This document shows positions 1-64,000 of a stretch of 64,000 nucleotides of DNA, piece by piece. Numbering within the stretch: the first letter of the stretch is position 1; every line of letters starts with the position of its first letter. The notes under the pieces are model-generated. The model searched no databases. It saw only the letters and a list, made by a program, of their open reading frames with translations, and was not told the DNA's origin. The DNA is taken from NCBI GenBank assembly GCA_964030785.1, contig OZ034968.1, positions 34,923,186 through 34,987,185 on the forward strand. Direction: 5' to 3'. Source of the DNA: Siderastrea siderea. Its lineage: Eukaryota > Cnidaria > Anthozoa > Scleractinia > Rhizangiidae. The position numbers were made by a program, and so were the translations under genes.

Positions 1-2215
1 TCGGCTACTCGTCTACTTCAGCAGGTCAACCTGATTTCATTCCATCGGTTGCTGCAGTTTATAACAGCTATCGACATATTTCCAGACCGAGAGGAGGTTG
101 GTTTTCTTTTACTATTTCATAGACTATCGCGCGGGTCAGTTAGGTGCCGCTTTTGTTTTTCTTTCAAGAAGTTGCTTCACAATTTGTTTACGCTTTTGAC
201 TCTTTCTAATCTCTTTCGAACAAATTACAAATGGAAAGAGTTTTCATCAGATGTAAGCCTTAGATACGTTTCCTTTCCCTCTGCTAAGAAAATGCCACAC
301 GTGGAAATGACAACATGTTAGTACCTTAAAAATAGGAGTGATTATTTCACTGCAAAAGATCTGAAATACAATACTGCTCGTAAGTGTCTGAAACTTTCGG
401 TTTTCGCGTTAGGTGAGACACAGTTTCAATCTAGACAAGTAGTTTGCTTCAAATTTGTCCTCTAGACAGTTCTTTTTACGACTTTCATTTTGAAACACTG
501 TTTTAAAAGCATTCTAAAAGAGAGAGAGGAAAGCCATGCCATCATAAAACTTCGTACTTTTCTACTAATTGTTCTGCGTTTTTATCCTGATCACGCTAAA
601 CACTCATACATTGGAGTGCATTTGTGGTTTGTAAAGATTCTTCTCAACTCATTGGCCCCTAAAATACAGTACATTTCAGTCGTTATTCGCCAAAAGATGA
701 AAAACGACAATGGGAAAACATAAAGGCAAAAAAAAAAAAACAAAAAAAAAAAAAAACACAAACAGAATGCGGACCGCTGAGGGAACAGTGAAGTTGACCT
801 ATTTTTCTTCAAAAACAAGACTTCAGCCCAACTTTCACGGGCAGCTCTTCTTCCAGCATTCTTTGGAAAGCTAATTAACTTCAAGGAGAGTACTCGTGAA
901 ACTGCAGTTGCTCTAATAATGCCATTTTAACTTGCTGCTGGTAGCGACTTCATAGATTTGTCAATGTAAAAACGAATTTCTTACTGATTCGTATGCATCC
1001 TGCTGGCTGTTAAGTTCTGTCAACCATCAAACAACTTTGCTAAAATAAATAGTATTGCTACCGGCGGCATCTGGCAGTTTACCGGCAAAAATTACCCAAA
1101 AAAGGTTCTTGAAAGCTTCCAAGCACATGTAAATTATGGAGGAAAATGGCACAAGTTTTTCGCCTGCGAAGTGTTATTCGGCAAAGTGATTTAACTCGCG
1201 ATCAGTTGCTGTATTATTTTGTTCCAAAGATTTAAAAAATTACTCGGAAGCAATTCCATTCGATCATTCGCTTTAACATCTTAAGAATATCATTTTCGAC
1301 ATAGGAAGTCTCTCAATTAAACAATTCTTATAATATGTAAATCCACAATCAAATTGGTAATTTTCTTTACCGTGGAAGTGGAAGCAAAGTATTTGAGAAT
1401 TTAACCGAAAGGTTGACGCTCTCGTGGTCTTTTAAGAAGGTCGCTTTCCAGACATCCTCTGAAAAACAAGTCTGTTCAGCTAACACGCCGAGGTCCACTG
1501 TTCGTCCACCTTCTCGCCAAGTCAACTTCGTCCCTTCCCGCTACGTTCCTTGTTTCGCTTGTTGTGGGAAGCCGGTGTCGATGTTTGTTTTTTGTCGCGC
1601 TTCGACGGCCCGGATTCTTTCATTAACCTACCATTTCGTTTATGGTTTCCCGTTCCCCATTTGCGGGTCGACACTCCCACAGCGGAAGCGAAATACAAAA
1701 ACAACAACTCAATACACCTAAAATTTTATTTTCGCACCACTGCACATACAGGAATCGCGCGATCGCGCGGGATGAACGCGCGATGCGCAGAAAATGTGCG
1801 CGTTAGCAATAGGGGCCACCGTCCTTAAAGTGTTGCACGATTATTCTACTAGCGCGTGCTCTATATGAGGTGACAAAACAAACGCGAGTGAAGTAGAATG
1901 TTTGTTGTAAGTAATTCTCAACTTCAGTAATATTTGTCAGGGGATTTTCAGTTTTTTGGACATATTTTAGACAAAACTTTCACTTCACCGCGGCTCTTAA
2001 CTTGGCATCCAATTTCTTTATGAGGTGAAAAGGAGAATTATCCTCTGATAACCTGTCTGGGTGATCCAATGGGAAAGATAAAGTTTATTAGCAGTCGAGA
2101 ACAACTTGGAGAGAAAGATGGCAAAATGATTCATTGACACTCGTAAACTGACTGAATTCATAGTGAATAGCTTCCTTTGATGTGTTGTCAGTGTAAGTTT
2201 CTTTCTCTCTTGTAG
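1..2215. other. no gene recognised; intron or intergenic
   Basis: I see no supportable exon here on either strand. There is a poly-A tract with interspersed C at about 726-760 and a short run of CG-rich words around 1755-1805. If the membrane-protein exons at 2216 and 3713 belong to a larger gene, its upstream exons would lie here or before the window, but I could not identify them. Confidence 0.5.
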
Positions 2216-3569
2216 GACAAGCTTTAGTGACCATTTGCTACACCGTAGCGGTTATTTCCCAGTGTCTTTCATGGTGATTCTCGTGGTCATTGTCGCCGTG
2301 TACTTTGGCTATCACAACAGAAATAAGGTCAGTTAGAATAGGTCTGCTTTTCAGTCCTGGTGATAATCATTTCTGATATTCGTAACGAGTCGAGATAAAA
2401 CCAAAATAAAGTGAATTTGTCCGGAATAAACTACAAATGACAAAAAAAACAAACAAACAAACAAAAAAAGAAAACATTCCGGCGTTTGTTCAGACTAGGT
2501 AGCCGTAAAGCAGGATTATTCTTTGCAAACGCAGTGGAATCAATCTGGTACCCAGAGTCCTCAGGCTTCTTGGTTAGCGGGTGGACTGGAGAGACGCTGG
2601 CCTTTTTGCTCGACTGTTCTGTAGCAAAACTAACGACCGGTAACCCAGAGTTCGTCCTTGGGGTCCTCATACTGACCGAAAAGCACAAGGACTCTGGGTA
2701 CGAGTTAGCCCTTTTCACAGTTAATTTTTCTCATTTGTATCACAATTTATTTCAGTGAACGTGGATGTAAGGCAATTTTGCAATTTCTGCCCGAAATTGC
2801 CTTACATCCACGTTCCAATTGTACATTGTAATGCCAATGGAAAAGTTAACTGTGAAAAGGGCTATTGTAGTGGATTATACACGGATCTTTTCTTCTGAGG
2901 TCACGTGAGCAGTATCAAATGGTGTAGAGATGACCGATATTTCTCAAAAGTACCGATATTTTTCAGCCAAATCGCAGTATCGATTGTATCGAGTACTTAC
3001 CGTGTGGCATGTAAATTTCGCGGGACCAAATTTTCGCGATTTTTGGATTTCAGACCTTAACTACAGGGAACAAATTTTCGCGGATTTCTTGCCAGGTTCT
3101 CTCTCGTATTTGACGTACGAAACTTGTATACAGCAGCAAGAGATGTCATATTGTCTTGTTTATTCTACTTTTAACTCAAAGCTACTGAAAGGTGTGATTT
3201 TGTATGCTGTCTGGAATGCGAGAAACACGCAGTCAACTATTTTTTGTTGTTTGACAGGAATTGGTCTCGTCTGTGGTTGTTATCTTTGTGCGACTGCAAA
3301 GAGGAAGGTCCTAATATTCTTTTCTCAGTCAACTCAAATGAAATTCAGTAACCTAAATACATGGAGTAAATTTTCGCGGATGATTTTTTAGCGGGGTTTA
3401 TTTTCGCGGGTTCAAATTTTCACGGATCGATGGAAATCCGCTAAATTCGCGAAAACTAGATCCCGCGAAAATGTCATGCCACACGGTAATATCGATATTG
3501 ACCACCCTAACTTTGCCTGAGTGAACAAGTTACTCTTGATCTCGGAAACTCGGGAGTACGAGTCTATTT

Positions 3570-3604
<35 letters not shown>

Positions 3605-3835
3605 TTTTTGTCGTAGCTCGCCTTGCCTGCTCGTTTGCTCACATTTACATTTCTTTGGCTTGCATTTTTGCTCGCATTAGCATAACTTGTATTCTTTTTC
3701 TTTACGTCTCAGATACATAAATTTATAAAGACAGGTTATGCCGGGACAAAGCATAGTGGTACAGGTTACCTCAAAGTAAAATTGGAAGATGACATTGATT
3801 TACCCCGTGAAGCAAACAGGCAGTATATTTATTGA
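2216..3835 (+). CDS. C-terminal exons of a single-pass membrane protein (TGN46/KCT2-like?)
   Basis: Two exons join in frame: 2216-2327 (acceptor TTGTAG, donor GTCAGT) and 3713-3835 (acceptor TCTCAG, stop TGA at 3833). The first encodes a short lumenal stretch and a clear transmembrane helix, roughly FPVSFMVILVVIVAVYFGYH, followed by the basic stop-transfer HNRNK. The second encodes a 40-residue cytoplasmic tail with GTGYLKVKLEDDIDL and a tyrosine-rich end (QYIY). A helix followed by HN(K/R)xK and a short tail with one tyrosine motif recalls the C-termini of trans-Golgi protein TGOLN2 and of KCT2; that is a resemblance from memory, not a search. The N-terminal part is not in the window or was not found. 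The intron carries a MITE (2998-3488), a hairpin and a TTTA microsatellite. Confidence 0.5.
2707..2863. repeat. nested hairpin
   Basis: Outer arms AGCCCTTTTCACAGTTAA (2707) and its complement ending at 2863 enclose inner arms AACGTGGATGTAAGGCAATT (2758) and its complement ending at 2814. This looks like a small foldback MITE. Confidence 0.7.
2998..3488. mobile_element. MITE, TIR TACCGTGTGGCATG
   Basis: TACCGTGTGGCATG at 2998 is answered by its exact complement ending at 3488. The interior repeats the word TTTTCGCGG many times in both orientations. No coding capacity; it lies in the intron of the membrane-protein gene. Confidence 0.75.
3569..3608. repeat. (TTTA)n microsatellite
   Basis: About ten TTTA units. 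Confidence 0.95.
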
Positions 3836-4671
3836 CACTGACCAAGAATGTCATGTCACAAAGGGCCAACTTTGCATTGTGTGGACTTGAGCAGCAGGCG
3901 GTGGACAAAGACTGAAGGGAGTCAGGATAGAGTTTGAAAAACGGTGGCTTTAATTTTGCAGTGCACGTTGATGACCACCTTTGAGTTCTGTTCTACTATG
4001 ATTCCGTTTCATTCGCTTTAACCTTTAAATTTTTTGTCAGTGCCATCACGTTCAGTGCTCGTTCTTCCTTCTGCACAACTCCACTGGCACTGTTCCATTA
4101 CCTTGAACTTCTGTTCCTTTAGTCTGCGTCAAGCTCCCTTGTTTGGATTTCACGCGCGTCAGTGTCTTCTGCGTGCTGTAATGCCGCGAGTCATGAGTCG
4201 GTAAACCTCCACGTTTTTCGGCGTTTCGCTTCATCTTTGTAGGACACAAACAAGGTAGCACGCTAACAGGCTAGTGTACACCAACCCTTCCTTCAGGGAG
4301 AGTTTCTCTCCCGAAGTGCAGAGGCTTTAGGCGCACGGGATGACAAGTCCCTTTCAGCCTCTGCACAAGAGAGAGTAAAAGGAGAAAAGGTGGGTGCAAA
4401 TTATCATTCTAGTTAAAAGGAGTAGTATTATTTTTTGCGTGAAAGCCGCTGCTACTACTGACTGAACCTGTTATGGGCTCAAGGATGAAATAAAGAAAGC
4501 GGACACGCATAGGGGCTGAGGAGAAATACCAGCTCTTTCTTGGAGAGCACGAGAGTTGATGTAAGCACATAGGAATCGATGAGAGTTAAATCTCGATGGT
4601 AGATGAATCATTGAGAGAAGACAATAAACCGTGATTAAACGAGAAAGTCGATCAGAGTTGCTCGAAACTTA
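3836..4671. other. downstream spacer, no gene recognised
   Basis: Probable 3' UTR and intergenic DNA after the membrane-protein stop. It contains a short hairpin with arms GTGCAGAGGCT / AGCCTCTGCAC at about 4316-4365. Nothing else could be supported. Confidence 0.45.
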
Positions 4672-5042
4672 GAGCGCGTTCTTTTGGGAACCATTCTGGA
4701 ATAAGAATACTTGGAATGGCTTTTTGGCGAAGTTTTTTTTTAATTTCCTGTTCTCATTCCAGAATCGTTAGAATAGTAGTTTATGATATTCATGTATTCT
4801 GCTATTTGGGACAAAATGAACAGAATGAGCAGAAGAAAAGCTGTCAATCACCTGGAAATAACAAAATGGTTGACCAAAACAGCTGCACATCCGCGGCAAA
4901 TTTAAGCTCCCCCGCCGAGCCTGAGGAAGGAAATGCATGTTTGGCGGAACGATCGTTTTTTTCTTGCTTCATTTTCCAATAATTCTGATCATTCCCACTG
5001 TGGATATTCTCATTCCAGAAGAGACCGAGAAAACGCGTCCTA
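4672..5042. mobile_element. MITE with imperfect TIRs
   Basis: The left end (GCGCGTTCTTTTGGGAACC, then TTCTGGAATAAGAATA) is matched in inverted form at 5000-5042 (TATTCTCATTCCAGAAGAGA, then GAAAACGCG). About 370 bp, no coding capacity. Confidence 0.6.
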
Positions 5043-5056
5043 AATCTCAGCTGTCA

Positions 5057-5651
5057 ATAGGGACTTTAAGCAACGACGACGGCAACGCATAGGAAAACGT
5101 CATTGAAATTGTGGTTTTCGGTTCTTTTATTCTTCTTCGCGATTATACCAACTCATTTAACTTGTCTGTGGCCGACCTGTCTGGGAACGGAATTCGTAGG
5201 GACGGCGCTCAAGTTCAGGAAGAGAAAGAAAAGTTCACCGTCGTGAATCAACATTTTCGTGCAACTTGTCGCGCGACAATGTTGCCATTGCAAGTTGAGA
5301 TTGTTTGTTGCCCGTATTACCACCTTCTCGCGCAACAAATGTTTATGTTGCAGAAAGTAAAAGCGACGTCTACTTTTTGCAACATGAAAATTTGTTGCGC
5401 GAGAAGGTGGTAATACGCGCAACAAACAACTTCAACTTGCAACGGCAACATTGTTGCGCGACAAGTTGCACGAAAATGTTGCCCGTATTACTAGGCCTTA
5501 ACTGGTCATTTTACGTTGTTGTTTTTCAGAGGACAGCAAAATAATGTACCAGAATGTCTAACGCACGTGCAGAGTCATTGCTTTGCTCATTAAAGCCTAT
5601 TGTTTTTGACGTTCTCGTTGCTGTGCCGTCGTGGTTGCTTAAACTCCCTAA
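5057..5651. mobile_element. MITE with TIR TAGGGA.TTTAAGCAAC and nested palindrome
   Basis: The left TIR (GACTTTAAGCAACGACGACG from 5062) is answered by GTCGTGGTTGCTTAAACTCC before 5651. The centre (5249-5488) is itself a long palindrome built from repeats of GTTGC, GCGCGACAA and CGCGCAACAA. A TA dinucleotide at the edges may be the target duplication. Confidence 0.7.
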
Positions 5652-6582
5652 TAGCTTGTCAGCGACCCAAACAAACAAGAACAAGAGTACGTGAGTAACC
5701 TCTCACAAGGTAGTTGAACTGAAGAAAAATATCCGACGACGTCAGTCAATAAAGTCGATGAGATTGGCGACGAGAAAGGACTCATACAAGACTTCAGTCA
5801 AACGGTATACCAGGTCAAACCTCATCTCTCGTTCTCGTTTGGTTTGTGACATTTTTTGAGTAAAGAACTTGCTTATGTTTTTTGCCTTTAATTTGTGTGT
5901 ATATATCTGATAAGCACCAAAATTCAAGGTGAGCAAATTATCCTGAATTTTTATGAATCCCCCCAAAAAAATAAAGTAAGAAAGAAAAGAATAAGAAACT
6001 GAAAGCGGACAGGGCCCTTGCAACAGAAGCAATGATTAGCAGGTCTGCGTGAGAAACACTGAGACAGGCTTATGTGCTGTACAACGTTTCATTGCTTATA
6101 AATGTATATTACGTACACTTTGTACAGATTGTACCAGTTCATAACAATAAAACGCGATTTAAAATAAAAAGATGTATATTTTAATACTTAACTTTAGCCA
6201 CTGATCATAGTTAACGTCCACTAGTCCTTCCAAACCTCTTGGAGATTAATGAAAGTGTTTAGGGCTTAAAATCAAATGATTTGGTACACTGAAAGAGTGG
6301 CATACATGACGGTTAATACCGAAAAATCTTTAAAAAATAAATGCTGAAATAAACGTGTCTAGTTTTCACAGAAGTCAGTACTGTTTTTCACCAATTTTAC
6401 GACTTTTTGTGTTCCATCTAGCATGTAGACAACAATGACCTCTGCTACATGAGTGGTCCGGAGAGTTAGCAAATACTGATCAACGTTAAACAAAATAATC
6501 CCAGAAGCGAATTTTAGCTAGTTAACTCTCAGAGCTTTGTTGATGTATTTGGCCAAAACCATCAGTTGCGCCCCTCCTTAAA
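5652..6582. other. intergenic, no gene recognised
   Basis: AT-rich DNA between the MITE at 5651 and the one at 6583. I see no exon or further repeat structure that I can support. Confidence 0.45.
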
Positions 6583-6892
6583 GCGCCTGTCAATGTTTAG
6601 CCTGAGAGGGAGGGGGGTGAGGGGGCGAGAGCAAATATGGGGCATCTGATATACTTTCTGTCCCCAACCTCGCTCATTTGACTGTCAAATTTATGTCCAG
6701 TAATGCATCCAGAATGTTCTTGAAATGGAAAAAAATTACTCACAAATGAAAGGATTTAACCTGAATTTACCCGCTGTTTTCAGTTGGTCCAGGGAAGGGC
6801 ATTTCGATCACTTAAAATTCTTCAAGGAAGGCAAGATGCTCCACATCTGCCCGCCCTGTCCCCTCCCCCTGAGCTGAACATTGACAGGTGCA
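6583..6892. mobile_element. MITE-like inverted repeat
   Basis: CCTGTCAATGTTTAGCCTGA, followed by G-rich sequence at about 6586-6640, is matched by C-rich sequence then TGAGCTGAACATTGACAGG ending near 6890. It ends 16 bp downstream of the TSPO stop codon (minus strand), so it probably lies in or overlaps the TSPO 3' UTR. Confidence 0.55.
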
Positions 6893-6907
6893 CTTATATC
6901 ACTCGAA

Positions 6908-9900
6908 TCACTCTTCTTTTATGGAAGGTTTGTTCATTTGCCAGATGGTGTAGTTTAGTGCCGTAGCAAGTGTCACCCAACCAAGATAAGGTAACATTAG
7001 CCCTGCTGCAACTTTGTTGATTGGGTAGAATGTATACACACATCCAGTGATATTTAACCACAACAAGCAGATCTCGCCAAAGGCCTGTTGAAACAAGAAG
7101 ACAAAATACAGATATTTGAGAGAATTGGAACACCACCTGGAATAGTCTCTCACTTCCCAAACAATCTCTTGACGGAAAAGATCTACTTCTTGAAATATTC
7201 ACAGTACGAAGAATTCAAAATTCTGTTGGTGTCTTATTAAAATAACAACTCTTTTCTCGAAACTAAAAAAAATGATGTCTTCAGAACCTTTTATTGGTGG
7301 TTATGAAGTGGACTGTATTGAACATGTTTTACTTTCGAAAAGTTTAGAAAGCAATGACACATTTAGCGGAACCATGCTAATAATTTTGGCCATAACCAGG
7401 ACATAAAAATGACATAATCATACTGACAGAGTGGTCGGATTTATGCAGTTTTTAAATAATGATGAAAGCATTCAGCTTTTCTCAGGCTAAAAAAGTGGAT
7501 GTCACAACTGGATGGTCGTACTAATGGGACGAAAACATGGAAACCCACCTCATAGAGAAGCTGATTTTCCATAAAGGTTTTGCATTATATACAGCACTTG
7601 TAAATGTTGTCTGTTTGAAACTGAACACCTCAAGTGTTGTCAAAACCATATTTATGGTGTAACCACAGGCGGTCCAAGCTCAAGTTGTGTGTCATATGAA
7701 ATTATTGCAAAATAGCGGTCATAGCGAAATTATAAGAGTTTGTATTGGCGGGGATATTTACGATATGCTTTAGAAAACACAAATACTACAAAATTCTCAA
7801 TAAAAATACCTTATCTTACTTCCATGGTGTCTTACTTGCTGTCTGTGCCCTTACTTTCCCGATTTGTGGCGATTTTTGCGAGTTTTAGCTCCCTCAGTTT
7901 TCCAACTCGCAAAAAAAAACTGTAATATATAATGAACCCCTCTACAAGAGAAATTTTTTTACCTGGACCCACCTTGTAGTCCTAAATATTTGGGATTACC
8001 CCCCCCCCCACCCCCCTCAAAGAAAAAGTGATAAAGTAAATCTAAAACTTTTCAAGCTCAAATTAAATTTAAGCCAATTTCAACACACACTGTATGTAGT
8101 TTAGAATCAGTTACACATTCAAGAGTAAATGTCTTTATTGACAAGCACTCAAGGTAATTTTCTTGGTAGGGGTTCCAGGGGTATCTTGAAAATCTAGCAA
8201 TGTTCTAATTCTGAAGTACATAAACAGACAAATGAGGCTGGTTTAACTTCTTATTTTGGACACTAAGTTGTTCAGTCATTTAAGAACAGACCAACAGAGT
8301 CCATAAAAGGGTTGACATTCCCATGGCTGTATTTTGCAATGAAACAGTTGGGGGGGGGGGGGTAGAGTTGCCGTTGGGTGTATAATAAAGTAGGGGGGGC
8401 ATGCTCTCCCCGGAAATTTGAATTTTCAAAACCTTAGACACATTATTTTTTGGCATTCTGGCACTGATGTTTGCATCATTACAGATGCTGTCACTACCAA
8501 ACTTAAAAGCAATCTTTTTGGTGACCCCCCACCCTTAACACACCATATTTTTTTGGCTGGCCCCCCTTTGAAGCCATATTTTTTGGCACAGCTCCCCCTC
8601 AAATCCAACAACTCCTCCCCCCCCCCCACCTCATAATACTCATAACCGGGCTAGTTTTGAGTGTTCATTTTTTCAGATTATTTGTGCCAAAATTGCAAAA
8701 TATGCTCCTTTGGCACTAACTCTTCACTGACAGTTAACATTTCACAAAATCAACTCATACAAGAGCAGAGCTCATCAGCTGCTAACAAGACACGTAGCAC
8801 CAAGTTAGCAAAATGTTTTGAATTAAACTTACTAAAAGAAAGCTTGTTTAAAAGGAGCAAATCAGTTTTTACCATTGGCTTTGTATGACTTCTCTACTTG
8901 TAGGTTATGAATTGATAGGAGGGAGCCAATCAGAATATGTGCTTCCTCATAACCAGGGGCTCTCTCTACAATAATAATAATCATTAGTTAATTAATTTAA
9001 AGATCTTTTTGAGACTGCAATGTTTCTTACCATCCCAAGCTTATGAGAACCAAAGAAAATGGGGGTCCAAATCCAGTTCAAGGCCAGGTTTGTTCCATAC
9101 AGAGCGAGAGCTAGTTTTGCATCACCATCAAATCCGCCACCATCTCGCCACACAAGATACGATGCATACCCCATGCCTGAGTACAAGCTTGTCCACATTG
9201 GACCAAAAAGCCAGTTTGGAGGTCTCCAGGAAGGTTTCTTTAAGTCTAAAATGGGAAGAGAGTAAATGTAACTCTTGACTGCAGAAAATTTTGTTTCCCT
9301 ATAATCCTGCCCCAGCAAAATTAAACCTAACAAATAAAAGAAAATCCTGGTCACTGGCTCACATGCATTTACTGCTGGCTGCAGTGCTAACACATGTTAT
9401 GTCTAATGTATAATTTCAAAGGACAGGGTTGAAACTTGCAAAATTCTCAAAATTGGTCAGTGGTTTGAAATGCTGGCTATTCAAAATGGCAGTTAATAAA
9501 TAATATTTCAAATGGTTTTCCCATTAGAAAGGTGTTGATAAGCTTATAATTGTCACTTAATGGTTTTTTCTTTGTATTTTTAGGCTTCTGAATTTATTTT
9601 ATAAATTTCATTGGACACAGTGTCTTTTGGGTGCTAGCTATAACAGGGAAAAAGTCCACTTAAAGGCCCTGGTGAAAACTAAGGTTTTATGGTGACAAGA
9701 AAAACTTGTGCATTGTGTTTTCAGGCCTTTAACCATCTCTGATAAAAAGGAGTCTGCCATCTTAGCTGGCCTCTCACCTTACGAACCACCACTGGGATGG
9801 TTGGGTGAGTAACGTCAGTTACAATGCAAAACACACGGATTTCAAAATACACTTATTATACCACTACAATTACACTGTACCTTTGTCATACCAGTCTTTA

Positions 9901-9989
9901 ATCTGAGATCTGGTGATAAGTCCTCCAAGGAATCCTCCAATATTTGGCAGTATGACTGACCCAGCAATCACAGCCCACGTGTGAGGCAT
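6908..9989 (-). CDS. TSPO: translocator protein (peripheral benzodiazepine receptor)
   Basis: Three exons join in phase: 9989-9881 (ATG, 36 codons plus 1 nt, donor GTACAG), 9245-9031 (donor GTAAGA) and 7084-6908 (stop). The product is 166 aa, close to the usual length of about 169. TSPO is a five-helix protein, mainly of the outer mitochondrial membrane in animals, that binds cholesterol and porphyrins. Diagnostic sequence includes NIGGFLGG in the first helix, [18 protein letters not shown] after the exon 1-2 junction, [19 protein letters not shown], and the C-terminal [13 protein letters not shown], which sits where the cholesterol-binding CRAC segment lies. No stops or frameshifts are seen. 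Introns of about 1.95 and 0.64 kb contain G- and C-runs. The gene reads as functional. A 5' non-coding exon upstream of 9989 was not identified. Confidence 0.96.
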
Positions 9990-11459
<1,470 letters not shown>

Positions 11460-12617
11460 TACAATCGACACTCTCTTAAGGTGATTCCATTCAATTGCAT
11501 TACGCATCCTTTCTGTGCATTATTTTTTGCGTGATTAGCGTGCGCACCTTCGGAACTTGATAGATTTTCTATGAAAGCAGAGCTGTTCAGAGAAATAAAC
11601 GGTCATTTTCTCCTAAATGAGCTGGTGACCCCATTTTTTAACACATTAAAATTCAAATGGCACACGGTCGACAACAATATATTGTGATTTTAAGAAAAGT
11701 TAAAACTTCTGCTTTGAGATATTTTTATTTAAATGCCAAAAAGAAAACGTCTTTAGGTACAGCAGGGTATATGTACGCACGCGGCAAATTCTTTAATTTT
11801 TTTCATATCTTTAATTCCTGTTCAACTAAAGTAGTGTACATTGCAAGATAAATGTCTATTTTGTTGAACTGCTTCAATATTTCAATCAAGCTATGACTTT
11901 TCAAAGCAATTATAGCACACAATTCTGATTACTACCTTGGTTTCTCAGGGAAACCTTGCGGGTCGTATAGTTGCTATTAATGGCTATCCATATTGTGGAA
12001 AAACAAGCACGGTGACCCCTATTTTTTATTGCATTTTTGAAATGTTCTAAACATAATTACATGTACCAATTGGACCAAGTTTTAGAAAATTTTAAATATT
12101 CCTTCTATTTCAGTGGAATCACCTTAAGTGACCACCTCAGGAATATGGAAAAGTGGTCACCTTACGAGAGCGGGCTCTTGTAAGTGACCATGTGATAAAA
12201 CAATTGAGGGGGGTCGTTTGTGAGAACTTTCAGCATAAAGCTTGACATATGTTGATGGTTGCTAACAGTATTATTAGTAATATTTCATTGCCTATCACAC
12301 AAGAGGTTGGTGTATGTACAAGTCAACGACCCATTTGCACTTATGTTACGTATTTACTCTAAATTTGATCAAGAAGTGGATGCTTTTATTTAAGTATTGA
12401 CTGAGTGGTCACTTGTGAGAATTAACTAAGAAACAGAGAAAAAGACCAGTCAGTATTTCACAAAACTGGCGATCAAGGTCGCTTGCAGGAGAGGCCAGTT
12501 ATGAGAGCCTGAAATTAAAGATTTTTCTACATGACAATTCAAATGGGTTTTCACAATCCTAGTCATATCTACAGCTGGTTGCTTAAGAAAGTGGTCACAA
12601 GGAGAGATTTGACTGTA
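11460..12617. mobile_element. MITE interrupted by a TTAA element
   Basis: The left end TACAATCGACACTCTC and the right end, complement TACAGTCAAATCTCTCCTTG, define a TIR element with repeated words such as AAGTGGTCAC. Its left TIR is split at TTAA by the element at 11476-12127; without that insert the left end reads continuously into GTGACCACC. It is a relative of the element at 20329-20821. Confidence 0.7.
11476..12127. mobile_element. TTAA-flanked non-autonomous element, copy A
   Basis: TTAA + GGTGATTCCA at the left and TGGAATCACC + TTAA at the right. The TTAA target duplication is typical of the piggyBac and Kolobok superfamilies. It shares sequence along its whole length, in opposite orientation, with copy B at 13385-14038. 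No coding capacity. Confidence 0.8.
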
Positions 12618-12899
12618 ATGTGTGGCCGGTATATTATGTTGGCATTAAATAAGTTGTTGTGTGGCAAAGTAACTAGTTACATCTTGCTCTTAATACTCAT
12701 TCTTTTTTAATATAATGGTAGAAAACTTTGCTTTTTAGTGAGTAAAACAGACTTTTTTTGCCAATTACTTTTCTCATTAGTGAAAACGTACAATTGGATG
12801 TAGATTTGAGGCAATATTAGGCAATTTTGCAGTTTCTCTCCACACTTGGTGAGTCTGGAATGGGGCAGGAATTTTTGTCACCTGATCTAGAATGAAGCT

Positions 12900-13330
12900 G
12901 AATGTGGCCTGGTACGGTGTTAAGTGTTTCAGAGTTCCAGTGGTACACCCCACCCATACACAGAGTACCTCCCCCGCTCAACCCCCCTGTCACTGAGAAG
13001 TGGGCGAGAGAGAAAGAGAAAGCTAAACATACACAAGGCCAGTCCTAACGCTTCAAAAACGAAAATTGTACTTCTGAAATGAAAACTTTAGCACCCATAG
13101 CACTCGAATTGATATATAATTTCATAAACAAGAGGCACGCTTATTTTAGGACGTGATGAGACACTGATGGACGCCCTAGCTATCTTAAATTCTTACGTAA
13201 CTAAATTACTAAGGTCGCTAAATGGGTCGATAATCAAACGATGAATGCATAATTACCGTTGATTATCAAATGAACACTAAAATAAAAAGGGTGAGGAGGT
13301 CTGGCTCTCCAAAAAGAATAAAAAACTAGG
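12900..13330. repeat. dispersed repeat, copy 1 (copy 2 at 29538-29945)
   Basis: Two diverged copies share the order CCTGGT, CAGAGTCCCAGTGG-like, C-rich tract, GGCCAGTCC, ACTCGAA.TGATATAT, GCTTATTTTAGGA.GTGAT, CCAAAAAGAATAA. Family unknown. Confidence 0.6.
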
Positions 13331-13384
13331 AAAAAACCTACCGTTTTAGAAGCTCGAAGAGAATATTCAAACTCCCTAGACCAG

Positions 13385-14038
13385 TTAAGGTGATTCCATC
13401 GAAATAGAAGGAATATTTAAAATTTTCTAAAACTTGGTCCAGTTGGTAATTACGTTTGGAACATTTCAAAAATGCAATAAAAAGTAGGGGTCACGGTGCT
13501 TGTTTTTTCACAAAATGGATAGACATTAATAGCAACTATACGGCCCGCAAGGTTTTCCTGAGAAACCCTGCTAATCAGAAATGAGAACTCTAAATGCTTT
13601 AAAAAGTCATTGCTTAGATTGAAATATTGGAGCAGTTCACCAAAACAAACATTTATCTTGTATTATATACTATTTTAGTTGAACAGGAATCAAGATTATG
13701 AAATAAATTTACAAATTTGCGGCGAGCGCACATACCCTGCTGCACCTAAAGACGTGTTCTTTTCGGCATTTAAATAAAAATATCTCAAAGCAGAATTTTT
13801 AGCTTTTCTCAAAATCGCGATATATTGTACTAGACCGTGTGCCATTTGAATTTATGTATTAAAAAATGGGGGTCACCGAGCTCGTTTAGGAGAAAACAAC
13901 CATTTATTTCTCTGAACAGCTCAGCTTTCATAGAAAACCTATCAAGTTCCGAAGGTGCGCGCGCTCGTGCACGCGTTAATCACGCAAGAAATGATGCGCA
14001 GAAAGGATGCGTAATGCAATTGAATGGAATCACCTTAA
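13385..14038. mobile_element. TTAA-flanked non-autonomous element, copy B
   Basis: Same family as 11476-12127 but inverted: TTAA + GGTGATTCCAT at the left, ATGGAATCACC + TTAA at the right, 654 bp. The interior contains GGGGTCACGGTG, GACGTGTTC and GGGGGTCACCGAGC segments shared with copy A. Confidence 0.8.
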
Positions 14039-14121
14039 GCGAACAAAAGAGAGAGATCTGAAACTGAATTCGAACCTAGTCTCTCGCGTTTATCAAATGT
14101 CCTTCCCTTTTCGCAAAATAC

Positions 14122-14343
14122 CACAGGCCCCCCAAGCTAAAGTTGAAAGCTGCGCATAAATTAGTCGAGACTGTTTTTTCCACGCTATGCATAATAATGA
14201 CATCAGCAACATTTAAGAGTTTGTATGGAAACGCTACAAAACTTCCTGAGCTGGTTTGAAGCGTTTTGGGCGAGAAATTGAGGTTTTTATTTTCATGTTT
14301 GCTGAATGTTAAGAATTCTCAACTTTAGCTTGGGCTGCCTGTG
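14122..14343. mobile_element. short MITE related to the 47.2-48.9 kb palindrome
   Basis: CACAGGC...CCCAAGCTAAAGTTGA at the left is answered by TCAACTTTAGCTTGGGCTG then CCTGTG at the right, 222 bp. Its first 110 bp match both outer ends of the palindrome at 47223-48933. Confidence 0.8.
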
Positions 14344-14831
14344 AAAGTACTGAGACTTTCACTTTCCAGGCGTTCGTTTCTTGAAAGCCCCGAAACTTTT
14401 CAGGCCGTATTCGGGCACGATAAATTACACTGTAACTTGTAAACGAAGACGTTTATAAGCATGAAAATTTTCAAGTCTTTGTTTTTTTTTTAAGTTTAAA
14501 AACACAGGTTAAAATGACATCCTTGAAGAATGAGTGGTTCATGTTTGTACAAATGGCTTTCCGGACGGCTTTCGAAAAGCCATAGCCAAATGGCTTTCGT
14601 GAAAACGCATACCTGGGATAGTTGAGCAAAGAGAACACACAGCGAGCACACAGCGAGCGCGAAAATCGCATGCCGCGTGGGAAGTTGACGTGTGCGTGAT
14701 GAGCCGCTAGACAGTGTAGTTAGCAAACTCACTACACTAGCGGCTGATCACGCACGTGTCACGTTTATACGAGCAAGACGATTTTCGCGCTTCCTCGACT
14801 ACCCCTGATCAGCCTTCGGAAAAAATGACCG

Positions 14832-14886
<55 letters not shown>

Positions 14887-15160
14887 TCATCATCATTTTT
14901 ACTTATAGGAAAAAATCAGGCCTTTCAGTTCCTGAACGCTGCACTGTTTCCTGTGAAAGGCAACTTGTCATGGAACAGTGTTTGGGTACTATGACTAGTG
15001 TTAAGTAATTTCTTGGAGTTTATTCGTAGCACGAGTCAAGTTCGAGCCTGAGTATAGGTTCGGTTTACGTTTCAAGCTTGAGTCAAGTTTAAGAAGAATT
15101 TTTTTGAGATATCTTTTGTTAATGGTTCTTTTCCTCAAAATGAGGTAATTAAAATAAGGA
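14344..15160. other. spacer with (TCG)n
   Basis: No gene recognised. A (TCG)n microsatellite of about 17 units lies at 14833-14883. A GCGGCT(C)ATCACGCACGTG palindrome surrounds about 14690-14765. Confidence 0.5.
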
Positions 15161-16332
15161 ACCGGTCAATAATTATAGGATGGGGTGGTTCACCATGTGT
15201 TCAGCCTTCCCAATGGGGTGGGTCACGGTGTTTTCAGCCTCAGGAAGGAGTGGGCCATCATATTGTAAGCCTTGTACATTACTGCAAACGTCCAAAGCAA
15301 TTTGCAAGCCTAGGAGCGTTAAATTCCTTACAAAATCCACATAAAACTTGTGGGAAAAGGTCATTTGAGCAAACATAACCCTACAAGTTGAATTTTGGAA
15401 GTTTACAGTATTACCTGTTGAAGACAAGTTAGTTGATGTTCGGTCTTCCAGAGTCACAAACATAGTCACTCCTTATTTAACATGAATTATCCTCTATTGG
15501 TATTGGAAGTAATATTACAAATGTAACTACGACAGAAACTCAACATTCTTAAAAGACATGCAGTGGTGAACATCAGCCAATTCAACTTCCAAGTGGCTAC
15601 CAATAAGCATAAATTATGTAAAAAAAAATGTCCATGGGTTTGGTTTGAGGCCGGAGACGGATGTAACGTCCGTCGTTTGACTTGTAAGGTCCAGTACTTT
15701 AGCAGTGGTTAAGTACTTTCACACAAAATAATTATTATTTTCTAAAATGACATCAGGAGCCATAATCGGGGACCATGGCTCCTGGTGACATAAATAAATC
15801 AGATGATCTTGTATTTGTTTATCAAAGCCGGATAGAGTTGAGCCTTATTTTGCTCAGTTAGGTAACTCATGCAATTGGAAACGAATGATCATTCCCGTCA
15901 TATGTAATGAAATCCGGTCCAGGGAACGCAGAAAATGGCGTTTCAGAGAGTCCAATTTCAAAAGTTTCCCCGGGGGGCGTGTCCCCGGATCCCCCCAGAA
16001 GTGCTTGCTTTCGGCTCTTAAGTTCGCGCCTTTGGTGCTCATGTCTACTTGTTTTACCTATATAGTAACCATTACAGCTGTAATTGTAAATTAATGTGTA
16101 TAACTAGCATGCAGTATTATTATGTGTGCATATTTAACTTATGAAATACACTTAATGATTAATTAAAAGAAGATATGGACAAACAACATGATAAAGTAAT
16201 ATCATGACTTAGGGGAGGGGTGGGTCTTGTTATTTTCAGCCAAGACTTTGGAGAAGGTCAGCAGAATTTATGCCCACGTAACGGGGTGGGTTATGCATTT
16301 TTGGGCCATCCCCCCTGTACTTATTGACCGGT
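15161..16332. mobile_element. TIR element, ends ACCGGTCAATAA
   Basis: ACCGGTCAATAA at 15161 is answered by TTATTGACCGGT ending at 16332. Both sub-termini carry several GGGGTGGGT(C/T) words. The interior at 15955-16040 holds a segment (TTTCCCCGGGGGGCGTGTCC and downstream) shared with 21275-21350 and with the 3' part of the hAT element at 34975-35060. Confidence 0.6.
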
Positions 16333-18364
16333 CTCTAAACAGAAGTCCTTTCGTATTGTTACGCAATATTGGTAAAGTTTGGTAGGATCAGTTTGCAAGT
16401 GGCTAATTTCTTGCATCGGTTGAGTACCGTTTGTTGGGAATACAGTTCAGTTAATGAATTACAATCATCTGATAATCATTTAACTTTTGCATACTGAAAG
16501 GCAAAAGGTCCTAGACATTTTTTATTTCAGTGATGTAATACAAGGATGTAAGTCACCTCGTTTCATGATCATTGTGAAGTCACACCCTGTCACTTCGCCC
16601 CTTTGCAGCAAGTGCTTTTATACATGCAAGTAGTTCATATCAATTGGGTCAGTGCTGCTTATTACTCCTGCATCTTATAAAACATAGAACAAATACATTG
16701 TAATAGCACTACTGTTGAAAGAGGGCATCCGGGTCAGTTAAGCTGAGACAGAAAGGATGGTGTGCCAGATTTGAAGCCATTTGTATTCATCTTTTATAGA
16801 ATGACGTTGAAATTTTTTGGGCTATTTAGAAAATAGCTACTGGGCTAGTTGAAATTTATGCATATGGGCTCCTTGAAATTTCTTGGGCTATTTGAAGTCA
16901 GTATAGACTGATGATGAACTTTATAGTGCATGGGAGTTCCAAGATCAAGGAATTTCCCAGGGGCGTATACCCCCTCCCCTCTGTCCCGCCCTAGACATTT
17001 TTCAAATCCAAGAGAAGTCGGACGAGGGGCGGGTATAATAGGCGTCGCCTTCGCAATTCCTTTTATCCTGTGAAAATAGGAGAACAGCAATTTAAATGGT
17101 AGGTTCTTTCTTGCAAAATTTCATTGTCGCCTGTAGAGGAATGCCAACACTCAGAAAGCTGCGAAAATTTCCACTTTTACAAAGGCAACTGATTTTCGCA
17201 AACTTGGAGTGAGCATTGTGACAGTAGTCGGCGAAAACTGGGGATTTTACTAAATTGCGAAAACTACGGCTTTTACAAAAATACAAATATTTGCAAAACA
17301 TAGTGCAAGGCGTCAGACAGTGGTGTACAAAAACTGGAAAAGTTACCAAGACAACAGAAATTGCGAAAATTATCTTAAAAGCTAGAAGTGAGATCTCCTG
17401 AAAGGGATGGATAAGAGCTGCAAAATCTCGAGAAGAGCGGAAGCTACGAAATTACAAAAATCATCAAAATTTGCAAGGATTATTGGAGCAAGACGAGTAG
17501 AAGGGCTTGAGAATTTTACAGAAAGAGCGCAATCACGAATACTATCAAAATTCACATAGCTTAGAGAGAGATTCTTGTCATAGAGGTTCATGCAGCTAGT
17601 TCGATGTCTTTTAGAAAAGTGCACAAAATAACTGATAATGAAAAATAACTTAATACCTCACTCATTATTTAAACATTTTTCTCTTCAAAAAATAAAACGA
17701 CAAAAACGTCGCACAATGTACGCGTCAATAGACGCGGTCGCTTCGTGAATCATCGAAAGCGCGCACAAAGGCACTAATAGGCATGGGGCGAACCTGCCTG
17801 CGGCTCGAAAAATGCTTCAAGAATATTAATTTTTAGTCATTTCGGTTGCAATGGTAAAGTGGAACACGTCTGACCATCTTTTCCAAAGTTTGCATTGGAA
17901 TAAGCCGTACCATTTAATTTTTCCCTGAAAATTCCGGCAAAGTTGTGTTTCAAGAGGTTAAAATTAGCGTGCCCTCTTTCATGAAACCCAGCCTACAAAA
18001 TCGAAGGGGACTGACTGATAAACCCTCGTTATGCTACAAACGTCGAGAAAAGCAGTATCCGAGGACACAAGAGAAAAATACGGATTAATTCTATTCAAGC
18101 CTTACGTTAATGTCCTCTCTCACGCTGTGGTCAACCAAATACTGTGGTCAATTTTTTTTAAACCACTGCGTGAAAAGAGTTGATTTTCAAACCACTTCTA
18201 CGGAAGTTTTGGATCAATAGCGTAGAGTTCGCTTAGCTTTCAGCTAAAAAAAAATAAAAGAAAACACGCAGCGAAAAAAAGTTACCTAAAAACTGATGTC
18301 GAAAAATATCTCTAAAGTAGCAATTCAAAAACAAAAACCAAGGGTGTGGATACGCGTATGGCAA
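16333..18364. other. spacer with degenerate TTGCGAAAA repeats
   Basis: No exon recognised. From about 17155 to 17560 the words TTGCGAAAA, GCGAAAATT and TTTTACAAA recur at irregular spacing, suggesting an old diverged tandem repeat. Around 16930-17000 there is a G/C-rich stretch typical of element ends. Confidence 0.4.
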
Positions 18365-18660
18365 AAAATGCGACAACCTGTTTGTTTGCATCGGATTTAG
18401 GTTACGCGTATGGGAAAGGCGATAAATCAACGGCGCGTTCCACCGTGCGTTCGTACTTCATTGGCTGTTTTGATGAATATTTTGATGCTGTCAACTCTGA
18501 TTACTTTTGCCAAAGGAGGCAATTGCCTGCTCAAATACTTGCAAAAGTATTGCATTTTCCCGTGAGGCCAAAAATGCAAATATATCTTCATCGAATGCGA
18601 TAAATCGGTACGCCATTCTGTACGCGTATCCCGAATGCGATGCAAATAAACAAGCCGTCG
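18365..18660. mobile_element. MITE-like foldback
   Basis: CAACCTGTTTGTTTGCATCG then TACGCGTATGG at the left is matched in inverted form by ATACGCGTA... and CGATGCAAATAAACAAGCC before 18660. The centre contains inner inverted pieces (TTTTGCCAAAGGAGGCAA). Confidence 0.6.
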
Positions 18661-19417
18661 AATTTCCCTCCCTTCCAGCATTTTAATATCACGGTTTTGC
18701 AGACAGCCTAAATACGTTTGCTGTCACCGTAGATTAATCAGAAGTACCCTGTCATGAATTATTTCCTCTGAGAAAAATAGAAAAAAAGTACATCGTCATC
18801 TTCACATTGTACCATTATTCCATCTTCCCGTCTGCTTGTGCCTGCCATATTCTAATAGCTCCTTCCACCACAACTAATTAAATTATAATAAGGTATCACG
18901 TTCCACAGCATTTCAAGTGGAGTAAATCACCCAAAAAATATAATTTTTGAAGCTTTCCTTCCTTTTCGCCTTAACGTTGAACGTAATTATCAAGCTAAAT
19001 ACAATAGGCGTTTCGCACGGGTAGTTTTCTGAGGGTTATCGACACGTTTATTTGCAACAGGGTACGCGTCAAGAATGCGAGGAGGACATGAAAAGGCGTA
19101 TGCTGCAAATGAATCCACCCCAAATGTGCGATAAAAGAATTTTACTTTAAACGACTGTTGATAATTAATTTATAAAATTTGTAAACTCAAATAATCACGT
19201 AGACTACTCCAATTTTTTTATGGACTTCAACAGCTCACCGTCGGAAAACGTCTAGCTGCTAATGTTAACTGGCTGAGGTGCACTCTTACCAATGCATTAT
19301 CATGCGAAAACCCAATCGAGCAATTCTTTTCACTGATAATTGTAAAATACTCACAGCTGGACATCGAGCAATGCTTACGTGCTCACAGCGCCCTGGTACA
19401 TAGAACCGGATGGCTAA
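18661..19417. other. intergenic, no gene recognised
   Basis: AT-rich DNA with no supportable exon or strong repeat. Confidence 0.45.
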
Positions 19418-19932
19418 CTGTCTCGGGGGTGGAAGGGGAATAATGAACAATGAATAACGAGTTAAACTGAGTAATTGAATAAGGGGTATTTAGAGCTTGA
19501 ACATTCGGAATAATGAATAATTCAGTCCCTTGAAAGGAATAATGAATATTGCAAATGTTGCATGCACTTAACTCTGTAAAATCTTTGTCGGTGTTTGCTA
19601 CTATGTGTGAAGGCCAGCTAAAATAGTAGTCTGTAATCAAACATAGTTACTCCGAATGATTTGTATTCGCTTAGAACTCCTGGGTGCAAGAAGTCTTTCA
19701 TGATGGCGACTTTCTCATGATCTGTGCGTCTTTTATTTATCAGTATTCGATTGTTTTAAGGGATGGACCACTTGACCTCTCTGGGGAGGTGAGTTAAGTG
19801 TCTTTGACAAAAAATATCCTGCTAGCAGATTTTTACAATGAAAAAATGTCGAAAAAAAATTATTGCCACATACAGTGGGCCGAAAAAAATTTCTACTGCA
19901 AGAGATTCCTATATCACGAGCTGACACAAGTA

Positions 19933-20141
19933 AAGGCTGCTTTCCATATGATCGATACAATCGCTGTGATCGCTGGAAAAAAACGTTCAGCAATCGTAGC
20001 GATCATGTGGAAACCACTTTTTCGCAACCGTAACGATCACAGCAATCATATGGAAGCCAGTCTATATTAGCAATTGCTCAGCGATCAAAGTCTCAACGAC
20101 CGTTCAACGCTTTTGATAGCGATCATATGGAAACCAGCCTT
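19933..20141. mobile_element. MITE, TIR AAGGCTG.TTTCCATATGATCG
   Basis: AAGGCTGCTTTCCATATGAT at 19933 is answered by ATCATATGGAAACCAGCCTT ending at 20141. The interior repeats GCGATCA and ATGGAAACCA. Confidence 0.8.
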
Positions 20142-20193
20142 AATAACCTTATTTGTTACAGACTGATGAAAGACTTTCCAATATCAGTTAGCA

Positions 20194-21172
20194 TACCGTA
20201 TTTACTCGAATAAGCGCCGCAGCGCTTATTAAATTTTTTGCGCCTCAAATGCGGCGCTCATTTGAAGGCCGCGCTTATTCAAAAATTGGACGCGAAGAAG
20301 AAATCTTTTTTTCTTTAATATAACAGTATACAGGTCGAAGCTCTCCTTACGACCACTCTCTTAAGCGACCAGCTCTAGTTACGACCAGCGTTGTGAAACC
20401 CCGTTTGACTTGTCACTTAAACTCTGTAATGAAAAGCTGTCGTTAGCGACCGCTCCCGTAAGCGACCGCGACCACTTTTGTGAATTACCAATGGCCTTTT
20501 TCCTTTGTTTTTAAGTTCTCGTAAGCGACCAGTCGGTTAACAGCCTAATAAAAGCACTCGGTTCTTGTTCAGATTTAGAGTAATACCTAATTATACTAGT
20601 GCTAATGGTTCTTTGACTTGTACCCTCGCGGACCTCCTTTGTAATAGGCAATGAAAAAACTATTCAATATTGTTACTACAAAACTACAAGCATAACACTA
20701 AAAGCTCTGGTAAGCGACCACTCTCTATTGTTTCATCATGCGGTCGCTTACGAGAGCCCATTCAAGTTGCGACAACTTTTCTGAATTCCCGAAGTGGTCG
20801 CTTACGAGAGCTTCGACTGTATTTCCCATCTGTACGAAAATTTTACAGTTAAACTAACAGAAGCGTCTTTTGATTGTCACCATTCGTCTCTTCCGGATTG
20901 TTGTGCCCGTAAAGTTCACGGCCTTCACAACAGAACTGCGTATTGCAATAATTCTGGCGAGCGGTGAAATATAATCAATTTGAACTGAAGAACATCGCTT
21001 TTGATGAAAAGAAATTTCCAATGCTGTTTTAGAGTTGCTTTGTAGTGTTTTTTTTTTTAGTTATACGGAATTCCTCGAATAAGCGCCTCATCGGAACCGC
21101 GGCTCTTTTTCGGGGTCAGCGCTTATTAACTTTTTTGCCCCAAATGCGGCGCTTATTCGAGTAAATATGGTA
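20194..21172. mobile_element. MITE, TIR TACCGTATTTACTCGAATAA
   Basis: TACCGTATTTACTCGAATAA then GCGCCGC at 20194 is matched by GCGGCGCTTATTCGAGTAAA followed by TATGGTA ending at 21172. The word GCGCTTATT recurs. A second MITE (20329-20821) is nested inside. Confidence 0.8.
20329..20821. mobile_element. nested MITE, TIR TACAG.TCGAAGCTCTC
   Basis: TACAGGTCGAAGCTCTCCTT at 20329 is answered by GAGAGCTTCGACTGTA ending at 20821. The interior repeats TTAAGCGACC / GTAAGCGACCA in both orientations. Same family as 11460-12617. Confidence 0.8.
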
Positions 21173-21689
21173 TGTATAGTTAGCACAAAAAGTGACTTGA
21201 ATTTGCAGTAACTAAAACACTTTCATTTACTCCTCAGAATGCTGGATATCATCCCATTTCCGAGGACTAAAGTTTCAAAATTTCCCCGGGGAGCATGCTC
21301 CCGGACCCCCCTAGATACTCCCGCCTTCGCCAGACGTTCGTTTAAAACCCCCTTTCTCTAAATCTTAGTTCTGCACCAAGGTTTTGAACCCCATCTCTTT
21401 CATAGGTTCCATCATGTTAAAAAAGATGGTAAGAGGTTTGATCCAGATACATTTTAGAGTTAGAAAAACTTAAAAAGAGCCATCGGGTACTCAACTTTTT
21501 TATCCTTTTTTCTTTATAACATCGCGCTTTTCTGTTAATTCTTGCTCATTATCCACACACGAGGTGAAATTAAACAATATGCAGCCATTTCAAACTTTGT
21601 AAGTGGCCTCAATATTTATCTCCTATCTCATGCAAAGGCATTGTACCTAACGTTGTCCAAAAAAATCTGAATAGCAGCTGGACGCAATA

Positions 21690-23525
21690 ATGAATAAGGA
21701 ATATCCGTAACTACGGAAAGCCATAGCTTTCTTATGTGATCAGTGATCTGTAGGTGATGACGTTTAATCGTGATGTGGTGTAGTTTTGTCACTTTGTACT
21801 TCAATTGCGTTGTTATGTATTGTGGTTTTGTCATTACGATATGAGGTTTCATCATTATGTAATGTGGCTTTGCTATTACGTGACGAGGTTCCGTCATTGT
21901 GTGATGCGGTTTTATCATTATGTGGTGTGGTTATTTCGTTATGTGGTGCGGTTTCATCACTATGTGGTGAGGTTATTCGATAACGTGCTGTAATTTTGTC
22001 GTTATATGATGTGGTTACTTTATTATGTGGTGCAGTTCCTTCTTTATGTGGTTAACGCGTTATGTGATGTGGTTTTATCTTTATGTTATGTGGTTTTCTT
22101 TATGAAGCAATGTCCCTTTCACTTCCATGGTCAAACTATTACCCAGGCTTTACTCGTCCTGAAGAACCGGCTTAACCAGTTTTTTGAACGATACCATTAG
22201 GCCTACTCTTCCAAGGTAAGAGGTAAAGCAAAGATGGCGGGAGTGAGAAGCGATATTAAATTTGTCAAAGGTGTTTGAAAAGTGCACCTTGGACATCCAA
22301 CGTGAAGAGATGACATTGGATCAAATATTCAAGTTATCTTTCGACCAAATGCAATGTTTGGGGGTGAACCATCGAAACACAATGATGAAATTAAGGTTAA
22401 AGTGTCTAAACTTTAGAAGCCGGCTATACACCGCCACAAAAACCACGAACACAAGGTTGCGGCGCACCTGAGTATTTGATTTCAAAGTCATTCTTAGAGA
22501 GCTACCTGGAAGAGGGCTTCAAAATTAAGGACATCACATCGCTACTCTCCGTTTCAGAGAGTACAGTCTAAGGTACCAGAGAAGGCGTTACTTGTCTCAA
22601 TGGACGCTACGAGCCTATATGCAAATATACCACAAGAAGAAGGGATCCAAACCGTATGCAGAACATACGTCTCTCTTTATAAAAAAGAAATTCCCATCCT
22701 TACGTCACTACTAGAACGAACGCTAAGGTTTATCCTACAGGAAAATTCCTTCCACTTTAAAAAACTATCAACAGCCCACACGGCACCGCCATGGATATTA
22801 AAATGTCATTTGCCTTTGCCAACTTTTTCATGGCGAAAGTTGAAACAGACGCCAAAGCGTGATAAAACCATTCGTATATAAACGTTTCATGGATGACGTT
22901 TTTTCACTCTAGAACGGTAGCACTAGAGAGAGGAAATAACTAAGTTCATTGAGCAAGCAAATAAACACCACCATTCAATCAAAATTACGGCTGAAATATC
23001 AGAAACAGAAACGATGTTCTTGGATACTAACGTATACAAAGGAGAGAGATTAATTCAAAAAAGCCGGTTCTTCAGGGTGAGTAAAGCCTGGGTAATAGTT
23101 TGACACCGGAAGTGAAAGTGACATTGCTTCATAAAGAAAACCACATAACATAAAGGTAAAACCGCATCACATAACGCGTTAACCACATAAAGAAGGAACT
23201 GCAACACATAATAAAGTAACCACATCATATAATTACAAGATTACAACACGTTATCGAATAACCTCACCACATAATGATGAAACCACACCACATAAAGAAA
23301 TAACCACACCACATAATGATAACTCCGCATCACACAATGACGGAACCTCGTCACGTAAAGACAACGCCACAATACATAATGATGAAACCTCATAACGTAA
23401 TGACAAAACCACAATACGTAACAATGCAATTAAAGTACAACGTGACAAAACTACACCACATCACGATAAAACATCATCATCTACATATCACTGATTACAT
23501 AAGAAAGTTAGGGCTTTCCAAACGT
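21690..23525. mobile_element. Penelope-like remnant between long inverted minisatellite arms
   Basis: The arms 21690-22178 and 23058-23525 are inverted copies. Each begins with TGATCAGTGAT..GTAG-like sequence, runs through a minisatellite of TTATGTGGTG(T/C)GGTT-type units and ends at GAAGAACCGGCTT. The centre (about 22598-23050) encodes broken reverse-transcriptase segments: DATSLYANIPQEEGI, then LRFILQENSF in one frame, and a shifted frame with RFMDDVF and later ETMFLDTNVYKGER. These motifs match the Penelope-like class (SLYTNIP and (Y/F)xDD boxes). Stops and at least one frame change show it is dead. Confidence 0.65.
22600..23050 (+). pseudogene. Penelope-like reverse transcriptase fragment
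   Basis: Residual reverse-transcriptase coding in two frames: 22600-22881 (DATSLYANIPQEEG, then LILQENSF-like) and about 22884-23050 (RFMDDVF active-site box, later MFLDTNVY). It lacks the N-terminal part and any GIY-YIG endonuclease. Frameshifts and stops are present. Confidence 0.7.
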
Positions 23526-23995
23526 AACGATGTTAAATGAGTAATGAATATGTCAGAAAAAAAGCAAAAGGAATAATGAATAAGTGAGGCAAAATTATTC
23601 CTCTTCCACCCCCGAAACTGTCTTTAGGAACCACATTTCTCTATTTAAACTTCCCTTTCTTTTGTTTTTGCCTCTTTTCGCTTCAAGTTTTATAAATGGA
23701 GAGATCTTACATCCCACAATCCTCATTGAGCCTAACTCTATGGGGGTAATGTTCGCTTTGAAATCGTTTTTGGACAAATATAACGGAGAATAAACCACAA
23801 AGATTAAAAAAATGGCTAGACTCAAAATTCAATGTACACAGTTCATGAACCGTATTTATTTCATTGACATGTATCCATGGGCCACTTATGACAACATTGT
23901 AACTCACACTAAAAACAACTACATGTTTCAACTGAAGGTTTACACTTCACGCAACAGAGAAGACAAGGACAATGTTGCCGAGTATGCAATTCTTC

Positions 23996-26186
23996 TCATC
24001 CTTCAATAACCCTACCTGAAATTGACCTATTACATTTTAGAACGACTTCCTGTGACGCCCTGGCAAAATTTTTTGCCATCACAGCATTTCCCAGGTACCT
24101 GTTTCGGCCCGCCTCGGTTGTTAGGTCAAAGAATTGGCAATTCGGTCGTATTGCATTGGTATCAAATTCGACAATCCTCAGTCCAGTCTGACCTTGCGCC
24201 TGGGCCCTATTCCTGTATCGTCTAGCCACTTCCAAAGAGGCTGTAGTCGATATATACTGCGATTTGTATCCGGGACGACTGCCGCAGTTAACGTGGGATA
24301 GAACAGTTTTAGTAGCAGTTGGATCTTTTGCAACGATTCTGTTTGGATTCTCATCAGGTCGCAGTACGCGATAAAGTTTACGCGGCAGAAACCTTGCGTC
24401 AGGAGACAGACTCCGTGAAATACTTATATAGCATCCAACAGCGTCCATCTGAGACGGGCATGGGGTAACGCATCCGAGTTGGTCACAGCAGGCCTTGTTA
24501 TACTTGTGGCAGCATTTTCCCCTGCAACAAGAATAACTAGTAGTGCAGCAGCTGCTTCCACAGCAAGAGCTTTTACTCCTACAGCAGGCTTGTCCATTGC
24601 AGCAATAGCTGCCTGACCTGCAGCACCACTTTCCGCATAGTACTGGATATCCCCTGGCGCAGCACTTGTCGCGTATGCACAATGGTTTGGACGTGGGGCA
24701 ACATTTGCTGGCTGGGTTTCCTGGTGAACAGCATATTTGATCTCCCAAACATTTGTAATAAGTGCAGGTCCAAAAGTTACACTTCTTGGCGCAAAGCTGA
24801 CCCTTCCAGCGTGAGCTCGATTGTGGGTTGGATTTAGGACGTTTCTGTTTTTCAGGGGTATTAGCCTTCTGTTTTTGTGGCGGAACTTTCATCTGCATCC
24901 TGGTGTCATCCTGAGCTTGCTCATGACTCGAAACAAACTGACCTAAGGATAACGAATCAAATAATACAGGTTATCTTCTAAAACCTAATCATTTCAACTG
25001 AGTTTGTTGGTAGCTCTATTGGTACTTTTCTCCTTTGAAGCAGTGACCAGTGAGGACAATAGAAACATTTTTGAAAACGAGGCTCCTGGGTCGAGGCGTC
25101 TGCACTGGTGCTCAGCGAGTGGGTTTTTATCGTTCAGAAACTATCTCGGCAATATGAAAATTATGAGTGTGAGGAGTCTTTTTTTTCTCGTCCGCTCTCT
25201 TCCCTTCCTTTTCCTTTCGCTTTCCTGTTGTTTGGGGCTGTTTGGGGTCATAAAACCTTGGTTTCAGCGTCGTTCCCGGTGAAAATGGCCAAATTTTCAG
25301 GAGGCAACTTTTCAAATCCCCGGCTAGATGTACAACTGTGGGCACATTTATCCAGTTAAGTACATTGTTCTCTAGTGCAAAAATTCTGCTCAACTCGAAT
25401 GTTTGTTTCATCCCCCAGCAGTACAGGTTTATTTTCTAGAAGAGATATGCATCTCGGGGAAGACATACACACACATACAGAGTGCCGTGATTGTGTCAAA
25501 GTGGAGCATAAAAAAATCAGATGGATACATGATTTATATTCCATGAGAAAGTATCTTAATCCTTGATGGTGGAAGAGGGTTGCAAGGGTGTTTACGTGAT
25601 TATTTGTGTGGTTCATGAGTAATGATTTGCCAAAAAAGGAAAAAACTGTTGAATGATTCGTGATTGAAGTATATTCTGTGAGCCGTGAACTGCTTAAAAT
25701 CCTGCCTGTGAATCGAGAGTGAGAGGATATTGAAAACGTTAATCGAAATTTTGTAACTCAAGTTGGCTTAAAGAGTGTTCGCTGTTTGTTTGCTTAGTGT
25801 CGCGTTCTCTTTTATCATCTTTTAGATACAGCCAGGCAATCGTTGCAAGTTGTAAAACATATTCCACTGTATGAAACGTTTGTGATAGTGCTACAAAATG
25901 CTATCCTATTATCCAACTCCATCTGTTTCTTTCTCGCGCAAACGGGAAGTGGTTAGGGAACATGCGTCTGCAACAATGTTTCCTCGTTTGCGGGGGGCCT
26001 TCCTTTATTGTTACAGTAGAAAACCAGTGTTCTAAAGCGCTCTATGCATCGTTTCACTTTTTCTTATAGTTTTTAGTCCTTATTATTAATGGTAAAGTTA
26101 AAGAGGAAAGCCTTACCTTGGTCAGCAGAAAGGCTCAGTAAAGCGGTGACTGCGGCGAGCAGAACGAACATCATTTTGGGAATCAT
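23996..26186 (-). CDS. secreted granulin-like cysteine-rich protein with ADP-ribosyltransferase-like C-terminus
   Basis: Two exons join in phase: 26186-26117 (ATG, 23 codons plus G, donor GTAAGG) and 24942-23996 (acceptor CCTTAG, stop TGA), giving 338 aa. Residues 1 to about 21 form a clear signal peptide (MMFVLLAAVTALLSLS core), so the product is secreted or vesicular. A basic, Gln/Lys-rich linker follows. Residues 74-194 hold 31 cysteines with many CC pairs (DKCC, GSYCC, QACC, KCC), a granulin-like disulfide ladder. Residues 213-338 form a separate domain with LYRVLRPDENP, QYISTTASLEVARRY, GLRIVEFDT and SQEVVLK. The order R215, S255-T256, E322 would fit the R-S-E layout of ADP-ribosyltransferases; this is an inference by eye and the domain may be a catalytically silent relative. 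A possible poly-A signal (AATAAA on the minus strand) lies near 23854. No frame damage. Confidence 0.85.
26117..26186 (-). CDS. signal-peptide exon of the granulin-like gene
   Basis: First coding exon of the 338-aa protein. The hydrophobic core VLLAAVTALLSL and the canonical donor GTAAGG fix both its role and its end. The 1.17-kb intron that follows (26116-24943) has no further recognisable exon. Confidence 0.88.
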
Positions 26187-26469
26187 CTTGGTCCAACTAA
26201 AGCAAGATGAGAAACTGAAAAATTCACAAACCAACAAGCCACTTAAATACTCTTACCCTTTAGGCGGAAGTTATGCCAGGCTCAAGGCACCTGTATTGTT
26301 GTCTAAATAACATAAGCATCTCTTACCATTCTTCAATACATAATTTTATTAAAAAGATGTCCACAGGCAAGCTCTTTAAACTAGAAACAGAACACATCGT
26401 CAAGAGTTTTGTTTTGAACCAGATAGTTTATTTGTTAAGTCTAAATTTCGTTTTTGAAATGTGCGTTTA

Positions 26470-28000
26470 TCTGCAAAAGCTATGCGTGTTCAGGTTTCTA
26501 AGTCATAGAGGTTGAATGCCTTGTTTCAACACTGCTCAAGTGTGTGATAAAAACTTTGCTCACAACACGCATATATAGAGATTTGGGTTAACTCAGTCGT
26601 GGCAGCTGGAAGGTATTTAAAAAATTTAAAAATATTCTTAAAAAAAACATTTTAAATCATCAAAACTTAAGTACGCCCGCGCTAATTGTTTCTGCGCATC
26701 CTTACTGCGCACGCAATTCACTTCGCGATGTCATGCCACATCATGCATTGAACGCGCGCGCTGTTGAAGAAATGTAGAGATAGATAGCGCTAGTGGGCAC
26801 TTTAATATCTATGCACGGGTTTGACTCTCTTAGATGCTCGGTGACCCCATATTTTCTTTTGATAGATCACTTTCTTTGTCGATTATTTACGTTTTGTGAA
26901 AAATTAAAGAAAATCTGTGTTGTGGAAGTTTGATTTTTTTCATTTTTTCTGCCCTCGCATAATCGAATTCTGCTATTATTGTAGCTGCGCGGTGTTGGCA
27001 AAAGCCCGTCTTAAAGGTTAACTTTAACTAAATGGATGACACCGGTTCAAATTATTTACTTGACATAACCACTTAAATAAAATTTGACTGAGAAAGTGAG
27101 TCTACAGCGAATCATTTTAAATATTTTTCAACTAACAAGCACTGACGTTTTGTCGAGTTACGAGGACCGATGTGTCAAAATTGGGGTAGTTTTCCACGCG
27201 CTTTATTTCGAAAACGAAGTCGGTGACCCCCAATTTTTTTTTGCATTTCTGTTATAGGTAACTCGTTATCTGACTGTAGCCAGACTATGAAAAAATCTGT
27301 GTTGTAGAAGTTTTTCGCGTGAACGTCCTTAATATAGTTATTGCGTGCTTCACAAATGATCAATTTCATGGAATCAGACAGATATTTTTTAAGTATAAAT
27401 TTTTTTTCAGATGTTTGTTTATGCGCAGAAGCTATGTGTTTTCAGGTTTCTAAGTCACAGATTTAGAGTGGTGGTCAGAATGCGACTTGGTTCCTGAAGT
27501 TTAATGTCTTTGATCGAGTTCCAATATCGCTCAAGTGTTTGATAAGAACTCTGCCAACAACACGCATAAACTAGAGACTTATGTTTATTCAGACAAGGCA
27601 GCTGAAAAGTATTTTTAAATATTGAAAATTATGAAAAAAATTTCAAAAGCGTTTGTAATATTTCAAAATGATATTATTTTCCCTTTGTTACTAGCTAGTA
27701 TAACTTGCCGTTCCCTCGTGTCCTGTTTTCTACCTACGTAAGAGAAAACACACCACAACTTTTTTGGTGCATAACAACTGAACAATTTCATATAATGAGA
27801 GAGATTGTTTGTAGAGTTTAACTTCTGTTTTTAAGATCGCAGAAGCTATGTGTTTCCAGGTTTCTAAGTTATAGTGTGGTGCTCAAAATGTGCCTAAGTT
27901 CCTGAGGTCAGATGTCTTGATTTCATATCGCTCAATTGTTAGATAAAGACTCTGCTAACAACACACATATCGCGGCAGCAGGACAGTGTTTGTAAATATT
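26470..28000. repeat. three diverged tandem copies of a segment of about 170-195 bp
   Basis: Copies at about 26470-26640, 27425-27620 and 27838-28000 share the order GCA(G/A)AAGCTATG, CAGGTTTCTAAGT, GCTCAA(G/T)TGT, AACAACACGCATA and a terminal GGCAGC..G..GTATTTA. A fourth, inverted and shorter copy lies near 29060-29135. The first copy starts about 280 bp upstream of the granulin-like gene's ATG, so these may be duplicated promoter or 5' UTR segments. Confidence 0.55.
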
Positions 28001-31000
28001 TAAAAATATTTGAAAAAACATTTTTAAATATTCTTCTCCATGTAAAAAAATGATAGCACTTTCCCTTGTTCTTTGACTTGCCGTCTCTCGTGTCTATTTC
28101 TACTTTAGCACTTTCTTCAGTTTCTCTCCAAGAGACAAGCCCTATACTGAAAACTTGCTTTGTGCCTCAAAACTGAACAATTTCATCTTGATACCTATTT
28201 TTCTGTTTCAGTGCAATTTAAATAGAACGAATAATTCGAGTTTATTCTGAGCCTTCTGTTTAACAGCTCTTGTCATCTTCGGGAGTAATGGCTGTGACAA
28301 CTTACTGTAAAATTTAATCCCTGAGACTATGAAATTGTCATGAACAGTTGCTAAGCTCGGTCTCTAACAATTTGGGATTCCTTGTTGAATTGTTACAATC
28401 TGATTATCCGCGGAGTTGAATTCTAGTATTGGTTAACGCTGTTACATGGGACATGAACACTGTGCTAGAGATTAAGCACAGAACTCTAGTACAAAATATA
28501 CGAGAATGGTAGTTGTTTGTTGTGTTTAAATTACCCTAAATATAATTGAAAAGTAACTTTAAAATCTACCACTAATGAAAGTGTTCAGTTGAAAAGCACA
28601 AAATAAGTTGTGATAAGGCTTCTTTCCGGTACAGAAGCCAGAAAAACATAGTTTTTAATGAAGAAGAAGTTTGACACGAGAGAGTGGCAAGTCTCCCATC
28701 TTTTTGAGAACCATTAACACTAAACAAAAATCCCGTCTACCACTAGCTTTTGACGAAGTTTTAAAGGCCCAATCTTTGATTTCAATCAATACGCCAGTTT
28801 GATTGTTGTGAAAGGTAGGACAGCAATGCTGTCAAACGTTGCTTTATTTGACTTTGATTTGTGTCGAGTTCGGTCTCTGATGCCCACCAAATAAATAATA
28901 CATTCGAATGGGGTAACTTACATAAGTTCTATCAAGCACCTAAAATTCAACCTTGAGCAAAGCAGAGTTTACGTGAAGCGTTAAAAAAACAAACTCAACT
29001 ATGGAGTGCATACAGCTGGTAAATGTTACTGTCCAGGTGACAAAACTCTACACTCTACATATGCATGTTGTTAGCAGAGTTTTCATCAAACACTTGAGCG
29101 ATATTGGATCAGGACATTCAGCCAGTTCACGAATCTAAGTCGTAAGAAATGGGGCAGCTAATGCAATCAACATCCCTAGTTTCTCTCCACACTTATAAAG
29201 ATAAAATTTTCACGTCCAGGTTACCACAAAGGTTATTAAACTTATTACGACTCTTGAAAATTGAAAGGTATCGTAAAAATACCGGTTTTATGAAATGTGT
29301 TGTGAGCTGCCACGAATCTGATCAAATTTTACAGTGCTTTGTTTGTAAAATGAAGCAATACATCGACATGAAAACTTCCTTGAAGATTTATCTCACTAGT
29401 GCGTTGAATATAATATACTAAAATAACAGCTCTGTGGTGGCCTTAGTTTATGTTTAGAATTTTGATGCCGTCACAGGAAGACCAGCAATAGACTGTTTTA
29501 GCGGCTTTGTTTACGTAATACATGGCAAAATGCAACTCAGCCTGGTCTGGTATAAGGGAGGGATTCAGAGTCCCAGTGGCACACCCCCACCCAAAAATTC
29601 ACTGAGTACCCCCCCCCCCCTCACAGTGGGTGGGACAGAAGAGAGAAGAAAACACACATTAAGGCCAGTCCAAACGCAACGTAAATTGTCCCGCTGAACT
29701 GAAGCATTCAGTCCTCACGAGCACTCGAAATGATATATTTTTTTTCTAAACAGCATCCGGGGGGCTTATTTTAGGATGTGATACACAAAATACAAAATTT
29801 TAGCTATGGAACGCCCTATTTTACCATTTTTACATAAATTTTGAGTCGATAATCGCAGGATGAATACATTACTATCTAAAGAACAATTGAATGAAATAGA
29901 AAGGGAAGTATAGCTCCCCAAAAAGAATAAGAAACTGCAAAAACCTCTCTATAAAAGGAGTTCCCTGCTAGCAGAGGCCCCTTTTCCTTTGTATTCGCTG
30001 AGCTGACGCACGGGACGAAAAGGGACCTCTGCCATGGGTCGAAATGAACTGTGTTGAGCATGCGCCACGGTTACTTAGCGACCGAAACGTCACGTGATGC
30101 TTTTAGCACGTGATCAGCTGACGACTCCCACCCTTCTCAACTAGCGCGCCAAAAAACACCTGCACAGTTTTGTTGTCGTGAATGACGTCGTGAATGGCGA
30201 GTTCACCAAAACCCTAAAAAAAGTAGACAGTTCGTCTAGAGATAGTTGTTGTCTAATCTACAGTAATAATTTCAAGTTATCTGGACAAGGAAGCTTTTTT
30301 GACATGACCACAACTCCAGGAATCAAAGAGAATTTAACCCATTGAAGGCTGCGTGTTTGAGGATCGCTTCACTAAATTAGCAGTTGGTATTAAATAAACA
30401 ATGCAACCCATGTGCAGTACGAAAGGACAATTTATAGGTTCGAAAAAACAACACCCACATGAGCTAGAATAGTTAAAATTTCTTACTTTTAAATAAAATA
30501 GACCAGTTGTCAATTAAGAGTTAGCCAAAAATACAATCTCAAAGTCAAAATTTTGAAAATTTCCGCAAGAGATTTCTCATGTTGTCTTGCGCGTGAAATC
30601 AAACCACAACAGGGCATTTGTGTCTGTTTAGGTCAGATTACTACTTTTCGAAATTTTACCAATGAAGGTACACAGAAGAAGAGACAGTAAGCTTTTCTAA
30701 ATAATACATTTATTAAAACACGCCTTTACTTGTTTCTGAAGACCAAACGCGTTCAATTCTTTCTTCGAGGGAAGCTACGCTTAAGCGATTTCGCTCAATG
30801 TGCAAGTTATTTTGAAGAGCATTTGGTAATGCGAACTGTGCACGTTTTTCAAAACTTTTACGAAAACTGTAAGGAATATGAAGAATCCCTCAATTAAAAA
30901 GCGATTTCGATACTAATTTACAATCAAATGTGTAATTTACTCTACCGTAGACTCGTAGAAGTGCTGGAGCATTTCACAGAAAGTCCGCAGCTCGAAAAAT

Positions 31001-31327
31001 CTTTGAAGGTGGAAGGTTGTCCTTCGCCTTGACAGATGTTTTCTTCGCTCTAAATTCCATTCCTTAACTTGTCGAGTGTTTCTTAGAGCTTCTTCTTTCG
31101 ATTGTTTATCTTTCCGTCGTCCATGTTAACAAAAACGAGAGAAAGTAAACGTTGTAACTCTTCACGAGTTTAGTTCTCTTTCCAGGACGGAATGTTACTA
31201 TGCGGGCTCACTAAATGACAGCGGAATAACTGTAAAGGAATGCGCGAGATACAGTGGGCTCAAGTCACGGTCAGCAAACAATACAGGGAGCATGCGTTTC
31301 GGAAACCGCCGTCCACGACCATGGAGA
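28001..31327. other. intergenic, repeats only
   Basis: No exon recognised. It holds copy 2 of the dispersed repeat (29538-29945, with a poly-C run). Next to it at about 29958-30045 is a segment related to the TIRs of the element at 51599-52804 (CCCTGCTAGCAGAGGCCCC and GGGACCTCTGCC). The remainder is AT-rich. Confidence 0.5.
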
Positions 31328-31447
31328 GGTATTATACGGGTCAAAATTTGGGCATATAACCACGCAAAGTAACCATGGAGTACGCATGTGCAGAGAGGCA
31401 AAGTCTAGTGCCCATGACTTACTCTGTTCATACCGAAGATGGCGGAC
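31328..31447 (+). repeat. left TIR with promoter/start codon
   Basis: Inverted match to 47104-47223 with a few mismatches. It contains the ATG of the OTU/PHD gene at 31439. Confidence 0.85.
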
Positions 31448-34400
31448 CTAACTTCCTGTTCTTTGGCTGCTGTAAGTAGCTTTATAATTTAACAAATCCT
31501 TTTTGAATACACCCCTCGTGATAGAAGTCGTCTATTGTAATGTATGTTGATAAAACTTGCCTATTTCAGGATCAAAATGATGAAAGAAGTGGTGACGATG
31601 ACCCAGGTCCTTCGCTACCTAAGCGACAAAAACGAGTAAGACCTTCGATACTCTCTTTTGCCTGCAGCTTTCTCTTCTCTGTGTTTTTATTTTATCTGTT
31701 ACAGTGGCGTAGCCAGGGGAGGGTTCCAGGGGTTCCGGAACCCCCCCTTCGGGATATCGCAATAGCTAAGTCACGAGAAAAAATATTATTAGAACCCCCC
31801 TTTAATTCCGCCAGATTAGAAAAATGAAATTTTTGAGAAAATAAAATGAAATCTATAAAGTATCACCTTGTGTTTACAATTACAAAATTTCGTGTATACA
31901 AGCCTGCGTTGTACGTGGGATCCAGCGCCTTTAGTGGCCTCGGATTCAAATCTGCACACGACATGCACATGGTCGGCTGACGCCACCCTGTTGTCAGATC
32001 AAAGGTCACGGCGGGAAAGTCGAAAGAAGCGAAGATTCGATTCAATATGCAGCGTTCTATAACAGGATTTTTCACTAGTAAAAGGTAAGTTATATCATAT
32101 TCTGTCTTTTGAATTAAGAGTATTTAAAATCACTGATACACAAACGATTAAATACTTATTTATGACAGAACTGAGAGTCAAAGCAGCAGCGAAAACCCCA
32201 TACGGAATGATGGAGAACCACCAGCGAAACGCGCGAGGTATTTATTTAATTTCGAAAGTGTCACACAAACTGAAACTGCATCCGTGCTATAGTAGACTTA
32301 ACGTCAGTTTGAAAGGCTTTTATTCACTTTGCATTATGTTCTTAGTCCATTAATAGATGCAGAAACTATCGAGCGAACCGCAAATCCTTCTATTCCAGAG
32401 GCAAGGCCAGTAGGTTTGTAATAGTTACTTTAATTTAATTCTCTGGTTAATGTTTAATGTTTAATGTTTTGTATATGTAATAGAATGAAATGTTCTTATT
32501 AAACGTATTTACTCTTTTTATATATTAGGTGAAGATGCTCAGAAGACAGAGGCCAGTGCAGATTCTTTTAAAAATGCCGACTTCTCCACGATTCTAAAAG
32601 GAAACCAATCCACTGCAACCCTAACTGACGCAGAGAAGTATACTCTCTTGACAAATCATTTCAAGCCCAACGACCAATATGCTTTCCCAAAAACAAAGAT
32701 GCACAAAAAAATGAGGTCCTTTCAGACATCGTGGCAGAGTACATATCCGTGGCTTGTCTACAGCGAATCTGAAGATGGTGGTTTCTGCAAATACTGTATG
32801 TTATTTGCGACCAACACCGCAGCCGGTGTATTGGTTAAGTCACCTCTGAAAAACTTCAACAAAGCGACAGATATTCTTAAACAACACCACAAGAAGGAGT
32901 ACCATATCGCTGCAACAGTAAAGGCGGAGAATTTCATTAGGATCATGCAGGAACCCCAGAAAGCAATAAGCTCAATCATAGATACCCAAAGATCAACCCA
33001 GATTGAGAAAAATCGGAAGCTGTTGCACAGTATCATTTCGTGCATAATTTATTGTGGGAGGCAAAATATAGCTCTCAGAGGCCATGTAGAGTCCACTGCA
33101 GGAGAAAAGAATCCAGGCAACTTTTTGGCATTATTAAAATTTCGGGCTGATGCAGGTGGTGAGGTTCTCGTAAACCATTTCAACGAGGCCTCAAATCGAG
33201 CGAAGTACACATCGCCTACTATACAAAATGAACTAATCAGCATAATTGGAGAACAGCTACGAGAAAGTATAGTAAGTGAAATTCCAGCAGAGGCTCCATA
33301 TTTTTCTCTTCTAGCCGACGAAGTAACCGATGTCGCGAACACTGAACAACTGTCACTCGTCATACGATTTGTTGACAGTGACGGAAATATTCACGAAGAT
33401 TTTTTAGGGTTCAACAGCCTGCAGAGGATAACGGGGGAGGCGATCGCGCAATCGATTCTACATACTCTGCCACAATGGAACTTGGACATAAAAAACTGTC
33501 GGGGACAAGGGTACGACGGCGCGTCTAACATGGCATCCTCTAGGCGCGGCACACAAGCTCTCATACGGGAAAAATGTCCAAAAGCTGTGTACACACACTG
33601 CAGGTCTCATTGTCTTAACCTCGCAATCGTTCACTCCTGTGATCAACCCCTCATAAGGAACATGCTTTGAACATTCAATGAAGTTTCCAATTTTTTCAAG
33701 TATTCACCCAAACGTAACAAGCTCTTGATTGCGGTGATTGAGAAAGAAAGCCCAGAGGCCAGCAAAACAACATTGCACAACCTGTGTAGAACACGGTGGG
33801 TTGAAAGGCATGAAGCACATGAAGTTTTCTTTGCACTTTTCCCATCTATACTGCGAGCACTGGAAGCTATGGCAAATGAGCGACTGTTTGCAAATCAGTA
33901 TGGGGACACGGCCTGGAACTGGGATACTGAGAGCAGAAACAAGGCGAATAGCCTATTAAATGCAGTATCAAACTTTGCATTCATCAACACCCAGGTGACC
34001 ACGATGAAATGCCTGTCCATACTGAAGCCACTCAGTGTCAAGCTGCAAAAGCGAGAAATCGATGTCTATCAGGCATACAACCACATCGGAGATTTTAAGA
34101 GAGACCTGCAGAACATCAGAGGAGACATAGAGAAACATTGCACGGATTGGTACAACATGGCTACCACCACAGCGAGAAAAGCAGACATCGAGCCCTCTAT
34201 GCCACGCGTTGTTGGTCGGCAACAGCACCGAAGCAATGTTGAAGCAGAATCACCCAAGGAGTACTACAAAAGAGCGCTTACAATTCCTCTGCTAGATCAC
34301 CTTATCTCTGAGATGGATTCATACTTAGACCCAAACAATGATGCTGTGATGTCTTCCCTCCTGTGCGTACTACCAGCCTTGCTTGTTTCTCAAGAAGGAA

Positions 34401-36645
34401 ACCCTGTGCAAGCTGCCATCCAGTACTATGCAGATGATCTACCATCACCCCAAGTTGCAGATGTGGAGCTTGCCTGTTGGCGGCGAAAGTGGCTAAGTGC
34501 GGATCAAGATCTACCAAACAGTGCAGTGCAGGCCTTGGCAGAATGTGACAGCGATTTTTATCCAAATGTGCACAAGTTGCTGCGCATCTTGTGCACGTTG
34601 CCAATTACTTCTGCAGAATGTGAGCGATCGTTCAGCACATTGCGCAGACTAAAGACATACCTGCGGGCTACAATGACCAGCGAGCGAGAGTCAGGACTTG
34701 CTCTTATGAACATACATTACAACAGACAAATTGACATTAGTGCAACAGTCGACATTTTTGCACGGAAGCATCCACGGCGCCTACTTCTGGCTGATATACT
34801 AGCTGACTAGTGAGTGACGGTACGCCGGAAGTAAATGGTACGCCATAAAAATTACCTGGTACGCGGGATTTTGAGCTTCCCTTCTTAGAAATACTAGCTT
34901 CAATTGACGCTAAAATTGCTAAAAATTTATGCTCAGAATCAAGGAGATGCCATTTCTGGGGACCACAAATTTGGAAATTTCCCGGGGGGGCATGCCCCCG
35001 GACCCCCTAGAGGCCGAGCGCCTCCGGCGCTCGGTTTTACGTTCACAATTACAATTCCCATTTGGAACCCCCCTATACAAAAATCCTGGCTACGCCGCTG
35101 TGTTACGGTATGCTTTTTAAATTTTTAAGTCCGAAACGTAAACTAACGGAAGCTGAGACTATTCTCATCATATCGTGTACAGTTTAATCCATATGTTTTC
35201 GAATACCCTTCTAGTTTTTTGTAATTTTAGTTTATGAATTGGGACGAAAGTTCTGTTCTTTTCTCTTGCCTCCCTCCCCCCACCTCCCATCAACCTTTCC
35301 CTTCTTTGCTATTTGTTAAGTATTGAATTTGGGTACAGTATCGCTCATCATTGTTATTGTTTTTGTAAATGCATTAAATTAGATTAAATTAATTTAAGTT
35401 AAAGCCAAATTACTTATTAATTAACGCAGGGACCTGAAGTGTCCAAATATGATTGTGTTAGAGCCCTCCCAGGGGTTCTCAATAAAGTTTATATGGGTGG
35501 GCTCTGTTGGCAGTTCCAACCTTTACCCTTTAATATACTAATTTTTTTTTCCAAAATGGTCCATTTTTCATGTACTTAGCGAAAAATTGCACCCCTTTCT
35601 TATACCTTAAGAGCAACCCAAAACAACAGAATTTCATCTAATCGCCACATTTTTTCCGGGCTTTCAGTCCTGGTTCATTTGCTGAAAGGGTCATGCTTTT
35701 ATACATTCGGCATTGTCATTTCTGCGAAAAATTGACACCCTTTGATTTACTTGCTTCAGCCACCATTTCTTCCACTTTACATTTGATTTTGGTAAAAAAG
35801 GCACCCTTTTGGGCAGAGCCTCTTCGTACAGCCCATTGCAGAGAGTATCTCCCCCCTGTGTCAGAAAGGCAGGTGTTCGAGGGTTACCAGTTAAGAGAGT
35901 TGATTGTGTATCCTTTTTTAACCTGACGTGTTCTCATTTTGTTTTATTACATGTTAGATTTTATCAAATTTTAATTTGCAGCTTCAATTTATTAGCAGTC
36001 GTCGGGACAGAGCAGAGGTTGACTATCGAACTCGCTCTTCTCTCGACAGAAAGGTGCGTTACATGATAGTGACTTTTCTTGATAATTAGTTAGTTGCATA
36101 ATCAATTTTTAATATGTTTTGATTTGTCTCAATATGCACCCACACACAATAGTCCATGTACATCAAATGTAACAATTGATAACAATTGATATTAGCACTC
36201 ACAATGTAAGGTCTGTGGATTTACATTTCCCTCTTTATGTGTAATGTACTGCTTTTAATTATGTTTATCAGATAAACGAATGGTATGAACGGACAAGGAT
36301 GCCCTCAGTACTTATTTGTTTGAAAAACGGGGAACCTTCCTTTTCCTGTAAGTGATGTCATAAATAACATGCACTTTGTAAATAAACAAAGTAGGTACCT
36401 TCAAATTTTGGAGATCCTGTGTAAAATATAATTTTCTAGAGTTTGTATTGACTTAATTAGTGGCTTTATCCAACAAATATGGCCAGTGAATGCTTCTTCC
36501 ATGGTCATCAAATCAGCAAGGTCTTGCAAATTGTCTTAATGGTTGTTTCACTCATCATTGCTTGTTAGATGCAAGCTACATGTAACTTATCATGACCTCA
36601 GTATAATTATTCTTGTGAATATCTGCTGTTGTTGTTATCATCATT

Positions 36646-36683
<38 letters not shown>

Positions 36684-36701
36684 CAACATCATCAACATCA
36701 A

Positions 36702-36735
<34 letters not shown>

Positions 36736-39700
36736 TTTATTATCATTATTAATATTGTTGTTGTTGTTGTTGTTAATGTTATACATGATTTTTTTTCATG
36801 TTCAATTAGCTGTTATACCCTAGAATGCCCAAAAGCCACCAGGCAATCCATGCTAGATTTTTTAAACTAAGGTTAAAAACAAAACAAAACAAAACAAAAA
36901 ATTAGACCAGGTTCAATGTTGAGAAGGCATTCAAGTACTAAGTCTTGATATAAATCTGTCTTTTAAACTGAGATACAACTGTGTTTAATTTGTAGGTCCT
37001 AGAGAGTTAGAATCTCCTTTTTTGTCCTTCGTTAATAATCAAGAAGTACGAAGGGCTTTTCGGCAAAGTATTGTGGCATCTTTCACACAGAGATGTGAAG
37101 AAAGTAAGTTTTAACATACCCTGTATCATATCTTGTTTATTATATTTGACATTTAAGTTTAATTCTAAACAATTTTGAGTACTTGTCATATCAGGGTCTG
37201 GTAGCCAGCGAGAAGATGTGGAATCCAACAATACAGTAACTCCAATTCTAGCTGACTACTCGGACTACACAGTTGATGATTTAAGGGCACTTGTTGTCTC
37301 AGCTGTTAAGAGTGGTAAGTTGATAATTAAAAAGTACAAAATATATGTTCTCTTTTAAATGATGATTTTGTAGTCAGTGACTGTAACATACAGTTTACTA
37401 ACTCAAGTAGTAAATACACCTTTGGGATCAGGAATGTTGGTTATGCTTACTAGGGTAGTTGTTTATCACAGAGAGATACTGCACAGCTACCTTAGCTGAT
37501 TCAAGAATTTATGGTGGAAACGGCCATTTGGCTGCTAATTGTCATAATTAAGAGCTGAATTATCTGTTTTAAGCTGTGGTCACTCAGACAAATGGGCAAA
37601 TTACTGCATGAAGTTAACTGAATTAATTCACTCACTGATTTATAAAATAATGCAAACCTTATAGCTACTACGTGTGAAGTTTGCATGAATTTTTACCTAG
37701 GCATGTTCATCTTACATTTTCCATCTGAACACTTCACAAAGATTACATATATCTTTTGAGATGTTTCGGTGTGAAGTATCGCCATATATTGTTACGAGTT
37801 GTGCTGTATTTTGACGAGCCGGCAGGGCGAGTCAAAATACAAACAAGTAAAAATATATGGTGATACTTCAGGTGTACAAGATGAGTGCACACATAGTACT
37901 GTTCAATAACCAACTGTACAATAACCAACTGTACAATATCGTGGGATATTTGTACTTGTTTCGCACACTTTTTGTACAATAACTTATACAGTTGGATAAT
38001 AAATGCATGTAATTTAAATGAAAAAAACTGAAATCTCTCAATAGGAAACTCCAAAGACTTTGTATGGGGCCAAATTAATTACCAACCTTTGTGGTGGCCA
38101 GCTGAAGTCCCATATCTTGATCCCAACAATGCTGGGAAAAAGGCTTTGAAAATGAACGAATTGATTGCTATAATGAATTCTTATGGCAATCATTATATGC
38201 AGCAAACAGCTGTAGCAAGAGTAACAGCCATATCAGCAACGTTAACTAGTGTTACAACAACAGCCACAACAGCAACTATGTCTTTTAATCCAACAACAAC
38301 CACAGTAATTACCACTTCCAATGCAACACCACCACCACCAACAACAACAACAACAACAGCAACAACCAATTCTGACAGTGCAACAGGCCCAACAGGATCA
38401 GGTCCAGCAAGCCAACATTCACTACAACAACACCAGGATCACCAGCAACTACGACAGTCTATTGACTGTCTAGTTGCTGACAAGTTTGGAGTGGAGAGTG
38501 TTTACGTCTCTGAATTATGGCTTCTGGTGAGACAAACCTGTCCGGAAGATAGAAAATATGATCTCATTCAGATCATGGAAGTGTTGAGCGAAGATGTATG
38601 TATTTTAGTTCAAAATTAATTTCAAATCAAAATCACTTTATTTAAGGAAATGATTTTCCTTTGTTCCAGACTACTTATGGCAGTACCACGGAAAACTAAA
38701 TGAATCATTACGCAAAAAAAATTTCATCAAACTTTAGTTTTGAATAATTTTGCTTTGCAATTAATTCTATATCATAATAACTAAAACATATATTACTGTA
38801 GCAATATAAACAAAGCTTCACGGAGACACGACTGAAGAGAGAAGAGTGAAATTAGTTAAGTTAAAATTAATTTGATTTCTGATTGCCGAGTTTTAGGCAT
38901 TTTGTGACAACAACATAAAGATCTGGAAAAGACTAATTTTTATCCTCATAATTAAGTTCACATAGTATACAGTTATATGTAATAGTTGCTGTAATGCCTT
39001 CAACTTATTATGTCACTTATGTGCACATTAATCATACCTTATTTATACATATATGTAGGATGAGTGCTATTCCAAGCTGTCAGAAAGGAAGTGTGGTGTG
39101 CTTCTGTCACATCTGAAGCATTTTCCCCTCGATTTTCTCAAAAACATCTCCATCCTTATTTATCCCCACCTATACGAACCGGCTCCTTCCTTCATTCACG
39201 ACTACGACGGCTTAAAAAGGGTTCCTGAGGGGTATGTGTATGATGAAGTGTAATTGATATGACACCATTATTGTAATATTGTTACAATGTATTAACAGTC
39301 AGTTGAAGGGGCTATCCTTTCGTCATGTTTGTTATTTTTATTACTTTTGATGTTTGTTTTCTTTTAAACACAATTGACTTACATCATGCAGGTCACTGGG
39401 AAACTACCATGAGCTTCATTAGGAGCAGCTGGCAGAGGGAGGAGGCTAGGGGGGAAGGGGGTAGATGTCTACTTAATAGAGAGAACCTATCCAGTCTCAT
39501 CTATCCAGTGTCAGCACCAGATACTGCCTAAACAGCCACCATTGGTGCACCAACTCTCACCCTCAGAATATTCTTGTTGTTATCTTGTTGTAATCCATAA
39601 ACATTTATGGTTCATACACAACAATACTGCTAATGTTGCATATCAATGTCTGATTAGTTATCATTGCATGTTCTACAGCTAGTAAGCCAGCTGCCTTATT

Positions 39701-42333
39701 TTATCCAATCAAAATTATTCCCCCAATCCCATTTTTTGCATTATAGTAATCTCTTTCTTACCAAACCTTGACTCTTAACCCAATTGCATTTTTAACAAAT
39801 TATGTAACTTCCCAGTTACAATCGCCACTAACTTATCCTGTTAAGTATTTAGAAAAATTCCACATCTCAAGGTACACATGGGGTACCTCATAAATAGGTT
39901 TATTGTAGATATCATGCATTGAAGTTCATAGAAATGACTAATAATATTTTCCAACAATTTTTAGGTACCTCAATTATGTACCTGCTGAAGCAGATGGCTT
40001 GGAGCCATTTGAATCTTCAGGATTTGGCAACTGCCTGTGGTGTAGTTTGTCAATCATTTTGGAAGGGGATGAGCACTGCCAGAATCAGTTGCGGCTGGGT
40101 GCTGTAATAGAAACGCTTTGTCGCCTTACAGCTTTCACCAAACAGGTATGTACATTGTACATTCGTAACTCTGACTTCCACTGTGAACTTCAAATGCAAT
40201 TATTGCAAACTTCAACTCGACTTCTTCATTTGTGTGTCAACTTGGCCAACAAGTTGATTTGAAAACAAGATAACAGAAATAAATTCCAATGTTTTAAACT
40301 GCTGGAATGGGATTGCAAAATTATAACTATTTTTTAGCTGCCATGATTTCACCAACACAGAACTGATCTGATTGCCTGAAAAATTAAATGGTTATTTATT
40401 ACTTGCTCTTTTTGTAATATTCTTGTCACTCAGATTGCTATGGAACTTAATGACAGTGACAGTGCTTTACAGTGGGCAAGCACTGTGGCCAGCAGTGACC
40501 GAGTTATTAGGTCATTGCAGGGCTTACAGTCTCCAACTGATATTGTCAGGGGTGTGATAGAGGAGGAGATTAAGGAAACCCTTCACAATTTTACAGATTC
40601 TGGTAATCTTACTTCTTAAATTCATATTAAAGACTTACTTAGTTGAATTAGATTTTGAATCAGATGTTGATGTACTCATGGTGCACAACATGCTCAGGTT
40701 TGTTTTGTCCAAAGTGCTATTTAAAGTATTATAAATTTATGAATAATTCATGAGAGAGAAAATGTGCAATGCATATCTTAACAATGGGTACAGATTTTCC
40801 CTTCCTTAAGACTACCCACTGACCTAGAAAGGTTTGTTAAATTCTTCAAATATTTCAAGTCCTCATTAATAACCATTAATATTGTATCCCTATTCAGGTA
40901 GAGGTTGATATAAGTTTATTTATCTAACATGGCCACTTATTCCCTATTAGTAACAATAAGGACACTGATTGGACGAGTATTTTTTGGAGGAATAACAGTA
41001 TTATGAATATTTAAGAGAATGATAAATTGACCAACCAAATCAGTGTTACTTATTATAATTATGTGCACCTTATGTCCTGTTTCAGTGGAGATGAAATTGA
41101 AATATTGATCATTTTACACTTACATGCAATTTTCATGGCTAAACGAAAATGGCACTTTAAATGCTCTCAAAGGATAGTAATGTAAGATAAAGAGTTGTTT
41201 CTAAACACAAAGCTGAGTACTGACCACCTGGGAGTACATATTTTAGACCGTAATATTTGTGTTTTATTTAAAAGAAACTCAAAATATTATCTGTGTTCAC
41301 CCATAGTGTTTTAATGTTATTGTTTGTTTAGGTTTGTTTCAGTTGATGATGGCTGCTGAGTTTTTGCAGAGGGAAATTCGCCAGTTCTGTCGAAAAGCAG
41401 GTGCGGATCATTACAATGGTCCTATTGCTCCAATGCAGTTGAGAGGTGATGACAACTCCACTGTGGGCAAACCACTGAATATTCTGTGGGTGCCTGCTAC
41501 AATTGGAGAGGATCGTTTTAACCACATCCTCCCTCTCCTACCTTGGAGGTGTGGGTGTGTTAAAAATGATCTTTGTCTCTTTGGGCTGGGATTAAACCAG
41601 GATGTCAAGTGGGATGAGGCCAGGAAGGAGATGGTACAGTGCCCTCTGTGTGATGAGTGGTATCACTGCAGCTGCCTGGGAGTTACCTTAAGGCAGTTTC
41701 GGCGATCTAATCTTGACTGTGGTTGTCAAGTTCTACCTAATAACACAAGGCGGGTAAAGAGCAAGGACAGGTATGTATCAAAAAGAACTGTCATCAGTAA
41801 GGTTGGCAGGGTGTTGACAAAGTGTTGACAGAGTATTTCTGATTGACTTCTCCCCAATGTACACTCTATCTTGGTACCTAGTAATTATAACAAGGAGAAA
41901 ATAAAATTGATCACTTAATATCTAAAAGTAGTATGCACACTGTTATTTCCTAGCATATGGCTGACAGAATTAAGTTTCAGTGTTCCGGTTAGTATTATTA
42001 TTTATCAATTTTTATTGGGGACAAAGAACAGAATGTTTACTCACCCTGACAATGCTCAGTGATTTAATTTTAAAATTTCAATTCAATGATTTTTAATAGG
42101 TGTTTTCACATTAGAGCCAGATAGTATTATATACACGTGTAATAATATTATTATTATGATCCCTTCACTGTAGACGGTTAATTCATCAGACAAGTTATCA
42201 ATCCTTTTTGAAAACAGGACTTGGTAGAAGAGTAGTTGTCAGTCTCAGAGAGACAGCTCTATCTTGGTATCGCTTTAAAAAGACGATTAATAGACATGAA
42301 AAACTATATAATTATGTCCCATTTTCACATTAG
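31439..42333 (+). CDS. OTU-type cysteine protease / PHD-like zinc-finger protein (12 exons, 715 aa)
   Basis: Exons, all in phase with GT-AG borders: 31439-31471, 31570-31635, 35982-36053, 36272-36347, 36996-37103, 37195-37314, 38045-38595, 39059-39231, 39965-40145, 40434-40602, 41332-41770, 42174-42333 (TAG). Exon 2 has a basic PKRQKR signal. Exon 7 starts with YQPLWWPAEVPYLDPNN and contains a Thr/Ala-rich low-complexity stretch (about residues 225-290). An OTU core follows: SSGFGNCLWCSLSIILEGDE with candidate catalytic Cys423, and RFNHILPLLP with candidate His581. C-terminal to it lies a cysteine/histidine cluster (C590, C592, C598, C620, C623, H628, C629, C631, C646, C648; QCPLCDEWYHCSCLGV) resembling a PHD finger. 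OTU enzymes remove ubiquitin-like modifiers; PHD fingers usually bind histone tails. The usual DGNC is FGNC here. Intron 2 carries a hAT transposon. The gene starts inside the left TIR. Specific function unknown. Confidence 0.8.
31702..35100 (+). mobile_element. hAT transposon nested in intron 2 of the OTU gene
   Basis: Ends CAGTGGCGTAGCCAGG (31702) and CCTGGCTACGCCGCTG (to 35100) are inverted repeats with one mismatch. TGTTAC occurs at both borders; it overlaps the first base of the left TIR, so a clean 8-bp duplication is not visible. It encodes a hAT transposase (32047-34810). The 3' sub-terminal segment 34975-35060 is shared with fragments at 15955 and 21275. Confidence 0.85.
32047..34810 (+). 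pseudogene. hAT transposase with one in-frame stop
   Basis: Exons 32047-32084, 32169-32237, 32346-32413 and 32529-34810 join in phase. The start MQRSITGFFTSK is typical of ZMYM1-like hAT proteins. A TTF-type zinc finger (GGFCKYCMLF..., HHKKEYH) is followed by a DUF4371-like region, a transposase core with LLADEVTDVANTEQLS and CRGQGYDGASNM, and the C-terminal dimerisation motif SAECERSFSTLRRLKTYLR. The single defect seen is TGA at 33668-33670, after which the same frame stays open for 380 codons. The low damage suggests recent insertion. Confidence 0.9.
36637..36775. repeat. (CAT)n and (TTG)n microsatellites
   Basis: CAT/ATC trinucleotides at about 36637-36735 followed by TTG repeats to 36775, in intron 4 of the OTU gene. 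Confidence 0.95.
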
Positions 42334-42501
42334 ACAGACAATCCTCCTAAGAAAGACAATTTGTCGCTAAGGTGAAAAACAAAAAAATTATAACATCTGT
42401 AAATTTATAATAAATGGATGGTTCTTGCTTGAGATACACCCTTATATTATAGTGGAAGTGCATTTCAATTGAATAATAGTAATGCCTAGTAATTTTTATA
42501 C

Positions 42502-45500
42502 TCATCTTCCAGCAAAACATTCCTGGGGATCTGACTGTGAATTTGCTGATGACTGGCTTGCCGATGACTGGAATAGAGAACAGAGCTCTTTCCGGAAGGC
42601 TAAACTTGTCCCATCACAAATGATGGTGTCCACTGCATCCGTTCCACAAACAGGGCAACAAAACCCAGCAGTGTAATCGATATCTAGGAGCCCCAAAAAT
42701 CCATACCAAGATGATCGCCACATGTTGTAAGAGAAGTTTAATTTAAAGTCTTGAACATGTGAATCCTTCATGGCAAGAGCCCAGACATTGTAGTAGGTAT
42801 ACATAGCACACCTAGAGAGAGAGAAAATGAAGGAATCACTATGTAAACAAGGTTAATTCGTAAGTTTCACATCTTTACGTGAAAGCCATCCAATGTACGT
42901 AAATATAAGTACCAAGAGGTTATACCAACAAATGTCTTGTAATTTTCATGTATATAATAAATATTAAACATTATTTAGTAGATAAAAAATACTCAATTTA
43001 CATTACAAAGAAAAAAGGAAGAACTTGACCTAAAATTTTGGATGAACTGAAGGCTTGACAGTTGAGAGACAGAGAGCAATGCATACTTTGGTATGTTGCA
43101 ACAAACATAGAACATAAAGGATTTCACTTGGAAGATACACAGTTAATGCACTATTTACAGTATACAACATCAATGTGACCTTACTAAAAAGTTACTACAA
43201 GTTGAAATATCTATGCTGCATTCAATTGATAATAAATAAGATGCAAGCAATTTTTGTGAAATCTAACCTTCCCTCTAGAAAGTGAAACATGTAGTCCCTG
43301 AGAACTTCATATGACACGGCAAATTTTCCCATGAACAAAACAGCACTGTCCTTCCCATCATAACACAAGCGAGATCCACATGACGGATTGGAGCATGGCC
43401 TGTAATAAACTTTTTACAAAACAGTAATGCATAAGATATTGTTATCAAGTAAAATATTGTTATCAATACACAGTGTCTTTATTGTCTGTGAAGAGCAGCG
43501 CCTCTGAAATTATTGTCAACTAACAGCTAATGAGGAGAGCTGTTATTCAAAACTACTGTACTGTGTCCCACCTTACGATAACTTAATGTGCCATCTCATA
43601 TGCAGAAGGCCAGTTTCATTTTGTTTCTACAATTCATGTTTCTTATCATAAGAATAGACACAATGCCAAAATGCTAAAGACAACTAACTTAACTAACACT
43701 GTTAAGGGGAACAAAGAGCAAATGTGACAAATTTAAAAAACTTTGCCCCATAAACCTAACATTTATTAAAGCTGGAAGCTTATTGAGGGCCTGGACAGGT
43801 TTACTCAGGATTCTGAATTCCAGTTTAGGTCCAGTCATGTGACTTTGATTTATCAAATTAGACTTTAATTTATACATGGAAAGATGTTAACAATGCAAAA
43901 AGAAACATTGGTTCAAAGAAATAATCAAGATATTACCAAAACATACCATCACACTTGTATGAATGCTTCCTTGTATACAACAGAATGGAGTTTTCTTTCC
44001 AACAGTGCACTACTGGATCTTCACTGCTCCAAGTACTGTGACACAATGGACACTTTTCAAATGAGTTACCCAGTGCTGGTAAGGAAGGGATAAGGAGCAA
44101 AGCACCTGTGTTTGTACATACAGGAAAAATCTTTTCTGGAGTGTTCACAAAAATACTTGCAAAGATTCAGTTAATTCAAAAGGGATTGGGAACTTTGAGC
44201 TAGGACTAATAATAGAGCGATTTATAGAAGATGCTGAACTTTGAGGAGGGATGACAGCAGAAAGCAATAGCTCAGCAACATCATCAGGTGCTTCATGAAT
44301 GTTCTCTTTGAGATACTCAATAAACTTGATATGATCACAGGCAACTCGTGTTGGGTTACAGCCAAGACAGGAAAAGCCACGCTCACACACGGCAACAGCA
44401 GGACTGGGTTCCAGAACACAAACCAAAGTTGAAGACCCATGCAATTTAACCACTTTTAATGGTGTCTGCAAAATACAGATAATTTAAGACTTAAATTATG
44501 GACTGAATAGCTGGACCCAATCCCCTGGTATTCATCACTGTTTCACTTTTACAGAACTGAAGCTCACTGCAATTCAGGGGGTTGGGGTCGGTAGCCCCAC
44601 ACCCAACCCTCCTCCTTTCTCATCTGGGCTTGGGACCGGCAATGGCGGAGTTACAGTGCAGTAGAGTATAGAAAGTTAATTTCAGACAGTTTGTTTCATA
44701 AAAAGGAAAGTCAAGACACAGTCAACTCTGTTAATCTCACTGGCAGAAAACCATTGCTTATAAGATTACCTGGTATTTTATCAAAATGTTGCTGATTGAT
44801 TGTACATGACTCTTTAAGGTATAATGGTAAAATGTTTAATTAAAATAAAGAACTAACAGCTACCCACTTAAGAGGTATATGTACTACTATGTAGTACAAA
44901 ACTGTTGTGGAACCACTAGCCACACTCTGTTTTGACTGTGCTATGAAATCATACTGCTGTCTATAAAAAGGCATACAATAGCTTAATTACTGGCTATTCA
45001 AAATGATAAACATGATGAATGTAAAACCATGCACATAGTAAGTTACTTACCGAATAACTATGGTCATCTGCAACTGTACGTAAAAACACATCTGGTGTTA
45101 TGTCAAACACATTGTCAAGTTCAGTGACAAGAACACATAATGCTTTAATATGCGAGCAATCTTCACCCAAGAAATCTGAAAAGTATGACATTAAGAGCAG
45201 TACGTTATGACAATTAATTTTAGAATAATCCCTCTCCCCTGCACGTACAAGTAACATTTGAAGTGTACAGTCATATACTACATTTTTCAGCACTATACAT
45301 AAGAGGTCAATTTGGAGTGGGACCACAGGTGGCCTAAACAGCTTGAAGCCTTAAAACCAGTTTTCTGTAACGAAAAGCATCAAGGAGTTTAATATGATTA
45401 CAAACAGGAATATGTACTACTCCCCCTGACTTGGATGCTAAACGATTGCAGGGTTAGACCAAGCATTTTGGAGGACTTCCCATTTTTACACCTGGGTGGA

Positions 45501-47112
45501 GACGGACAATGTAGAGCACAGTTTCTTGTCTAATCAAACACCCTGGTGGTAAGAGACCAGGACTCTGGTCCTGACACTTATCACTTTTATTACACTTTGC
45601 ATTCAATATACATGCCATGTAAGGAATATAAAATCTTTAATAAGTAACATGTAGGTAGTAATGAATGTTATAATAATATTTAATAATATTAATGATGAAA
45701 TTTAATAATAATTAGTAATTTTAATTAATAATAATAATAATAATAACTACTCTTAATAATAATTAAATAGTTCAATCTGTAAATTACAGTAAGATGTACG
45801 AATATGAATTCAAAGTGTTTAGAATTACAAAAGAAATACCAAAGCGATTAGCAGCCACCAAACACAGCTGAGGTGCCAATGACCTCACCAACGATGATCT
45901 TCTGGCATTGCAACTGCAAGTATAAATCCAGCAAACGTCTCTACTTTCAAGGCTGTATGCTTTTCTTTCTATGAACATGTATGATTTTTCCTAGGGTTTC
46001 AAGTAAAATATAATAACAAGAATCTAGTTAATTGATGAAAAGTTCTCTCTTTTTTTTAAATTGCATATATAAATAACAGTATACAGATTATCAGGCCAAA
46101 TGCACAAAACGGTCTGCGACAGGGGTACAACATTATGTGCAACAAGGAAACTTTGAAATTTAGGTCCTCAAAAATGCAATTTACAGCATTTTGAGGGGCA
46201 AGGTATGTTGTTTATTGAAGAAAATCACACATGTAGACACCATCTTGGCATGCCATTATATGCCAAACGCTACTGTTGTATACCAGTATTGCCAGTACAC
46301 CACGCACTGTAGAAAACCCATGTGTAACCCATCTGAAATGCGAGGGGGTTGGTTTCTGAAGAAACTGGGGGGCTGCGTTGGTGGGGACATGAAACACAAA
46401 ATTTTGGATTTATCAACTGAGTTGATAAGGTAGATTGGCCACCGTAAAGAGATTGAAAGCTGACGTTTCGAGCGTTAGCCCTTCGTCAGAGCGAATCCAG
46501 CCTGGTGGCAATCTTCCCACTTCGCTATCAAGATTGCCTCCCTGTAAATATATTTAAGCTTACATTATTGTAAATTTTCTCTGTAGACATGATTAATGAC
46601 AACACCAAAGACTTCACATGGAAAACAATAACCCCTCAGTTGCTGTACTGTCTAATAATAACTTTTAATTAAAATTAATTAAAATTAATTTAATTAAATT
46701 TAAATTAAAATTATTAAGCTTACTCTACCTGAAGCTTGTGCTGACTGCTACTAAACTCAGGAAGGCAAAATCGTTCATAGTCAATTATTGTGACCACCTC
46801 TTATCTACACAGGAGTACCACATATTCGTCAAGAATTGAAGAAGAATGACATTCTTGTGTAGAAGGAGGCGGATCGTTAGATCGTTGAGGTTCCAGCTGC
46901 GTGGGTTCTTGAATAGTGTCTTCCCCTATAGCAATATCAATATCATCGTCCAGTCCTGCATCGTCGGCGTCCGATAACAAGGGATTCTCCACAGCACATG
47001 TACGTGATCTCCGTCTCCTCATCTTTGACTTGTCTTTTGCTCTTAACCCAGAAAAATCGTATCGCTTTCTGCCATTAAAGTAAACAGAATCAAGTCGACT
47101 ACCGTCCGCCAT
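42502..47112 (-). CDS. KDZ-like CxC cysteine-cluster protein (HMGXB3-like), frameshifted
   Basis: The start ATG at 47112 lies inside the right TIR. Exons seen: 47112-46819 (MADGSRLDSVYFNGRK..., acidic/basic), 45990-45889 (CWIYTCSCNARR), a third ending at 45051 (acceptor unresolved; carries EDCSHIKALC), 44465-43947 (ERGFSCLGCNPTRVACDHI, then KCPLCHSTW), 43409-43268 (VYYRPCSNPSCGSRLCYDGK) and 42811-42502 (FCCPVCGTDAVDTIICDGTSLAFRKEL, then TGA). This series of CxC/C-H clusters resembles the N-terminal region of KDZ transposases and vertebrate HMGXB3. In the 44465-43947 exon the frame shifts by one base near a five-T run (about 44145-44149); a lesion or an assembly error are both possible. The long DDE catalytic domain expected after the last cluster is absent from the window. 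Confidence 0.6.
46461..46489 (-). ncRNA. hammerhead-ribozyme-like core of a Penelope-type repeat
   Basis: On the minus strand CTGACGA is followed by a GGGC/GCTC stem with UAAC loop, then GAAACGTC, with GCT/AGC able to form a short stem I. This is the layout of the minimal hammerhead motifs reported in Penelope-like elements. There is one extra A before stem II, so activity is uncertain. It lies in the first intron of the CxC gene. Confidence 0.4.
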
Positions 47113-47223
47113 CTTCGGTATGAACAGAGTAAGTCATGGGCACTAGACTTTGCCTCTCTGCACATGCGTACTCCATGGTTACTTTGCGTGGTTGTATGCC
47201 CAAATTTTGACCCGTATAATACC
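47104..47223 (-). repeat. right TIR with promoter/start codon
   Basis: Inverted copy of 31328-31447; it contains the ATG of the CxC gene (47112-47110 read on the minus strand). Confidence 0.85.
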
Positions 47224-48933
47224 ACAGGCAGCCCAAGCTAAGGTTGAGAGCTGCGCATAAATTAGACTGTTTTTTCCACGCTATGCATAATAATGACATC
47301 GGCAACATTTAAGAGTTTGTATGGAAATGATACAAAACGTCTCAAATTGCCACAAATCAGAAAGAAGTCGAAATAAAAAAGATTTGTCTTATTTCATTGT
47401 TTTATTGGTCATTATTGGAGGGCTTCCTGGGCTGGTTTGAAGCTTTTTGGGCGAGAAATTGAGGTTTATATTTTTCATCAGTTACTGAACGTTTAGAATT
47501 AATTAAAGGCAGGAAACAATTTCACACTGCACCTCACTTGAGGTTCGATAAATTCCATCACAATAAACGAATCGCCCTACAACGTCAAAGGTGTATTCTT
47601 GGGTCTTGCGCATACCTCTGTTCTTTCTCATGGGTTCCAGATCCTATTTTAAGCCGTCGAAAATCCCTCTTAAATACGAAACTCGCCTTTCCTGGTATGC
47701 GTTTTCATTTGAAGTGCACACATGAATCATTGCGAGCCGCGTTTCGACGACAAAATGTCCCTCAGCCGGGGACAGGCTGAGTGAGATTGTCGACATTAGC
47801 AAACACGACACTGCGGAGTCCAGAGAGGTCGGTTTACAGAAATAGAGAAATATTGGAACGGCCGTGAAATTCACTCGCCTCACTTGACTTCGAAAACCAT
47901 AATTTTGTTTTAGGGACGAACGAAGAACTATCTTTTGCTGCACTCTAATCAATCCATTCGATGATTTTATGCCGAGTATTTGGCGCAAGTGATCCTGCTC
48001 ACTGCCCGCAAATCAACCTCATTATTTAATTCCCATATATAGGGTTGTCTGCCCTAAAAAAAATATTGCTGTGACCGTGGAAAATACCCACCACAATTTC
48101 CATTCCTTTGAAAACCGGTGCAGTTTTTTTTCTAGGTGGAAACTGCTCCTCGTCTCTGCTTCTAAATTTCGACAACATTTTTTTTGCGGTAAACAGGTAA
48201 ATGTGACGGAACAAATCACTATGCTAATATATTGTCGCACGAAGACATTAAAGCGTGCTCGTGGCGTCAAGTGAGGCGACTAAATTTCACGGGCGTACCG
48301 ATAGTTTTCTATCAGGCCCTCAAACCGACCTCTCTGGACTCCGCAGTGTCGCCTTCTGCTTGTGGACAATCTCACTCAGCCTCTCCCCGGCTGAGGGACA
48401 TTTTGTCGTCGAAACGCGGCTCGCAATGATTCATGTGTGCACTTCAAATGAAAACGCATACCAGGAAAGGCGAGTTTCGTATTTAAGAGGGATTTTCGAC
48501 GGCTTAAAATAGGATCTGGAACCCATGAGAAAGAACAGAGGTATGCGCAAGACCCAAGAATACACCTTTGAAGTTGTAGGGCGATTCGTTTATTGTGATG
48601 GAATTTATCGAACCTCAAGTGAGGTGCAGTGTGAAATTGTTTCCTGCCTTTAATTAATTCTAAACGTTCAGTAACTGATGAAAAATATAAACCTCAATTT
48701 CTCGCCCAAAAAGCTTCAAACCAGCCCAGGAAGCCCTCCAATAATGACCAATAAAACAATGAAATAAGACAAATCTTTTTTATTTCGACTTCTTTCTGAT
48801 TTGTGGCAATTTGAGACGTTTCGTATCATTTCCATACAAACTCTTAAATGTTGCCGATGTCATTATTATGCATAGCGTGGAAAAAACAGTCTAATTTATG
48901 CGCAGCTCTCAACCTTAGCTTGGGCTGCCTGTG
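47223..48933. mobile_element. 1.7-kb palindromic (foldback) element
   Basis: Arms of about 670 bp (47223-47892 and 48265-48933) are inverted near-identical copies with ends CACAGGCAGCCCAAGCT. The loop of about 370 bp is unique. The outer 110 bp match the MITE at 14122-14343. It abuts the right TIR of the giant element and ends 152 bp before the MAP2K5 ATG. Apparent reading frames are mirrored on both arms and I do not think they are genes. Confidence 0.85.
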
Positions 48934-49085
48934 GAAAATCAAGAATTTTTCAGTCCAGGATTAAAGGCGCGAGATCTGGAGCCGAACCCGAGCCTAGTCT
49001 CTCGCGGTTTTTGGCGCCCTTCACTTTTTGGAAAATCGACAAGCCGGAGAGTTCTAGAAGTGAGGGGAAATGAGTTTATCGCCTT

Positions 49086-52000
49086 ATGTCCCTCTCACCT
49101 TCCCTGGTGATACGAATTGTGCCTGATGAAGGAGAAGCTGTAGATTGGACAGTTCATCAGAATATAGTGTTTCGAGATGTTTTGGTACGTATTTTACGGT
49201 AATCCATGATAACTTCACCTCAAGTTTGCTTGCGCGTTTGTCAAAATCAGTCGATTAAAAATATATCCGCATACATTCGGTTTTCGTTTGATAATATCAG
49301 ACGGGAATGATTTACTCGATGTTAAGCTTAAATGGTTAATCAGTTGCTGTTTGTGGTATACTATGTATCGCATAAACATTTCAGATTTTCGGTGGACTTC
49401 AAAGGTACATAACCATGTGTTTGTATTTTAAGATCAACATCAAGCTCAATATTAACTTGAAGTGCGATATTATTATACTTCAGACAATCAAATTAAGGTT
49501 CTGTAAAGTAGGATTGTGAGTGATTTTAGGTTTGCTATATTAGTTAATCGCATTAGAAGGTAACTCATTGTGTTATACACTAACTTGTAAATACAAAAAT
49601 GTGAATTAACATGTCATTTCTCTAAATGCACATCATCGTCGTCATCATCATCATCATTGTCATCATCATTTTCATACCTGACATGCATGTAGTGGCATGC
49701 ATGTGTTAAGAAAAATTGAGGCCCTTGGTCCTGAACACTATACTGGCTATCCTGCAAAAGACAATTATTTGGATTATAGTGTTTGTAGGTTATTTGTTTT
49801 GATTATGACTGCTAATCAACTCAATATTACATCATTTTAACATACACTCAAAATATGCAATGTTATAATACTACATGCGTGCATTACCCCTTATACACTG
49901 TAATGCTGCAGTAAGCTTAAAGGGGCTACAGTATGTCACGAGGATTTTGCTATTTTAGGTCAATTCTGTGCTAAAATCATTACCTAGTGCCTTAAACTAT
50001 ACACAAAGTGCTCCTGTAAAACCATGAGAAAGATATCAAATGAATTTTATTAGGGAGAGCTAACCATAACAATTTTTTGGGTGATTTTTGAGAACATAGC
50101 ATCAAACCTTGAAAAAATTGGCCCAATTTTTTCAAGTTGCAATCCATTTCCATCCTTGCCATCGGTAGCAACAGACGACAGGAAACAGTTTCAGTGCTTT
50201 AAGATAGACTTTATTAACAAAGCTAGACCCTTATTTTTGGAATTCAATTGATGTGAAGACACTTTTTAGCTTTTTAAAAAGATACTAAAATAGCGTGACG
50301 TAGTCCCTTTAATTTCATTGTTTACGGTTGAGTGTTCCAGATGTGAATTGCAGATAAAATGAATGGGAATAATGACTGAATACCTTATTCAATAGTTGTG
50401 AGATAAATCACTTGCAGACATTCTACTCTTTGTGTGCATTTTGTTCAGGAACTCCAAAACTTCTAAAATATCCCTGCACATAATCTGTAAAACCACTGAA
50501 GTTGTATGTGTTTGGTTATTTGATAGGAAGCAATATCCCAGGTGATGCCTCACACTACAGCTACTGCATTTGAATGTGAGTAATGAGACACTATATTGAA
50601 GTGTTAACAGATATTTTAAAAGAAACAACTTTATCTTTATAATTGTAAAAAGAAAGAAAATGAAATGGGTTTGTTTCTTGTTGGGTATACAAACCAGAAA
50701 ATGCTACTCAATTTGCTGCTTGAAATGAAATTTCATTCTCTATCTAATCTCGATCCATATTTGTTCAATCCCTTTGCAGATGAAGATGAAGAAGGAGATA
50801 GAATAACCGTCAGAGGTGATGAAGAATTGCAGGCTATGATCAGTGGGGTTGGTATTAACATATAATTAAATATTAGAAATTATGAGAAATATTTTATTAG
50901 AAATCAAAATTGTTTTCATAAAATGTCAGAATTTCAGTTTGGGTTCATTGCAGCATCTGTGTACACTTACATTGTAAGTTTTAGCTTATTGGGAGTCACA
51001 TGACAGTACAGTGAAATGTTGTCAGATTTGCTATTAGGTAAATACTTATTTTAATTGGATCAAGTTCAGCATACAGTATAGCTGGAAATATGCACATTTT
51101 CTTGGGAACTGCAACTATGAATAACTGCATTTTTTCATCTGTTATCAAATTTGTTTTTGCTTTGTTTCTTTTGTTTTACTGATAGCACCTTTGGATAAAT
51201 TCTGAAAGGATGAGAAGAGAAGTTTCACAAGAGCCTTTAATTGTTTATCCAAAAGGTAAGAAAACTATTGCCAACCAACTTCAGTCTGTAGTAAATTTTC
51301 TACAACTACATTGTATACCAGGGCTGTAGCCAGAAAAAAATTATGACTGAGGCAATGTTCATGGTTAAAATTATGACTGAGGCAATGTCCATGGTTAAAT
51401 TCTCTTCCTAGAAATTTAGGGTGCTAAATGAAAAAAAATGACTGAGAAAACGAAAAAAATGACTGAGGCAAGTGCCTCGGTTTCCCTCATACTGGCTACG
51501 GCCCTGTATACATACATAATGATAGAGCGTTCACTTTGTTGACTGAGCTGGGTGTGAGGGCAGACCAAGGATCGATTTGTGATAGATGAGGGGTCAAAGT
51601 ACCCTGCGAGCAGAGGCTCTTCGATCTTCCGAGATAAGTCGGGAAGAGGAAGGGACCTCTGCCAGCCGCCTCGACTTTCCCTGTTGAGCATGCGCTAAAT
51701 TCAAATGTAACCGAGCCTTGTCAGCCTCACTTCAATTAACATGTTTACTGAATGACAGCCGCGTCCAAAACAAACTATTCTGACGTTGGTCGTAACACAA
51801 GAGAGTTGAGGAAAGCTTTAATTAAACTGTAAGGCTGAGAATAATTCTGTTCGAATTTATGTCACAGGTTGAAAACTTATCAGCCTCGAAATATTTTTGC
51901 TGATCAAGAAACTGCATTTTGTCGACTGTCAACATGTTGTTACAGTCCAGTCAGTGATTTCCAATTAGCGGGTCACGGAAGTCTTGCATAGAAATCTTGG

Positions 52001-55000
52001 TCTTCGAGATAATTATTTTATTTTGTCCCTCTTTTTGTCCCCGTCATTCAGAAGTATTTTCGTGTTGAGTCTCTTTCGTCCTCAACATTCTCGGCTTTCA
52101 TTCAACAAAACGCATTTGTGTCAAGTTTGTTTTGTATTCAAACTTCTCGGCCGTCATGCGGTAAGTTATATTTTGTACTGAGCCCGTTCGTCTTCAAAAT
52201 TACTGGCCGCCAGTCGGCAAATCATTGTTTCTCTTGCCGTTTGCTTGTCTCGCTGTTGACCAAAATAAATGTCATTTCCATAAAAGTAAGCGTTGAAGTG
52301 CACAATTGCGTAGCCCTTCGCATCGATTCCCGCTCAAACCAGAAGTAAATATTTTGGTTCGAAAGCAACTGCAACCCCGATTCTTTTTTTCCAGTTAGTA
52401 AATTATCGATTTGCCATGGCTGGTTGGCAAACAGACAAAAGAATCTTTACCACACAGAAAATTAAGCAAGGCCTTCGACTCAGGTGTTGTGTGAGATTGC
52501 TTATTCCACGAGTATTCACTCTTCCCAGTGCACTTTTTACGGCTTTATCATACACATCCTTCGAAAGAGAAACGTCTGCTGTTGTGAACTTCACGAGCGT
52601 ATCGAACGTACCGTGGGCGCCTATTTAGTCAGCAATTTCAAACAAAGCACATGCACATTCAGCAAAAATGGGAAAAACTGGTTTCAAACCGGACTGACTC
52701 ATCCGTTTCGGTGGATGAGAAAGTCAAGGCAGCTGGCAGAGGTCCCTTCCTCTTCCCGACTTACATGTACCTAGGAAGATCGAAGGGCTTCTGTTCGCAG
52801 GGTAGGGTCAAAATGGCAATTTTCAAAAGCCAAAGAATGATACCTCAGCTTTAGCAAATTCTAAATAACGTTTGAGATTTCCTAGTCAACTTACTAGTCT
52901 TCCCACATTCTTTCTTTTCTTCCATAATTTCTATTTTAGTGTGGTTGCACTTGATTATTTCAAAATCAAATTAAGAGAAAAGTAAAGGTTTAAACGAGGG
53001 GGAGGTGGGTATGGCCTCCTGGCATCAAAGAATCAGCATTGCTCTACCACTCAGCTCTTTTGGAACATATTCCCAATCAGAGTCTGTCGATCAGAGACTG
53101 CCAATAACTGTACATGTAGTATTGCATTTCCAGTTTTGTGGTTTGTGGTATCTTTTAACTTGCATCATTAACAATGCACTTCAGTTATTACAAACAATTA
53201 CAAGTACCGGTAAACTTTTCCAAATTTTATTGCATGTACCAGCCTGCTGTAAGTTTTTATTGTTTATTTATTGACATACGTTTATGTGTTTGTAAATTTT
53301 TTTAACTGACCGAGTCCCATGTTTTGTATTTTTTGTAATTGTTTTTTTAATTGTATGAGAAATAAAAAAATCACTTTCTTTATTTAAAAGCTTGCAGGAC
53401 TTCAAGGAGAAGAAATTTTTGTGGGCTTACTGTAAGTGGAACTTCAAAAATATATAAATGTAATTTATCAGGAGCAAGAAATCACAAGGACATTGCTCTT
53501 CTTGTGACCCCCTACCCCAACCCAACCCTTCCTTCTTCCCCAGGCCCCTCTGAAATAGCCCCACAAGTTTTATTGACTGTGTGGGAGGGCCTGACAGGAA
53601 AATATTTGGCTTGAGGCTATGCATCATGACTGAGAGCCAAATATTTTACTGTCTGGCCGGATCTTACTCAGTCAATAAGTATTTTACCATACTACCTTTA
53701 TTAACCGGCCGTCGCCATATGGCGATCACCGGGTTATAAAATGGACACGTTTTATTTTTTGTTTATGGGCAGTTGGCTTAACATATGAACAAAGTGCTGT
53801 AAAGCTTGTGGTGTGGGTGCTCAAGAGTGGTACTGTCTTATATAAGACGCATGCGCATATTAGTCTGCTGAATGTTACCTTCGTGTGTACTTGTCTTTTA
53901 ATTTACAGTATTTACTGTAAGATATGAACGGCGAAGGGTCGTTAAGTTTGGGGTTTCTGTATTTGTCTTGTGTAATGCATGCACAACTGAGTAAGGCAGC
54001 TAATAGGATTGAATGCAAAATTTTCTGTGTTGTCTGATCTAGGTAGTGGTTATGGTGAAAATGTTTTTAGCACAGGAGTTTTGTTATGGAGATTGATATT
54101 TTGAGGGATGTAAAAATGTGGGAATGGAAGGAGTGTGAATGTGAGGAGCATACCACGCTTCAGTGAATGTGATTTGCTTTGAAAGTTGAATTTTGTATAG
54201 CAGCGGCGCGGTGTAATATTGTGCTGCGTGAGAGGCAGTTTCCCTTGGCGTTTATGGGGGGACGGTTTCCGAAGTGGATTGTAAGTTTTCTCATTGGGTA
54301 ACCTGTATTTCGCAGAGGAGAGAAATGACAGCTGTGTTTGCAGCTTATTAGCGCGGTAAGGAACGGTGGCTTAGGAAGAGAAGGGATTGGTACTAGTATA
54401 ATGATGCAATTAGTGGATTGCACCATCGATACATCATAGTTCTTGAGAAGGGAGAGAGATGAGTGTTTATTTGATGCGAGAAGTTGACTTTAATTGCATA
54501 AAGATGAAGGAATTGGTCATTAATAAGGAGATCAATTAATAACATAGCTGTTACGAGTCTTTAAGTTAGAAATTAACTGAATATTACCAAGCAATGCATG
54601 TGGTTTGCGTGTGGTGTTTGTTGGGTTTGAGGTAATTATGTAAGTCTGGTACGTAGCCGTTCCGAGTCAACTTGTTTACTTTGCATGGGGATTCCCGGGT
54701 TAGTAAACTGGATTTAAACATCATGTCATGAGATATGCCTTAACGTGCCCCAGACTCTGACGATCTGCTGAAGCTCGTGTTTGTCAAGCGTTTTATTTTA
54801 ATTCTAAGTTGCTATGTTCACTGTTTGCATTCACCATCTAGGCACAACAGTAAATATTTCGTCATCCCTTTGTAAGCATCCTCAGTTGTGGGCAAATATA
54901 TACCAACATTCAACGTCTGAGTGAATTTGCATTTTTCAGCAGAAATAAAAGCAATAAGAAAGAGAAGCTGAGTCATCAGAGTTAAAACATTACGTCATCC

Positions 55001-58000
55001 AGTAACGCGATAGTCAAAATTCTGTGTCACACAATCACACTTTTCGTCACACCGGCTCGTATAAATACAGAATCGTGCTTACATTTGTGAAACCTAGGGG
55101 TGGGGAGGGTCAGAATGGCTGGTTAAAATGCCCATTGGGCTTTCTTGTTACACTTAATTTTATTGGAAATTTTTTAAAAGGTACTTTTGAATGCTATAAT
55201 GAAAGTTTAAGTGTGCATGTGCGCTAAATGAACAAGTGACGTGTGTAGGGGCAAATGCCTTTTTCGGACCAGCTCACGTCAACCCGTTCAGCCCTACACA
55301 TGTTAAAGATTGCAACAGCAGGGCTGTACAGTGGTATAATAAAATATAGTTACTGTAATAGTATGTTTAATACTCAAAGTTCAAACCTTTGTGATAAAGG
55401 GCATTACTAGATTTTATTGAACCACTCTTATGGCAGCTGACTAAAAATACATGCATAAGAAACATCTACTTACTTCAGGCACTTGTTAATAAAAGGAAAT
55501 TAAAGTATTCAGATTGCCATAATTTTAACACAACACCTTTGCAATACTTAAGTTCTATTCAGTACCAGTTGTTGTTGTTTGTGTAGCATGCTGAATAAAA
55601 GACATAAGTAGGAACATTTAAAAGAAAAAAGAACATTTAAAGCATAAGAATAAGATGTTCCCTTCTTTCCGCACATTAACATTGTACCAACGAATTTTAC
55701 TGATGGTCAACTATTCTGTAATATTCAAATCAGGTTAACACAAAGGCTGCTCCAGTGAACAGCACAGTTCCACCAGCTGTGAAAAGTCTCCCAAATGTGT
55801 GAGTTTAACACTTATTGGTTGTTTTTTCCCCTCTACTTCTTTCTGCAGCACAGTACCTGCAAAGAAAATGTAACAAATTGTATTGAGTCAGTTTATAGCT
55901 TTTAAAAATAATTTACTAAATAATAATATAATATCTACAGTAGCTATATTGCTGGGCAGAACAAGGCGAGACAAGTGTAAACTGCATGCGTATTTCTCTT
56001 TTTCCTGCAATGAAACACAGACAATTCAGTCTTATGTTGTGCTTCTCGCATTCACCATTGTCTTTCTGGTCTGAAGAGTGATTGACCATTGTTTTCTTAA
56101 TTCATTGGCAAAGTACCATTGATAAGGGTGAGAGAGGGTGGGGGGGGAATGGTTATGTACAATTTTCACAGCTCTGTGCAACATTGCGACCCCCCCTTAT
56201 GGGGAGTGAGCCTCTATGTGTAGTCATTACCCCAATTTTTTGTTTTAGCCCTTCATTACTGGGGTACTGTGGCTATAATTATATTGTGCGCTCAATTTGT
56301 CTACTTTAAAGAGTAAGCATCTATGGGTTTCCCTTTTGTGTAAGTTAAAGTGCATATGACAGATTTTTTTTTATTTGCCTGATCGAATCTAAATGACCTC
56401 CTGATATGAATATCAAAAATTATTTTTCGATTTCGATTTTTCTTCCCCGCGCTTTTGCCGTTTAAAAACGTGAAATTTTACTTCCGGTCATGTCAAAAAC
56501 CGCGCAAAGGGAGACCTGGGCATAGTCACGTTGTGACGTCATACCAGGAACGGAGTCAATGCCACAACAAGCTACGTGGGCCGCATTGCGGAGATCTAAT
56601 TCATTTTATTTTTCTTTATTCCGCAACCGCCAAATTGAGCACGAAATTATGTGAAACTGCTGATGTTACAAGTAATCTGGGCAGTGATTTGGAGCTTTTA
56701 GAGTCCATCGAATGCGAATCGCTAACTTCTGAAGTTGAAAGCGAAACAGAACTCGAGATCGAGAAAGAAGCTATTCAGAACCGAAAGGTCGTTACATAGA
56801 CAATCCGCTTGCCGATGAAAATTGACTTAGAGAATACTATCAAGAGGTAGAGGAGACAGCACGAAGAAAACAGAATCTAGAAAAACCTATTTGATGGTAC
56901 CGTAGCGCTCGAGACGTAGTAAGAAGTGCCACGATTTCTCATCTCCCGGTGTAAATATTATAATTATGCTTGGCTAAATAAACCTTGTTCGCGCTCGGCT
57001 AAATAAACGCCTGTTATGCAGGTTATACTTTCATACTCTTACAGGTGTAGATGTGGTAACTGTGCTTTAAACCATCTGCAAAACGCCGTAGATTGTCTTT
57101 GCTTCCAAGAAATTCAGAAATGTGTCGAATCTCTTGAAGCGCCGTCGGTATGTTTCGCGCGAAGCCGCAAACTTAACACAACAACAGGATGTGTAACAAC
57201 CTACCCGGCACTGTTCAGTGTTGTCTGACTTTAAAGCTGATGGTCGCTACGATCAGATGCAGAAAATATAATACGATAGATGGAAGAAAGTATCGTTCAG
57301 TAGATTGGTTCGGAAGAGAAGTGAGTAATTCTCTACGTTCTTGTGGACTCTCTGAAACGTTGTTGTTTCATGTCTATGCAAATTGTGCAATAGCAGTGAT
57401 TGATATTTCAGGTCTTTCAATAAGAATAAGCTGCAGTAAGATTATTAAATGAAGATAAGAGTTTGCTCATTCCTTTCAAAACTTAGTCAGACATGTTTTC
57501 ATCATAATTTTATAATTATCCGTAATCCAGTTGTGCAAAAATGAGGGATGTTATAATCTTTACCTCAGTTATGAATCAACACTGGTCAGTATATCGGAAG
57601 TAAACAAGGCAGAAATTTCGAGTGTCAATTTGCCTACACGTATTAAATGCAACACGAATGTTTCAGAGAGTCCACAAGAACGCAGACAAACTCTCACTTC
57701 CCTTCCGAACTAATCTGACAACAATTTCTTCCGTCTAGTGTATTATATAGTGCTGCATCTGATCGTAGCGACCATCTGTTCAGACAACACTGAATCCCGG
57801 GTGCATTGTTTCACATCCTGTTGTTGTGTCAAGTACGCGGCTTCGCGCGAGACAACAGCGTTTCGGGAGATTCGACACATTTCTGAACTTCTTTGCAGCA
57901 AAGACAATCTACGGCGTTTTGCAGATGGTTTAAGGCACAGTTACTTCATCTACACAGGTAAGAGTATGAAAGTATAACCTGCATAACAGGCGTTTATTTA

Positions 58001-61000
58001 GCCGAGCACGATTATAATATTACACCAGGAGATGAGCAATCGTGCCATTTCTTCCCGCGTCTCGAGCGCTTCGGTACCATCACATAGGTTTTCTAGATTC
58101 TGTTTCCTTCGTTCTGCCTCCTCTATCTCTTGATAGAATTATCTAAGTCAATTTTAATCGGCAAGCGGCTTGTCTGTGTAAGGACCTTCTGGTTCTGAAT
58201 AGTCTTCCTTCTCGTTCCCAAGTTCTCTTTCGCTTTAATATTTACACCTAGAGATGAGAAATCGTCGCATTTCTTGCTATGTCTCCAGCGCTTCGGTGCC
58301 ATCAAATAGGTTTTCTAGCTGTGAATTATTCGTTCTACCTCCTTTTTCTCTTGATAGTATTCACTAAGTCAGTATTCATCGCCAAGCGCCTTGAGTATGT
58401 AAGGATCTTCTGGTTCTGAATAGCTTCTTTCTCGATCTCGAAATCTGTTTTGCTTTCAACTTCAGAGGTTGGCGATTCGCATTCTATGGACTCTAAAACC
58501 TCCAAATCACTGCCCATATTACTTGTAACACTAGCAGTTTCACATAATTTCGTGCTCAATTTGGCAGTTGCGGAATAAAGAAAAACAAAATGTAACAGAT
58601 CTCCGCAATGCGGCCCACGTAGCTTGTTTTGGCATCGACTCCGTTCCTGGTATGACGTCACAACGTGACTATGCCCAGGTCTCCCTTTGCGCGGTTTTTG
58701 ACATGACCGGAAGTAAAATTTCACGTTTTTAAACGGCAAAAGCGCAGGGAAGGAAAATCGAAATCGAAAAATATTTTTTGATATTCATATCATGATGTCA
58801 TTTAGATTCGATCAGGCAAATAAAAAAAAATCTGTCATATGCACTTTAAGTTTTTGAGGTGATTGCGATCTGCCATTCAGTGATGTACACTAATTACCTT
58901 CTCTGCTATACAGTTTGGAATCATTTGGTAATTTCCAAGACCTGACTGCTCATTACTGTTTTCTCAAACATAGATTGCACAAGACAGAACATGGAGATAT
59001 TAGAAGCATTTTAGCTAATGGTCAGGTACGTTCGTGAGGCAGGGCTTACATGTTTAACATTTATTTCCAAGAGCAACTAATATACAGGGCTCACTATTAA
59101 ATCCTGTCTAGTTGTCTAGGGCAACTACTGTACATCGATTTGGTTCTTGAGCAAATACTTTGAATGCAAATATGACTGGTGGACAAGCCATCTGCCAAGC
59201 AAACAGCTGTAAAGGGACACACTAGTTTTCTTTGACTTCTGTACATACCCTGGTAGAAATTCTGCCCAGGATCCTTAAAAGATCCTAACAGGATCTTGTA
59301 AAATCTTAACCAGGTTGCTGATGAGATCCTACATAAGATCCTGTAGGATCCTATTGACATCCTGTAGGATCCTACAGGATCTTGTTTAGGATCCTATAGG
59401 ATCCTGTAGGATCCTGTTTAAGATCCTATAGGATCCTCTGGGATCTTGTTTAGGATCCTATAGGATCCTGTTGGACCTGTTTAAGATCCTGTTTAAGATC
59501 CTACAACCAGGATCCTACAGGATCCTAAACAAGATCCTATGGGATCCTATAGGATCCTAGACAATCTTAAGGAGGATCCTGAAAGACTTTACAGGATCCT
59601 GATTAGGATCCTATAAAACATGGTGCCATTTAGGATTCTGGGTAAGATCCTGTGTGAACTTACAGGATCCTAGAAAATCCTGTAGGATCCTGTATAGGAT
59701 TTCTGCCAGGGTACATGTGCATCACACAATTTGCATTTTAATGTTTTCACACAATGCCCAAGGTGGCAGTGCTATGAGGAAACTCTTCAACCAAACTTAC
59801 AAGGTACATTGCTAGCAGGTGTGTTATCTTTAACTATTGTACTGCACACCCGCGTGCATGGTGATAAAATAGTTTAAAGAACTCTAGAGAGTCTGTCTGT
59901 AAGTTGAGTCAATGTTTACCGGCAGGTTTCCCACAGTGACATTCAGCATCTGGACATCTTAGGTCATGGAAATGGTGGGACAGTGTATAGGTTTGTCATC
60001 AGTAATACCACAGTTTGTACTTTTGAGCGCATTGCAAAATTCAGTTAATGCAATGTTCTAAATATGCTACCATAAGTAATTCAATGTGAAATAGTTTGTG
60101 TAAGGTGAGCCGGTCAGTCATTCATCGGACAACAGTGAATCATAATACAGCCTTGTTCCAAAAAAACATACTGCTTTAAGGCTAATTACTGAGTACGAAA
60201 AGGTGGTGAAAAGTGTTTGGGAACACAGTCGTTTTTCCGAAGTTATGATTTGGTAACGGTCGTATTTGTATATGAAGGACACAGGGCAACTGCCAAAGCA
60301 AACAAACAAATAAACAAGTGAACACAACAAAACAGAACAAAAACATATCAAATAAAAATAAAATTCTTATCGGGTTATGTGACGCCAGGTCTTGGCTTTC
60401 AATAAACTTCCACCAGGCAATATTTTGACAAGACTGTTGTTTTGAAGATTTCATAAACGTCACCAAAGGTTGATTTCCACTGTTGCGTAAATTTTACGTG
60501 CGTACGGGCGTAAATTTAACTGGCTTTACGCACGTAAATAAAATTAGAGACGATGTATGAACGGCTTACGTAAACGTAAAAAGTTGAAAGTTTTGAACTT
60601 TTTACGTTTACGTAAGCCGTTCGTACAGCTGTACATCGTCTTTAATTTTATTTACGCCCGTAAAGCCAGTTAAATTCACGCCCGTACGCACGTAAAATTT
60701 ACGCAACAGTGGAAATCAACCTTAACGACCTTTGAAGTTAGGAGCCTTTTATATGAGGCCATACAAAAAAGTGCCAGTTTAGCTTATTGTGTAAAAGACA
60801 AATATTAGGTCTTACAGTTAAAGCATTTACATGTACAACAACTGATCTTTTCTACAGGGCTTTACATACAAGGACAAACAGAATTATTGCAGTTAAGGTG
60901 AGGCTTTCAATAAGAAAACTACATCCAACTATTAGTTTTTTCACGCTGTTGGCCTTATAGTAAGAATGGCATGCTTTTGGAATTTTTTTTTTCATTTATT

Positions 61001-63986
61001 GTATAAAATGAGTAATCTCAGTCTGATTGCAGAGCACCTTGATTGATACCTCGAGCTCTAACCAACTAGAACTAACCTATCGTAAAGCTATGTATTTTCT
61101 ACGATAATTTTTTTAAGGATCACGGAACTGTGCCTTGCCAGATGGCAAGTTTGCGCAGATTGCTTCAGACAAAATTTCGGCAAGAATTCAGGATGTTTTG
61201 GCAAGATTTCTTGGGGTGTCAGTAAAACACCGACTCGGGGTCGGGGTCGGGGTCCATTGTTCTTTTGTTTCGTTTTCTGTTGTCTTGCCCTAACCAAAAC
61301 ATAAAACCGAAAACGAAACAAAAGAACAATGGACCCCGACGCCGACCCCGAGTCGGTGTTTTACTGACACCCGATTTCTTGGGAATGGGCGAAAACGTGA
61401 CGCAAGTTCGCAGTTCTCAACGAAATTTCGCAGGAATTTTTGTTTGCACCTAGCAAAAATGTTTCCGTGCAAAGCGATCACCTTACGTTGAAAGTTCTCT
61501 TCCAGATGTAGGCAAACAAAGAAAATGAAACTCACCTTTTGATAGTTAATGTAGAATTTGCGTGGTACAAAGTAACTGTTGTGTTTGCAAAACTCGCTAT
61601 ACATATCTGGAACTTGACGTATAGTTGCTCTAAGCTGTAAAATAATATTTAGCTTTATCGGTGGCTGTTTATAGGTGATTCCTTTAGACGTAACTCCAGC
61701 TGTACAGAAACAGATTATATCAGAATTGGAAATACTTTTTCAGGTAAATGTGTGCAGTAAATTACTAAATGTTGTGATTAGATGTGAGTAGCATCAGTCG
61801 TGTACATGTTCATTACAACTGCATTGTTGTAAGAAAACGTACCCTTTTATGCACATGTACAGGTAAATCTTAATATTACAAAGTGTTATCAGAGTATAAA
61901 TATACATGTAACAAAGCTTGTCAAAACTTAGAAGAAAACGTTCACGGGAGGCACCGTTTTCGTTTGGTTAGGGTGCCGGACTTGAAATCCGGGGGTTCCG
62001 AGTTCAACTCCTCTGCCACCCTTGTAAACAAGCAACTGACCTGCCTCCCACTAGTTGGGGTTCTTAAATCTGTTCATTTGGATTATTTGTTTCATTGTCC
62101 CTGAAAAGAGTGGTCAATTAAGTAATAATAATGACTATTATTATTATTATTTGGTGTACCGAGTAGAATTTTCAGACTGTTAGTCAGATTGACTTGCTGT
62201 ATACACTAACCATTGCCGGCAGATCATATCAAAAAAAAAAGAAAAAAAACCACACACACACACACACCCTACGTGTGTAAAATGAGAAAACATTCAAGAA
62301 GAAAGTTCTGTAAGCTCATTGTGTTCTTTGTACAATTAATGTGTTTACCACCTTTTTATATCATTAAATATTTTCTTTTGATGCATTTTAGTGCTCATCC
62401 CCGTTTATTATTGAATTTTACGGAGCATTTTTTGTGGAAAATAGGTGGGTGCAACGTTATTGTGCTTCACTATTTCTAGGAAATGGATTGTTTCAAAATT
62501 AAAATTTTGAAACATTTTAGGAATACTGTTACCTGTTATCTTATTACATCTTAATTTCGCCATTTTGGAGAGGTAACGTCGAGCAACATTAAATTTTCAC
62601 GAATTAGGAGAATTTGTCGAAACGTTCTTGGACCCATCACACAAAACCTCTTGTTACAGCATGTACGTTACGTTTACATCGCTGTTGTCGTCATCGTTAT
62701 CTTTGTTATAGTTTCAATTGTTGCACCTTAAACCCAAGGTGGATGTCACATAGTGTCCTGCATTGTACAATTTTGTTTTTGTCATTTTCCAATCCTTTTT
62801 ATGTACAACCATGAAAATCTAAAAAAGTAAGAGTATAATAATTATTTCATCCTTTTTTTCAGAATTTCAGTTTGTACAGAATATATGGATGGTATGAATA
62901 CGATTTTTAATGCTGTGGCTATAATAGTATAGTCTTCATTCTTACCGTGGGGATGTATAGTCTGCCAGTGCTCTGGTCTGATGACTCACTGACCGACTGA
63001 CCGACCGACCAACCGACCGACCGACCGACCGACCGACCGACCGACCGACCGACCGACTGGCCAACCAATTGACTGAGTGCAGGGAAGTACGGACCAATTG
63101 ACTGACTGACTGACTGAATGACTGATGGTGAACGGACAGACGCACAGAAGAACAGACTGGCTGACTGCACGGATGGACGAGTCAAACGACTGACTGAGTG
63201 ATTGTCTGACTGATGGATTAACAGATGGACGGATGGACAGGCTGAATGAATACATGGGTGGAGGGACCAATTAACTGGCAGACTGAACGAATGGATGGCT
63301 AATGTATGGATACAGGGACAGATGTACTGGGGTTGGACTAAATGAGTGCATGCACAGATGGATCAAACGACTGTCTGGCTGACTGATTCACTGGCAGTAT
63401 CTTACTTAAATTAAATTTATTGTTAAGTAATTAGTTACATCAAATTTGTATGTACATGCAATTACAAATTTATTGCGCCAGTTTTGCGTATCTCTTTGGT
63501 TAACGTATGACAATTTGAGTACTTTAGATTCTGTTTCTGATAATTAAACGAAGTATTTCGAACTTTCTTGTATTGATCGAAATCTGTTTAGAGTTTTCTT
63601 TTTTGGTGAAAAGTGCAAGTTTTTGATTCCAGAAACAAAACTGAAATTTGCGAATTAGCAGGAAAAAAAACGGGAAAGCGTAAGTTTAACATTGAACGTT
63701 TGCGTAAATGACAACTATTGATGTGATCAATTTGTCCCTATCCAGGTGGTTCCCTAGACGTGTATGGTTGTATACCGGAACCTGTTTTAGGAAGAATTGC
63801 AGTTTCAGTAAGTGGACTATATATGTACAAAAGATAGATATAGACGCGATTTAATGGTGCGATGAAAATATTTTGATCTCATAAGTACACACCCACATGC
63901 AGACCAGTTTGTAACGCTGCATATTCGTTTGTTACAGGTAGTCAAAGGACTTCGATATTTGTGGGAATTGAAAATCATGCACAGAG
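49086..63986 (+). CDS. MAP2K5: dual-specificity MAP kinase kinase 5 (MEK5), 5' part, runs off window
   Basis: Exons: 49086-49184, 50527-50575, 50780-50847, 51186-51255, 53398-53431, 55734-55798, 58974-59025, 59926-59990, 60858-60897, 61675-61743, 62392-62444, 62863-62891, 63746-63807, 63938-63986. MEK5 phosphorylates ERK5 and binds MEKK2/3 through PB1. Exons 1-3 encode the PB1 domain (AVDWTVHQN, FRDVL, TATAFEYEDEEGDRITVRG). Later come the linker (VNTKAAP, SILANGQ), glycine loop LGHGNGGTVY, lysine motif IIAVKVIPLD, SELEILFQ, IIEFYGAFFVENR, ISVCTEYMDGGSLDVY, VLGRIAVS and VVKGLRYLWELKIMHR, where the window ends before the HRD aspartate. All tested junctions are in phase except exon 5 to 6, which is off by one base. 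Introns host many mobile elements. Confidence 0.95.
51319..51506. mobile_element. hAT-like MITE in MAP2K5 intron 4
   Basis: CAGGGCTGTAGCCAG and CTGGCTACGGCCCTG ends, 188 bp. TTATGACTGAGGCAATGT(T/C)C is tandemly repeated inside. GTATAC at both borders suggests an imperfect target duplication. Confidence 0.8.
51599..52804. mobile_element. TIR element with 8-bp target duplication GGGTCAAA
   Basis: GGGTCAAA occurs directly at 51591-51598 and 52805-52812. The ends are (G)TACCCTGCGAGCAGAGGC and, inverted, TACCCTGCGAACAGAAGCC, with a further matching stretch including TCTTCC...GGGAAGAGGAAGGGACCTC. About 1.2 kb, no intact transposase. The 8-bp duplication fits the hAT superfamily. Confidence 0.85.
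53432..55733. other. MAP2K5 intron 5, no further feature recognised
   Basis: Ordinary intron sequence. The stretch 53700-54430 is relatively GC-rich and has an open minus-strand frame (54160-54426) without recognisable homology; I do not call it a gene. Confidence 0.5.
56345..58849. mobile_element. TTAA-flanked foldback element with P2RX7-C-like gene pieces
   Basis: TTAA + AGTGCATATGACAG at the left and CTGTCATATGCACT + TTAA at the right, 2.5 kb, in MAP2K5 intron 6. Both halves are inverted diverged copies of one module. It comprises an acidic segment (about 56640-56799 and its mirror in 58335-58739: SIECES...SEVESETE) and a cysteine segment on the left arm (57044-57230: CRCGNCALN, VDCLCFQEIQKC, CVTTYP) mirrored at about 57800-57950. 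The CxCGNC / CLCxxEI / CxTxxP pattern resembles the C-terminal zinc-binding domain of P2X7 receptors. The TTAA site fits Kolobok or piggyBac. Frames are broken. Confidence 0.7.
57044..57230 (+). pseudogene. P2RX7-C-like zinc-binding fragment
   Basis: After an acceptor (TCTTACAG at 57043) the frame reads CRCGNCALNHLQNAVDCLC and continues with a Cys-rich segment to CVTTYP, then a stop. It is part of the foldback element; a damaged mirror copy lies on the other arm. Confidence 0.55.
59246..59713. mobile_element. GGATCCT-repeat MITE in MAP2K5 intron 7
   Basis: Ends TACCCTGG(T/C)AGAAAT in inverted orientation, with GTACAT overlapping both borders. The interior of about 430 bp is almost entirely AGGATCCT, TAGGATCCTGT and AAGATCCT units, themselves palindromic, in both orientations. 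Confidence 0.8.
60466..60723. mobile_element. near-perfect hairpin MITE
   Basis: Arms of about 125 bp beginning AAGGTTGATTTCCACTGTTG pair almost completely around a tiny centre near GTTGAAAGTTTTGAAC. Built largely of ACGTAAA words. In MAP2K5 intron 8. Confidence 0.9.
61214..61372. mobile_element. hairpin MITE with GGGGTC repeats
   Basis: GGGTGTCAGTAAAACACCGA at 61214 is matched by TCGGTGTTTTACTGACACCC to 61372. The arms are about 62 bp and include GGGGTCGGGGTC. In MAP2K5 intron 9. Confidence 0.85.
61944..62150 (+). mobile_element. tRNA-derived SINE
   Basis: The head carries a box A-like TTGGTTAGGGTGCCGG, an anticodon arm CCGGACTTGAAATCCGG and a box B-like GAGTTCAACTCC, resembling a serine tRNA (loop CTTGAAA). 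A tRNA-unrelated body and a terminal (TAA)n/(TTA)n tract follow. It is not a functional tRNA: the 5' acceptor side does not pair well. Confidence 0.65.
62990..63400. repeat. (GACC)n microsatellite and degenerate GACT/GACG repeats
   Basis: Clean GACC units at about 62996-63055 grade into imperfect ACTGACTG and GGACGGATGG units up to about 63400. The Ser/Val/Arg-rich minus-strand frames here are repeat artefacts. Confidence 0.9.
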
Positions 63987-64000
63987 GTAGGAGGATGCCC

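Follow-up and report, generated by a model that had tools for sequence, protein, structure and literature searches.

KDZ (Kyakuja-Dileera-Zisupton) DNA transposons have, to our knowledge, been little studied in animals. Galileo is a P-like element, and the RAG2 partner of the RAG system is a PHD finger protein. Within the KDZ superfamily, 8-bp target duplications are described for Zisupton and a Dileera member, and a 7-bp duplication with CA..TG ends and no inverted repeats for fungal Kyakuja (PMC12730594). Tandem units in Galileo, which has a THAP transposase, are read as additional transposase-binding sites, and Tetris, proposed to be Mutator-like, has 8-10 bp duplications (PMC4079207). Convergent transposase and partner genes occur within one element in ProtoRAG (PMC7204232), and OTU, Ulp1 or PHD domains are found in the Ginger1 group of animal DNA transposons (PMC2836005). 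The unit described here lies at 31326-47223 of the window, the 64,000-nt stretch of Siderastrea siderea DNA that was analysed; it is a DNA transposon, and very probably a defective, internally deleted cut-and-paste member of the KDZ superfamily.

The unit is bounded by two inverted arms of 120 nt (31328-31447 and 47104-47223; spacer 15,656 nt), which pair far beyond chance level; the original prediction of 120-bp inverted repeats 15.9 kb apart is borne out by their 99% complementarity, with a sole mismatch at 31357. The true left edge lies two bases beyond the 120-nt arm, and at the right end in the window the expected CCTC lacks its closing TC (Table 1). Each arm holds the start codon of an inward-running gene. 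Exactly two convergent genes had been predicted, and both are present, each with its ATG in its own repeat, but a hAT transposon is also enclosed. All exon models are inferred from genomic DNA; of the 13 checked for both genes, seven carry AG/GT borders at the coordinates of Table 1 (five in the plus gene; first exons were judged by the donor site alone), and the remainder have borders that are off by 1-2 bases or approximate. The right end of this copy also adjoins another inverted-repeat element (47222-48934).

Table 1. Features of the transposon in the window, in window coordinates
Feature	Coordinates	Strand	Remarks
Left terminal inverted repeat	31326..31447	+	5'-GAGG start; holds plus-gene ATG 31439
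Plus gene exon 1	31439..31471	+	begins in repeat; ATG and GT donor; inferred
Plus gene exon 2	31570..31635	+	AG/GT borders; inferred
hAT transposon in inferred plus-gene intron	31702..35100	+	DUF4371, 2.1e-28
Plus gene exon	37200..37313	+	matches C5 exon; edges approximate
Plus gene exon, weak PWWP-like stretch	38045..38595	+	AG/GT borders; PF00855 E 0.05, below cutoff
Plus gene exon	39059..39232	+	conserved in Acropora palmata protein P0007; 3' edge approximate
Plus gene exon, GNCLWCSLS (OTU-like) motif	39965..40145	+	AG/GT borders; candidate motif
Plus gene exon	40434..40602	+	predicted
Plus gene exon, late-His OTU-like motif and PHD finger	41334..41771	+	PF00628; edges approximate
Deletion junction	41789..41793		5-bp microhomology TGTCA; lacks about 18 kb present in C5
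Minus gene, first 30 codons of next exon	41790..41879	-	cut by deletion
Minus gene exon, CPVCG and first catalytic Asp (CDGT), candidate	42505..42810	-	edges approximate
Minus gene exon	43267..43398	-	CSNPSCG..YDG
Minus gene exon, cysteine cluster	43951..44465	-	frameshift: one-base gap relative to C5
Minus gene exon 2	45051..45341	-	AG/GT borders
Minus gene exon 1	46729..47112	-	begins in repeat; in-frame TAA in window copy
Right terminal inverted repeat	47104..47223	-	holds minus-gene ATG 47112; final TC missing

Forty matches to the terminal repeat were scored in the genome, comprising 12 that cover at least 115 of the 120 bases (the window's own two among them) and 28 partial ones. The near-full-length matches to 31328-31447 form four inverted pairs of 15.9-30.6 kb, the window included. 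Target duplications match in six of the 12 pairs examined (C10a, C5, C13, C2a, C2b and C3b), representing five distinct loci, and have a length of 7 bp as read at C5, C10a, C13 and C2a/C2b; the C3b pair shares nine bases with an ambiguous edge, and C2b is a duplicate of C2a, the two looking like one insertion copied along with its flanks. At C5 (C5:22562242-22592811) the duplicated word is TCAACAT and at C10a (C10:5213172-5235495) TCTCGTT. Element edges are without a target duplication in the window copy, C10b and one C7 pair, one further pair shares just five flanking bases, and two of the 12 could not be anchored for the duplication reading. These recurring inverted pairs with target duplications agree with the mobile unit that had been proposed from the window. 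It is very improbable that the locus is a pair of host genes caught between copies of an inverted repeat that has nothing to do with them, or a segmental duplication: in favour of these readings are the missing target duplication of the window copy and the apparent joint copying of C2a and C2b, but equal ends, homologous gene content and equal layout recur on other chromosomes, where C5 and C10a have their own 7-bp duplications, and the minus gene is a KDZ transposase. A host gene pair, like a chance repeat, is ruled out by copy number, common gene content and target duplications. The segment 37079-39532 is absent from C10a, C10b, C7 and C12; because the two copies read at the breakpoints (C10a and C7) share them exactly, a deleted form moved as a unit.

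The minus gene had been predicted to be a relative of the cysteine-cluster part of KDZ transposases. The KDZ kinship holds, but as judged from its sequence the gene is the KDZ transposase of the element itself, since six homologs (E 2.1e-124 to 1.5e-74, among 7,712 candidates) align along it. KDZ (PF18758) is above the Pfam cutoff in three of the six homologs (P0003, P0004 and P0006), as is CxC4 (PF18717) in three (P0001, P0003 and P0005). The protein assembled from C5 aligns with all six; scanned alone, it reaches 22.6 bits against a KDZ cutoff of 26.6 and gives no CxC match in Pfam, several of its cysteines aligning with those of the homologs. Pfam scans of single transposase exons gave no KDZ match, presumably since the domain is spread over more than one exon. 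An NCBIfam search gave nothing above cutoff, a phage collection held no match to the transposase end, and the predicted structure of P0001, a Branchiostoma protein, has a mean pLDDT of 44. Two Asp and a Glu, the candidate catalytic residues, are invariant in all six homologs. C5 is the only copy found that retains the catalytic end, and it keeps both Asp; Gln replaces the Glu common to the six homologs, and a stop codon interrupts the exon encoding the first Asp. Thus, no working transposase was seen among the copies found.

Both genes are broken in the window copy. Its transposase gene contains one stop and one frameshift, and the deletion has taken the centre and the catalytic end, including the exons that encode the second Asp and the Glu, leaving the first Asp alone and no array units (0). 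The plus gene is truncated soon after the exon with the PHD finger. The hAT insertion is flanked by the 5-bp duplication TGTTA (31697-31701 and 35101-35105) and is absent in the C5 copy. Coding differences among copies look neutral, which was counted against the main explanation. The original prediction of a mobile paired unit is therefore to be amended: the pairing is seen here in an internally deleted, non-functional copy, from which the arrays of the larger copies are absent.

The companion is the plus gene, whose predicted exons encode a PHD finger (PF00628, cutoff 24); this scores 25.7 bits in the window exon, 25.5 in the C5 exon and 25.1 in P0007, and 23.7 in a longer assembled companion piece. 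The window score upholds the expected chromatin-reader type of gene. The ubiquitin-like protease expected alongside it found no such backing: for two sequences of the GNC...H region no OTU match was listed in Pfam at a limit of E 10, with filters that remove most of those weaker than about 0.1, and the OTU label, a candidate assignment, reflects a GNC...H motif. PWWP family cutoffs were also missed (PF00855, E 0.05; PF20886 (PWP3A-B_C), 20.8 bits against 27), and the predicted structure of P0007 has a mean pLDDT of 44. This Acropora palmata protein is the sole outside homolog of the companion among the matches listed (6,536 and at least 7,998 candidates scored). The scarcity of homologs is one of several points that would suit a passenger, i.e. 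a captured host gene with no role in transposition. A sister KDZ family in the same genome (at least five loci, 54-57% matches) has no companion exon 4-11 kb downstream of the transposase end at three extended loci, and the PHD exon is deleted in four other large copies, yet these occur at several loci. Against this, the companion has its own ATG in the terminal repeat, like the transposase, fits the convergent two-gene layout, and in its assembled C5 form agrees with the Acropora protein at 61% of aligned columns. A passenger is a substantial possibility, if somewhat short of an even one.

Larger copies contain two facing central arrays of ~180-bp units; 266 units were counted in 19 loci. The best-conserved 40-bp segment of the unit scores 0.966 against a mean of 0.892 in large copies (128 units) and 0.937 against 0.888 in small copies (97 units), and the two segments overlap by 32 bp on one imperfect palindrome. 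This palindrome resembles the terminal repeat: none of the 200 shuffles scored as high as the real end in three of the four comparisons, and in the fourth a shuffle beat it (30 vs 29). The facing tandem units that echo the terminal repeat give large and small copies, not the window copy, a Galileo-like foldback anatomy, and by analogy with Galileo they are probably transposase-binding arrays. They could also be satellite-like expansions of a duplicated end with no binding role, their palindrome likeness arising by conversion or recombination, which is conceivable though on balance doubtful. The units are related by descent, so that the motif match counts once and provides few independent observations, array size varies widely (between 8 and 64 units among the two-sided copies counted), and eight of the units listed sit away from any terminal-repeat match; nevertheless, in large and small copies alike, the 40 bp with the highest conservation fall on overlapping stretches of the palindrome.

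The same anatomy could point to a P/Galileo-like or Mutator-like foldback element, in which the KDZ and companion genes are only cargo: in Galileo and Tetris, too, part of the terminal repeat recurs in tandem units (PMC4079207), and the small copies are largely ends and arrays. This is improbable, since in the large copies no other transposase was seen except apparent later insertions (hAT, and further ORFs without profile identity), and the duplications are 7 bp here versus 8-10 bp in Tetris (PMC4079207). Coral CMITEs were considered as small relatives and ruled out, being described as piggyBac-like with TTAA (PMC2872659).

As a KDZ transposon, the element shares its transposase family with described members (PF18758, and CxC4 PF18717, in homologs), its terminal inverted repeats with Zisupton, and a second gene beside the transposase with fungal KDZ elements, TET/JBP there and a PHD protein here (PMC12730594). 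Its 7-bp duplication departs from the 8 bp of the Zisupton/Dileera lineage and agrees with fungal Kyakuja, from which it differs in its GAGG..CCTC ends and 120-bp inverted repeats. The family is set apart from the known KDZ elements compared by paired copies that measure 22-31 kb and have facing arrays in their centre, while its KDZ transposase and the two-gene unit flanking the arrays distinguish it from Galileo and Tetris. In Ginger1 the accessory domains are fused to a Gypsy-type integrase, whereas here they belong to a separate gene beside the KDZ transposase, OTU being only a candidate. RAG-like transposons such as ProtoRAG likewise pair convergent transposase and partner genes, but have a RAG1-like enzyme in place of the KDZ transposase, and differ in ends, duplication length and arrays; Pfam scans of the element's proteins and homologs gave no RAG family.

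In the proposed mechanism, the terminal repeat would combine end, promoter and start codon. The transposase, through a zinc cluster and a D-D-E domain, would recognise the CAAAATTTGGGCATA..TAACCA motif in the ends; the units of both facing arrays would repeat it in the form of an imperfect palindrome and offer the enzyme additional docking sites, or act as a sink for it. End-bound transposase could also silence both genes, and the PHD companion might either anchor the complex on marked chromatin or protect it. Only the enzyme of another copy could move the window copy, if it moves at all. More speculatively, and rather unlikely as it stands, the family may be a KDZ counterpart of RAG1/RAG2, pairing a D-D-E transposase with a convergent PHD partner that is possibly a deubiquitinase. 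Array-bound transposase would then fold the element and join its ends, the partner would attach the complex to marked chromatin, and through the shared end-promoter abundant transposase would turn off both genes.

The family joins a KDZ transposase, defined ends, a 7-bp duplication, a PHD companion and end-like arrays in one genome. Its large and small forms offer a direct route to what a transposon gains from binding-site arrays and companion chromatin proteins, and it bears on how DNA transposons of 20-30 kb remain mobile.

The arms of the window copy, 120 nt each, are 99% complementary, with a single mismatch at 31357, and each contains the start of one gene, the companion gene on the left and the KDZ transposase gene on the right. 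When the left arm was searched against the genome containing the window (830.9 Mb, 402 contigs; 40 of 42 candidates scored), 12 of the 40 matches spanned at least 115 of the 120 bases, giving four inverted pairs and three single ends (C7, C12, C319). The originally proposed search for inverted pairs of the repeat genome-wide is answered by these four pairs, the window copy included, of 15.9-30.6 kb. The other 28 matches are partial, mostly of the outer 68 bases, and many are paired at about 1-12 kb. Copies start with 5'-GAGGTATTATACGG and end with the complement of GAGGTATTATACGG. The two left arms of C10b (locus L015) lie ~5.4 kb apart with identical flanking bases, a tandem duplication taking in the flank.

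Target duplications were sought at 12 pairs, with the right end located in all but loci L019 and L021, and the check for such duplications at further pairs gave exact 7-mers at C10a, C13, C2a, C2b and C5. C2a and C2b are apparently a single insertion duplicated together with its flanks. C3b has nine bases common to both flanks, but CTC is absent from its right end, and the L018 pair has five flanking bases in common. Among the 12 pairs, flanking duplication is absent at C10b, one C7 pair and the window copy, whose right end is adjoined by a second element with a 574-nt inverted repeat.

Coordinates, spans, flanking 7-mers and array units of element copies and other features (positions without a contig or locus refer to the window)
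Feature	Position	Span	Exact flanking 7-mer	Array units, minus/plus
Window copy, arms	31328-31447 / 47104-47223	15.9 kb		
C10a, inverted pair	C10:5213174/5235493	22.3 kb	TCTCGTT	8/27
C10b, inverted pair	C10:31290469 with 31295910/31319659	29 or 24 kb, two left arms		15/6; two extra in duplicated left arm
C5, inverted pair	C5:22562244/22592809	30.6 kb	TCAACAT	16/48
C13			ACTGTTT	
C2a and C2b			CACAATC in both	
L018, small element				4/4
L020, small element				8/4
L026, small element				15/5
L027-L028, small element				28/9
Companion gene start (+)	31439			
Transposase gene start (-)	47112			
Deletion junction	41789-41793	5 bp		
Segment absent from C10a, C10b, C7, C12	37079-39532			
hAT (DUF4371)	31702-35100			
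hAT ORFs	32489-33670; 33671-34810			
Second element	47222-48934	1.7 kb		
Second element, arms	47222-47795 / 48361-48934	574 nt		
Cysteine-rich frame (-)	23996-24970	324 aa		
Other long inverted repeats	11472-14042; 21700-23534; 56342-58852			
C10a spacer (-)	L009:6541-9173	in about 6 kb of other sequence		
C10b spacer frame (-)	L016 about 4220-5450	410 aa		
180-bp units away from any repeat end found	C5:29617048-29617941; C11:17789415-17790126; C1:80571919-80572196			
C5 right flank	L029, about 870 onward			

In the larger copies, units of ~180 bp form two arrays that face each other, the minus run coming before the plus run. In total, 266 units were found across 19 of the loci searched, and none in the window. 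Conservation was read in 40-bp windows over 225 near-full units (128 from large copies, 97 from small). Large copies are most conserved over the 40 bp CTATACCCAAATTTTGGGCATAGGTTAACCATGGCACTTT (0.966 against a mean of 0.892), small copies over TGGTTACTCTATACCCAAATTTTGGGCATAGGTTAACCAT (0.937 against a mean of 0.888); both sequences hold an imperfect palindrome resembling the terminal repeat CAAAATTTGGGCATATAACCA. Four comparisons of palindrome and terminal repeat gave 30, 28, 28 and 29, against 27, 26, 25 and 30 for the best of 200 shuffles. A two-unit genome search returned 262 matches; among those listed, all but eight lie at most about 27 kb from a repeat end, and units away from ends are perhaps older copies or freed satellite. 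The C10a spacer between the arrays includes some 6 kb of other sequence with coding-like frames that presumably resemble a SAMD3-like gene; no Pfam family exceeded the cutoff in three pieces of it. The C10b spacer, portions of which are common to C5 and C7, contains an open frame that we take to resemble a Crypton-type tyrosine recombinase.

The C5 transposase gene extends past the breakpoint where the window copy ends, and its protein, assembled from exons (906 aa, X for the in-frame stop), has six homologs among 7,712 candidates (E 2.1e-124 to 1.5e-74), including Branchiostoma, Mercenaria, Sardina and Clytia. KDZ and CxC4 each exceed the Pfam cutoff in three of the six; the C5 protein by itself gives KDZ at 22.6 bits, below the cutoff of 26.6, and no Pfam match to CxC. 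Candidate catalytic D, D and E residues are invariant in all six homologs, and C5 keeps both Asp, with Gln at the Glu position and a stop interrupting the exon bearing the first Asp. As judged from these homologs, membership in the KDZ superfamily is well supported. Of 35 genomic matches to the catalytic end, the only close ones are two C5 exons (88-98%); the other 33, at 36-66% identity and in some cases multiple exons from a single locus, come from different KDZ lineages. A sister KDZ family (L045, L047, L043, also L036 and L038) has copies about 95-98% identical; in L045 and L047, which each have exons over both Asp and the Glu, this similarity extends for as much as 8.8 kb. No companion exon was found 4-11 kb downstream at the three loci extended.

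The companion has a PHD finger that exceeds its Pfam cutoff when exons are scanned singly, as does that of the Acropora palmata protein P0007; in a longer assembled piece the companion's finger falls slightly under (23.7 versus 24). P0007, agreeing in 61% of aligned columns, is the sole homolog found when a collection of 5.77 billion proteins was searched twice, with 6,536 and at least 7,998 candidates scored. So close a match in Acropora would fit a host that is a stony coral or another cnidarian. No Pfam match was listed for the OTU-like region; weak matches are PWWP, at E 0.05, and the PWWP3A/B C-terminal family, at 20.8 bits against a cutoff of 27, and the PWWP-like exon has a stop in C5 and is open at that position in the window copy.

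The window copy is dead, because about 18 kb of the centre present in C5 is lost across a junction with 5-bp microhomology (TGTCA), transposase exon 1 carries a TAA, the reading frame is shifted in the cysteine-cluster exon, and a putative companion intron is occupied by a hAT flanked by the TSD TGTTA. The hAT is itself split into two ORFs by an in-frame stop. Window and C5 codons differ by 9 non-synonymous and 3 synonymous changes and one stop, summed over the exons compared, in line with decaying copies. A further segment is absent from four other copies, and its breakpoints are identical in C10a and C7, the two copies read; the deletion derivative therefore moved as a unit.

The second element, with 99% inverted arms CACAGGCAG..CTGCCTGTG, shows no clear target duplication, and three more long inverted-repeat structures in the window are possibly other foldback elements. 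One open frame of 324 aa is very rich in cysteine in its first half and of another character in its second. At the C5 right flank, ATGGCGGACG.. lies in an open frame, perhaps a host gene start, and insertion might favour gene starts.

Judged by the ends or duplications described for them in excerpted sources, Zisupton, Dileera and fungal Kyakuja do not include this element. No element of such make-up was found among the literature matches listed, the founding KDZ descriptions lying outside that scope. RAG2 carries a PHD finger, as does the partner here. RAG-like transposons, in the excerpted account, are alike in having a transposase convergent with a partner gene (PMC7204232).

The ends, duplications, KDZ gene, arrays and derivatives form the established part of the model. 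The transposase would bind the end motif plus the array palindromes, for which the end-like internal repeats of Galileo, described in part of the source as extra binding sites, are a precedent (PMC4079207). The terminal repeat may double as promoter of both genes, and the companion could assist with chromatin; excerpts on fungal KDZ elements with TET/JBP as second gene offer a precedent for a companion (PMC12730594). In its workings the element resembles a KDZ transposon whose inner arrays are foldback-like.
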